NCBI GenBank assembly: GCA_950295325.1
Contig: OX485803.1
Span: 76,029,554 to 76,093,553 of the forward strand
From: Polytrichum commune
Lineage: Eukaryota; Streptophyta; Polytrichopsida; Polytrichales; Polytrichaceae
Length of the DNA: 64,000 nt
Reading direction: 5' to 3'
Every line of letters begins with the position of its first letter. The stretch's first letter is position 1. Below are positions 1 through 64,000 of this stretch, piece after piece. The notes under the pieces are model-generated. The model saw only the letters and a list, made by a program, of their open reading frames with translations. It made no database searches and had not been told where the DNA came from. Made by a program: the position numbers and the translations under genes.

Positions 1-853
1 TGTATTCGTATCTTCCTTGGCTGCCATTTTGGCCCAGTGGATGGCTTCTATAGTTGTGTTGTGGTCCGTGGGGTATGCTAGGCCAATGCCTTGCCATCTG
101 GAGGATTGTGCATGTCCCATGGAGCCAAATATGCTGTCACGGTTGTGAGGTGAGTAATATTGTGTGAGTTGTAGGGGGCATGTGAGTGGGGATGAATAGT
201 ACGAGTGTGTAATTTTAAAGGATTCTATTAGTATTTTAGTAATTGCCGGGTGTAGTGTGTGGTGTAGATTCTTTGCTTGTATTTTTTTTGGTTTTTTCTT
301 GAGGAGTATAGTTATGTTTCTTTGTATAAGCCATAATATTTATGTTTCAAAGTTTTGGGGAGGGGGTTGTAGGGAGTTATTTAGGTGTGTGAGGTTATTG
401 TGGGAGAATTTATTCCATAGCCATTGTAGACGTTTGGTAGTGACGGTGGCCATGTATTTCCCTCTATGGTCGTATATGTGAGCTTCGGAGTTTTGTATTT
501 GGATGGTTGGTTGGTTTGTTTGGCTGTCTTTGTTAGGATTGCACTCTTGTGTGGATAGTTTGAGGTTGGTGATTTTTAAGGGGGGGGGGGGGGTGTATAT
601 ATTTGTTGTCCTTTGATTGGGTGTGGTTGGTGAGATTAGCGTATGTTCGGATGATTTTTTTTGTTCTGTTTGCTTCTTGTGGTATTGTGTTATGCATAGT
701 ATATTATGTTCCAGTAGTATATTATCCGGGTGTAGTAGTTCTTTTTCTTTGCGCCATTGTTGTGTAGTCCCTTGTGGTAATTGCCATTGGCATAGGTACA
801 TTCTTTGGATAGCTTGTGCTCCCCATTTGTCTCTTTTGGTGTTGATTTTTTGA
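1..853 (-). pseudogene. Decayed open frame, probably mobile-element derived
   Basis: On the minus strand one reading frame runs from about 853 to the window start with a single in-frame stop (TAA at 340-342). Downstream of that stop the same frame continues with protein-like sequence, for example SSPLTCPLQLTQYYSPH and IFGSMGHAQSSRWQGIGLAY, so the stop looks like a disabling mutation or a readthrough point. The upstream part is rich in Thr, Asn, Gln and Pro. I do not recognise the family with confidence; its context and multi-domain look suggest a transposable-element ORF. It continues beyond the left edge of the window. A poly-G run of 14 at 581-594 falls inside it and may be an indel hotspot. 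Confidence 0.35.
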
Positions 854-1480
854 GACTTTTACTTAGTGACTCAGATACTTGAGACTTTTACTTGTAATTT
901 GAGGATTTGAGACTTTTAAATTCGAGAAATTGAGACTTTCACTTGTAACTTGAGAACTTGTAGTTTTTACATGCGACCTTGTGAATTGGGATACTTGAGA
1001 CAATTGCTTGAGAATTAGAAGAAAACTCAAGATTTTAACCTAACAACTTGGAGAGTAAAAATTGAGACCTAGACCTAAGAGGAAATCTCAACAAGACACT
1101 TAGAATTTCAAGGAAGAAAAAAGTGTGAAAATTGATCAACCAGATCAATTAACTTAGAAATTAAAGTTGACCAAGACATATGAAGATTGATCAATTGGAC
1201 CAATTAACTTAAGAATTAAAATTTTCAGAGACATGTGAAAATTGATCAATTGGATCAATCAACTTAGGAGATTGAGATATTCGAAACACTTTTTGAAGAA
1301 ATTAGGAGAACTTAATTACTTGTAACATTGTAGAAGTAATCAAAAAAATTGAAGAAATTGGTTACTTGAGACTTACAAAATAATTCAAGGAATATGGATA
1401 CTTGAAATTTTACTTAGCCGTGAAAGAAATCCAAGAAATTTGGATACTTGAAACTATGCACTAATGATTTGAGTGAATGA
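849..1480. repeat. Degenerate short tandem repeats
   Basis: From 849 to about 1,010 the phrase TTGAGACTTTTACTTG recurs with variations (near 850, 878, 907, 927). From 1,123 to about 1,290 three units of about 55 bp begin with GTGAAAATTGATCAA-like sequence (near 1,123, 1,180 and 1,234). The remainder to 1,480 repeats GATACTTGA and AAGAAATT motifs. No coding potential is visible. Confidence 0.7.
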
Positions 1481-3250
1481 GCCAAAAATAGATACTTAGC
1501 AAAGCACATAAACCGAGGCAAAATTACAAAGACGAGGGTTTGAAGCCACTTTCCAAGAGTTACACTCAAGTAAGCTTAGATAGTAAACTCATCAAGTGTA
1601 CCCAAAAGAATGCCACAAGGGATCTAGTCAAGGGGAATGAAGATACATTCTAAAGCGAAGGGAAGATTATGCTGAACCGTAAAGTAGGCCGAATCTCACA
1701 TTCCTTCATTCTCCAAAGATACTTAGAAATCCAATTAAAATAAGTTACAATGTATCAACTCATTAGCCAATCCATGATGATGCCTTCCGCCACACTTCCA
1801 AGAGATTATGAGGTGGCCCTTAGACATGCCTCATGAGTATCATCGAATCTAGGATTTTATAGTTGATCTACAAATTGGTGCAACTTGGTCAATCGGTGGG
1901 ATGACCCATATCGACACTATAATATGAAATATAATATTTATGAAATACAAATTTAGAGCCATTGAGGTTCCCTAGTGATACCTATGCATATATATATATA
2001 GTGTTTGGGTGTGTACTTGTACGTATACAAATGTAATGTGATCTTATTTAAGGAATTGTCTTCAAATACACACATATTTAGTGGGATTGTTAATGAGGAA
2101 GGTCATCGAATATGAAGTGATAAGGACACAATGCTATCAAGTGGAAGGGGGGGGGGCATGTTCTCTTTCCTTAGGGAATGACTCTAGTTGGCTACACTTT
2201 GGTTTGAGGATCACAATGTTATCGGAATACAAAATCATATTTTAATTTTAGGTTTGATGTCTAAGTGAATGGAGGAGAAGGGAGTGGGCTTCACTATATT
2301 TAGAAAGAGGATAAGTTTTGCATAACATTACTTAGTGATGTGGGCCCTCAGAATATAACGGTGGGATGATGGGAGCTCAATCTAAATATGAGTCTCCTTG
2401 CACAAATTTTCAAGCATCCCATTGTTATATTCGGAGGGCCCATAGAATACGCATTGAGTGTTGAGTAATGTTATGCATAGGAAGAGTCGTGTTCTACATA
2501 AATTGAGTATCGACTAGAATGTGGATGTGATTTACTGATCGAAGTGTTGCATCCCAAACTGTTGGTCCGATCACCATAAGCACGCTTATATTACTACACT
2601 AAACATTTGATAATTCATGGCATTGAAATTAGTGTGACATGTTTATTAAAGTGGTTGTTGGGACTCGTCATGTAACACCAAGTGTCATGTGGCAAAATTC
2701 TCTCTAGTTATGACCCGATGATTGCAAGACAATTGATGATGAATAGTGCTCAAATAGTGTGGGCTGCACTAAATCTAATGATGAGTGTAGTTCACTTTAA
2801 AAATGCAATTTTTTTAAGCATAGTAGTTCCTCTTTATTTTGAATTGAATATCAAGGTTATGCCCGAAAATTGAGCTCGGGGACATCAGGTGGACATTGGA
2901 GTTGAGAACTCTAAATCTCAAGTTGAGGTTTGAACATGAAATTAATCCAAATTAAAAACTAAAATAAATCCATTTTTTTTTTAAAATGAACAAAAGTAGG
3001 GACAAACACTCCACCACTCCCAAGGTGGTTTGAAACCCAAGGCCTTAACCTGGATCCAATGGGAACTCCGAGGTCAAGATGCCTAAGGCCGGAATAGTAC
3101 TCGGATAGTACTTGTTTGATTTTCAATCCACCCTACCACCTACGATCCACCCAATCAGTTTTTTTTGTTGGGGGGAGGCGGTATCTAGGTGAACCTAGTA
3201 TTTTCAACCAACCACGTGAGAACCACAGGGCTTGCCCTTGGGGAAGATAG
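1481..3250. other. Intergenic, no gene seen
   Basis: AT-rich sequence with scattered stops in all frames. It contains a TA run near 1,988-2,000, a poly-G run near 2,149-2,157 and the foldback annotated at 2,320-2,476. I see no supportable gene. Confidence 0.5.
2320..2476. repeat. 157-bp foldback (MITE-like)
   Basis: The ends are a perfect 13-bp inverted repeat (GCATAACATTACT at the left, AGTAATGTTATGC at the right). The match resumes further in: GGGCCCTCAGAATATAAC on the left pairs with GTTATATTCGGAGGGCCC on the right with one mismatch, followed by GGTGGGATG against CATCCCATT. The arms are about 50 bp and the loop about 45 bp. No clear target-site duplication was seen, so this may be a MITE or another foldback, possibly an RNA hairpin source. 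Confidence 0.65.
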
Positions 3251-3420
3251 GTGCCAACTGGCTTGTCCACACCCATTCAAGGTGTGCGACTTCAAAAGGA
3301 AGTAACAATCATCAAGGACCCTCTACTTCTCGAATTGCCCGGTTCAGGGTTACACATAGATTTAGACCAACTCGAAAATGAAACAACTGTGACCATAATT
3401 CACACCGGTGACAACATCGG
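3251..3420 (+). pseudogene. Short protein-like stretch, unknown
   Basis: The frame gives regularly alternating hydrophobic and charged residues (for example GVRLQKEVTIIKDPLLLELP, then GLHIDLDQLENETTVTIIH). This looks like real protein, then runs into a CTTT microsatellite at about 3,427-3,455 and stops at 3,496. It could be a decayed exon or part of an element. No family is recognised and no partner exon was found. Confidence 0.2.
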
Positions 3421-3426
3421 AGCCGT

Positions 3427-3455
3427 CTTTCTTTCTTTCTTTCTTTCTTTCTTTC
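3427..3455. repeat. (CTTT)n microsatellite
   Basis: Seven tandem CTTT units, directly downstream of the protein-like stretch. Confidence 0.9.
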
Positions 3456-3736
3456 CACCATTGGCACTGAAGAGCCAACGTATCCACAGAAGTTGAAAAG
3501 AGACACACACAACACATGATGTGCCTGCAAGCTGCCTTGTGTGTATGGGAGGAATAATAAAAGGGAAGGCTGCCATGCGCCAGAGACTACCATTAGTCAG
3601 AGGCTGCTGCTTGAAAGTTCCAAAACGTGGAAGACATGGGAGAAATCCTTTTCGAAGCAAAGAGGTTTATGAGTGGGTGAGTGATGTTTCGTAAGTGAGC
3701 ACCTAAGGGCATCTGCAGCCGGCTCGCCAACGGCGC

Positions 3737-5370
3737 ATGGCGGGCCCGGTGCGAAAACGGCCTCCCAACGGACACTGCACAGCTCCCTCCAAACTGCCGA
3801 GGGACGCCATTGAGCTCCCGGTCTCTCCAAATTTTGCACCTGTGGAGGGAGAAGTTTTCCTCCCTTCAAACTCAGTCAACGCCAGCATGGCAGGGTTGGA
3901 AGCGGGAAGGGTGAGGAAAGGGAAGAACTTTACAGCAGAGGAGGAGACATGCTTGTGTAGGAGTTTTTTGGCAGTGTCGCAGGATCCAGTGTGCGGAAAT
4001 GGGCAACGCAACACCGCATTCTGGGAGCGCATCACTGCTCTCTTCAATCGCGTGAAGGCAAGGGGGAGTCCGTTGCGACCTTCAAGGTCTCTAGAGACCA
4101 AGTGGGGGAGCATCAAGCATGATGTCTCGAAGTTTTGTGGTGCGTACAAGCAGGTTTTGGATTGTAGAGAGTCGGGCACTTCACTAGAGGATGTGCTAGA
4201 TCGTGCATTGGAATACTATAGAGACAGACACCCCAAGCAACAAGGATTCACCTTCCTGCATTGTTGGGCTTTGTTGAAAGAGGTGCCCAGGTGGTGGGAA
4301 TCTCCTCTGGACGTCCAGAAGAGAAATCACGGTGGAGAGGGGAGTCCGGGAGGTGTGGCTATGGCAGCCCGGAGAGCGGTTGTGCACACGCAGCCTGCTG
4401 CTGTTGTCGAGGGGGATGCTGTGGAGGGTGCCAGCGCCGAAGGGGAGGGTTTTGGTAGTGTAGAGAGCGCAGCCCGGGAGTTGGTGAGGCCCAGGGGCCA
4501 GAAGGCATCGAAGCAAGACCTGGTGGAGGTTGGGCGCCGAGACTCAATCTTGAAGTCTCAGGCAAGGGCTACTGAACAAATGGCCGCCGCCAACATGCGG
4601 AAGGCGGAGGCAATGCAGGACCACTCGGCGATGGCATTGTTCAAAATGAACCTGGATGAGTTGGACCAAGGCGCCAGAGAATACTTCGAGCTTCGACGCT
4701 CCGAAGAATTGGAGAGGATAAGGCGCCGAATTGATGCGGAGAAGAGGGTGGCCGACCAGGAGAGGGTGGAGCATGATAGGCTCATGCTGGAGCAGGAGGC
4801 AGATGGGCTTCGGGGGAAACGACCGAGGACTGCACCGACGAACGCCGCTCCTGTAACCGCACAGACAGCTCCCTCGCCGAGAATTCCTGCTCCTGTGCCC
4901 GAATCGACAGCTCCCTCGCCGAGAATTCCGAGTCCTCCTCCGGTGGCACCTCCTTCATTGCCAGGTAAGGATTTTTGCAATCTTTAGGGGTTTACAGGCT
5001 TCAGGGATTTCTGCATTCTTGAGGTACTGGCCGCTCGGGAGACCAGCAGAATTCTTTTCTGCTGGTTTGGTTTTGTTTTTTTTTTGGATTTCTTATTCGG
5101 CTGTGCTCTTTTGCAGATGATTCCCAAGGTGACTACTGGGAGGATTCAGGGATCATCCCAAACACCCAACACCAATCTCAAGCACCAAGCATTCAATCTA
5201 ATTACCAAACACATAGAAGTGTAGCCAGCTCTCACCCTCAAGGATTGTATAGTGTAGAAAACTCAAGTGCAGTGGATGGAAATCCCAATGTGATTCTAGG
5301 AGGTCAAGAATATGTGTACAGAAACTTTGGACAAGGTCTAAACCTAAATGCCCATTTCTACTCTCAATGA
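3737..5370 (+). CDS. PIF/Harbinger ORF1, Myb/trihelix DNA-binding protein
   Basis: Two exons, 3,737-4,964 and 5,117-5,370, join in phase across a 152-bp GT-AG intron to give 493 aa. The first ATG lies only 30 bp inside the element end, so the in-frame ATG at 3,887 (MAGLEAGRVRKGKNFTAEEE, 443 aa) may be the true start. Residues about 60-145 form a Myb/SANT-like trihelix (Trp and aromatic residues in AFWERITALF and SLETKWGSIKHDVSKF), as in the NAM-associated C-terminal and GT-type proteins carried by Harbinger elements. Residues about 300-360 are a charged, probably coiled-coil helix (ELRRSEELERIRRRIDAEKR). A Pro/Ser-rich linker follows and exon 2 adds a Gln/Asn/Ser-rich tail. The family role is to bind the element ends and assist the transposase in the nucleus. 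Without the intron the frame would run on to 4,987 and stop; the splice is inferred from the consensus sites and the continued frame. Confidence 0.85.
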
Positions 5371-5439
5371 CAGTGTATTTTATCTCAACTTTCTGCATTC
5401 TTCACTAGCCTCTGAATTTCTGCAATCTGCTGTATTGTT

Positions 5440-5930
5440 GTGGCCTGTGAAAGCTGGTAGAGTCTGAAATTTGTTCAAATGTAGTAGACTGCGAACTGTG
5501 CTAGGGTCTGAAATCTGGTGATATCATGTAGCCTGTGAAATCTGATAGACTATGAAATCTGTTGATATGTAGCCTGTATGGCTACACTCTGAAATCTGCT
5601 GAAATCATTATAGACTCTGAAATGTGCACCCGAATGTTTTTAGACTCTGCAATCTGCAGCCGAATGGTGTAGCCTGTAACCTTTGCTAGACTGTGAAATG
5701 TACTGAAATGTTTGATAGACTTTTTGTAGCCTGAAATCTTTACTGCACTCTATTTGTTTCATTTGCTTGATTTCATATAGACTTATGAATGACACACAAA
5801 GAACTTGATTTCATATAATCTTATCAGTGACACACAAAGAACTTGATTTCATATAATCTTATCAGTGACACACAAAGAACTTGATTTCATATAATCTTAT
5901 CAGTGACATACAAAGAACTTGATTTCACGC
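5440..5930. repeat. Internal repeats of the Harbinger element
   Basis: From 5,440 to about 5,740 the phrases AGCCTGTGAAATCTG and AGACTCTGAAATCTG recur roughly ten times with drift. From about 5,766 to 5,925 a 38-bp unit beginning ACTTGATTTCATATAATC is repeated about four times, the central copies almost identical. They lie between the 3' ends of the two convergent genes. The near identity of the 38-bp units suggests recent expansion. Confidence 0.8.
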
Positions 5931-6306
5931 ATAAAAATGAACAAACAGTGTGATTGGCTATCACATTGATGGAAAGAAGAAACTCGAAAAGAATCTAAAA
6001 TCGACATGTGAGCAGTTCATCATGTTGGTCACTAAGATTACCGTTGAGCCTTTACTCTCTTTCATGACAAAGGTCACAGCTACGGAATTCTTCCACTCGA
6101 TCAATATTGTTCAAACCCATGAAGTCCAACATATTGGAAGTACATGGGCAAGTGTTTTCTTTGCTAGAATAAGATTATACACAAGAAGAGACTGCACAGA
6201 TTCACATCATGAAGCTCTCTGATTTGCAATCATTTCTTGAGGGTCTTTGCTAAGCCAACTCTATAGCTTCATTATATCCAATCCTATATTGCATTACAAA
6301 TTAAGT

Positions 6307-7611
6307 TCACCTAGCACGTCCTCTCAACATCCAAAGGTGGTCAATCAAATCATTTCTCAATGCAAAATGGGACTGTACATTCTCTATCTCTCTAGTCCCA
6401 CTTTGCAAATCATAGAATGTGAAGGGGGAAGGGGTAATTGCCACTGGAGCTCCAAGATCAACAAGAGGCTCTAGGCCTAAATCACGCTCATCCTCTATAA
6501 TCATGTTATGCATAATGATGCAAGCGATCATGATGTTCGTGATGACACCTAGATCCCAATGCCGCACTGGATTTTTGATGATGTCCCATCGAGACTGTAA
6601 AACGCCAAATGCCCGCTCAACATCCTTCCTAGCACCCTCCTGGCACTTTGTAAAATGCTGCTTCATCTCACCTTGAGGCTCATGAATTGGGTGCACAAAA
6701 CAAGACCAAGGTGGATAAATCCCATCAGTGAGCACGTAATACCGGGAGTAGACATGGCCGTTTACCTCGAATGTGAGGTCTTGCCCAGGACCCCGCAACA
6801 TCTTCAACAAAAAAGGGGAACGGTCTAACACATTAATGTCGTTGTTTCCCCCTGGCAACCCAAAGAAGGCATGCCAAATCCATAGACTCTGGTCAGTGAC
6901 TGCCTCCAATATAATGCTCCTGTTCTTGTCCTTGTCTTGGAATTGCCCTTGCCATGCAACGGGGCAATTCTTCCAATTCCAGTGCATGCAATCTAAACTA
7001 CCAAACATCCCTGGAAACCCCCGGTTCTCATTGATACTCATTTGCAAAACCAAATCGTCCCTAGATGGTTCTCTCAAGTATGTAGACTCAAAACAACCCC
7101 TTATAGCCACACAAAACCTCCTCATACACTCTTGGGCAGTGGACTCACCCAACCTACAATATTCATCGGTTGCATCTGCACCCGAACCGTATGCAAGCAT
7201 GCGAAGTGCAGCAGTACACTTTTGCAACGGTGATAAGCTCAAGCGTCCACAAGCATCCAGTTTTTGCAAAAACCATGGATCAAAATTGCCAACCGCATCC
7301 ACAATCCTCAAGAACACCTCCCTCCGCATCCTAAACCGTCTCCTAAACACGCTAGGTCCATAAGTCGGGTTGTCCGAAAAATAATCAGTCACCAACAAAT
7401 TATGATAGGTTTCCCTATCACGAAACACATTCTTCCTTCCAGGTACACTCCCACGAACCACGGGAGTAGAACTACATTGCCCCAAAATTTCAGATGACAC
7501 AACATCAACCATCTGCATGAATAGCTCATTCTCAAATTCATCCTCCATGTCTTCTTCAAACCCTAAATCAAAACATAAGTTTTTCTCAAGCTCATCCTCC
7601 CAACTATCCAT
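6307..7611 (-). CDS. PIF/Harbinger transposase (DDE_Tnp_4 type)
   Basis: Intact frame of 434 aa from the ATG at 7,609-7,611 (MDSWEDELEKNL). An upstream in-frame ATG at 7,695 would add 28 hydrophobic residues and is less likely. An acidic N-terminal region is followed by a helical DNA-binding part (YGPSVFRRRFRMRREVFLRI), then the nuclease fold. The three catalytic acids are visible: D in GSLDCMHW, D in LTDGIYPPW and E in DVERAFGVLQSRW (residues 207, 296 and 332 counted from this start). MLAYGSGADATDEYCRLGES and GLPGGNNDINVL are also family hallmarks. The enzyme cuts and pastes the element at TWA sites. No internal stop or frameshift was seen and all three catalytic residues are present, so the copy may be functional. 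It lies opposite to ORF1 in the same element. Confidence 0.93.
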   Translation of the reverse strand: MDSWEDELEKNLCFDLGFEEDMEDEFENELFMQMVDVVSSEILGQCSSTPVVRGSVPGRKNVFRDRETYHNLLVTDYFSDNPTYGPSVFRRRFRMRREVFLRIVDAVGNFDPWFLQKLDACGRLSLSPLQKCTAALRMLAYGSGADATDEYCRLGESTAQECMRRFCVAIRGCFESTYLREPSRDDLVLQMSINENRGFPGMFGSLDCMHWNWKNCPVAWQGQFQDKDKNRSIILEAVTDQSLWIWHAFFGLPGGNNDINVLDRSPFLLKMLRGPGQDLTFEVNGHVYSRYYVLTDGIYPPWSCFVHPIHEPQGEMKQHFTKCQEGARKDVERAFGVLQSRWDIIKNPVRHWDLGVITNIMIACIIMHNMIIEDERDLGLEPLVDLGAPVAITPSPFTFYDLQSGTREIENVQSHFALRNDLIDHLWMLRGRAR

Positions 7612-8023
7612 GACACCTTCCCAACAAGAAAGATTTACAAGTCCTAACCCTAAAACCACACAAAATACACTCCCCTCAATAACAAATCGCCACACATGCC
7701 CTACAATCTCAAACGATAATTCAACAGCTTCGAAAAAGCTTGCAGCTCTGGCCCTTTCAACTCTGGTTTCGGGTGATCAGCTACTGGAGTGCTCCGGTTT
7801 CAGGATAACAAGCTCACACAAAACTATGGCCAACTGGCAGGCCACGCAGGCTTGCCACCCACCGTGGTGGCCCCACCCAATACCCTTCCCGCGCGCATAC
7901 AGGGGGCCCTTGCAGGGCGCCGACTGGGCGGCCCTCCCGGCACGGCCCTCCCTCCAAATTAAGTGCCCGCGTCAATGCCCGTTGCTGGGACCCTTTGCCG
8001 TGAGCCGACTGCAGATGCCCTAA

Positions 8024-9950
8024 GCTTACCAAGGGGAGGGCGAAAACACGACACCGTTATAGTACTTATGCCCCTTCCCCACCTGGCCTTAGCTAAGCCT
8101 AAAAGTTGGTTCTAAGAACACGGCCTTCACACCATCGACATTATCTAGTGCTGAGCCTAGTTGGCAAATGATATGGCATGGTTTAAAAGTGGAGGTTCTA
8201 AGCCTCAAGCATTGACTCTCCCATCGGGACCTAGACATGAGGCAAGAATGTAGGATCTTTATAAGTGTTGCCTCTCGTATGTGATTGGCTGCTTTTAGTC
8301 TTAGCTCCGAGGGCGCGAGGAGCTTCATCAACAAAAACCGATGGTAAGATAGATGAGTAGTAAGGCATTTGGGGATGGGATAAAAACAATCCAACATGTC
8401 ATTGCTTGGTAGATAAAGTATTGAACATGTGTGAAAGCTACTTAATTAAAACCTACTCAAACATCTCCGGAGCAAGTTCTTGTAGGTGCATTGGGATAGT
8501 TGGATGCCTCCGCGATAACCGAGGGAGCTTTACCCAGCTTTTGGTTATTTGGTAAAGTCAAGTGAGGAGGGGGCATTAGTGTCACATGTGTAATGGTGTC
8601 ACTTTCCTTATTTTGAGGTGTATGCTAGGTTACACTAATGATCAACAATTTCATCATTAGTGCCATCTCATGACATTTGGCACTTACGTGTGCTTAAGTA
8701 CTAATATCTTGGCATGAGTATGTTTAATTGGGTTATGAGGTGTATGCCTATGTTACACAATGGCCTATATTAAGTTGACTAAAAGTGTACACAAATAACA
8801 CTTGACATTAGTATGCTCAAGAAGATCTTCTTCTTGCATACTAAAATGTGAACACATGACACTCATCATTGGTATGCTCAATAATGTCTTTTCCTTGCAT
8901 ACGAAAACACAAAAGTATATCCCAAGTATTCCAATGTCCTATCCTGAATGTCATGATGTATATATTTTTTCACTTAAAAAATCACTTATGTTGATTAATA
9001 CATCATGTTGACAATTAATAAACGTGACATTTTGAAACCTTTAGGCATCTAGTTTAGGCCCTTCGCAAATAATGTACATGACACTAAATACCATAAACAA
9101 TATAATTGTTATGTAGAGTTTGGGCTTGATTGTGACTAGTGCCAAATGAACACCTAGATTGGGACCCTGAATAAATCTACTAAAAGTTAAATTCCAATAT
9201 TTTAACAAGAAAGTTGTAGAGAGAAAGTTTTAATGGGTCACCAAGGAGTTGTCAAATGCCAACTATGTAAATACTCTAGTGGGTGAGTGGTTGTATGTGC
9301 CAACTAGCCATCTTCTCAATTCCGGGCCCACCTACGAACCTCCTCCTCCTTCTAAAACTGATCATCACAATATCTGGTGACCGACACTTATAAGTTAGAG
9401 ATTATTTAGCGAGCGCATGAAGGTGTAGCAGTCCATGTCCACAACCCTCCACATTCTAGTGAACTATCAAAATATGATTGGATGATAACTTGTGCTTAAC
9501 GACATGCAAACAACTCTGACCCACTATTTTCTAGAGTCTAGTGGGTGAGCGACCTACATGGAAACTCACCCTTAATCCGCCAATCTATCCTACAGTGCTC
9601 ACATTCAACTTAGGTCAGAACTATTAGGCATGTCGGTGCCTAAAGTTCATTTCCACGTCATCTATTGAAAGGATCCAACCAACCACGCAACGACACGTGG
9701 CACCGAAGGTATCATCTCAGGGTACCATTCCTCTCCTTTAGGCAAAGCAAACTGTAGTTTTAGAGCTTTCAAAGCTCGTGAGTCTTGTCCTTTTTCTTTC
9801 CAGAATCCCCAAAATTCTCTGCACTGTCACAGCGACTTACTCATTTTGAAGCGATGATTGCTGGGAATATCTTAAAATTAACTCATCTTAAATTGATAAT
9901 TCACAGGCAAATAAATTTCGCCTTATCTGCACGCCCAGTATAACGACTTC
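8024..9950. other. Intergenic with dispersed repeats
   Basis: No gene is supported. From 8,570 to about 9,160 the DNA belongs to a repeat family seen again near 51,880-52,600 (shared phrases: TTACACTAATGATCAA and GACACTAAATACCATAAA). At 8,800-8,910 a unit of about 70 bp with the motif TTCTTGCATACTAAAA occurs twice in tandem. Confidence 0.5.
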
Positions 9951-11392
9951 TCGTTTCCAGTGCACATGATTCTTCATCATCATCAGCAGCCAGCAGCCAG
10001 CCAGCCAGCGAGCGGATGGTCACAGATTGATGGCCAGGCCAGATTGTTGATTGATCAGACTTTCAAAGGACCCGGCCTTCGGCGCTTTCCCCGGTTTTTG
10101 TTTTAATTCTCGATCAAAAGATTCGGAGATGAGAACTTGGAAGTCAGAGCTGGTGTGAGAGAATCGAGAATCGACATCATTGATGAGGCTCCTGGCTCCC
10201 GTATGATTCGCACGTCATCAACTGAGGATGAGCTACAGAGGCAGCCTATCCGTGCGCGCGTGTGTATATATTGCTGGTACCTATCAGCGAAGTTCACTCC
10301 GACAAACGTGTAAGTTGGATGTAGCTCAAGTGGTGCACTTTTTCCAAAGTCTCCTCTTCGAAGTGGCCGATCGCCGAGGTGTCTGAACCTCGACGCCAGA
10401 CGTCTGCAGGTCGCCGCTTCTGATAATTTCCCTTTGCTTTGCGCTTCTGTGTGGCAATCGTGGAGGTTTTTGGTCAGGAAAGGGGTCAGAAAGAAACGAG
10501 ACGACTTGCTTTGTGTTTCCCTCGCCAACGCGTTTCCAAAATCCTTATTGGGGACCTATCGATGGACCATCCAAGGGAGGGCATTGATGGGAGGCGAGAC
10601 AAATGTTGCGGATGAATCATGTGGGGACAGCTGATTTGAATCACTCCTTTTGGACTCCGCAGGTTGCTGTGGTTGTTGCTGCTCGCTCATAACCGGTGGT
10701 GGCAATCCCGAAGGACTGTATCGACTTGGAACAGATGATGGGGTCTTCAACAAAGTTACGAATTCTTTTGATGACTGTAACGATGTCATAAGAGAAATCA
10801 GTAGGAGATGAGGTCAGCGAGAGTCTTTTTGGGTGACCGACCCCTTTTCGGCCGAGTCTGATCATCGCTCTCCACCGCACATGACCTGAGTTACTCCACC
10901 CGGCGTGACCCTTCAGGGATTGCTGGGAGTTCCAGTCTCATGTATGTCAATAGAAGTTGCACTTAAGGATGATGTTTTAGCGAAAAATATTATCCAGTCT
11001 ACCTTCTTCCGCGGAAGAGATTTTTTTTGTAGGTTTTTTCAAATTGTTTTTCTCGGAGTTCGTGAAGAATTTCCCGACCCTTCGAAGACTGAAAGTTCAC
11101 TTTCTTGAGCTGACCAGTTGGGGTGGTCGACGGGGTTCCCTCGGTGATGACCAGGAGTGAGTCCGAAGTTTGCATCAAGAATTGCAGGGATTTCCAAGAA
11201 AATGTTTCGACCTCCAACTTCCTTAAGGACCAGCGTGGGATGTTTCGACTTCATGATAACTCCGGGTGTAATTCAGAGGCTCCAAATCCACCACGCCGAC
11301 CGCACTGGACCTTGTAACTTTACCATACCCTAGCTAGTTTAGTTTTGGTTACAGCTCTTGCGGAGAAATCTTTGGCTTGTGGAGTTTTTGGG
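9951..11392 (+). promoter_or_regulatory. Probable promoter and 5' leader of the AKT1-like gene
   Basis: This stretch is less AT-rich than its surroundings and has no supported gene of its own. It holds a CAGC/CCAG repeat at about 9,985-10,013 and a TATA-like TGTATATATT near 10,262. A TATA at that place would imply a leader of about 1.1 kb, probably with an intron. Promoter position is inference; no transcript evidence is available here. Confidence 0.35.
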
Positions 11393-14300
11393 ATGGAGGC
11401 GAAGTCGAGTGGACACAAGCTGCTTGTGACCCTGGGTCTGGCGAAGGGACTGCAAAGAAAACACTCATCCACCACCAGCATCTACAGTGTGGATGCATTC
11501 AGCAGTGGGATCTTGCCGGCTCTTGGGAGCAGGGCCAATCTCAGCACACGCAACATCGTCCTCAACAAACGTGTCATTCATCCTTACAACCGCCGCTACA
11601 GGTACTTACTTAAGTATATCTATCAACCTCTCTACCACACACTCTACCTCAATATATAAATTGTCATAATATTTTGATGAATTGCATCCCCGAGGTGGCA
11701 ATTATGTATCTGTATCTCTAGAATCTCGTTTGAAGCTGTTAAAATAATTCTTTACTAAGAAGCACTGCTTTGGAGCTCCATTCGCATTACAAGCATTATG
11801 ATTAAGACTAAGAGATTTTATGAAACTAAATACCTTTGGGTCTCATAGGTGGATGGCGACCCTTGCTTCAATAAGAATATTGCTTCTAAGGAGTTCTAAG
11901 AGCATCGACATTTGAAAGTGTATCAAGCTCTCTATGAGATTCTACCTCAATGTTTTGATAATATTTTCATGAATCTGGTTTGGAGCTGTTAAAACATTAT
12001 TTTACTAACAAGCAATATTTTGGAGCTGCTTTCGTCTTATAAGTTGTCATCAAGACTAAGTGATTTTAAACATTTCTTAAGAAACAAAACTAAATACCTT
12101 GGGGTCTCATGGATGGATGGTGACCCTTGCTTTGCTTTTTAAAAAATGCTTGAGGAGTTCTAACATCGACATATGAAAGTATAATTCTTTTCTAGTGGAG
12201 ACACGAATGGTACCAGTGGATTCCTCTCCATGTACTCTATCCAAGCATGTTACTCCTCTTTGTGAAATTAACAAATGCTTAATTATTCCTTTAGAAGCAG
12301 CATTGGAAGCTATTTAGAAAACAACTGTTCTAAAGGGTAGAGTTGCCACCCTGGGGATGTGATCCACCAGAGTTGCAGCGCATTCGAAAATAATGAAGTC
12401 CATGGTCTGTGTCTACATTAGCCTCAGGGTTTAAGGAAATTAAAAAAATTCGGGGTTTAATACAACAATTTGATATCTGGTGGTGTGTGTACAGATATTG
12501 GTGGTACTGGTTAATTGTGTTGGTGTTCTATTCGGCATGGGTTTCGCCATTTGAGTTTGGGTTTGTGGAGAATCCACGAGGCCATCTGTTAGCTATTGAC
12601 AATGTGGTGAATGGGTTTTTTGGAATCGACATCGTTTTGACATTCTTCGTGGCGTATCTGGACCCAACGACATTCTTGATGGTCGACGAATTTAAAATGA
12701 TTGCATTACGGTGAGTGCACTGAACAAGGTTTAGTGGGTTTTCTCAACAGACTGTCATACTTGATATATACCGACCTAGGTTGTCTAGTCAACAACATCA
12801 AACCATTATTATGGCTAAGCGCAGTCATTGTTATGGTCCATTTTTTTTCAGATTTCTGTTACCACGTGTTGTCTCCTATGGCGATTAACGGGTTCGAAAC
12901 CCAAAAAGCTGGGATTTTCTGATTTTAGCTCTTTGCATATATTGTATGACAGGTACTTATCATCATGGTTTGTTCTGGATGTTGCATCAACCGTCCCTTT
13001 CGAGGCCATAGCATTTGTATTCACAGGGAGATATGGCAAAGGCTTTGTGTACAGTATGCTCAATATGCTGCGTTTGTGGCGTTTGCGGCGAGTCAGTGCC
13101 CTCTTTGCAAGGTATATAACACACTGAAAATTCATAAAGAGTATGCATTTTGAAATGGGTTGAAATGGATGAAACGGCGCTCCTGCCACCCTGTTAATTT
13201 CACTTTGTTTCATGCATTCACCACATCCTTTAAACCCTCGATTGAGCTGATCAAATCTTGACGTGTGCCCGGGCCGTCGCAGGATTGAAAAGGACGTGCG
13301 CTTTAGTTATTTCTGGACCCGCTGTGTCAAACTCTTCCTGGTGCGTTACACTGCTTTTGTCATAGCATTCTTATTGATGATATTAACCTCACGGTTCAAA
13401 TTCGTTCCACCCAAATCTCCTCTGAGCTCATTGCGCAAGTCTTCGAGATTTTTGAATCAAACATGCCCACTAAACCGACCAAATGTTTCTTGCTACTATA
13501 TGCTAGTTCAGCTTTATTTAAGGTAAGGTTTGCTTGACTCACCATATACAAATTTCCCATTGGCAAGGAGAACCTCTCTTAATAGGCTTTTCTTTGGAGG
13601 TCTTGAACATATACGCGGCCAAGACCTACGTAAAAAGGAACTCTATAACATGATGATCTGTGGACAATGAGAAATTTTGGTTATAAATGTAGGACATACA
13701 TACCTTAAAAACCCTTAAAAGCCGATGGTAGCAAGAAAATTTGGAGAACTATCCCATCAACGTGCCCAGAGCACTGCTTCCTTCCTTCCAAAACAAAACA
13801 AATTAAGTCTGTATGTTTTAAAAGGGTGGAGACATAGGAGTCAATTGATATACTAAGGGTTATATCTCGGTCGGGATTTCATAATCATTTCGAAATGTGC
13901 AGATTTAAGCAGACGGAAGCTGATGGAAGGTTATGTGATTTACAATGAAATTTTAGGTGACGATCTTCATCTGCCACTGCGCTGCGTGCTTCTACTACTT
14001 GCTGGCCGCACGTCACAGCAACGAGTCGGCGACATGGCTGGGAGCCGTCCTACCCGACTTTCGACAAGAATCGCTATGGGTGCGATATGTGACCAGCATT
14101 TACTGGTCCATCACAACTCTCTCAACAGTGGGATACGGGGATCTGCATCCTGTCAACAGAGGAGAAATGATCTACGACATCTTCTTCATGTTGCTCAATC
14201 TGTCTCTCACGGCATACATCATTGGAAACATGACCAATCTTATCACTCACATAACTGCGCGTACTCGTGACTACGTAAGACTTGCACCTCACATTGAATT

Positions 14301-17300
14301 GTCGTTCTGTTGTGCCGTTTCTTGTCCTTCGAAGAATGTGAAGACAATTTATGGACTGCTTTTAGTGTTTTGTGGTGCTAGTTACATCTCAAAATACAAG
14401 TGACAAGGGTTTAAGGTTGAGTTAGTCTTGATAATACATACCCTCTTACAGGGGTTACCAATTGTTGAGTGCTAACTCAACACTTAGCACTTCGAAATAT
14501 GTGTGGACAATAATATATTACTTCATGTGTCTTATGGTTTCAGTTAAATATCAAAACGCATGTGACAAGGGTTTAATGCTGGGTCAGTGTTGATGATACA
14601 TGCCTTGTTTAGGGTTTAGCAACTGTTCAGTGCTAACTCAACATTTAGCACTTCGAAAGACTGCGAGGACAATTTTTATACTGCTTTATGTGTCTTGGGG
14701 TTTGACTTACATCTCAGAACGCAAGTGATAAGCGTTAGTGTTGAGTCAGTGTTGATACAAATCAAGGGTTTAACATCTCTTTCAGTGGTAACTCAACATT
14801 CAGCAATTGATTTATTCAGCTCATAATTCAACCTTTTAGGTCTTGCAGCTATGAGTATAGAAAGAAAAGACTTAAATTGCAACCCTATGTTTGGTAGGCA
14901 TTGATCTAATACTGTAGTATGATGTGATCGTATCAATGTGAAATGAATATTGGTGTATGAACGTAGAGGTTTGTGATGTAACTTTACAATGAAACCCTGA
15001 GCGGTGAAATCCTATGTCTTTTATCTCTGTAATTTCTCTTAACATTTCTTCGTCCCAGGGCAGCGTGATTCGGTGCAAGCAGTGACGGAGTTTGCATCAC
15101 GGAACCAGTTGCCACTAAAGATACAAGAACAAATGATTTCTCACATGCAGCTCAAGTTCAAAACTGACAGCCTTCAACAGCAGGGCACCATGGCAGCCCT
15201 TCCCAAGGCCATTCGCTCCTCCATCGCCCAGCACTTGTTCCTTGAAACTGTGGAGAAAGTCTACCTCTTTCAGGGCACGTCCTACAATTTCCTCACGCAG
15301 CTGGTGCGTCTAACCCCCCAGTGTTGCAATAAATTATCTTGGACTGTGAAAATAAGAGTTTAAGGTTACTTAAGATTTTTTTGCTCTGTATAATTATGGG
15401 CAAGAGATTTATGCTGCATTTCAAATGGGGTGCTGCTGCTGACTGATGATTCAAAGTGGTGGTGGTGTTCGAAAAGGTGTCAGAAATGAAGGCCGAGTAT
15501 TTTCCACCTCGAGAAGATATTATACTTCTGAATGAGGCACCTTCGGAGTTTTATATTGTCGTCAATGGTTCCGCTGTAAGTATCTCAATGTGATGCCACT
15601 GATGTCAAATATTAATTATTACCATCATAGGTGGTAAATTACTCGTCTACATTGATCAGTGAGGGATTGACGTGTGAAATTGTTTCCAGGGTCTGCATTC
15701 AATGTTTATCCTTAAACCCTAATAAGCCTTTCAACACTGACTTGATGAAGTTCAGTGTTTTCCTGGCTTTAATTGATGTGCACTGAATGTACACCAAATT
15801 GATATATCTGTAATTCAGTATGAGAAAATGTTTTAGGTTAGTGTGATTCTGGTAAGATGATGTTCTGTAAGATTTGGTCCTTTTTCCTTCTACTAATCGG
15901 TACTTGGTCACTGGCTGCAGGACGTGTTGATCCACAAGGGAACTTCAGAGCAGGTAAGGAAATATGTGCAATCCTACCTTGTAATTGCAATATATATTTT
16001 TTTAAATTCTACATTCTTTCAGTCTCAATTGAACTTACACACCTTGTTGCTTTGAAGATTAATCTCTGACATTTGGGCATGGAATGGTCACTCAGATCCT
16101 GGTCACAGCTCACAGCGGAGACGTTATTGGTGAAATTGGAGTGCTTTGCTACATGCCACAGCCATTCACTGTTCGGAGCCGTAAGCTGTTGCAACTTCTG
16201 CGGCTGGATCGCAGCGTGTTCATGAATATAGTCTCTTCCTTCCAGGAAGATGGACAGAGGATTGTTGACAATCTTCTCCAGGTGAAAGTTATAAATCCTC
16301 CTTCCATGTTCTTCAGTTGCATTAGCTTCTTGACATAAGACTCGATAGCTCTGGCATAACCCTAGATAATTCGTAATTAGACAGTTAGGATGTAATCAGG
16401 CCTGCAATTAGATGATGTCTGCTCTGGATGTCTGTACCCTAATTTGTTACCAAATGTGCCTTAAATGTGAAGGGGCAGGACATACCACTATCATGACTGG
16501 AAGTGACACCATTTCAATTCGTTTTGTTGCAGCGTTTAAGGGAGTCGGATGATCCGCGGTTTGGTGAGCTTTCTGCCGAGATAGAGGCACTCCTTGCTGA
16601 AGGTGGAGAGATGTCTTTGAGTTTATGCTCAGTGGCTGCAGGAGGAAATGTGGAGGTTATGGAGCAATTACTAGACAAGGGGGTGGACCCTGACAAAGCT
16701 GATTACAGTGGTCGCACACCTTTGGTATGTTAATGAATTACTTGTAAGAAAACTGTAACTCTGTGATCAATCATTCAGCATAAATTCTTGCAATATTTAT
16801 AAACTCATTAGTCACCCTGAGGGGTTGCAGGAGGAACTCACTGTTATGTGTGCCTTACTGAGCCTCCACATCAGTCCAGAATTGCTGAAGGCGATTAGGC
16901 CATGGCAACTTATCATGAACCTTAGTAATGTTATGTTCCAAGAACAGTACATGGCTTCTAGTAAATTGTTCCATTTAGGTTTAGCAATCAGGACGACTTT
17001 GGTAATGCTAGTAATGTTACTGAACTGTCTAGTAAAGTGATTTCCCCAGCTGATTGCGTCCACAAAGGGTCATCTGGAGTGTGTCTCGCTTCTTCTGGAC
17101 AACGGGGCTGATGGGAATAAGGCAGGTGTGTATCTAAGCTGCTTCAATCCAATGTCTGCTAGTGTTATCATGTATTTGACCTGACACCAAATTTGACCTT
17201 ATGTCTTTGCATAAATATTCACAAGGTAGGACTTGACTGATCAGTCAATCAACACCTATGTCGCTCGGTTGGATTTTTTTGGCTTGGTGCCCTAGCTCAC

Positions 17301-20097
17301 ACAAGTAGAACAATGAACTAAGAAACTGTGTTGTCAAGATGATTCAGCTCTTTCAGCTTTACATATGAGGTATGGTGGACAGACATCTAGGGTTAGCTGA
17401 TGACGTTCCCTGATAAACTTGGAACAATGTAACATGCCTACATGTTTCATTCGAAGTGGCTCCCATTTAGCTTTCTTACCTCTCTGTAATTCACCCTACT
17501 ACATTCCATGAACTTTAGATTGTAACTCATATACGTAATTGTGACAATTTCTGAGTTTTTCTACATTTATATCTACAATCATTTGTAATCGATTTGTAAG
17601 GCACTGGTTCCTGTAGAATCTGGATGGCAGATTAATTTAGAACTGCATACCAAATTTACAGATTGTGGGCTGATGTGTGCAGATGTTGATGGCAAAGTTC
17701 CACTTATAGAGGCCCTCATAGCACGGGACATCGCCACTGTGAAGCTCCTTTGGGAGAATGGAGCCACCCTGAATAATGCTGACCGAGGCCGATTTTTAGG
17801 GCAAGCCGTGATGGATGGCAATACAGGTCTCATTGACGATCTTTTACACTATGGTGCCGATGTAAATGAAGGTGACACTGAAGGCCTCACTCCGCTCCAC
17901 GTTGCTGTGATGAATGGCCATTTGGACATGGTGAGGTTTCTCTTGTCCCGAGGTGCTGTTATCAACAAATTTGATGACCGCATCCCATCTCCTCTCCAGC
18001 TTGCGGACCTCAACAAGGAGCACCCAGAAATGGCAGCGCTGTTAAAATCCCAAGCAGTGTTGGACTCATCAAGTCACGGCCAGTGTCTTGTTAATAACAC
18101 CTCAGATGCAGAAGCCAAATTGGGTGATGATCAAAGTCCTGCTTCATTGCCGAGTTGTCATCCAGGACATGATTTGGACAGTGGTGCCAGTGGTTCCAGG
18201 GAACCATCAATGTTGAATTTGTTGAATAAGGGGAACTCAGTTGAGGTTGATCAGGTGCCAACTCTACCTTCAACCAACTCCCTTGCAATTCTTTGCTACA
18301 ATCAACAAATGTTTTCAATCAAAGGGTGTTGTCTCAAATAAACTAAGTTTTTGGGCGTTTCCTTTTTCTACTACTTCAGGGTTTTGGTCTTGTCTCTCCT
18401 GGTTTCCTTGTGTTGCCATTGAGGTCTTATCGCACATGCTACAATAAATATTTCAGTCTTCCAATTACCTGCGGAATCAGTAGCAGAAACTTAGATCATA
18501 CGGATTGGCCACCATTTGGCTATTGCCACATGTGCGAATTAATTTCTAATTCATTTAGTTTCCGATTGCTTCCTTTTGAATGCTTTGTATTGAGTATCTA
18601 GGTCTTAAATCTTTGGAATAACCATCTCTCTTGACTCTTATATTACAGTGTACCTACTTTTACCTGTAAGTGTTGTTTGGTCAACAATACTTACAAGGAT
18701 ATGTTTCGTTTATCCTGGGAGACATGATTGTCAAGCATGACTGTTGAAGAAGGTAAAGAATAAGGTATTATTGTGGATTGAAATTTAAGGAGGCATGCTG
18801 GAACAAATGGAAATCTAACATGAGTAGTTGATTGTGTCTCCTTTTTGTTCTCTGTCCAAGGCTGCATCACCTATCCGTCCCAAAAGAACTGCTCTAAGTC
18901 GTAACTCTCACCAACATCCTGCAATCAACACATTGATGCAAAAGCATTCAACCAAGGGACGCCTTGCAGGCTCATTGGCACATAAAGCCATGAGCCAGCT
19001 AAACATCAATCCTTGGGGCCGTCGGCGGAGCGACAAAGACGATGAATCTATTCCAGCTCCTTCTCCACCTGCCATTGATGATTATGTGAGGAGGCTTCCT
19101 TTACGTGTAATTATTCATCCATACCATCCACAGAGCAAGGAAGCTTGTTCCCCAACTGTATTGGCAAAGCTTGTGAATTTGCCCAGGTCTTTGGAGGAAT
19201 TACTTGAATTGGCCGGTATGTAATTAGCCTGCTTCCTCAAACACTTGCATTGCAATCGACTTTTCAAGATTTCAAGTAATTTTGTATATAATAAAGAAAG
19301 TTCATTACATGAGTGATGAAGTAAGTAGTCCAGGCATGATGGTGATATTGACACCTTGGTATCATGTCATTGCCTTCAATAGCCATGCTGTGGGTCAGAC
19401 GTTTGATAGTAAGAAGGGTGCTATCATGTGTCTATTATGTGGTTGTTTGTGTTACACATGGTTTCTTAGTAAACCCAATCTTAAAAATATAGAAGAATCT
19501 CTTGGAAGGTCTGACATTATGCTTGTTTTGTTATCTACTTATTGAGTTTGTTAAACTGCTGTCTGTTGCAGGCAAGAAATTTAACAACGATCCAACTAAG
19601 GTTCTGAGTACTCAGGGTGCAGAGATTGACGATGTTAGCTTAGTCCGAGAGTATGAGCATCTGTACATTATTAATGAGCATCAACTACGATCTGAACCCC
19701 AAGGTAAGTGCTTTCATTCAATTAAACACAACATTTTTATGTATAAAGATTGGCGATTGGCACTTGGGGATTCACACTTGTTTAGAGCTAGGAGAAATCA
19801 TATGATATTATGTATGCCTGCAGAGTGGCTTGGTGGCATTGTGAATCTTCAATGTGCCATGAGATCAAGATTATTAGCCAGTTCTATATGCAGACAGTAT
19901 GACATTGCTTTTTTTGTCAATGCATCTTGCTGACAGAATATTATGAGATGACTTAATAGTCTTCTTTGTTTCTTTGAGCAGGGTTTGCTGCGGGCGAGCT
20001 CATTGCCAATTTGCAAGCCGTAATAACAGTTTTGTCAAATAGCACAAGTGGCACTGCATCTCTACAACAGGCAGTGGAGCCTCGAGATGTTGCATAG
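11393..20097 (+). CDS. AKT1-like: AKT1-like Shaker potassium channel, 15 coding exons, 986 aa
   Basis: Exons: 11393-11601, 12495-12710, 12953-13111, 13283-13340, 13957-14274, 15064-15303, 15477-15575, 15921-15953, 16096-16281, 16533-16724, 17050-17125, 17683-18254, 18861-19215, 19572-19703, 19982-20097. All introns are GT-AG and the 2,961 nt end in TAG in frame. The product is a voltage-gated plasma-membrane K+ channel of the plant AKT (inward-rectifier) type. S1 lies at about residues 71-93 and S2 at 100-125; S4 carries RLWRLRR at 182-188. The pore helix and filter are [14 protein letters not shown] with TVGYGD at 271-276; S6 lies at about 285-313. The C-linker has ASRNQLP and [10 protein letters not shown], as in AKT1. 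The cyclic-nucleotide-binding-like domain (about 395-505) contains [16 protein letters not shown]. Ankyrin repeats span about 525-720, then a low-complexity linker, then a KHA domain (about 860-945). It is longer than the roughly 860 aa of Arabidopsis AKT1, mainly in the ankyrin-KHA linker and C-terminus. Exon 8 is only 33 nt. The first in-frame ATG is at 11,393. The AKT assignment is firm; AKT1 versus AKT2 is not separable here. Confidence 0.95.
11665..12182. repeat. Tandem duplication inside intron 1
   Basis: Two diverged units of about 255 bp (near 11,665-11,920 and 11,925-12,182). Shared phrases include TTTGGAGCTGTTAAAA, AAACTAAATACCTT and GGATGGNGACCCTTGCTT. They lie between exons 1 and 2 of the potassium channel and carry no open frame. 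Confidence 0.8.
14310..14825. repeat. Three ~162-bp tandem repeats inside intron 5
   Basis: Units start with CTTCGAA near 14,327, 14,490 and 14,652. Each contains a GTGACAAGGGTTTA-like phrase (14,401; 14,561; degenerate at 14,725) and a GTTGAGTGCTAACTCAAC-like inverted segment. The first unit begins just after the exon 5 donor, so the repeat lies wholly within the intron. Confidence 0.8.
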
Positions 20098-21284
20098 ATG
20101 GTTGGATTCTTTTGCCCACAAACTACACAACATTCTTGGTTAGAGAGTCACTGCTTGGAACAATGGCCACGTAGCCATTTGACCCAGTCTGAGAGCAGAG
20201 GGTAGAGTAGAGTGTAGTCTGATACTAAACCAATGTACCAGTATTGATAATCAAGATAGAAGGAAAAAATCCTTCAAGTGCTATTCTCCATCTTCTATGT
20301 ACCTATACCTACTGCCGTCTTTGTGTTCTGTAAAAATTATGTACATACACAGCAGCTTATAAACAGGCTTGATTTCTGATTGCTTTCCCGCTTCGTATTC
20401 CAGAGGGTTGATTTGTGCACCTGTTTTGACTTTGTTCCTTTCATTTTATCAAAAATTATATAACTGGAATGATATTTGGCAGTGGTACACTGTAATGGTT
20501 CCACAAATGTCTGGATTGTACATTGATAATTTTGTAAATGCTTCAGAAATTCGTGGAAGCATTACAATGTTCACCATACCGTACTTGGAAGATTGGTTTA
20601 ATTTTCTATGTGTTCACGTAGATGTTTCATGATTTACTAAACAGGATGATTAATTTGAGGTTGAGTTGGATTGAGTAATTGTAAGCAGTCAGTATCATAA
20701 AGCTGAAGCACCGGCCGAGGACATAGATTTAAACCGAAGGCTTCAAATTTCTCCATGATTTTGGATAAGCTGGAGAGCAACTAACTTGACGGTGAAGGTA
20801 ACCACACAGCATAATCATTACCTTGATTACGATGAGGTCGTGGAGATTGAAGGAACATTCAATTTATAAACACATTTAATTTACATAATAGCTTCTGCAC
20901 ATTGAGAAGAGTGAAATATAAGGACAAAGTTGCACAAAATTCACAAATTCAAGAGAAGGCACATGCCATTCATATTATATTTCGAATATATACTTGTGTA
21001 CATGGATATTGGAAGAGATTGAGGATTCTTACTTAGATTAGTGTCAAACCTCTGCTTCCAGAACACTGCAGAAGGCAGATTATAAACAAGATTGAATTAA
21101 TGCACATAGTATCTACAAGTACTGCAGCTGTAAGTAAATTTCCGTGTTTGTAGATGTAATATATACAAGTGTACATACATTCATACAAAATGTATATGAA
21201 ATGTCCATCAACAATTATGTATAAGTTGAGCAGCTTCAAAATATCTGCCGTCCCCACCGAGTGGCATCAGTGATTCAGTTATGT
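20098..21284. other. 3' flank of the channel gene and intergenic DNA
   Basis: The first few hundred bases are the probable 3' UTR of the potassium channel; I could not pick a single polyadenylation site. The rest is AT-rich, with no supported gene. Confidence 0.4.
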
Positions 21285-21635
21285 TCACCAGTTTCTTCCA
21301 CAATACAAACAAGGGATTTCTTTGCAGTAGTGAGCAGGATCAATCTTGCAAATTGGGCCAAATATTGGGGTCGTCGACAGTAGGCTTCGGTTGTGCAATC
21401 TGGAAACTGGGAATCCAGTTCCTTCGGATGAAACCCGAGTCCCTAATTCACAATCATGGTTTTCTGGATCAGGTTCTGGAGGCCAAAACAACAACCGAAA
21501 GAGCCTGTCCATGATGAATTGGCAGGTAGAGATGAACTCAATGATGCACCTCCTAGCACCGCCGGACCCAATCTGCATAATTTGTGATAGTATACGTACA
21601 GAATGAACAGGTGGTCGACCGATCGAGACGAACAT
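21285..21635 (-). CDS. Family A: small protein with C-terminal HxCx4CxxCG signature
   Basis: Frame of 116 aa from ATG 21,635; a shorter start at MQIGSGGARRC is possible. It ends with PAHYCKEIPCLYCGRNW, which matches the C-terminal signature shared with five other small ORFs downstream (B to F): H-x-C-x4-C-x2-C-G followed by a basic residue. Upstream of the signature, IFGPICKIDPAH parallels the F-P-x-Q-x-S...D-P-x-H pattern of B, C and F. No signal peptide or membrane segment is evident. I do not recognise the family; the clustered cysteines could bind a metal or form disulphides, which is speculation. Start choice is uncertain because the N-terminus does not resemble the MAS starts of B, C, D and F. 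Confidence 0.5.
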   Translation of the reverse strand: MFVSIGRPPVHSVRILSQIMQIGSGGARRCIIEFISTCQFIMDRLFRLLFWPPEPDPENHDCELGTRVSSEGTGFPVSRLHNRSLLSTTPIFGPICKIDPAHYCKEIPCLYCGRNW

Positions 21636-22500
21636 TTGAACAATCTTGGAGCTAGCTGATCCATCCTTTGCTTCTAAGAGACATTCTAATTACAGCGTCA
21701 TCTCTGAGCAGTTCTCTCAGAGAAATTGTAATGATGTCTCGTTGTAAAATTTGTCAAGCATTTAAAAGCTAATATGGAAAGGCTAGTTCTATACTAGATC
21801 GCAAAATTGTGGCAGTCGATATAAGTGATATATAAAATATGTATTTCCACTGATGATTGTCTGCAAATTTGGCTGGGGACGCAACATCCCAATTTGAAAT
21901 TGACTAACCAAGATTCTCCTCAGTATTTTTCACAATAGCCGCAATGAGCAGCATATTCCTCTCGATATACAAAAATGGACAACCCTACACGTACGTACTT
22001 CGCGCAGAATTACACATCTTGTCAATCGAGGGTTGAGCTGCACACACGATGACATGATTTGCTCTAATATTACAACAGAACTCCAGTCTATGCCGTTTGA
22101 CAAATAACGTAAGTTCAGTTGGCATATTATCTCCATGTCGAGCTCTTCATTTCTTCGAAGGAAGGAACTCAAAGGGAACTCAACACCCGACACTCAACTA
22201 ACTATCTCACTGGGATATTCCTTGGAGTAGTTAATATAACGGTGTTCTTAATTACCTCCAGAAGCAGCCGTGTGGAGTTTCAAGTTGCGGCTGAAATTGA
22301 ATTCCCTTAGTTTGTAGATATGGATGGTTGACCATTATACTTAGGATAAGATATTGATGTGGCGGCGGAGATACACGAGATGATAACTTATCGAAGCCCA
22401 CCAATTGTTGCTGTCGGTCCACATAAATTACTACTCCACAAGTTTCATTAGTGACTGGTTTTGTAGTTGTACAGTAACGTCTGGTGCATGAAATTCTTCG
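21636..22500. other. Intergenic between family A and the duplicated block
   Basis: No gene supported. A TATATA run near 21,830 could serve family A on the minus strand. Confidence 0.3.
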
Positions 22501-23162
22501 GCAACGCAACCGTTCAATAATTCTTCAATATTATGCACAGCAATGTACAAGAATTCCTGGCCAGAGGATTTTTTTAAATTTCCAGGAGGCTTCCGTGCAG
22601 GTGAGGTCAATCTTCATGAGGACCAAATTTTAAGCTCTGGTGCTGTAGGTATAATCGTCAGTACTCTGCATCCCCAAAGGATTCACAGAAACCCGGAAAG
22701 ACGTTCATTAGGATCCGGTAGCAGTTAGCTGCTGGGAACCCCCTGGCCTTTTCGCGCGGTCTGAGGTATTCCATTTGCATCTACAACGAATTATAGCTGT
22801 ACCTCCACAAGAATGGCGATTATATTCAAGAAATGGCATAATTTTACATGTGTAAGATTAACCCAATGATGTGACCGCTCACCGACTGGGAGGACCTCTA
22901 GTTATCTAACGACTACAGTATCACCTACAGGCGGCAAGCAATGACTCTAATTAAGCATATTCCAAAAGCCATTGACTAATCGAGTCTCCGCAAGCATAAT
23001 TTCCACCCTTCACCGATCGACACTTCGTCGATCGTGTGGGTGTTCCAAATGGCATGCCAAGTGAGTCAATATCCTAAGTGAACTCCTACGAAGCATCCTT
23101 ACGACAAATCGATAATATCCACGAGCTGCTGGTGTTAATTTTCTCAGGATATTCCTGTTTAT

Positions 23163-23184
23163 CCGATGCACACTTATGCATCGG
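23163..23184. repeat. Conserved small hairpin, copy 1
   Basis: CCGATGCA and TGCATCGG separated by 6 nt. The paralogous position in unit 2 keeps the arms but has a different loop. The core contains TGCAT. Confidence 0.7.
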
Positions 23185-24608
23185 GGAACGCTTGCCTAAC
23201 AGAAGAAATTGACACACTAGGCCAAGTAAATCATCCCACGTAATTTTATATTGCCCCGTGGTACAAATCAAGGTTCTGATTAATTAATTTGTGGTTGTAG
23301 GTGGAAGCTGTGGTCACCGGTGGCAGTCTATGACCCTCTTTTAATTTACCCGTTTTCTGTAGAGATCATGAGGTGTTGTAACAGCGTTCAGGGCGTGAAT
23401 CTTGAGAAAATGGTACTAACATCAGACAGGCTAACTGTACCGCCAGATCCGATCACATGTGGTAACTTAATATCTTCAAACTGAATTAACTGTCAATTGC
23501 TGAGCATAGTGGTTACATATTGCAGAAACATTCTCAATGGGGCACACATTTGGGCTAAGTAGCAACAAGCTTATGATATTTCTTGATTTCATAATTGAGA
23601 AACATTGGATGGCATGAGTCTGTGCTTTACGCAAGTGTCCAGACGGAGGGAAGTCCAAATATTCAAGAGTTGTTGATTCGCTCTTGGATTTTGGATGATG
23701 TTGGTCAGGCTTCGAATTGATTAATTTGTGACAATGGAACCTTGACATGCGCTCAACAAATTACAAAATCCGCAGACCACTCATGGTAATGGTTTCAAGA
23801 CGTTGACCACAGACAGGGGTAAATCACATAACGCTATATCAAAGAATTATTATATAATTGATGAAAGATTCTCTTCAACATAATAATCCATGCCCTTCAA
23901 CGTATAATGTGGAAGATGATGCTGGTTCGACTATCTAGGGGACCTGATGACTACAATTCTGATCAATTATTTTGACCCATTCACCAGGTTTAATTGGTCT
24001 ACTTCATCACATGTTAACCCGAATTCTTACACAACATCATCTACGTCACCGTAAGCATTATAGAACAAAGGATGTGATCTTCTACAATGATAAAACAAAA
24101 GAACTGATGAACCGGACGCATTCATAATGTACACACATATCACATCAGACACCGAGTCATACATACAAAATTATAATATTCATATCAAGGAGAGGAGATT
24201 ATGAGCAATTGCGTTGAGCCAAAGCTGCATCGAGCTCCAGCTGCGGCGTCTGTCGATGGATGATCGCTAGCTCTAACTCATAGTCTCCTCATAAGTACAC
24301 TCGGTTGTATATAATATTATTTACATGTGCTACTTATTCTCTTGAGCTGTACATTGCAGGATGTATATATACATGATCCCTCTTTATACATTTACCAGTG
24401 TCACGGAGGCTCAACTGAAGAAAATGCTGACATGATGTATCATGAAGCTGAACTTCAATTCTCCGGCATTTTAAAGATCATCACCGGCCTTGCATCACTG
24501 GCCGATTACCAGCATGGAATTGTACATAATTCATATATAGCTACAGCAAATCAACACATATGATCCTTACTATACAAACTTGGAGAAATTTCATGCGTTC
24601 GTAATGAA

Positions 24609-24962
24609 TCAAGCGACACGCTGCGAAGGCTGATCTGACTTCCTATTTCCACAGATATCACATGGGATTTGAAGACATTTATGAGGTGGGTCCAAGTAAG
24701 ACAACTGTGGGGGGAAGCAAGGTGCGTCTTCTGGAACTCCTCCGAACTTGGCCACAGGATTTGCAGGAGGGGCATCACCCAAGTTATACGTCACTTGAGT
24801 GAACGTGATCCAATGCTGGACCACACTTCTGGAACTTGTCACTGACTCTGATCTTTTGCCGCAGGTGGTGGTGGATGGGGCGATGCAGTATTGAGGAGTG
24901 CGGGTGCCATCTCCACGTGGACGAGCGACTGGAGACAATTCAAGCAACTGTAGTGAAGCCAT
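24609..24962 (-). CDS. Family B: small protein with C-terminal HxCx4CxxCG signature
   Basis: 117 aa from the ATG at 24,960-24,962 in the good context ACCATGG. The frame stays open upstream to 25,160, but in paralogue C the matching upstream sequence has a stop, so MASLQLLELSP is the supported start. A Ser/Thr-rich middle (TRTPQYCIAPSTTTCGKRSE) is followed by SVVQHWITFTQVTYNLGDAP and DAPCFPPQLSY, then the signature PHKCLQIPCDICGN and a hydrophilic tail. About 65 per cent of residues match C, and length differences to C are whole codons. A minus-strand TATA box lies at 25,231-25,240, 269 bp upstream of the start. No signal peptide is seen. Unknown function, probably a lineage-specific family. 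Confidence 0.65.
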   Translation of the reverse strand: MASLQLLELSPVARPRGDGTRTPQYCIAPSTTTCGKRSESVTSSRSVVQHWITFTQVTYNLGDAPPANPVAKFGGVPEDAPCFPPQLSYLDPPHKCLQIPCDICGNRKSDQPSQRVA

Positions 24963-25230
24963 GGTGGTCTCGTGGAGACCTGATAGTATCCTTCCTTGCA
25001 ACTGAAGAGAACGGCTGAAATTGGAAGCAGAAAAAACGGTAGGGATCGAAGTAGATATCAAGAGTGGGTGCTTCGGTTGCAGTGGGAAGAATCTGAAAGT
25101 GCAGATTCGATCAGAAATGCACGCACTTCTCTGTAAATCGTGGAGCTGAGTGGGATTCAAGGCACTATTTGGAGTTGAGACAGATGCATGCTTGAAAGTC
25201 TAGTTTGTGAGATATGGGATTCATGCAAGC

Positions 25231-25240
25231 TTATATATAC
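25231..25240 (-). promoter_or_regulatory. TATA box of family B
   Basis: GTATATATAA read on the minus strand, followed by GCTTGC. The same block (TATATATAAGCTTGC) precedes C, and TATATAAACTTGCTTGCC precedes E, so it looks like a retained core promoter. Confidence 0.6.
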
Positions 25241-25306
25241 CTCGAGCTAGACCAAAAAATGACTTCTGTGATGCAACTCTCAATTTGGTTTTCCTTATCC
25301 ACTAAT

Positions 25307-25745
25307 CCGACATTCCCCAGACTATGTTTGACATATATTTGATGTTCGACTAAATCACATGAGTGCTGTGCTGTAAGCAGCTAGTTATCGTGCCAGAAAT
25401 TCAATATCGCTTTGCATTTCGGCTGACATTATCTAGAAAATGTTTCGGATCCTACAGTTGACCAGCAAGGATGAGAAGGCGCTCGACGTAATATCTTTGA
25501 AGTTAATTGAAATTGAGGTGGACAAGAACTTCTGTAAGCGGTAATTTCTCAGTAATATCCAGCTAATCCACTATTCCGACATTCCCCAAACGATGTTTGA
25601 CATTTATTTCGACGAATTCACACGAGTTCTTGTGAGCAGCCAATAATGCCAGAAGGGTCATTATCAATTTGAAAATCGACTGAAGATATTGTCTGAAACT
25701 TCTTACTACAGTTGACCAGGAATGATGTTAAGGCGCCTTAACATC
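25307..25745. repeat. Tandem duplication upstream of gene B
   Basis: Two diverged units (about 25,307-25,490 and 25,565-25,740) share CCGACATTCCCCA, ATGTTTGACAT, GCCAGAA and ACAGTTGACCAG. The matching region above gene C (29,800-29,970) has only one unit. The second unit ends in the palindrome at 25,708-25,761. Confidence 0.8.
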
Positions 25746-25761
25746 ATTCCTGGTCAACTGT
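25708..25761. repeat. Perfect 54-bp palindrome
   Basis: The left arm begins ACAGTTGACCAGG and ends AAGGC; the right arm is its exact reverse complement with no spacer, the centre GGCGCC lying at 25,732-25,737. The left arm is part of the duplicated GTTGACCAG region upstream of gene B; the right arm is an inverted copy of the same 27 bases. Confidence 0.95.
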
Positions 25762-26439
25762 TTCGAAAACAGGTGGAGGCCAGGCCGACCTTTATTTGAA
25801 ATTCATCCCGCAAATTAGTCCTCGCAGGGTCAAATTGGTGAAACTGAAAGATTAGTGATGATTTTTCTTCTCCTTTTGTGAGTAGTTTGCACAACTATAT
25901 CCAATTAAATTGTTATTTTGTGAAACGTGTTTTATTTAGTTCACCTTGTAAGTCTGGCGGAATCCAGATAATTATATAGCACCAGAATACCTCACTAAGG
26001 TGTACTGCACGAATTTTCCAGGTGCTGGAGATATCTATAGTGACATCCGTCGCTTGGAGTTCTACTTCGGGGCCGATTAACTCTTGTCTGTGCAGCATTT
26101 ATTGTGTCGACTTTCTTCCCACTTCATGCAGTCATACAGGGATAACAAGAAGACTGATGTCTTTAATTTGATGTCGACATTAACGTGTCATCAACAGTTT
26201 GGAGTCAGGCACTCGGATTCGTTAACGTGAGAAATCCTACACGTCGGACACAACCGAGGAATACACTGACTATTTTACAAGTAACTTGGAAGGATCATGT
26301 ATCCACAGAAGGCCTTACGTAGGATGCTGCGATGTACCAAATAAATTGTCTGATTCACAAGGGTGTATGAAGTAACGCAAAACTTCATTAGCATCACGTG
26401 TTGTAATTTTCAGTTGTCGGTGCAGAGATTCACTTCTGG

Positions 26440-26730
26440 GTCTCTCGAAGATTCAGTATACCGACTAAATAGGCCCCACAAATTTCTGGCCAAACTGCCA
26501 TCAACGACTCGAAGAATGTCTGACAGGTAATGACCACATGTTGTCCACTGGCCATTGGCCGTCATGCCGTCAACATATGATTAATATTTTAATATATTGA
26601 TATTTAGAGATTTTGTCAATTTTCAATGAGGGAGCTAGGACCAGCCTCCAGTTAATTGGATCTTCAGAATGGAATTAGCAAGCCTCTGATGCATCAATGC
26701 ACGCTGGCTCCTGGAGGAGTATGAGGGTTT
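26440..26730. repeat. Three-copy repeat with CCTCCAG/CTGGAGG arms, copy 1
   Basis: Copies lie at about 26,440-26,730, 30,180-30,450 and 31,420-31,665. Shared parts are TTCTGGCCAAA, CCACTGGCC and a foldback with CCTCCAG (26,645-26,651) and CTGGAGG (26,711-26,717). Inside the foldback TGATGCATCAATGCACGCT is common to copies 1 and 2 but missing from copy 3. Confidence 0.8.
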
Positions 26731-27932
26731 AGGTGGAAAGAATTCATTACGAATGTGCACTCACCACACCTTCACTGTCTTTTACAGTTTAATTTTCTCA
26801 ATCCAGGCTGCAAGCGCATGATTTTGTACCTTATCCTTGTTTCTGCAATTTCCACGAAGATGGTTTTACCACGGCGTCCAGATGAGTTCTTCAGCTCAAC
26901 AATCTCAAAAACGCCAGTCCGCCAAAATGATCGTCAGAAATGAGCAGAATAATCTCACCAGAATAATTGGCAATCTTCTCGTTTTGCCTTGCAGAAGAAT
27001 CTCACCAACATATCCACGAGTGATTCTTGCTCCAGATAGCTCAAGATATAAAAAGTGGCAACAGTGTGGTGATGATTTTGCAAGACAGGACATTTCACCA
27101 AATTAGCAAGTTAGGCCAGTGGGTTTAGTCCTAATGACTGCCAAAGCATACGCGTAGTCGATGCCGATGGCCACCTCCATGAGAGAAAATCAATCACAGT
27201 TGAAGGTGATCTGTTACTAATTAATATCAATTTTTTGTTGTATTGAGCATTAATAAACTCCAGAAGCAGATTAATGTGAGGTGCAATGCTGGATCCTTTA
27301 GTCAGAACCTCTTGGCGCGCAGAACCTCACTAGAACTAGAAGACCATTTTTGGGTTCGGAGACGACCCACTAAATCCCTTCACAAGCATTGAAGACTTAG
27401 GATTCGTTGAAGTGCATTGGCGACTCAATTGTTGAGATTAATCGTGATTAGAGCTCTCACATCAAGGCAAAAAGATTAAGCGCAGCAACGTACAGGAATT
27501 TCTATCCATTCCCAGGCAGTGGCTTTTTAATTTCCAGGAGGCTCCCGTGCAGGGGAGGTCAATCTTCACACGGAACTTATGGGAAGCCCTGGCGCCGTAG
27601 GTATAATCGACCCTGGCGACAGAACTTTGAATCCACACCCACCTGGGAGGATGTCTTATCCAATGACTACAATAGCACCTACAGTGGGACCTCCACCTGC
27701 TACAGATTTCTATGGCTCGTATTCCAAAAGGGATTGACCAATTGGAGCATTTCCACCCTAATTCACCGACACCAGTTCGTGAGGATGATCAACACCTTTT
27801 GATTTCCTACGAAACTGCGTGCTCACCATCCCTCATTACCTTCTGGTTAATTACTGTACACCACGAATTCATCAAATTAAATTGATATTCGTGAGCTGGT
27901 GAGTGATTTTCTTGATAAGATATTCCCGCGTA

Positions 27933-27960
27933 CCCGATGCACAACTATATATGCATCGGG
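27933..27960. repeat. Conserved small hairpin, copy 2
   Basis: CCCGATGCA and TGCATCGGG with a 10-nt loop. The arms match copy 1 at 23,163, while loop length and sequence differ. Confidence 0.7.
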
Positions 27961-29096
27961 GAATGCATTCATAACAAAAGCATCAAAACCCTGAAGCCAG
28001 AAAATCATCCCATGAATAATTTTCGGTTGGCAAGCAAGTTATAGAGAGAGTGTTGAAACAAATTGTGGTCGCTAGAAGTCTTTGACAATTTTTGACCCCA
28101 TTGTCTGTAGCATTTCGCGCTACAGTGATCAGTTACAGTTGTGACATTCATGGGAGGAATCTTAAGAGTATGGGTCGATGAGTCAGTTAGTACCGGACCT
28201 TCTGAGGACCTTCTCAAAGGCACATAATTCGGCCTTCAAACATGCGAATGACATTTGCTTGACGTTCATAATTGAAAAAACTTAAGATCATAGCATCCCT
28301 GTGGAACCTGTGTCGGTCCAATTCCAATTATTCAATTGTTGGTTCGTTTTTGGAAGATGACGCTGGTCAGGCTAATTCCAATTTTTCTGCGCGAATCGAA
28401 TTTTTTCCCCATGTGGTAATTTGCCCATATTATGTTGCTTGTGTGGTGTCCTCTCACCAGCAAACTGTGGGATAATGAACAGGTAATAAGGCATCCAGGA
28501 CTTAACTTTACTGACAGTAAATGCTATCCCTTCTCAACGTCACAGCAGACAATGGATTTTATAGTACAAAGAGTATAATGCTTGATATCTACTTCATGAG
28601 AAATTAATGAACCTGCCGCATATGCATAGTGCTGCATATATATCATGGTTAGAGATGAAATTAATATGTGTAATATGTCATGAAGTCAACAATGTCCGAG
28701 TCACATCAGACACCAAGTTATACCAAATTATGGCATTAATATAAATCAAGCCGAGGCGATGGACAATTGCAACCTGCAGCTCTAACTCGTAGTCTCCTAA
28801 TAAGCACACTCGGTTGTACAAAATACACTTAAATAATTTACATCTGTTACTAGCTTACATCTTCTCAACCTCCTAAAAATTCACCTGAGTTCTGTACATA
28901 CATATAAGAAAGCTCAACTGATGGAAATGCTGATGATGTATGAGCTCTGGCCTTCCATCACGGATTTAACTTTACAGGTACAATACCAGCATGCCAGAAC
29001 TGTACATTACTAGAATATAGCTACACCAATCAAATCATATAATATTTGTGATCCTTACTGTACAAACTTGGCGAAATTGCATGCGTTCGTACTAGA

Positions 29097-29462
29097 TCAA
29101 GCGGCACGCTGCGCAGGCTGATCGGGCATCCCCTTTCCACAGGTATCGCAGAACAACTTCCCTTTACACTGATGAGGTGCGTCCTTTTCACCATATGAGA
29201 ACTGTGGCGGAAAGCAAGGTGCGTCTTCTCCAACTTCTCTGAACTTGGCCACAGAATATGCAGGAGGGGCATCATCCAAGTTATACGCCACTTGAGTGAA
29301 TGTGATCCCATGCTGGACCACACTTCTGGAAGTTGACACTGAATCTGATCTTTTGAGACAGGTGGTGGTGGATGAGGCGATGCAGTTATGAGGGCCGCAG
29401 GTTCCATCTCCACGTCGAGCCACGACTGGAGGAGACATTTTGACCAACTGTAGTGAAGCCAT
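29097..29462 (-). CDS. Family C: small protein with C-terminal HxC...CxxCG signature
   Basis: 121 aa from ATG 29,460-29,462 (ACCATGG context), beginning MASLQLVKMSP. It is the paralogue of B in the second duplicated segment: SVVQHGITFTQVAYNLDDAP and EDAPCFPPQFSY are nearly identical to B. The signature is PHQCKGKLFCDTCGKG, with five instead of four residues between the first two cysteines. The tail DQPAQRAA parallels DQPSQRVA in B. A TATATATAAGC core promoter lies at 29,721-29,730. A longer second frame overlaps this gene on the same strand (29,030-29,809); I prefer this frame because its signature recurs in A, D, E and F. Function unknown. Confidence 0.65.
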   Translation of the reverse strand: MASLQLVKMSPPVVARRGDGTCGPHNCIASSTTTCLKRSDSVSTSRSVVQHGITFTQVAYNLDDAPPAYSVAKFREVGEDAPCFPPQFSYGEKDAPHQCKGKLFCDTCGKGMPDQPAQRAA

Positions 29463-29720
29463 GGTGGTCTAGTGTGGTGCTTGTCTCCTTCCTTGCAAAT
29501 GAAGAGAAGAGCTGAACTTGCAAGCAGAAACACTGGTAGGGAAATATTGTTCACGAGCGGATGAATTGGTGGCAGTGGGAAGAATCTGATGAAATTGAGG
29601 ATCCGATTCAAGTAAAGCTGATGAGAATGCGCTATCGTGAAGCTGAGTGGGATTAGAGGCTGTGTTAGATTTGAGATAGATGATTGAAAGTGCTTGTGAG
29701 ATATGGGATTGTCAGCAAGC

Positions 29721-29730
29721 TTATATATAC
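29721..29730 (-). promoter_or_regulatory. TATA box of family C
   Basis: GTATATATAA on the minus strand, followed by GCTTGC as upstream of B; 259 bp from the ATG. Confidence 0.6.
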
Positions 29731-30179
29731 TTCGAGATGGACGAAAACAATAGAGAAGGTCTGTAAGCGTGGAATTTTCAAATTTTTCCCTTATCCACAA
29801 TTCCGACATTCCAAATGATGTTTGACATTTATTTCATCTCTGAATTCAATTCTGTGGTCGGACAGCCAGTAAGTTATGACAGAAGGTTTATTATCGTTTC
29901 GAAATTTGGCTGAATTTATTCGGAAACTCAATCCTGCAGTTGACCACAATAGATGATCAGGCGCAGAGGTCAATTGTGTTCTTGATATGATATGAGTTCT
30001 TAATTGGGTTCTTGATATGAACACCCGCTTCAAAGTATTTGCATCTTACAACATTCTCCAATATCTGTGTGATTTTATCCATGTTCTTATATTTGTAACT
30101 GTCTCAAAATGCCGAAAAAGTCCCAAATTAACGAATATTACTTGAAGTCATATATCCACAGAAGGTCTTCCGTATCATA

Positions 30180-30450
30180 CCGATCCCATACCAACTAATA
30201 GCCCGCACAGAATTCTGGCCAAATAAACCACCCTCCACGAATGTCTGTCACAGATATTAATGATCCTATGTTTTCCACTGGCCATCCGTGGGTCTGATCC
30301 CATGTCCTCAAAACATAAAATAAAAAGATTCCTGAATTATTCTTGGGGGAGCTTGGACCTGCCTCCAGTTAATTGGATTTGAAGGATGGCACTAGCAAGC
30401 GTGTGATGCATCAATGCACGCTGCCTCCTGGAGGAGTACATAGTCACAAT
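30180..30450. repeat. Three-copy repeat, copy 2
   Basis: Arms CCTCCAG at 30,362-30,368 and CTGGAGG at 30,428-30,434. It contains GCGTGTGATGCATCAATGCACGC, itself nearly self-complementary, as seen at 30,399-30,421. Confidence 0.8.
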
Positions 30451-31419
30451 TACATTTGGTCACTAGACTTGACTTCTGATTGATCCATGACAACATGGAC
30501 AGTGTACATGAATCCAAATTTTCACGGTGTAGCTCAGTTTCAGTTAATTTCTGAGATTACTAATTTCAGGGTGGGTCATGTCGGGCCATATCCTTGATTG
30601 TCGAGCGTATCCTGGATTTAGCTTTGTCATTGGCCCTCGATCCAAGATTTGAAGCATAGAGCTCGGGTTAGAAAGAAAATTATGTAATGACGAATCCAAG
30701 ATTGCATACAGTAGTCTCTAAGTCCTAATTGCAGGGTCAAATTGGTGAGAATTAACGATGTTTAGTGAATAGTCTGTTGCGACTTGTTTGCACAACTTTA
30801 TTCATTGGATACTTTTGTGAAGTTATTGTTGTTTAGCTCACCTTGTACTTCTGGTGGACTTCAGAAAAAATTGAACCAGAGTACGCCACTAACTTGTTGC
30901 ACTGCAGGAAAGTTCCAGGTGCTGGAGATAGTGATAGTGGCGCTTGGAGTAATTCGGAAACTACGAACTCTTGCGTTTGCGGAATTTGTGTCTGATTTCC
31001 TCATACTTCAAGCAGTCATGTGAGGATACAAGAAGACTGAAATCTTCATCGCTGACACTAATTGTGCCGCAGTTAAAGGACCTAAAGTGTCCACAGGTTA
31101 GAGTGATCCATTCGGATTCGTTAAGGTGAGAAGTTCTGCAGGTCAAACACAGCCGAGGAATACATTGACTATTCCATCAGTAACCCGGAAGAGTCGTGTA
31201 TCCATAGACGGTATCACGTAAGATGGTGTGATGTACCATATAAATGTGTCTGTTTTGTCTGTTTCACGAATGTCTATTTTGTGCAAGCTGTCTCATCGAA
31301 GCCAAAACTGGTTTACAGAAGGATTCCAACTCAAGAAGCGCAACCCAGTCAAACCTTCGTTTGCATCACGTGTTGATATTTCCAGTGGTTGATGCACAGA
31401 TCCAATTGTGGGCCTCTTG

Positions 31420-31665
31420 GAGATTTATTACACCGACTAACAGTCGTCCCCAAAGTTCTTGCCAAACCACCGTCAACTTCCGCACCAGCAACAATGTCTG
31501 TCTTAGACAATGACCCCATGTCCACTGGCGGCCATGCCCATGCCCGTCACCTGAGATCTAAAGATATATACAGAAAGTTTCATGGCGGAGGTCCAACCTC
31601 CAGTTTGAATTATCAGCATGTAATTAGCAAGCTTGTGATGGTCCTGGAGGAGTACATGTTCACAA
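31420..31665. repeat. Three-copy repeat, copy 3
   Basis: Arms CCTCCAG at 31,597-31,603 and CTGGAGG at 31,644-31,650; the central TGATGCATCAATGCA block present in the other copies is lost. Confidence 0.75.
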
Positions 31666-32365
31666 AATCCGGGCATGACTACACTTGACACAAATCCACA
31701 ATAGCACAATGTGGCTCACATTGTAGCTAATTTTCGCTAATTTCACGTGCGGCGGTAATTTCAGGTGGATGTCAAAATTGAGCACAATAAAAAAATTCTT
31801 CTCGTTTGTTTTCCTACCTATACATTTTCAGAACAACTTCACCCACTATATCGAGTAATTCTTGATTCATGTGGCTCGAGATATCAAAAATTGTACCAAT
31901 TTGGTCAATAATTTTGCAAGAGTCCATGACATTTCACTAAGATATCCAATTAATCCAGTTTCTACACAATCCAATGAACATGGCAATGTTTATCCCCAAC
32001 TGCCAACGAATACTCGTAGTCAAAGACTAATCGAGGTCAATATTGCCCATGGCAAGCTGCCTGTGCTTCATGAGAGAAAACCATTGAAAGGTGAAGGAGG
32101 TCTGTTATTAATTAATACCATTTTTGTGTTGTATTGAGCGTGAAGTTACTGCAAGAACGGATTGCAGTGAGAGTGTTGTCTCTAAAATACATGAACCTTT
32201 ATAATAGTCAGCATTTTTTGGCGCGCAAAAAGGGCATTAGTACTGGAAGTAAAATTTTTGGGTTTGGAGACGAGCCACTTATTACCCTGTACACTTATCG
32301 ATGAATTAGTGTTAGAAGTGCGTTGAGAATTAATGGCGACCAGAGCTTCCGCATGATTCAAGTAC

Positions 32366-34301
32366 AGAATTGTTGGTAACCTGGCAGCTTTCTTTAGAGC
32401 GTAAACCACTGATATGCAGTTATCTTGCAATTCTTTCCAGAGTTGCATGTGATCACACTTCCAACCTCGCCATAATTTGACCCTTCTCTTATACAGACAC
32501 GGTATCAATTGGCCAGTCTGCACAGAATTGGGGATTGATACAACAACCAAAAAAACTCCACATTGACAATACACTACCTCTATCATGAAATCTTGCAATG
32601 CTCTTGAAGATCACCAAGTCAGGGATGTTGGACTCGAATAAGTTCTCAGTTGCAATTCCACTCAGTTATCCTGGAGCAACACGACGCTGATGCAGGTCGA
32701 CACTATATGTAAACCTCTTAAGGGTCTGCACACATATTACTCTCAGCAGACTGCATTCATGTCGAACCAAGTCACTAATTGAACGTGCGCAGAAACCTTG
32801 GGCTGCCAATGGCGGCCACGTACATCTGGAGATTTCCAGGCGATTTAAGAATACTAAATTTCATTCATACGCAGCTCTACAGCCCTCAGCTTCTCCGAAT
32901 GTTCTCAAGACATTTAGGGTTAGTAATTTCCACGAAAGTGACCTCCACAAGTAATGCAAATAATCCTGCGTGACCATAATTGCCTCTAAAGAAGCCCTAC
33001 CATTCTCATTTTTCCTAAACTGCCTCCTTCGAACTAACATAGAAGCTGGAAATCAACGTCTCTGCCACGTAATCCATACATCCACCGCCAACAGAAGCAA
33101 GTCTGCATGGTTCAACCCGCTCATTGGCGGGGGAAATGGATCATTTTGCTATTACGAGCCATGATCTTTTACTTTGATCCGTAAGAAGTAGATCCTTGTG
33201 TGAAGGCCGAAAAGTCGGCTGTGCATCGAGTATTACATAACAAACTTGATCAATGCAACTTACAGCTGCCACTCACTTAACCCATTATTTTCCAACTTAT
33301 CCACAACAACTTAATGACTGGCCAGAAAATGGGGAACTTCAAAATTTGACAAGTCAATGACCTCAATACGATGATTATTTGACAAGGACGACTACCTAGA
33401 ATTTTGCAGAGTTCTGCAAGAGGAAATTTATTACTTACCGTCTCACCTCTGAAGTGAACGGAACGATGTTTTGGACAGATAATAATTAGCTGTTCATGGT
33501 GGCTGCAATATTATAGTAGCTCTTATAAATACAAGATGGCTTCGTAAAAGGAGAAAGGCAAGTCTTACACGAGGAACTCCCCAACAAAACTGTTGTGATC
33601 CTCCAAAAAATGTTGCATTCACCAAAAAGCACCAAAATGCGGAAAGGACGTAATTTTCTTGAATTGTGGTTAGTAAAGATGACAACATAACGTATCCGAC
33701 AGGTCTCAACTTTTATAAAAATTGAGTGTAAAGAATACTTGTTTTAAATATCCATCACATATGTATCGAGTCAATCTACACAAAAATCAGAGCAGCATTA
33801 TAAGAAATTACTGGATCTATAATCTGCAGAGACTTTCATGCACTATCAGCTCTAGCTATCTTCTTGTCTGAGGCAATCTCTAGAACCACGTACTGGAGAA
33901 AGATATAAAAAAATGTAGGCCTCATGTACTGCAAAACAATTACATTTTTCAATATTTTTTCTCAAAAAGGTTTGCTGGACATAGTATAACACACTCAGAT
34001 CACTTCAACCTGAGTGTTGTGCCCTGATAACACCCATCATAAATATATGGCAAGTCTAGGAGAACATCATCACTCTCGAAAATCAGAACGCTATATATGA
34101 AATTAGAATCTATTTACATAAAGTGCTATATATTAGGCTATAAACTATGTATATAGGTATACAACGCTCGACGAAGCACATCAACCTTGAAGAAGAGTGC
34201 TTACAACTTATTTAGTAAAGGTTCAACCTTTCGATTAAATCATTCATGAAAGAATTTGCTGTGAATGGAGTCAATTGAGTGTCTGATCGATCAGCGTCAA
34301 T
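32366..34301. other. Intergenic, no gene seen
   Basis: AT-rich sequence with only short open frames that lack any family resemblance. Confidence 0.4.
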
Positions 34302-34622
34302 CTACCATCGTCGCCCACAAATGCTGCAGGGAATGTTCCTGCAGTCGTGAGATTTGTCCGGAAAGGAAACTTGACAAGGAAACGACTGATCAGACTGATC
34401 ATTATCATTCTTGTGGACATCTGCACGTGCCATTTCAACGTGATCGAAGATACTGATCAGGCTCTCGAAAATCGTTTCAAGCTGAGTACTTGGGGGATTC
34501 AGTGAATCATGTTGTTTTCTGGTTTCCACGAAATCTAGCCGGAAGCTGTCGTGACCCCTGTTGTGCAGATCCCTGACACTGGCGTTGATCAGTTGCGTCT
34601 GGAGAAGTGATCCGGACGCCAT
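34302..34622 (-). CDS. Family D: small protein with C-terminal HxCx4CxxCG signature
   Basis: 106 aa from the ATG at 34,620-34,622, MASGSLLQTQLINASV. The start matches MASELNLQTQLML of family F, which supports it over upstream in-frame ATGs (the open frame continues to 34,940). The middle is helical and acidic (STQLETIFESLISIFDHVE). The end SFPCQVSFPDKSHDC is followed by CRNIPCSICGRRW, the shared signature with basic and Trp residues at the end as in A. No signal peptide is visible. Function unknown. Confidence 0.6.
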   Translation of the reverse strand: MASGSLLQTQLINASVRDLHNRGHDSFRLDFVETRKQHDSLNPPSTQLETIFESLISIFDHVEMARADVHKNDNDQSDQSFPCQVSFPDKSHDCRNIPCSICGRRW

Positions 34623-34884
34623 GCTTGTTGAATGTGAGATTAACTGAGAAATTCTTTCCGGAATTGTACTGTGATGAGAATATGACGGAGTCAGAGCTCT
34701 AGAGCTGGAGAATGGAAAGAACGAAAAGAGTGAAGAATTGACTTTGAAGCTCAAGAATTGCAGGTGCGATAGGGCAGCACTACGTACAGATAGAGTCGAT
34801 GAACTTGAAATTGTGAGAGCAGATCCACCAATTTGTTCACATCTTATAACACCTGAATGTGTTAGCGTCGGGATCTGAAGTGAA

Positions 34885-35350
34885 CCAATAAATGGATAGA
34901 CTGGGCCCACCCGAATGTTGGAGGTTACGCAAAACCACATGGGAGAATTTCACCTTAACCAAACATGATATCAAAAATGTTGGAAAACGTTGCTGCTCGG
35001 AAATTAGTACCAGTCTATGACAGGAATTAGTAAAAAGCGATTAGTCGATGGATAGATAAGGCCCACCCAAATATTGGAGGTTATGCAAAACCACCACATC
35101 CTAGAATATCACCCCAATTGAACAATTCTATCAAGAATGTTAGAAGCAACTTAATGATCCTAGTCAATTATCCAGAATCGAATGCTGGAATTTCATCCTA
35201 ATTTGATTAACATTCTGTCGAAAATGTTAAGCTAAGTTGCTGTGATGATTGATTGGATCGTCAAGGCCCACCCGAATGTTGGAGATTATGCAAAACCACA
35301 TCCTGGGATTTGACCGAAATTTGATTAACATTCTGTCAGGAGTGTGATGA
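34885..35350. repeat. Tandem repeats upstream of gene D
   Basis: Three clear units contain GGCCCACCCGAATGTTGGAG-like sequence (about 34,905, 35,060 and 35,265), each followed by TATGCAAAACCAC. A partial fourth unit lies at about 35,165-35,240. Two units share TTTGATTAACATTCTGTC. Unit spacing is about 155-205 bp. The block lies 5' of gene D and might include part of its promoter. Confidence 0.8.
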
Positions 35351-36634
35351 TCATAATATAATTTGCTTCTCTGAGTTTATTGTTGACCAGTCTAGTATGA
35401 GAAGATACTACTGATGAATCTACTCCTCCATCGTTCGAAGCCTCGAAGCTGGGGACTTCGAAATGGCGGCTGACAGGCATCGCGCATGGAAAATTCGTGA
35501 TGTAGGAACGTCGGAGGTGAAGTCGCAGTGTTATAATTGTCTGCTTCTAGATTCCTGATCCGGAAGTTGACGGCGGCTGCGCTGATCACGACAAACTATT
35601 GTAATGGGGAAGATCAGTAGTCGGTATAGTCCATTACTCCGATCGGAGTCAGCGTCTGATGAATTTTGACCGACAAAGATGGCATTGCAAACAATCACAG
35701 TTCTAATTGGACACATTCATCGAGCACCCGAAAATTTCCACTTGGAGGATCAGCTTGGAAAATGCAACAACACAGTTTCTTTGTACAGGACAACGTCTGC
35801 AGTGACGGAATTTCACGCAACCTAAAGTCCATGTGGAGAAATTCCAGAGAATCACATAATTTCATTTACACCAGGTATTGTGTTGATGAAATGTGTCCCC
35901 CGACTACAGACACCAATGCAAGTGGCATTCATACGACTTGGCGATTCAATGGAGTGCCTTCTACTCTCTTAACTACTGCACGTTTTTGTTGATGATACGT
36001 AAATGACGATTGGCGGAGGTCGTGAAACTGATCATCATGTGATCCTTCTAGCCAGCATGACTAATTGACTGGAATGAAGTCTGCAGTCTACCCAGCAGAC
36101 AAATCAATTAGATAAGGTTGCTGGAAGTAGGAATCCAATCAACCACAGTTCGATAGCAATGCAGCCATGCATGAACTCCTGCAAGAAGCTTCTATTGTTG
36201 ATTAATTGGATTAATTATCAATATTTAGGTTACCCAATGTTTTTTTATGTTAATCTTTTTGGATGTCTTAATACGGAAGAAATCCTAAAGTTTGGTGCCC
36301 ATTGCCAACCTAAACCTCAATGAACTACTTAGATTACTGCACCCTTTTTATATGCGTCATGGCAATTCCTTCGTATAATTTATATCAGTCATCTCTCCCA
36401 AACGTAATGCATCACCCTCATTTCCTCTCGACCGGCGTATATGGGCTTGACAGGGATTAATTATCGGTAACCTAATGTATCGCATACTAACTCTTGTCCA
36501 TTGACACTCAAATCTCCCCTTCAGATTTACAAACGATATTTATAAGATACCTCACAGTAGATAGGAAACGATGGCGTATAAGTCGATGAAGATCATATAT
36601 TTCAATCCGTTATTATTTAGGGTCTCAATCCAAG
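35351..36634. other. Intergenic, no gene seen
   Basis: Only short open frames without family resemblance; no gene is supported. Confidence 0.35.
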
Positions 36635-36642
36635 TATATAAA
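36635..36642 (+). promoter_or_regulatory. TATA box of family E
   Basis: TATATAAA followed by CTTGCTTGCC, resembling the core promoter of B and C. The first ATG downstream is the family E start at 36,819. Confidence 0.55.
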
Positions 36643-36818
36643 CTTGCTTGCCAATCCCATAACTTACAAATCTTTTCCCCAATACCTCCAAGATCACCAC
36701 AACTTAGAAGTACTGCATCCACAGATTTCCATTTGTTTGATCCACTCCAAGGGGACTCCAAATTATTCATTAATTCCGAATTAATTCTCATCACATCCAG
36801 CTCACATCATTCTTTGAT

Positions 36819-37097
36819 ATGAGGATTCCATTTCAGTCATCGATCATGTTGATCTTGGCAGGAGAATGTGCAGATCGTGAAGAGATACCTGATTTACCCA
36901 CCCCTCATCGATATGAGGAGCTCATTCCGTGTTCAGTGTGTCTTCGAGGCAACAAGAGGCAACAAAAGGTTGCACATGGAGGAATCTACTTTTCATACTG
37001 CCGTGATTCACCTCACTACTGCAAAGACTCCCCTTGTTACAACTGTGGAAAGGGTGTACCAAATAGGCTAATTTCATTTCACCAATTTCGTACCTGA
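36819..37097 (+). CDS. Family E: small protein with C-terminal HxCx4CxxCG signature
   Basis: 92 aa. ATG 36,819 is the first ATG after the TATA-like box at 36,635. The protein has MRIPFQSSIMLILAGECA at its N-terminus, a mildly hydrophobic stretch that could be a weak signal sequence. It has an internal cysteine pair (IPCSVCLRGNK) and then SPHYCKDSPCYNCGKGVPN, the family signature. Thus it may carry two CxxC modules. It lies on the + strand while A to D are on the - strand. Function unknown. Confidence 0.55.
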   Translation: MRIPFQSSIMLILAGECADREEIPDLPTPHRYEELIPCSVCLRGNKRQQKVAHGGIYFSYCRDSPHYCKDSPCYNCGKGVPNRLISFHQFRT

Positions 37098-39019
37098 GTA
37101 AGGCTTAGAAGATTTATTAACTGTATTTTCACTAGTGTATTCTGTGCCAGATAGCCAGTCTTGTTGACGCTAACTGGGCAACATTGGGCTTCACTATCGT
37201 TGAGGTTGAACTAAACAATTTTGCTACAATTAACAGTCCATCCTGGAATATGTAGACTGTGCATTAATGCATGATGCATAATTTTCATACAATTAAAAAC
37301 CGAGGAAAGGTTGAATCAGATTGATGTACAGCTGATTCTTTAGTTGAGATTTCTCAGCATATCTAGAGATACCTGGGATTTATGTACGGAGAGAATTGAA
37401 TACTTAAGATTGAGTGGTTTTCATTTATAAGGAGATTGGATGTCATTGCAAGCTTAGCGCAGTAGCTGCAGGCTCCGCTTGAGCTTGATGACCGAACAGC
37501 TCTGATCCATCAACATTTAAAGTTGGCCATAGCTGGAAATATTTTGAAAATGAATATTTTGTAGGTGTGATTTTTCATGATTGAAGGAGTTCGCTTGATT
37601 GCACGTATGGCATACATACTCCGTGATTTTTGAAGTGGAAATGTCAGCTTTATATTGAAACCTATCAAGAATTCCACAATTTGAATGAATTACTGTTTCA
37701 CATATTCTGCAAAGGGACCATTTAATTTTAGTTTCATGTTCAAAGCAACTAATACAAGTCGGTACTATGCGATTTCCCTCACGTTTTTCTTGTTATATTT
37801 TGGTCTGATTGGGAGCTAACTTCATAAAGTCACAGGGTCGATCAATCAAATGAGATTCGTCAAATAGCCAAAATAATTATAGCGAGGTTTATAATTCTGT
37901 CTGAAGATTAATAACCATCAGTGATGTTGCTATGACAAACAGATGTTAGTAGAATTTTCGTGGTAGTCGATCAAGCCATTCCAATAAATGAAAAAAATAC
38001 TCAAGTTCATACTTCCGAAGTTCATAATCCCTTCATTCAAGATACACTAATATGCACTATTACCGTCGACCTGATCACATGCTCCTACTTCGGTGATAAA
38101 ACTTCCCCCAACATCAAAGCCATCAGAAGTCTAGCTCCGACATCTGGCCGGCTTCCGTATGTCATGACAAAAGGAACTTGGGCAATCCACCACCTAGGAA
38201 AAAATGCGGTAAAGTGGACATGAAAACCTGGTGAATGGGCTTGGGTTTGGCGAATTTCTCACTGTGTAATTATTGCGTGACACCAATGCATCACATGATG
38301 CATTGGCCACTCCCAAATTGGAATTTTTTGGTTCATGAAGCCCTGATTCTACCTATTGGTAGATGTCGACCTCGTGAGGCATGTTTTCGCGTTGACCTAA
38401 GTACTTCGATGTCTTCTGAAGCCTTTTTTCTGCTGTCGGTGAGGATACCGACTTATCGTCTCCAGAAATTCCATGTGCGCAAGCTCACCGCCTGCAACTT
38501 CCATACTTACAGGAATGTATATTGCAACAGATCATAACCACCACGTGATCAGCCGCTTTTACCTCCCGTGTAGGCAACGGCCAAATGTCATTCATAATAT
38601 TCCATTTGGATTCCATTTCGGGGGAATTTACTTTCCGGCCGGGAATTCGGAGCCTGATCCTATTCTCCAGGCGTTAATTCTCTCAGGACCTCTGGAGGAT
38701 GAAGTTCATCATCATCATGGTCCTTGCGTCACGTCCTAATCTTGGTTTCTTCTCTGATCGGCAGTGTAAGAAAGCATTATGCAGGATCAAATGGCACAAA
38801 TTATCTATTCCGACAGAATTTAGGACAGCATTTTAAACAGAATTGCCAACAGAATTTCCAAACTAATTAATTCCGACAGAATACTCATAATTCCGAATGT
38901 GGAGTTCCAATACTTTGAGTTTCCATAACCGCCACGATGATGATCGATGTTTATCCATCGGTGATGCATTTCCCTGGACCCCGACAAATGTTGGCACTCA
39001 AAGATGGAGGGCGGCCGGC
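37098..39019. other. Intergenic, with a TGCATCA palindrome
   Basis: No supported gene. At 38,283-38,306 CCAATGCATCA and TGATGCATTGG form a 24-bp inverted repeat with a 2-nt spacer. An open stretch at about 38,600-38,739 (NIPFGFHFGGIYFP) ends in HHHHGPCVTS, a doubtful echo of the family signature. Confidence 0.35.
38283..38306. repeat. 24-bp inverted repeat with TGCATCA core
   Basis: Arms of 11 bp that match perfectly, spacer CA. One of several TGCATCA-type inverted repeats in the 23-38 kb region. Confidence 0.8.
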
Positions 39020-39241
39020 TATAAGATGGGAATGTCGAAACCAAGCATTTGCACTCACTTTCATATTGACACTCTCTTTGAATTCACGAAACCTAGCTCC
39101 AAGCCTCTCCAGTTTCCTTCTTCTCATTCTTTCTCATCATCCAACAAGCCTAGCTAGACTTCAGTCACTAGACTTGAGTCCTCTTTCTCAAATTCCTACG
39201 AAACATTCTAGTATATTACAACAATCAATTCTTTAATCTCC

Positions 39242-39610
39242 ATGGCATCTGAGCTGAATCTCCAAACGCAGCTGATGCTCCACTCCAACACCAAGGAAAG
39301 GATAATCAGTGGTCCGCAACAATCCTGTAACGCAATCCTATCGCTGCATCCAATCTTCGAAGACGGATGCTTGGAGGAGAACATGATCACCACCACAACT
39401 CCGAAAATCTCTTTGGGAGATGGCGTTCACCGATGCAAGAAATTCCCATACCCAGTTTGCAACCAAGGGCGAGCTGCAATTCACAGAAGGAGATTCCGCA
39501 GCAGCACTATGATCATGTCTGCAGTAGAGCCCTTTCCTGGTCAAATTTCTGTAACTGACCCAGATCACTCCTGCAAAGGCTAACCTTGCGATGTTTATGG
39601 AAAAGACTAG
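39242..39610 (+). pseudogene. Family F: signature interrupted by a stop codon
   Basis: 113 codons from ATG 39,242 (MASELNLQTQLML) to TAA at 39,581-39,583. The frame reads DPDHSCKG, then the stop, then PCDVYGKD and a second stop at 39,608-39,610. The stop therefore falls inside the family signature, and the last cysteine of CxxCG is replaced by Tyr. An internal second copy of the motif, HRCKKFPYPVCNQG, is also degenerate (PC to PY, CG to CN). A TATA-like TATAAG is at 39,020-39,025. I call it a pseudogene; a shortened product without the motif is the alternative. Confidence 0.6.
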
Positions 39611-41340
39611 CCGTCCTGAGCCCCAGATCACGAGCTGTTCGAAGTACTACACATTCGTCCCACATGATGATGAGAAATTTCTTTTTGTTCGCCAGTAAAT
39701 AATTGTGGCTGGAAGTCATCTCATTTAAAACTGCCAGAGATGGTAATTGATAAACTACCTAGCAATGTTCTTTGACAGTGGCGTGTAATCGACCAAGCTT
39801 ATCATGTGCAGCTTGATGTGTATATTCTGTACATTAACTCTTCTGATATTTCTATGTTGATATTCTCGACTCACTATATATGTTGAAGAGTACTAGCCCT
39901 AGATTTGGTTTGGAATTACTGTGGCGGACTCCTTGGCAAACTGGAGCCCTTGATCAGCAATTGATCCATATGTACAAACATGCAGAAGAATAAAGAGTTC
40001 GTTCAAGTGCACCGGATATGCACATGATCATTAATGAACTTTCAATTATCTACAATTTCCATCACATTAGAGCTGTAACAATTTCTCATGTTCCCACATC
40101 CGGATATGGTAGAGAAGTGTATAACTTAATTTGGTTGTGGAAGGAAGGAAACTATTAGGATCCTGGCAACATTTATTAATAGGATTCACCTCTTATCTAT
40201 GTCACGCCTACCCGGGTCCTTAATGTCAAGGTCTCAGATTGAATATGCCGTTGTATTGTGGTGGCAGGTCATATATGCTGGATTGAAAGCCTACTGGAAT
40301 CCAGTGGATTTAATGTCATATTCATTTTTCAACTTTATGACATTCTTAGTTTCCACTGAGAGAAAGTGTCATATTTGTGACATTATCGTGCTCAATAAGT
40401 TGACATTAACGTAGTCAAAATGCATTAGTGGGCCTGGTGACAGCAAGAAATTTCATTTGTTTCAATTCTGTTGTCTACCTGATGACCATGGTTCCCAGCC
40501 CATTGATAAGGAAGCCATTTGGTCTTTCGTGGTTGTCATGGTCTGCACACTTGCCGAGATTGGTACTAAGCTCATGATCACTTTCTGCACTACTTAAAAA
40601 TACTCTCAATCACTCATTTCTAAGGGTGCAGTACATAATCATTTTAGCACCCCCGAGCTTACAAGGTGAAATTTTTGTGTTGTGTAAACATGGTTCTTAA
40701 TCCAAGCTCTTTTTTCCTCAATTTAATTCCAATGTAGTGTATAAAGATGGTGCTTGATGAACAGAATTGTGTTACTATAACGTTCCTCCAATCATTAGTG
40801 TTAAACTAGTTGTTAGTTTAACATTCATCTAGGAACCTTCTAGAGGACGTTGCTGACACTAAGAAACATGCGGCACAAGCATTTCTCTAAGTATCTTGAG
40901 CATGTAGTATATTAATGCGTAGAAAGTTATAAGAGCCACCTTCTGTGAGGTATGGCGATGCATAGCAAGGTGATCCGAGTATCAGGCGTAGGAATATAGC
41001 ACTTGCATATTCTGTAAAAGACTCATTGTTGTACCACTTAAGCACTTCAGTAAAACTTCAATTCAAGCAAAGCTATTCCATCTCACAGATACTTGTGACA
41101 CCGACATTATTCTGCATTAGTGCTTAAAGCAAGCTCTTCTTTGCTAAATCTGTACCCAGAGTTAGAAATGACAATATGCTCAGGTCAGCTTAGTATCTGT
41201 TCAAACTTAGAGTTAACCTTAAACCCTGGAGCTTGCATTACACCCTACATTACACATTTTCTTGTGATTAAAAACTTGGTGAGATTGATGATCCTGGAAT
41301 GTGACAGCTCTACCAACAGATGCTACAAGTGTAGCTTTCT
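39611..41340. other. Intergenic, no gene seen
   Basis: AT-rich, no supported gene or repeat structure beyond short runs. Confidence 0.35.
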
Positions 41341-41349
41341 GAATCCGTA

Positions 41350-42120
41350 ACCTGCAAGAATGGGTGAAAAAGCCTTGCCAGACATCCTTGAGCTCCAATC
41401 CAGAGTACTGCGGTGCAAATGAATGCCACAACGCTCCTCATGGCCAGAGCAAATGCAAAAGCAGCTAAGTACTCTAAATATTGAATTGAGTGTCATATTG
41501 TATTTTATGTCACTGTGGTAACTTTTCTAATGACACTTCTTATGAATAAGTTTACAAGTACTGTCATGGACGATCGAAACATAGATGAAATCCTTGGCAA
41601 TTATTGAAATAAAGTTTGGTATATTTTGCAACTCAACACTTCTGTAATGAAACTTTGTCATGGATGTTTCAAATATATATGAAAACTCACTTAGTAAGTG
41701 ACAGTAATTGCAACATTGTTAATCTATACTTCCCAAAGTTTTCATCAAGGAATGACAAATAATGTTAGGTTATCATTCAGTGTTGGTGACACAACACACT
41801 GTCAGGCGGTTTGCAATTAATACTGAGCAAGAAAAATAGAATTGGTGACACTAAATACAATTATTAGTGCAGTGCACCAACATCTGCTACAATAAATTCG
41901 TGCGCAAAGATTGCGATGCCAACAAATGCCAATGGTTGTGAGAGCAATTTGGACAGGGATTCAAGAATTGCATAGTCTGCGGTGCGGCTTGCCAGGCCCC
42001 TCAAAATGGCTATACCACTTGCTCTCAAGTAGGCATTGGTGGATTACGCTGTGCAAATGGATTCAAAATCTGTCACAAGTTACAACATAAAGCACAGCTT
42101 GCTTGCTGATCTGAGAATGC
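41350..42120 (+). pseudogene. Cysteine-rich (Stig1/EGF-like) gene remnant
   Basis: Two coding-like pieces. At 41,375-41,465: CQTSLSSNPEYCGANECHN and GQSKCKS. At 41,873-42,095: CTNICYNKFVRKDCDANKCQ, a TGA, then NCIVCGAACQAPQNGYTTCS and GLRCANGFKICHK, and a second TGA. The spacing CxxCGxxCxxPxNGxxxC resembles the Stig1-type cysteine-rich domain of secreted plant proteins. The pieces are separated by a dispersed repeat (about 41,682-41,875) that has a sibling at 50,055-50,240. The stops and the interruption indicate a dead gene. The family call is tentative. Confidence 0.45.
41682..41875. repeat. Dispersed repeat, copy 1
   Basis: Shares TAAGTGACAGTAATTGCAAC, GTGTTGGTGACAC and GAATTGGTGACACTAAA with 50,040-50,240. 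The motif GTGACACTAAA also appears near 9,080 and 52,425. Confidence 0.75.
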
Positions 42121-42794
42121 CGTCAGTAACTGCAGCAGATCTGCCCCTCCCAGCTCAACAGCCACGCCACCTGGTCTAACGGGACTTGTGGGTTTATGGA
42201 GGATGGGTCTTAAACGTTAGTTTTCCAACTAGTCCACTTCTCCTCAGATACGAAACGCTCGATTAGAGTAGACAGACCTATTTCCATTAACTTCAGCAAT
42301 TTCATATAAGTGTAGTATAGGTGTGATATTGGGATGATTTTGTAGAATTGACATCACAACATTAAATAGAAATGTCATAATTTATTTCCAAATTTTCAAA
42401 ATCACTGTAAATTTTCAAAGGCAAGATGCTCTTTCTCAACTCATATTCACAACATAGGCCAACCTATTTCTGAAAACTAGACAACAATTGAGTACAATTA
42501 GTGCAATTTTCAAGGAACCCAAATTCTTCCCCTTTTAACCTCGGGGGGTGCACTGTACTAAACATGTACGAGTATACGTGAGTGCACAGGAGGGGTATTG
42601 ATTTGGACCTTGCTGTATTACGTATACATATGGTATCCATGTTATAATTTATAATTACGTACATATATGGAAGGCCTTTAAAAAATATACAATAATTGTA
42701 CTTGTATGGTATTGTTACTATACTACATATCATCAGTTTTCATATTGGATGAAATCGTTTGGAAATCGTTTGGTAATCATTTGGTAATCGTTGG

Positions 42795-43031
42795 GTGGAG
42801 TATAGGGATCCAATTGACTTGATGGACCGTCCATCAAACGTGGAGATTGGTTTATGTTGGTATCAAAAAGGGGCTAACAACAAGTGGACATATGATCTTA
42901 CTGATCATTTGATGGTAGACTTAGAGACAATAATTGCATTGGCTACAATGACATATATTGGTGAATCAAATGTTTATGAGTTACATCCGGGAGATGAAAA
43001 AGTTTTCAACGACTTTGCTGATGAAAGCTAG
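42795..43031 (+). CDS. Short unknown ORF, 78 aa
   Basis: MEYRDPIDLMDRPSNVEI begins a protein-like frame with GLCWYQKGANNKWTYDLTDH and YIGESNVYELHPGDEKVF, ending in TAG. The frame extends upstream without ATG to about 42,775. Composition is balanced and acidic and looks like a genuine domain fragment, but I do not recognise the family and see no partner exons. It is preceded by a short tandem run of about four AATCGTTTGG-like units (42,740-42,790). It could be a small gene or the 3' end of a decayed mobile element. Confidence 0.3.
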   Translation: MEYRDPIDLMDRPSNVEIGLCWYQKGANNKWTYDLTDHLMVDLETIIALATMTYIGESNVYELHPGDEKVFNDFADES

Positions 43032-43689
43032 GATATTTTGTTATACATATTATAGGGGTTGATTATTGTTCAAAAGTATATTTGTATACTTATGTTAATG
43101 ACTATATATGAATGGATGTTTTTTTGTGTATACATATTGTCACTTGTATATTTATTGTTGCAATTGTATGTGTATTACTTCATTTCACAAAAAAAAAACT
43201 TGTATATAGGGGGTTTTTAGAGTATGCAGTGAACGCACGTGATTCTAGGTTTTAATGAAAGGTGCACCCCCCGAGCTTTTAACTTACTCTTTCCATCACA
43301 CCAAATGTGATGGCTACATGTGTGATTCTTCATGACTTATTTCATCACGTTGGAAATGACAGCAGAACTTCACAACTTTAGGGGACTCTATGTATTAAAA
43401 TTTGGGGGGTTATCATAAATAGATATGTCTACTCTAATATTAGGAGATGGTTAGCAAACCCAAATCAAGGCCGTAGCCACTTTTCTCATAATTTTTGGAC
43501 CTCATATGAATATCTTATTCATTATCAAAGTCAAGATTTTGTGCTCATTAAATGGTCATATAGGTCCCCCCCAATTATGTTCCTTACTAGGAATGGTTAC
43601 CATATTTTGAACATGCAGCCCAATCTCTTTCAAACACATTTTTTTTTGGGTATTTGTTCTTGGAGCCACACCAAACCACATGCCACTCA

Positions 43690-43975
43690 AGTATAGGTGT
43701 TGTTCTAAGAAAGCAACCAAAGAAGGGTTATCTACCTTAGTTGTCACTCAGGGCTCCAAGATTGTGAACTCAATGCTAGCACTAGATGTGAAGTTGATGC
43801 TAACCATGATCTTGCTAATTGTGGGAAGTGTGGGAACATATGTTCACAATAGCTCAACAATGATATCATTTGTTCTAATGGCTCTAAAGCTTTTGTTAAG
43901 GTAGATGAGGCTAATGTGGACACCTCCGGCTCTATAGAATCATCCAGCTTATGGATATGATCATTAGAAGCGCGA
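43690..43975 (+). pseudogene. Second cysteine-rich (Stig1-like) remnant
   Basis: The frame reads SGLQDCELNASTRCEVDAN, then DLANCGKCGNICSQ, a TAG, then NNDIICSNGSKAF. NCGKCGNIC is the hallmark of Stig1-type cysteine-rich domains and resembles NCIVCGAAC of the remnant 1.8 kb upstream. Upstream the sequence switches frame (YRCCSKK is in another frame), so at least one frameshift and one stop are present. Confidence 0.4.
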
Positions 43976-44460
43976 GCATGTTAGCAATTGCGAATTAATA
44001 TCAAAGAATTTGAAATCGTTGGAATTGGAGTTGAGGAAGGTGTCGATCTAAGCTCTAGAATCAAAGATCTCTCTACTTCCCAATGTGTTGTTATAGAGGG
44101 GAACAAACTTATCATACAATGTTGTGTAAGTGGACAACAACAATAGTAGATTCTACATGGATCATTTGCCAATGAAAACCGAGCTGAATGCCAATATTGG
44201 TTGTGTCATGTTCCTAAAGTGGTCACATGTAGAATAAATGTTGTTGAATTGTTTTTCATTATAGAATACCCACAATACAAGTTGGTTGGCACCTCACAAC
44301 CACATGCCACCTTCTAATTTGCCCACCTCAGACACAAAAATCAAGCGTGTCATAACTCAATGGATAGCACTCCTCATTATGGAGGATGGTGGATGTAGTC
44401 CATCTTTTGCAAAGGTGACTAACCCAAACATCATCGATACAACAGCTAATTGATCATGTA

Positions 44461-44870
44461 CACGGGGAGGTCACTTCATTGTCAAGTTGACACCACGTGC
44501 GGACAAAGTTTGCTACCCCTATATTACATGCCATATATAATTTTAAAATTTATGATATTTTTTCTACACATACATAACCATTGATAGTATCTTTTGTATA
44601 CTTCTTTGAAATTTTTAGTCATCTTTATTTTTTTTAGTAATTGTTTTAGTTCAATTCTATGTCATTCTAGTTAGAAATGGTATGTTTTATGAAAAAAACA
44701 AATCATCAAATTTAGTTACCACTTTTAACTATGTTATAGGTATTGTGTATATCTACTCATGAAAAAAAATTGATAAAATTTTGACCCATTTTGGTGGTGC
44801 AACTTACCAAAAGAAGATTTTTTTTGGCCGCACGTGGTGTTCAACTTGACAATGCAGTGATCTACCCGTG
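44461..44870. mobile_element. 410-bp MITE with 46-bp TIRs and an 8-bp TSD
   Basis: The left end begins CACGGGGAGGTCACTTCATT; the right end reverse-complemented begins CACGGGTAGATCACTGCATT. The arms stay similar for about 46 bp, through GTCAAGTTGA and CACCACGTGCGG. The flanks are identical 8-mers, ATCATGTA at 44,453-44,460 and at 44,871-44,878. An 8-bp duplication fits the hAT superfamily; the TIR sequence is not one I recognise. It has no coding capacity. Confidence 0.88.
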
Positions 44871-44984
44871 ATCATGTATTACTCACTACTTGAGTTAAAG
44901 CAATTGTGCCGCTAATAAAAGCCAAAAAATGGGTGTCCAATGAAGGAAGCTAACCGAATTAGCCTTATCTACCTATGATCGGGG

Positions 44985-45195
44985 AGAACCGGCAGTTAGT
45001 TACAGATGAACCGATTGAGTTTGAAAATTTACCGGTTGAAATTCAAGACTGTTGGAAATTTTTACCGATCATTTTAAGATATTTATAGAATATACCCCAA
45101 TTTAATAAAGGAAAACTGAAGGATGTCAATATGTAACCGGTTAGACTTGCAAACACTAGGATCTCAACTGATTATGCCCAAAAATCTCCCCGATC
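44985..45195 (-). repeat. Dispersed ~220-bp repeat, copy 1
   Basis: In reverse complement it reads TTTTTGGGCATAATCAGTTG..., as do 50,270-50,480 and 61,410-61,640 on the + strand. All three share TTTTGGGCATAAT, CTAAAATGAT/CTTAAAATGAT and a CCGGTTCATCTGT-like 3' part. Copies differ by roughly a fifth to a quarter by eye. Confidence 0.75.
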
Positions 45196-45899
45196 ACTGT
45201 TATCTACCTTAATCTGGTTGACAGAATAAAGTTCCCATTATGCTACTGAATTAATTGCAAGTGGAAGCCTTACACTTGCACATACACTTGGCTAATTGCT
45301 TAGGTTGGATTGGCTACTTGATTAGGTTGGATTTGTTGAAGTGCCGATGTCCAAGTACTTCCCACTGCGACCGATCACCTAACTCAAGCACCAATAATTG
45401 TTAAGGCCAATTGCTCATCAATGACATGTGCAAATCAAGGGCCACTATAGGAAACAGATATAATTGCCAATTGCACAGAAACTTAGACATGGAGTTGTGT
45501 AATTACACTTGGTGATGCTCCCAATATGTTGAAAATATAATTTTTCATTCAGACCAGAGTAACATTGTTCTAAAAGCCCCAAAGGGATGCAGTAGGTCAA
45601 TAGATTAAGGTATGTTGTTTAATTCCTTTTTTCCTGTTTGCCAACTTCTACCGATTAGAATTACACAACCAATCTCATATTGCAGTAGTAAATTTATAAT
45701 GAAAAATTTGCAAAAACCGGATTAAAAATCGAACCTCCCCTAAATTAGATATGGTAGTTTCTGAAGTCGGGGAAAATAGTCAAGATTATCAAGGAGAAAA
45801 TGAAGTACTTGAGGATGGAACAAAAAACTGGTCATGCAACATGACACACAAACCAAATTAATTGAAGCAATATCAAGGGACAAACCTCAATCCTACAAT

Positions 45900-48800
45900 T
45901 TGTGTCCCATTTCATGTTTCCTAGAACTGTAGAGGTTATTCTATGCACGACAATATTCTAATAGCATTTTTTCCCAACTATCGATCTAATACTCTTAGTA
46001 GAAACTTGGGAGAAAGATGGAATAGGTATATCAAAATCTCCCAGTTATAGTCATTTTTCCACCGCACGAAACGGATTTGGCAACATACATTCTAGCACTA
46101 CTACTTGAGGACATGGGGGTATTTTTGCATTTATTAGGACGTCTATCACATACCAATCCTTTCACATATCTATGTTTCCCTTAAATTCCGGGAGGGTGGG
46201 TGGGACCTTCCCTCATGGAACATCAAATTGTTACCTTCACCAACACTATACATAACTCGGAGGACATCTCAAAATAATAGCCAAAACACTAGTAGGGTTT
46301 CGTTCAAGGCATAACCTTGTATCTTGTCGTACCATATATCCATCTTACACTTGGTCAAAAACAAAGATGTATGTAATAGCAACTCTATCGAACATCAAAG
46401 GTCCTTACTCAAATCAAAACAACTTTGTATTCTAACCTTTCTTGTAGAATATCAAAGCTAAATACATATTATTTGCATAAGAAAATGAAACACGAAGTTT
46501 AAGAATACCGCCAAGTTTGTGAAGGGTCTGCCTCACCTATGCCCATACCACCAACCAAATCCACAGAAAGGGTTAGTAGTGTACACAAGGTGAATAACAG
46601 CAAAGCCCAATTGTTATCTATGTCACATAATCAAGCATGGTGTAATCATATACTTTGTACCAAAGAATACACATCCATTTTGTGAGTATTCTACATGTTC
46701 CTTAGCCATTAGAACCTTGTGCAACCAAAGTTTGTGCTAGGTTAAGCACATCCCTCGCTCTTATTAGTGCGCTCCACTTACACTAAACCTAAAAACTATA
46801 CTTAGGGTGAGCATCCACCTACGGCTAAACCTTCAAAAAAAGGTGCTTACGTTTCTCAGTACTTAATGTAGTATTAGGTAAGGGACCAACACCTTAGATG
46901 TGTAAAGTCACATCAATGGTGGATATGATTTGGGGAGCTTTTATCGAACCCTAGGGTAATTTTCCTTGGGCTGATATTATGGTATCCAATAAATATGTAA
47001 AGGCTAAGGTAAAAACTAAGAGAGAGAGAGAGAGAGAGAGAGACTACTTTCCACCCTTTGGCTCCAAAAGCTACAATCTATAAATACAAATCCTTACATT
47101 CTTCTTTTCACCGATTTTTTCTATTATCAATCTTCAGGGGAGGTTTTTCTAATAGGGGGTCTTAATGCTCGAACTAGCTCTCACCAAGACAAGACCTTCA
47201 TCTTGACAACAATGGCATTAACCTCGTAGAGGTTCCTAGACCCCACTAGTTGAGAGAGTCCGATGACACTAGTGATTGAAATGCATTCGGTCGATTACTA
47301 ATAGAAAGTTTGCCCTCCTCTGATTTTGAGATTCTTAATGGAGTTGATAAGCAATGTCGAAATTTCACTTGTTTCTCTAGTATGGATGGGGCTAGTGTAG
47401 TTGATTAACTCATAGGTGATCCCAACTCCTTCACAACTCAATCTCCTATTTCTTTAGAGGTAATAAATAAACAGACTTAGACCACTACCCTCTCTTCTTC
47501 ACAATAGGTAATAGTGTAAGTTCAAGGCCTCCATCCCTGTCTAGTCAAGGTCAAGTTCTCCGTCCCAATCCTAAGAAGGCAAACCAATATGCTCTCAATA
47601 TCAAACATGAACTCAATTATGTGCAACGTGAGACCTGACCCCATTAGACAACCACGTTCAAGCCTGGTTACAATTGATACTATATGTAGCTCAACCATCT
47701 TTTCTAAAATAAACCAGGTGGGAAACAACATGGTTTGATAACGATTGTTGAGAGGCCCGGTGAATCTTCCATATGGTGTTAAATTTGAGTCATTTAGACA
47801 AAATCTACAAAATGGCAAACAAAAAGAACTATGTATTCTTCTCAAAAGTATGATTTTGGAAGAGCTTTGAAGAAAAAGATGATTCAACCCTCCCATTTAC
47901 ACCACAAGTAGTAGTAAATTATTGCACAAAACTATACACCGTAGGTCAACATATCAATGATCATTTTGTTCCAACTATTTAGCTTCTAGATTTTGTACAG
48001 AGGGAATAATATGGGCCCATATGAAAGACCTAGCAAATCACAAGGTTGGTATATCCATGGGTTTAAACCTGAGCTTCCAAAATGGGTTGCAAATGACCTA
48101 TATGAACCAATAACACAGAAATTTAATTTGGTGCTAAAGAGGGTTTCTTGGCCTCATGGACTATCAACATCTTTCAAATGATCTTCAAATCTAGTGAAAG
48201 ATGCTCCTTGGGGAACTATAGGACCATAATGCTAGGAACAATCTTCGGCGAGCTTTATGGCTCTATTTTAGAAAAAATAATATGTCAATGAACAAAATTG
48301 AAAGGGGTTAGGGCGAGAGGACAATCAGGTTTCCGGGAAGGTAGATCTAATTTGGGCCCCATCCTTATATGTACCTTAAGCGAACGAGATATTTGCAGGT
48401 CGATGTCTCTATTCTTGCTTTATCAATTTCAAAGATACAGTCCCACATGACAAGCTTTGGGAACACCTCCAAAGATTAGGGGTATCACCTCATTTAATTT
48501 GTAACAGGTTGTAAAAGCTATGTCCACTACAATCTACGCAAAAGTTTGAAAGAATGGTTACGCACATGGTAAAGTAATGTTCAACATTGTTAAACAAGGA
48601 TGTCCCTCCTCCCCCACACTATTCAGCTTGTATATTGATGAACTTGAAACACATTTGGACGAGATTGACGGGGATTATTCATGTTAATTTAACACAATGG
48701 TTGCCATTCTTCTGTATGCTAACGATGTTGCTCTACTCTCTAAATCAAGCACAAAACTACAAAGACTTTTGAGCACGCTATATGAATTTTGCACTTCTAT

Positions 48801-49990
48801 GTAGAGCCTTAAAGTCAATTTAGCGAAGACTAAAATCATGATATTTGGCCATAACAAAAGGAAATTAAACCAAGAGGCATTTTACCTAGACAAGGATCTA
48901 ATTGATACCACCGATGAATACACATATCTTGGGATTGATTTTCATTCACATGGTTGCTTTGAGCCATCTAATAAGAGGCAAGGAATCGCAGGTATGAAAG
49001 CATTGATGGAAACTTAAAAGAAAGAGGCGTTAATCGGCGTCACATCTAGGAACTCACATCTCACCTATTCAAGGCTTTATTACACCCTACTTTCACATAA
49101 GCACCAAAATTTGGGGAGGCGACTTGAAAAACTCTCATTGGAAAGTCTTTGAGAAGGGCATGAAGATGCATATGATGTCTCACGTCAAAGTGTGTTCTTT
49201 GACTACCTATCATATTTTAATGGTTGAATTCAGAGAACTTCCCATAGAATTATACACTCTTAAGCTTATTATGGGCTTTCAACAATGGCTCGCCCACCTA
49301 TCCCCCTCTTAGTTAGTCAATAAAGCAGCTGCACGATCCCAACACTTGGCCGAACAAGGATTTAACACTTGGTACAAATTAACAACCAAGTGGAAGACAT
49401 CATGCGGTTTATCTCATTGGGATACCCATGACAAACGCAACCTTATCAAAAACAACATATGTTGATATCAAGGAGGTTTTTCTTGCTAAACGGTGGAACT
49501 CCTTCCATCACTTTGGGAAGAAAATCGGATTACCTCCACCTCAAGGACTTTCTTAAATATGAATGTGAATTGTACTTGAAGCAACCATTGACTCCACGAC
49601 AACACAAGATCATTATTGCCTACCGCACCTCAAACTATAGACTTGCCATTGAAATTGAATGATGGACAACTATCCCTATCTCTAGAGATACTAGACTACA
49701 CTATTTTGATCCTAGGATGCAGTTGAAAATGAGATACATTTCGTGTTATAATATCCCCTATACAACCCCATTAAAGCTAAGTTTCCATCACTATTTGAGA
49801 ACGTAGTTTCAAGGAGCCTCAAGTCTTTCTTTCAATTAGAGCAACAAGTTAACATTAGCCTCTATCTCACGAAGATTGCCACTCTAGAGAATTAACTAGT
49901 TTGCAACCATCATGATGTACTTTCAGTCCCATTAGCCTTTTTGGCTTCCCGGATGTTAGAATCAATTTCATTGGCCAAAACCCTACCATT
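45900..49990 (+). pseudogene. Decayed non-LTR (LINE) retrotransposon ORF2
   Basis: Consecutive pieces of one ORF2 appear in order with stops and frameshifts. The endonuclease part is at about 45,940-46,290 (ISKSPSYSHFSTARNGFG) and 47,130-47,510 (GGLNARTSSHQDKTF, the GDFNAR motif). The linker and RT start are at 47,995-48,310 (KDAPWGNYRTIMLGTIFG). RT follows at 48,310-49,010: GQSGFREGRSNLGPI, VPHDKLWEHLQRLGVSPH, QGCPSSPTLFSLYIDEL, and LLYANDVALLS where the catalytic YADD has become YAND. The 3' domain (49,060-49,740) has IWGGDLKNSHWKVFEKG and LTPRQHKII. Extra sequence of about 0.7 kb seems to separate the two endonuclease pieces. The element is dead. Confidence 0.85.
47021..47043. repeat. (AG)n microsatellite
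   Basis: About eleven AG units inside the LINE remnant. Confidence 0.9.
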
Positions 49991-50039
49991 CTCTTGTCAA
50001 CAACTTGTGAATATTGTCAAGGATGATTGAAATTGGATG

Positions 50040-50240
50040 AAAAGTCACTTGGTAAGTGACAGTAATTGCAACACTGTAAATCTATAATCCCCAAAAAAAT
50101 TTACAAGGAATGACAATTAATATTGGGTCAACTTCTAGTGTTGGTGACACTATGCCGTCGTTTACAATTAACATTGAGCAAGACAATTAGAATTGGTGAC
50201 ACTAAAAATCATATTTAGTGTCGTACAATATTCAGTGTTG
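50040..50240. repeat. Dispersed repeat, copy 2
   Basis: Sibling of 41,682-41,875, located just after the LINE remnant. Confidence 0.75.
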
Positions 50241-50269
50241 AAATCATTAAACTGGATAAATAAATAACA

Positions 50270-50480
50270 AGCATATTTTTTGGGCATAATCGATCAAGTC
50301 TAGTGTTTCCAAGTCCAATTGGTTACATGTTATGACCTTTCGGTTTTCCTTTATCAATGTGAGGTATATTCCATAGATTCCTCTAAAATGATGGGTTATT
50401 CTCCTAAAGTCTTGAACTCCAACTGATTATTTTTCAAACTCATTCGGTTCAACGGCAACTGCACTATTTGGTTGACCTAG
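50270..50480 (+). repeat. Dispersed ~220-bp repeat, copy 2
   Basis: Same family as 44,985-45,195 and 61,410-61,640. Confidence 0.75.
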
Positions 50481-50705
50481 TGTGGGTCACACTAATTCCC
50501 GATTACCCGCACTAATATTTTATTATGATTTGAAGTGACCCAGTGTCATTTCCAATGTGAAAAATTAGTGTGGAATTTTTCATTCTATATATTTGGATAA
50601 AATCCAAGGCGCCATAAATCTACTAATGTTAACCAAGGCAAGTACTTTTAAATTAATGTGTGCCACACTAAATTCCAACCCACATGAAGTTTCCACCCAC
50701 ACCAA

Positions 50706-51190
50706 GGGCCAACTCACACACGAGACTGAGAGCCCGTGACCATTGCACTTCAAGTTGGTGGAAAAGGCAGAGCCGGTCCAAGTGCACTTCACACTATGCT
50801 CGAGGGACCAACAAAGTATGTGAATGCAAGATGGATGTAAAGTCTACATGGATTCCTACATGGCATTGAATAGATCATGTTTCATGGTCACTTGGATTAT
50901 TTTCAAATCTTGGAGGTAAGCCTAACACAAAACCGGGAGACCATGGCACTCCGAACACTCACAACCATTGATTTATTCTATTTTATCATGTGTGAGGACC
51001 CGCATGAATAAAAATTCATTAAAATAGCATTTGGTTGAGGGCGCAGTCACGTATGACTTCACACTACACTTGAGGGTCCGTGACCACACTACATGATGTT
51101 GGAGGTGTGTTGGGACGGCCTTTGGACACATTTCTTTTGGGCTCTCACAATTTCATGGTCACGGCTCTTGGCTCGTGTGTGAAGTGGCCC
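50706..51190. mobile_element. Tourist-like MITE, older sibling
   Basis: Starts GGGCCAACTCACACACGAG and ends GCTCGTGTGTGAAGTGGCCC, an imperfect terminal inverted repeat. The inside shares TAAAGTCTACATGGATTCC, CGGCCTTTGGA and GGTCACGGCTCTTGGCTC with the element at 57,203-57,802. The flanks are CAA and TTA, so the target duplication is not preserved. Confidence 0.75.
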
Positions 51191-54100
51191 TTATTTAGTA
51201 GACGGTCAGTTCTCCGGTTCATTGTCTGCCGTTGACCAGGTTTGGAGGATAGTTGTGGTGACTCGGGGCTGACCTAAGCTTATAATCCGACCGTGGGGGG
51301 TAGGCTGGACTTAAGCCAGGTGGCTCCAAGGTTGGTAAGCGTTGGTCTACGTTTGGTCTTCAAGGACTTGGGACTTTTGGGAATTTGGACTTACCCCGCG
51401 TTCATTCACTTTTCCATGTGATGAGAACATGCTAACCCTAATGCCGGTCGTCTCTGCCTTTTGGCTTCCTGGACTTTAAATCAATTTCATTTCATCCAAC
51501 GGCTCTCGATTTCAAATGATTGGATCTTGCTGAAAATTGATGTTTTTTAGGAATTTTTATTCCTTCGTAATGTGATTAATCTCCTTCACCGACTAGGCTA
51601 CTCCTGGCTTGCAGTAACTTACTAGGTTTTGTTCTAAATCTAGTATGAGGGAACTTATGTGGAGTATTGTACGGCACAAACTGCTTACAAGATCCGGGTC
51701 TACAAGAGTTGAGGATGACTAGGTTGAGTACATTGTTTATACTATTTGATGTCATGTACATTATTGGCGAACGGTCTAAACTAGATGCCTAGAGGTTTAG
51801 TAGTGACACATCCGTTGATTTTCAACCTAACCCTATTTGTCAACATAAGAAACTCTTTGAAGTGCATAATTACTTACAATATGGTATGTAGTGTATCACA
51901 TTGGATTGGTTGAAACGATAGTTTCACATTTTGGTTTGCAAAAGGAAGATGTCAAGTGTCATGTCTTTACACTTATAGTCAACTTGCTGACCATAGTGTA
52001 CCATACTGGGATTAAGCCTCATAATATTATTGAGCATACTTATGCCAAGAATTTAGTAAGTACACTAGCGCCAAGTGTCGTGAGGTTACACTAATGATCA
52101 AGTTATTGGCCATTAAACAAGTATTTAAGTAATTCCATGCATCTGATGAGTTAGAAATAAATAAGCAATTTTTAAGAAATGTGAACATTTGTGCTTCAAT
52201 TGTTGTAATTTGTACTTGTGATTTAGCCATGATGTAGTTGATTGCATATTAAAAGACCGTGGACATGATGTGTTTAGAAATTTGGCATCATAAGGAGATA
52301 TTAAAGTGGGCGTGTAGCAACAAATTAGGTTGGAATTGCCTAGAAAGTCCAAAATCATCTAAATACTAGTTATGAGTGCAACTTAGCATACGCCTTGTAG
52401 TAGGCTAAAGGGCACTATTATGCAGGTGACACTAAATACCATAAATAGTGTAGTATTATGAGAAGTGGCTTTAGAAATTGTGACTTGCCATTTTCAAAAG
52501 CTTGATCATAAAATTTTGTATATGGTTAGTAATATTACTTATGAGGTATGATGTGTTCACATTAGATCAACATACAATTTTACACTATAGTCACTTCCAA
52601 AGAAAACTAGGGGCGTCCACAAATGATTTACGTAGAAATGTTGTGCGAGAAAAGGTAAGGTGGAATATATTTGTAGGATTTAAATTTATATTTACCTTCA
52701 ATCTACAGTAGGTTTTTTTAAATGTTCATAAGTAATTTATATATAGGGGATTGTTAAATCGCCCACACATTGGTAAAAATGACCACATTTAATATGTCAA
52801 GTATCAAATAGGCTATGCCTTGTCATCCAAGTTGGCCAAGTTCATTAATTCTCAAACAAAGTTTATACCTTGCTTATCTTCATGTGTGCGATGAAGAATC
52901 AATGGTTGGTCATGTGACCACATAATGCGTCCTTGTGGTCATTTGTAATAAATTACATGTTCAATTTAACAATTCCATATATATATATACAACATACGGT
53001 ACTATAAATTATGCTAATATACTATTTTTTAAAATATAATAGCCTTATAAAAAAATGGAATGAATCAGGTTTGCTTTGTAAAATGCCAAGTATGTTAAGA
53101 GGGTAAATTAAGTTATGTTAAAGAAATAGCAAGGGTTTGTTGGAAACATGAATGAAATCTCAATCATTTTGGATGAAATTTGGTTCATTTTGGATGAAAC
53201 AAAAAAAAGTTTTAAAGGTTAGAAGCATGTTCAGGTAGTTTTCCCTTCCCATTGTCATTTCACGCAACTCCCTTAGCCACATAGTCATACCATGTACAGT
53301 TTGCCTATATATTTTGTAGTCATCTTCACTTCATATAGGGCTTCTTCTTCTTTTGTCTTGAATTGAAATAGCCGGGAAGGGAGGTCTAGAATGTTGACAG
53401 GCTGGTGAGGGTTTAGCTTGGAGAGAGGCCATGTTTGCCCAAATGATTTTAGGGTGCCCAATTCAACTTCATTCTTCCTCACACTCCCCGGTGGGTGGCA
53501 ACATATGAACTGACGTGAGTGTAAGAAGGGGAATTATGTGAGGCATTAGTGTACATAGTATACATAAGGGAGAGGTATAAGCTTCCTCTTGTGTGTACAT
53601 TTAGAAAGGCTACTAATAAATTTGAAGTGAATGTAAATGTATAAAAGGGGGCTTTAAGGTTTAGAGAAAAAGTTGACAATAGGTGTTAGTTACATCTAAT
53701 CCACGTTTTCACCCATTGTTATCACATGGTAATAGTCCTTAACGACTACATTGTCCATTTTTGTTAGGGTTTGCATTTGGGTTTTAGATTTTTACAAAGT
53801 AGAGGCTCTTGGAGCGCTCATGGGCTCCCTTAAGTTTTGTTCTTTAGATTATGTCTAATTTATTGAGCTCTGGTCTTTTTTTTTTGTTAAATTCAATTGT
53901 TGAGTTACATGCTATGAATGGAAAATAATGTTCAATGGCTTTCTCATTGGAAGTGAAAGTGAATGTATAAGTAATAAAGGCCTATATTTTGAATATGTAG
54001 TGGAGGCATTGAACTAAAAAGCTTAATATTAATACATGAGTCCATTTTCTAGCTTGCCATTGGTATATGTACATTTGTTTTTCTTTGTGAACTTCTTTTA

Positions 54101-54747
54101 TATAGGGGGTTTAATTTCGTAGTGACCCACGCACATCAATTAGGTATCCAATGAAGAGTCCACCCCCCTAGGCTCACGTTGTGCTCCTTGTTGGAGTGTT
54201 TGAGGTGGTTTTGTTGCTCCATGGGTGGGTCACTATATAGGATTTTTGTGCACCACATGTGATAGAGGAGTATTTTTTTAGGGACTATTTACTTCCATGG
54301 CATGAATTAAAGATTTCCTATAATTGCTTCATTCATTTAATTGATCTATTTGTTTGCACCCTATCATTGCTTATTATTTCTATGCGAATGCAATTTATTG
54401 TAGTCTATATTCCTTTTAAGTAATAAACTAATCCATGTTCATAGATACTATTGCAAACATAGTTCTTGAAGTCATGTACTTCGGACGGACTCTAGACAAA
54501 ACACAATCACATCACACTTGCATATCATACACAACCATATCAACTAGTAAAATACCATACATCATATGCATTACAAAAGAACAGTGTATTCACCAAAAAA
54601 ATAATATGATTGTGTGCTAAAAAACACAACACCCACTCTGTAGGAGTATACCCACGAGCACAAAGAAAATCCTATATGAGTACCCAAAAAAAATGACAAC
54701 CTCAAAATTTGACAACCTCTTACAAATCCAGAATCCCCCTAAGCTCT

Positions 54748-54792
<45 letters not shown>

Positions 54793-54880
54793 TACCATTG
54801 GTGTTGGCTTGGAATGAGGGATGCTCCACCTTGATCACGGCCGCAAGCTGGGGGGGGGGCAGTGTGTTAAAAAGTTAAGG
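51191..54880. other. Intergenic with dispersed repeats
   Basis: No gene supported. 51,880-52,600 belongs to the repeat family also seen at 8,570-9,160. A (GA)n tract lies at about 54,748-54,790. 54,085-54,200 weakly resembles 43,200-43,290 (ATATAGGGGGTTT followed by CACCCCCC). Confidence 0.4.
54748..54790. repeat. (GA)n microsatellite
   Basis: About 20 GA units with one GATA interruption. Confidence 0.9.
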
Positions 54881-54886
54881 ATATAG

Positions 54887-55145
54887 GTGCGAACAACCAC
54901 TATTTTATAGGGGGGTATTACTTTCAATTCTTTTTTTTTTTTCACATGCTATCATTATGTAAATTTCTACTTTGGGTTAATAGACAAATGGCTTGCATTA
55001 CTTATAATTCCAAATTACCTATTATTCCATACCCTATAGTACTTTAAAGATGTCCAGTGCCATTTTTGATACCCTATATTACTCTTAAGTCCATTTATAA
55101 TTTTTAGCCCCCATGTTTTTAAAATACCCTATCATTTGTTCGCAC
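54887..55145. mobile_element. Small inverted-repeat element (259 bp)
   Basis: Ends are GTGCGAACAA and its exact reverse complement TTGTTCGCAC; the match extends outward through ATA with one mismatch and inward to ATAGGG/CCCTAT. The interior is AT-rich with repeated ATACCCTATA phrases. A target duplication could not be fixed, so the superfamily is open. Confidence 0.6.
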
Positions 55146-55199
55146 GTATATTGCTACTCCAACCAATGACTACCCCCCCCGAGGCCGCAAGCTCATAAG

Positions 55200-57199
55200 T
55201 TCATAGCTGCTAGTTCCCAATTCCTGATCATCCAAAACATAAACCCTAAGATCCAAAACTTGAACCCCTATAGTAGTTCTACTAAAAAAAATTAATGGCC
55301 ACAATATACACCTGTCTACTTTACTTATAATGAGATTGTCTACTTTTAATGGACCCTTCATTATTTGGAATTCCTTTCAAAAAAATTTCTTATTGTTTCA
55401 AATGTAATTCATTCTCCCTACATTGAGCCCCGTGTCATTTATAAAATGCACTGAGTGACCCACCATGAGTTCCTCACGATGCACTCATTCCTTACCCACC
55501 AACCTTAGACCACAAAGAGTCCAAGCTAGGTCACCTTCCTTTGGCCCATAGGTTAAGGTTAGAGTTGATGACATCACGGAGCTTCATATGGTTAGGTAGC
55601 CACCCGCACACAACGTGGGCAACCCTAAAGCTTCGTGCATGTGTCATTTGAAGGTGTGGCAAATCGTTCACAATTTCCGACATGAAAACAACCGTCACCT
55701 TCGCATAGGATGGGAGGAGCGGCGAGCCGGGTGGAGGTCTAGCTAGGGTCCTTACTAGCTAGGAGAGTATTTTTCCACACATGGGGATATCATATGCATG
55801 AGAAGGAGGTTGACCCGCACTTCAAGCTCGACTTTTGTGAAAAAACGTACAAACCGTGGGCCAGGGAAGTGAATGAAAGTACTAAGTGAAGTGACAACGG
55901 AGTCGGGACTTGGGAAGTCGGAAGAAGAAGTACGTATACACTACTACTAGAAAACGTGGTCCTAGGACAACACTTTCCCTTTCCATTTGACACGGGCAAT
56001 CATTAGGACTTGACCTCATTTACATGTTTTGAGTCCAATCCACAATTAATGCATGTTTAACTTGACACATGTAAATGGGGTCATGTTGTATTGACTGTAT
56101 GTGTTCAAGGCCCCACAATTCAAATAGTGGTGTGACCAAGAAACATGAAGGACTAGTTTTTTTTTTTTTTTTTTGGTTTTTTTGGTTTTTTTTTGGTGGT
56201 TTTTTATGAGTATTTGTATGTTGGTTGTACAATGCACATTGAAAAATGGTTGTTCGGCTTTTTTTCTTTTCTTTTTAATCCAGATGTGAACTTGGTGATA
56301 GGATGTAATTTTTTCCTTCAGAATGAATCTGAACTCAAGGTAGCTAAACAATGTCATCAGTTAAGTAATGTTATGCACTTGACCACATGTCACTCACATT
56401 GTAACGAGTGAGCAATTGTAACAAGTGAGAAAATTAAGCTAACCTACTTTAATGACTACCAATTTCATTTTTTCTACATAGCTTTGGTCATTAAAATAAA
56501 ACTTTGATCTTGGCTGGAAATGTTAATCACTCAATGAACCATTATTTCCAAAATGATAAAATTTTGCATCAATACATATGTTAATTGATGATACTATACT
56601 CAACCCACCATGTGGATGATAAGACAGGCAAACCCAAAACCATTGAGCATGTAGCCTAAAAAAGAATATCATAATGTATCACTTGTATACATTCAAAACT
56701 CCCAAGAATACATGATTGGAACTCACCACCAACATATGAGTCCTCAACAATCGTCCGGTGTCGGTGAAAGAAACACATAAATCTAACATTGTTGTACATT
56801 TGCAGAACTTCTAGTCACGTAGGTCAATTCCCCAATGACGCAGAAACAATTCTCTAGTGACGCAAGATAATTGCCCAAGACTCATATGCTTGTCATGAGT
56901 GCACCTTGTTGATTTTAGGGTGTATGTATCTTACTAGGTAAACGTAGTGGACGACCCAGGTCAGCTTATTCTTCTAGAGTCTTGCTGCAGTTTTAAAACG
57001 TAATTGCAGTAGCGAGGGCATCGTGAAAGGCTGAGCTGTGTGACATTGTTAACTCGGTTTTGAATTGTGTTTCAAGATGCGGCGAAGCGATTTGAATCCC
57101 TCAAAACGACTTTTAAGTTACCGTTGTAGGGCGTGACAAAAGTCGTCTATCCAATGTGAATACGATAAAGCGAGACTTGGTTGGGGTTCAACATCTAAG
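55200..57199. other. Intergenic, no gene seen
   Basis: Includes a long poly-T tract at about 56,157-56,195. No supportable coding sequence. Confidence 0.35.
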
Positions 57200-57202
57200 T
57201 AA

Positions 57203-57802
57203 GGGTCACTTCACACACAAGGCTGAAGGCCCTTGACCATGGCAATGTAAGAGCTCTCATTGGTCGAAAAGGCGGAGACCGTCCAAGTTCACTTCACACT
57301 AGGAGGTGAAGGCCTAAAGGCCCAAAGAAAAGTTCATGGATGAAAAGTCTACATGGAGTCCTACATGGCTAGTTGTGGATAAGGGTGCATGGTCTACCAG
57401 AATATGCGTTAGACCCACCTCCAAGAGGTGGGCTTGACGGAAATTCCGGGAGACCATGACTTTTTTAATATTTTCCAGCATGACAGATTTCAGAACAGAT
57501 TGCATGGCAGATTCCAAGACAGATTCCAAGACAGATTCCAAGACAGACAAACACCACCAAGTAGTTATCTTAAACTGATAAACTTGGAGACATATTATAT
57601 TAAACCAAATCCTCCCCTCTTTTTCCGCCAACAAAATATGCAATGGTCCCGCAACATGGTTCATTCTCACTTCACACTATGATTGAAGGCCAAAGACTAC
57701 ATAAAATGGCTTTCCCAACACCCATGGTACGGCCTTTGGATGAGAGTCAAGGGTCCTCACCATTACAAGGTCACGGCTCTTGGCTCATGTGTGAAGTGGC
57801 CC
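57203..57802. mobile_element. 600-bp Tourist-like MITE with TAA TSD
   Basis: The left end begins GGGTCACTTCACACACAAG; the right end reverse-complemented begins GGGCCACTTCACACATGAG. Flanking TAA occurs at 57,200-57,202 and 57,803-57,805. The 3-bp TWA duplication and the GGG start place it with PIF/Harbinger-derived MITEs, though its TIR differs from that of the full element at 3,707-8,020. It contains a three-fold ACAGATTCCAAG repeat near 57,505-57,545 and no coding capacity. Confidence 0.88.
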
Positions 57803-57956
57803 TAAGTTATCTGCTTTGAATGTACTTTTGAGTGTTCGACAACGTAATTCCGTATTCAAAACATTTTTTTTAAAAGACAAGGACACAATATCATTACTTT
57901 ATACATTGGCAGGATCACCGAAGTGTTTGTATGCAAATTAGATTGTGGCAATATAG

Positions 57957-58250
57957 ATGTGTGGTTTTATCATGTTTTTGGAGAGTTTGACTCAGATTGG
58001 GCCACCAAATGTACTCTTTGAGAAACCAATGAGACCGGTGCTCAATGCTGACTTTGATTGCGTGACTGCAACACAAACCATACCAACAACTACACATGGA
58101 AAGGTGGTTCCAACGAATTGGAGAGAGGGAATTTTCGTTCTCGACTGTACCTCTCGTTGTCATATTATGGTTCAAGTTTTTATGTTGGATGGATGAGAGG
58201 TACGTTCTTATATGATAATTTTCACTCTCCCAAAAATTGAGTCAAATTAA
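57957..58250 (+). other. Coding-like stretch, unknown
   Basis: One frame gives IGPPNVLFEKPMRPVLNADF and GKVVPTNWREGIFVLDCTSR before a stop at 58,194-58,196; an overlapping frame stays open to 58,240. It lies just left of the MITE at 58,338. No family recognised; it may be a decayed gene or element. Confidence 0.2.
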
Positions 58251-58337
58251 TATAACTATATCTACCACATGATTGTCCATGCTTGACGGGTTCCAAGGGC
58301 TGCTTTTATAAGAAAAAAAGGATGTTGTTGCACTTTA

Positions 58338-58788
58338 GGGCCGGTTTACACCATGGACCATGAAGTCGGACCACTTCCATGGTCCGATTTCATGGTCCAA
58401 CTTCCATGGTCCAAGTTTTTTAATTTATGTATAAAAATGGCATTTTTGAATTCTTTTCTTTTCAAGTTTGACCATTCTCTTGTCTTCAACTCCTCTTCTC
58501 CAAAACAAATTCTATAAATTTTTTTAATAACAACATCACTCTGTCATGGGCCCTTGCCTTTTTTCTACCAGAGCACCTCTTTTGCCTCTCCCACCATAAA
58601 GCCCGTTGGACCATGTCACTAAATAGTGTAGGCCTTAAAACATGTCTTTTGGAGACCTCGAACTCCATGGTCACTCTGACATGTTTTCCTTGGTGTAAAC
58701 CGAAGTGGTCCTGGGACAAGTTCAACAACCAATCACAGATTTTACAGGGCCTTGGGACGACTTCATGGTCCATGGTGTAAACAACCCC
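58338..58788. mobile_element. 451-bp MITE with TTA TSD
   Basis: The left end reads GGGCCGGTTTACACCATGGA; the right end reverse-complemented reads GGGGTTGTTTACACCATGGA, and both continue CCATGAAGTCG. TTA flanks both sides (58,335-58,337 and 58,789-58,791). This is the PIF/Harbinger TWA signature again, with a third TIR type. The interior repeats CCATGGTCC several times. Confidence 0.88.
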
Positions 58789-58791
58789 TTA

Positions 58792-60430
58792 GAAGCAATT
58801 TTCAAGAGCATATCAATGGAACTTGCTTCAATAAAGTACCAAGTGACTTTAGGAAGACTCACCTACGCACATGTGGTCTTGTAGTGGACCCAGATATTCA
58901 AAGTCATTCTTCGTTGAGCCCAAGATCAATTCGCTGGGTCGTCGAATGCACTTGGTTTTGCAAGAGAAAGTGGTCGATATTCTGGTAAGAAAGAAAAATT
59001 CCAAGCAGTAAAAATTTCAGGAGATCAGCAAGTAGTATGTGTCCACCACTACTGTGGGAATCATGTGGTCAAGTTACCACTCCACTGATGATTGTAAATA
59101 CTCAGGAAATCAGTATTTCTTAACGTAAGACATTTAATAGGTACATTATTTTGTCTAATTAGTGTGGGTTGTCATTTGGAGTTACGCATTGCTATAACAT
59201 TTTATTGAGAGTAACATTTTCTTACCCTAATAACATAAGTACACTAAATATGATACTTAGTGTCATATGGTAATTAATGTCACTACGGTAACTTTTTGGA
59301 TGACATGTTTTCATTAAAAAATTAAGTGTAGTAGGGCCTACTGTAATTTGCTTTGCCACGTGAGGAATCATTGTCACAACCGGAGAAGTGGAACCTAGGC
59401 ACAAACATGTGTATATACACATGGCTTTGGAGATGCTAATATGGAGTGACTAGTTTCAACGTTGAATTCGGTACACCATGAGCATCTCTAAAGAACGATC
59501 CGATTAGAATAATTGTATTCTTATTGTGGGCCTACCGACATAAGGGTGCAGAAAGGCTGAGTAATGTTGTGAAGTTACATATGAACAATTTTGTAATTTA
59601 TTTATTTATATAAGGAATGTAATTTGAAATCGTGGGCTTATATCAATTTACTGACTGTGGTCCACTTCCAATGGCTTAGTAGTGACCATAATATTTAGGA
59701 TGATCGGTAGGACTAATGAATGGGGAGAACTTGTTAAACTGATGTTTAAGTAAACTAGACCAGGTTCAAACTGTCTAGAATTAAAACATGTTAAGTTCTA
59801 TCATAGGATCTAATGATAGGATTGAATGATAAGATCTTTTGATATAGTATGCAGAGTTGAGGATGATAATATTATAGCAAGTGTTTTGATTGCATTTTCA
59901 CTATTCAAAATTTACATTATATAGATTTAACATAGAAAGGAGGCATTTAAAAATTTCCAACATGTCTTAGTAGCATAACATTTAGGTAATCACTAAGGAT
60001 TCACTTATTTCCCATATATTTTTGGTAGATCATAAGTGTATCAACGAAACCGCTGATAGAATTCAATCCACCAAGAAGTCTAGATTTTGAAAATGTGTCC
60101 AAATGTACTTAAATCAACCAATCAGATTACCGGCTTAGACTCAAAACCCCAAGAAATTAACCAAACCATACTATAGAAAGTTTGGCATCCTAATAAGAAA
60201 GTATGATAAATAACCAAAGAAATTCAATGAATGACCGATTGATAATCAAGAAATAAGGATATTGACTTAGTTGGCTCAAACTTCTCCCTGTTCACTGTGT
60301 GGCACCACAATAGGGCCGGTGAGTCAGACTTACCCCATCTACTAGTCTTGACTCATCCTTTCATAGCCCCAGATAAAGGCAGCAGTCAGCTGAACCATCT
60401 GTTTCATTTCAACTGTGACTTGGAGGTATG
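58792..60430. other. Intergenic, no gene seen
   Basis: Short coding-like traces to the right of the MITE (for example FARESGRYSGKKEKFQAVK near 58,950-59,010) but no gene model can be built. The rest is AT-rich. Confidence 0.3.
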
Positions 60431-60434
60431 TCGG

Positions 60435-61360
60435 AGACTTTAAAGTAGAGGCGGCCATAACTGATCACTTACGAGATTCTTGCACCAGATCTTGAGAAGT
60501 ATAAGTTGGTGCAAGTTTTTCTTATGGAAGAAGATGGAAATCAGAAGGGCTTCACATTTTTTTGGTAATTTTATTTCTTAAATTGAAATTACTGCGAATT
60601 TTTGAAGCTAAAACTTGGCCCGAACATATTACCAATGTTTAGAGTTTGTCATAACAACTCATTTTAACCACTTATTCCCTCTCACTTTAGCACTAAAAAC
60701 CAAGACATGTGTCATGGCATTATTGGTTCCAGCTGAGTCGAATTTCAATCCCAACCTGATCAAAACTTATTCCAAGCTTGATCAAAATTCATTCCTAGCA
60801 AGATCAAAATTCTGGTGCCCTATAGATTGCCGGTGGGGTCTTAACGGGGATTAAGCGCCTCTACTATAAATCCAAACTTGCGTGACTTCGGCCTTCGGCT
60901 AAATTGGGTTGTCAACGTTGGAGTAGAGACACCTATAACCTATCACTTAAGATATTATGTGCCAGATTCGGAGAAGTATAAAGCGGTGCAATTTTTTCCT
61001 GTGTAAGAAGATAGAAATCAAGAGGATTGCAAATTCTTCAGTAATTTATTCCTTAAATTGAAGTTGCTATGAAATTTTTGAAGGCAAAAGTTAGCCTGAA
61101 CATATTACCAATCTAGAGTATGCCATAACCACTCAATTAACTGCTTGTTCCTCCTCACTTTAGCACTCACCACCACGACATGTGTCATGACACTATTGGT
61201 TCCGGCCTAACTGAAATCCAGACCCAACCAAATCAAAATTCAATCCCAACCCGATCCAAATTCTTGTACCCTATAGAATGCCGACGGGGTGGTAATGAAA
61301 GTTATCCAATATCTATTATAATACCCAATGCTGCACAACCGTTGACAAAATTCGGCCAAA
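60435..61360. repeat. Tandem duplication, two ~470-bp units
   Basis: Unit 1 is about 60,435-60,890 and unit 2 about 60,915-61,360. Shared phrases include GAACATATTACCAAT, GACATGTGTCATG, CACTTTAGCACT and CCCTATAGA. TTCGGCTAAATTGGGTTGTC (60,894) recurs in altered form near 61,640. Confidence 0.85.
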
Positions 61361-61409
61361 TACACGGTAACCCACCTAGTATTTTAATTTGTATCTCCTA
61401 TGCAGTGTC

Positions 61410-61640
61410 TGGGGGGATTTTTGGGCATAATTGGTTGAGATCCTTGTGTTTCCAGAGTCCGACCAGTTAAGAATATTGACTTCCTTTTGGTTTATTCTTT
61501 ATGAGTTTGAGGCATTTTCTGTAAATTCCTCTAAAATGATCGGTAAGTTTCCTTAAGTCCTTGACCTCAACTGGTTCCTTTCCACATTTCAACCGGTTCA
61601 TCTGTTACTAGTGGTTGGTTCTCCTGTTCATTGTTGCATT
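61410..61640 (+). repeat. Dispersed ~220-bp repeat, copy 3
   Basis: Third copy of the family at 44,985 and 50,270, beginning ATTTTTGGGCATAATTGGTT. Confidence 0.75.
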
Positions 61641-63577
61641 AGGCCTTCGGCTGAATGAACTTGTCAACGCTAAAATCGAACACTGCACAATCGTTGACAT
61701 GATTCAACCAAAGACACGGTAACCCACCTTTTGTTTGCTTTGTAAATGGTTTACATAAGCTTAGATCCAAATATGTTACCAAAACGCCAAAGTTTAGCTT
61801 CTATCCTTGATATTTGGAGCTGGAATTTGTGACTAGTACCAGTCAAATGACACAATGTAACTTATGTGGCACAACAAATAGTTTTGGCCATTGGATTGGA
61901 TTGAGGATGATTGTCTCCTTCAATTAGCAATTGCAATATTTTATGAAGATTATCATAAATGTGAATTATAAAATTGGAGTTCAAACAACATAACAATGAA
62001 ACATGGAATGTGGTAAAAATTACCAGGTCTATTTACCCGAGATGACTGTTGGGCTCCTAAGCTTTCATGAGGGCTATGACATGCATATGTGATCCCATGC
62101 CTTGCTACTGTGTACTTGCATCCAAAAATCTACAACGATTAACTATGTTAGGTCACAAGGCCAACACACTCACATTCTTTCCAACTGAAAAATGTAACAT
62201 TGCAAATTGAACATATAAGGCATGGTGAATGCACACTAGGGATCAAATACATCTACAACAAAAGTGGATAATCTTGATATGTTCTCAAAAACATCAAAAC
62301 TACACCTAATATGGTCATATGAGTTATGAGTGAAAGAATTATGTATCTTGACTCTTACCATATGACTGAGTGGACCACACCATCACATTTGTAAGTTTTT
62401 AACTTGAATGCTCGCCCCAAATCAACATCTCCAAACCCCTATTGTATAGGATGAAGAAAGATTCCCATTTGAATTAAACAATTGGGTCACAAACACTAGT
62501 AATCTATTGTAATTCACATCGATCATGTGCACGATTAACTCATTCACTGCAAGGTATCCAATGTCTTCAACACGAATACCTTATGTGGGCACATGACAAG
62601 TCCCACCACATATACTCTCTAACTTACCTTACCTCCAAAGCAAGTAGCAAGTTGAAACCATTCCCCATCAAGTCCTTGACAATCCAAAGCAATGTTTGAC
62701 TCACTATTGAAAAATGTACTACCTTTACGACCTCGGCTATTTATAGGACACCAATATTCAACCTTTCTATATTTAGACTCGACAATCTCGGATTTATAGG
62801 AAAAATCAAAATTTTCCATATTAGTTTTTGAGATTTAAAAAATGCAATTTCCAAGAATTTTATTTCCCTAACATAGTTTAATTAGTGCCGAAGTGATTAG
62901 GGTACTATGATGCACTATTATATAAAACAAGACTTTGTCATTTGAAACTGTAGTGACTCACTTGTCTCCCTGATAAGTTATTAGGTAGATGGGTCTTAAG
63001 TGGCTTGTTTTCTTAATCGGTACCCTATACTTGATTGGTATTTGGTTTAGTGCGGATCAAAGGACAAATGTCATAAACACACATGTTTAAAAGCGACTGC
63101 ACTACGTCTTCGAACATTAATAACTACTCCATTCTCAATAATGAGCACAATCAAGTATAGGGTTCCGTGCAATCCACGGGTTTAGGGTTGGTTAATGGAT
63201 GTACCCCCCCCCCAAAAAGAAAAAGAAAAAGAAAAAGAAAAAGAAATATTATCTCACTGTAGTCTCCCATAGGGACTAGGGCTGACTCTCCACTGGGGAG
63301 AGAAAACTCGCCTCCCTACTGCAGCGCACACCAGGTCAATGTTCGACGAGTCAGTCGTCAAGAGTTCCTGAATCACAACAAGACTTGAAATTCTCGTCCC
63401 AACTTTCAAACCTACCATCACGGCCTGATCCCAATCAATCTAAGAAAACATCATCACAACAATCCTCAAAAAATCATACAAAACCATAAAATTTACAATC
63501 TAGAAACTTGCAAGGAAGCTACCGTGGTCCCATGGCTCGTAGACTCACCCGATTCTCACAGACAACACGCCTAGCAC
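61641..63577. other. Intergenic with minor coding-like traces
   Basis: On the minus strand 62,619-62,819 reads MENFDFSYKSEIVE...FQLATCFGGKVS and ends near a GTAAGG donor; further along (62,420-62,570) the frame VEDIGYLAVNELIVHMIDVN is also protein-like. These might be exons of an unknown gene or element, but I cannot connect them. A (GAAAAA)n run lies at about 63,213-63,246. Confidence 0.3.
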
Positions 63578-63583
63578 TATAAA
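63578..63583 (+). promoter_or_regulatory. TATA box of the dirigent-like gene
   Basis: TATAAA, 133 bp upstream of the ATG at 63,716, with no other good TATA between. Confidence 0.5.
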
Positions 63584-63715
63584 TTCCACATCCTCTGCAA
63601 GGAAATTGCAAGTGCAGTCATCGAACTCTTCGCATTCAAAGAGTGCCCATCGCCATCTGCAATCGCAACTGAATTGTCACCTTGAATCGCCGAATCAGGA
63701 TTCTGTTTTGCAGCG

Positions 63716-64000
63716 ATGGCAGCAATGAAGACGATGTTGGTGCTCATGGCGCTGGTGGTGCTCGCCTCCCAATCCGGGGTGGCGATGGCGAAGAAGAAGC
63801 CTTCCACGCTCGTGCTGTACTCACAGGACATCCGGAGCGGAGACAACGCGACTTCGTATGTGATCACGAACTCGTCGTTGGGATACATGGCGGTGTACGA
63901 TCAAGCCATCTACTCCGGACCCACTGTGAACTCCCCCGAGGTTGGACGCCAATACGGGCAAGCCACCAACGTGGTGAAGGCAGGGATCCCCAACGCGTAC
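63716..64000 (+). CDS. Dirigent-like secreted protein, 5' part (cut by window end)
   Basis: 95 codons are visible from ATG 63,716 and the frame is still open at the edge. Residues 1 to about 25 form a classic signal peptide (MLVLMALVVLASQSGVAMA), so the product enters the secretory pathway and is probably apoplastic. The mature part starts KKKPSTLVLYSQDIRSGDNA and continues with GYMAVYDQAIYSGP and EVGRQYGQA, the pattern of the dirigent/allene-oxide-cyclase-like beta-barrel (LV-Y-x-D-I-x-G-x-x-A; V-x-D-x-x...GP; S-x-x-VGR-x-x-G). Dirigent proteins guide stereoselective phenoxy-radical coupling in lignan or lignin formation; catalytic residues would lie past the edge, so activity cannot be judged. 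Codon third positions are much richer in G/C than in surrounding DNA. A typical dirigent protein is about 180-190 aa, so roughly half is missing. Confidence 0.82.
   Translation, partial: MAAMKTMLVLMALVVLASQSGVAMAKKKPSTLVLYSQDIRSGDNATSYVITNSSLGYMAVYDQAIYSGPTVNSPEVGRQYGQATNVVKAGIPNAY

Follow-up and report, generated by a model that had tools for sequence, protein, structure and literature searches.

A cluster of six small ORFs (A to F) in a 64,000-nt stretch of Polytrichum commune DNA (the window) had been noticed for a common C-terminal signature, H-x-C-x4-C-x2-C-G, raising the questions of whether these ORFs are related and what their ending is for. All six were found where the preliminary description had placed them, with the following features.

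21285–21635, minus strand: ORF A, 116 aa, ending in ...IDPAHYCKEIPCLYCGRNW
21297–21332, minus strand: motif unit of A, exact match to the signature
24609–24962, minus strand: ORF B, 117 aa, start context ACCACCATG
24648–24683, minus strand: motif unit of B, HKCLQIPCDICG, exact match
29097–29462, minus strand: ORF C, 121 aa, a tandem copy of B
29136–29174, minus strand: motif unit of C, with a five-residue loop, HQCKGKLFCDTCG
34302–34622, minus strand: ORF D, 106 aa, intact, ending in ...SFPDKSHDCRNIPCSICGRRW
34314–34349, minus strand: motif unit of D, exact match
36819–37097, plus strand: ORF E, 92 aa, with one good and one degenerate unit
about 36906–36944, plus strand: degenerate first unit of E, PHRYEELIPCSVCL
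37014–37049, plus strand: motif unit of E, HYCKDSPCYNCG, exact match
39242–39583, plus strand: ORF F, 113 aa followed by TAA, a decayed two-unit member
about 39428–39463 and 39566–39601, plus strand: the two units of F, both damaged

The signature, thought at first to end all six ORFs, was exact in A, B, D and E (4/6); the loop of C was one residue longer, so that C fell outside the pattern as written, and F was damaged. In the first copy of F the second Cys was changed to Tyr, while the second copy was interrupted by TAA and its last Cys was changed to Tyr, confirming that F was broken; this ORF looks dead. Its kin were L006 and L009 (E 7.2e-5 in a genome search). The motif was followed by three residues in A and D, 12 in B and C and 15 in E. 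A MAS start, claimed for four ORFs, was indeed present in four of the six (B, C, D and F), but the MAS-x-x-L pattern given for them held for three (B, C and D), the N-terminus of F being MASELNL.

A 35-letter DNA form of the motif, with Pro before the second Cys, occurred in the window at the four exact units (A, B, D and E) and in none of 100 dinucleotide shuffles. In the genome stretches read, 38 units were counted, five in the window and 33 at 11 other loci, and a fuller motif, [D/E]-x2-H-x-C-x3-P-C-P-x-C-[G/H], was read from them, the shared segment being ~16 residues long. The H-x-C spacing was 1 in 37/38 units, the loop was of four residues in 35/38 (the others having 5, 6 and 7), and Pro preceded the second Cys in 33/38. 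Since the units had been selected by a His/Cys search, evidence can be drawn only from positions outside that selection. At position −3, Asp or Glu was found in 29/37 units (one L012 unit with a stop just upstream was left out), compared with ~10% of these residues in five window ORFs, and all five window units had Asp there. A profile built from 22 distinct outside units, none from the window, ranked F (E 1.1e-6), D (E 1.7e-5), B and A (E 0.0022) first to fourth among 2121 window ORFs, the next window ORF having E 0.45 and the best reversed decoy 0.098; C and E were missed in this ranking. The shuffles, the profile ranking and the enrichment of Asp/Glu at an unselected position ruled out a chance origin of the motif.

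A lack of homologues outside the locus had been named as a point against a real family. This proved not to be the case: the 33 further units lay at no fewer than 11 other places of the genome, on contigs C1, C4 and C5, alone, in pairs, in rows of three or four, or as 11 units in a single 856-aa ORF (L005); one formed the start of an AP2/ERF-like protein (L004). The most regular forms were multi-unit proteins on C4. A weak match at C3:53887853 (L011) held no unit in an open frame, and further weak matches (C3:46048292, C1:64496853, C1:59204731, C3:29308559, C2:15638730 and C6:34998212) were kept outside the member count. Searching bacterial and archaeal contigs with L002 gave no relatives, using patterns that lay outside the motif and had little bearing on it. 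ORF A as a whole matched only itself in the genome, with no relative beyond the motif, leaving its upstream part uncertain. From their sequences, the window ORFs are suggested to belong to a dispersed plant family that is uncatalogued in Pfam. As relatives occur at 11 places and the most regular forms on C4, the window ORFs look like a side branch of this wider family that has diverged. Thus, of a "young, fast-evolving tandem family", the tandem arrangement, the fast evolution and the uncatalogued ending stood, but not a young invention of this locus.

ORFs B and C lay within a tandem duplication with steps mostly of 4.5–5 kb. They had the same residue at 79/117 aligned codons and were thus not ORFs that "otherwise differ". 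Tandem duplication gave rise to the window cluster, with inversion probably also playing a part; the DNA of the A and E units was alike in inverted orientation (79% over 47 nt). A paralogue of B, L008 (C1:76432530–76432883, E 1.6e-38), was found 0.38 Mb away. Changes between B and C at codon positions 1, 2 and 3 numbered 26, 15 and 21, i.e. no clear codon-position bias, a result that the preliminary description had listed against its own proposal. dN/dS values were 1.00 (B/C), 1.14 (B/L008), 1.12 (C/L008) and 1.25 (L001/L002), every range spanning 1, and pN/pS in six pairs of L005 repeats was 0.74–2.35, giving no sign of purifying selection over the whole ORFs of B/C/L008 and L001/L002 or over the L005 repeats. 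For L006/L009 dN/dS was 0.58 (bootstrap range 0.33–0.95). Among B, C and L008, indels within the ORF were multiples of three in 12/12 pairwise counts against 15/44 in the flanks, the counts not being independent because the pairs share history. The H, C, C, C and G of the motif were kept in 5/5 columns and the other ungapped motif columns in 0/7 (Fisher p 0.0013), the kept columns, chosen as those with His/Cys or Gly in all three rows, coinciding with the five positions given beforehand by the signature as read from B. Three stop-free copies would arise by chance with a probability of 0.022 in a simple drift simulation. The frame-keeping indels and the conservation of the ligands alone favour coding in spite of the lack of clear codon-position bias. 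The window ORFs might still be mostly decaying, non-functional copies, with the working members on C4: F is broken, E and A have diverged, and B/C show a dN/dS of ~1. We consider this doubtful, as D is intact and B, C and L008 retain their frame, start context, TATA region and ligands.

At the curated Pfam-A cut-offs none of the six window ORFs had a match, in agreement with the ending having been called unrecognised. In a scan of 12 family proteins (six from the window, six from elsewhere) the sole score above cut-off was Lar_restr_allev on L002 (29.7 against 28.6), which was judged spurious, being a sum of short C-P-x-C-G stretches of which none passed alone. Below cut-off, Znf_XAF1_N and zf-C2HC_2 were listed on E, and zf-Di19 and zf-C2H2 on L001 and L002. 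Pfam matches to zinc-ribbon, Lar, C2H2 and Di19 models were rejected, being centred on the C-P-x-C-G stretch, as were NCBIfam matches to Lar and Cys-rich models around the same stretch (six proteins scanned, two from the window). zf-CCHC gave no match up to E 1 in the 12 proteins.

Several known systems share parts of the motif. Rubredoxins and zinc ribbons have two C-P-x-C-G knuckles, far apart; one such knuckle equals the second half of the present motif, but its partner here is an H-x-C four residues before it. Profile matches to PDB entries were weak (best E 0.1) and placed the C-P-x-C-G end on rubredoxins and a few ribosomal and zinc-finger proteins. In the CCHC zinc knuckle, given as C-x2-C-x4-H-x4-C in a passage of PMC6333804, four Cys/His ligands likewise lie within ~12–14 residues, but the order and spacing of the ligands differ from H-x-C-x4-C-x2-C; that paper, too, deals with a gene in many copies, of which some are broken. 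The COE/EBF transcription factors, according to a passage of PMC2394523, carry an HCCC zinc finger. It too has one His and three Cys with the His first, but differs in spacing and belongs to an animal protein, within a large DNA-binding domain. The spacing of the COE/EBF finger is H-x3-C-x2-C-x5-C. The HCCC papers listed dealt, by title and abstract, with other systems, and the letters and spacing of the motif did not appear, in the spellings tried, in the literature searched.

Our preferred reading, to which we give a probability of about 0.5, is that the proteins of the family are intracellular and mostly disordered, and that they offer a minimal HCCC zinc knuckle to their binding partners. 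One zinc ion would be bound by the His and the three Cys, lying between the small knuckles H-x-C and C-x2-C, and the acidic residue at −3 would support the His; in small zinc sites, the loops that separate fixed knuckles typically vary in length. The unit would fold as a tiny tag while most of the protein stays disordered, with single tags at protein ends and several in series in multi-unit forms. If expressed, the tagged proteins would act as intracellular binding modules, with the nucleus as their probable site. The members of the window cluster would now be drifting quickly, F at least being apparently dead. AlphaFold2 gave a mean pLDDT of 64.7 for the ending of D and 37.6 for B, with no fold, and Foldseek found no match to the D ending in the PDB at E 10; no geometry is therefore claimed. 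If the motif binds zinc, it would be an autonomous metal site of very short length, its spacing not covered by any Pfam model scanned, and would serve as a module in at least one plant; otherwise unlike proteins would gain a common handle for tests, and tandem duplication would be seen breeding adaptor proteins around one fixed tag.

The same ligands could instead serve to sequester zinc, copper or cadmium, in the manner of metallothioneins, with multi-unit proteins providing capacity. L005, with 44 Cys (33 of them within its 11 units) and 56 His, fits such a store, but single-unit members would offer one site in more than 100 residues, a poor capacity, the spacing between units is long, and one unit sits on an AP2/ERF-like protein. 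In metallothioneins, Cys-rich clusters make up much of a short protein; this density was not reached in L001 (12 Cys in 243 residues), L002 (15 in 305) or L005 (44 in 856). We regard a metal store as unlikely. Very unlikely, in our view, are secreted cysteine-rich peptides or their precursors, from which the units would be cut: near-identical repeated units with variable linkers do resemble multi-peptide precursors, and fast evolution would suit them, but the three Cys of a unit are an odd number for disulphide pairing, and the conserved His and acidic residue suit a metal site better. A simple hydropathy check also gave no convincing signal peptide in 14/15 proteins (values below 2.0), E being borderline at 2.07.

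The zinc-knuckle reading could tentatively be carried further. The units may be an unnamed plant module, perhaps among the smallest self-standing HCCC zinc knuckles, that has spread as a mobile tag, the small proteins competing with or bridging the partners of the tagged AP2/ERF-like factor; if so, they would make up a system of duplicable metal-dependent adaptors. In L004 one unit stands ahead of an AP2/ERF-like region. Pfam AP2 was not listed on L004 even at E 10, nor did it match the 11 other family proteins scanned; three genome relatives of L004 (L013–L015) did match it, with L015 alone above the curated cut-off. At4g13040/APD1 is an AP2 relative.

Upstream of the ORFs, one pattern was used for TATA-like sites.

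25233–25239, minus strand: TATA-box-like site before B, a pattern match

Neither D nor F had such a site up to 900 bases away, which counts against the preferred reading. Those of B, C and L008 lay 267–280 bases before the ATG, and that of E 184 bases before it.

The preliminary description had ascribed the ending H-x-C-x4-C-x2-C-G to all six small ORFs of the cluster, A–F. In the window (C1:76029554–76093553), the exact signature was present in four of the six, and it was matched in 0 of 100 shuffled sequences; the claim did not hold for ORF C, where the motif loop was of five residues, or for ORF F, with two motif copies, both broken. ORF E also contained two copies, one good and one degenerate.

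Relatives were sought by protein searches of the same genome (407.8 Mb, 64 contigs), and 12 loci were then read. Motif copies (units) were present at 11 of these, 33 in total, and no unit was found at L011; for the genome both counts are lower bounds, because the search scores best candidates only. Homologues are not confined to the window locus. L001 and L002 contained three and four units, respectively, of the form ISFPEPxHRCRTFPCPVCG; L006 and L009, whose proteins both begin MDFCK, two each; L003 and L007 two each; L010 three; L004 and L008 (a paralogue of B/C, 0.38 Mb away) one each; and L012 a single unit in a 31-codon frame. Twice on contig C4 a three- or four-unit gene lay ~6–8 kb before an MDFCK gene (L001/L009 and L002/L006), indicating that unlike members stand side by side, as in the window. 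L005 (C4:33937000–33943500) carried 11 units within one 856-aa ORF, and one more nearby in a 57-codon frame. This ORF is built of near-identical ~140-aa blocks with two units per block, each ending C-P-x-C-H, an array that is a recent internal amplification.

Conservation of the motif extended to positions with no role in choosing units. D or E occupied position -3 from the His in 29/37 units (23/29 distinct units) and lay somewhere from -2 to -5 in all 29 distinct units. P flanked the second Cys on its N-terminal side in 33 of 38 units and on its C-terminal side in 26 of 38. A profile of 22 distinct units from other loci (L008, L011, L012 and the window excluded) was run against 2121 window ORFs. 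ORFs F, D, B and A took ranks 1–4; the E-value was 0.45 for the next-best window ORF and 0.098 for the top-scoring reversed decoy, and ORFs C and E were undetected up to an E-value of 5.

B and C are copies within a tandem duplication, bearing out the proposed tandem family. Repeat pairs at ~24.3–32.2 kb of the window were mostly spaced by 4.5–5.0 kb (exception, 26618/30335, 3.7 kb apart), and another pair, at 22.6 and 27.5 kb, extended the equal step towards A. The units of A and E matched at the DNA level in inverted orientation. A DNA alignment of B, C and L008, built without codon information, revealed a common TATA region and ACCACCATG start; a TATA-like site in a similar context precedes E, and a search by the same pattern out to 900 bases from D and F gave no such site. 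Upstream of the MAS start of D (minus strand), a 62-nt segment occurs in three diverged copies (34893–35315), possibly as its promoter region.

Within the B/C/L008 ORFs, indels were multiples of three in 12/12 pairwise counts, and in the flanks (300 columns) in 15/44. Pairwise ORF identities were 292/354, 279/351 and 290/354, with flank identity lower (61–79%). In the motif H, C, C, C and G were constant and the other seven ungapped columns all variable. A rival explanation is that the copies are decaying: dN/dS was ~1 for the B/C/L008 pairs and for L001/L002, and B/C changes at codon positions 1, 2 and 3 numbered 26, 15 and 21. Constraint was seen in one of five pairs tested, L006/L009 (0.58, range 0.33–0.95). 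Set against dN/dS of ~1, frame-keeping and ligand conservation suggest that the proteins are probably made, with loose constraint outside the ligands.

No Pfam or NCBIfam family convincingly covered the proteins scanned, and none of the spellings of motif letters and spacing that were searched turned up in the open-access papers covered, in agreement with the ending having been called unrecognised. A Lar match on L002, just over the cut-off, was judged spurious. Profile searches of the PDB gave weak matches, clustered at the C-P-x-C-G end.

The motif offers three Cys and one His within 11–12 residues. By one rival explanation such units store metal; by another they belong to secreted peptides, and a simple hydropathy check found no secretion signal in 14/15 proteins. 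The predicted structure of B (mean pLDDT 37.6) had 13 residues at 50–70, 12 of them residues 95–106, inside the motif; outside it the protein is predicted to be disordered, on weak evidence since the alignment had three rows. The ligands, the hydropathy result, the predicted disorder and loops of variable length between fixed knuckles together point to a small zinc site, which the His and three Cys would form, serving as a binding tag.

The L004 frame (C1:11121500–11124800) contains MPEPRHICKSEPCPVCG and runs on from its unit into a region related to L013, L014 and L015, three of its listed genome relatives. These matched Pfam AP2 at E-values of 0.0016, 3.1e-7 and 4.9e-9, L015 alone passing the curated cut-off; L004 itself had no AP2 match up to an E-value of 10, and weakly matched AtERF1 in PDB (E-value 0.3). 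L004 appears to be an AP2/ERF-like protein with a unit near its putative start. A relative of its AP2-like part, at C3:22231438, has two stops.

Further window ORFs encoded an Ion_trans channel piece, ankyrin repeats and a Plant_tran transposase, a content consistent with plant DNA; features outside the cluster were:
3737–4987 and 6307–7695, Plant_tran/DDE transposase and adjoining NAM-associated-domain ORF, an arrangement like that of PIF/Harbinger elements
5766–5955, 38-bp tandem repeat of about four to five units, close to the transposase
13957–18341, ion-channel gene pieces and ankyrin repeats, probably an AKT-type potassium channel
41679–41876 and 50037–50227, direct-repeat pair ~8.36 kb apart (82% and 77%)
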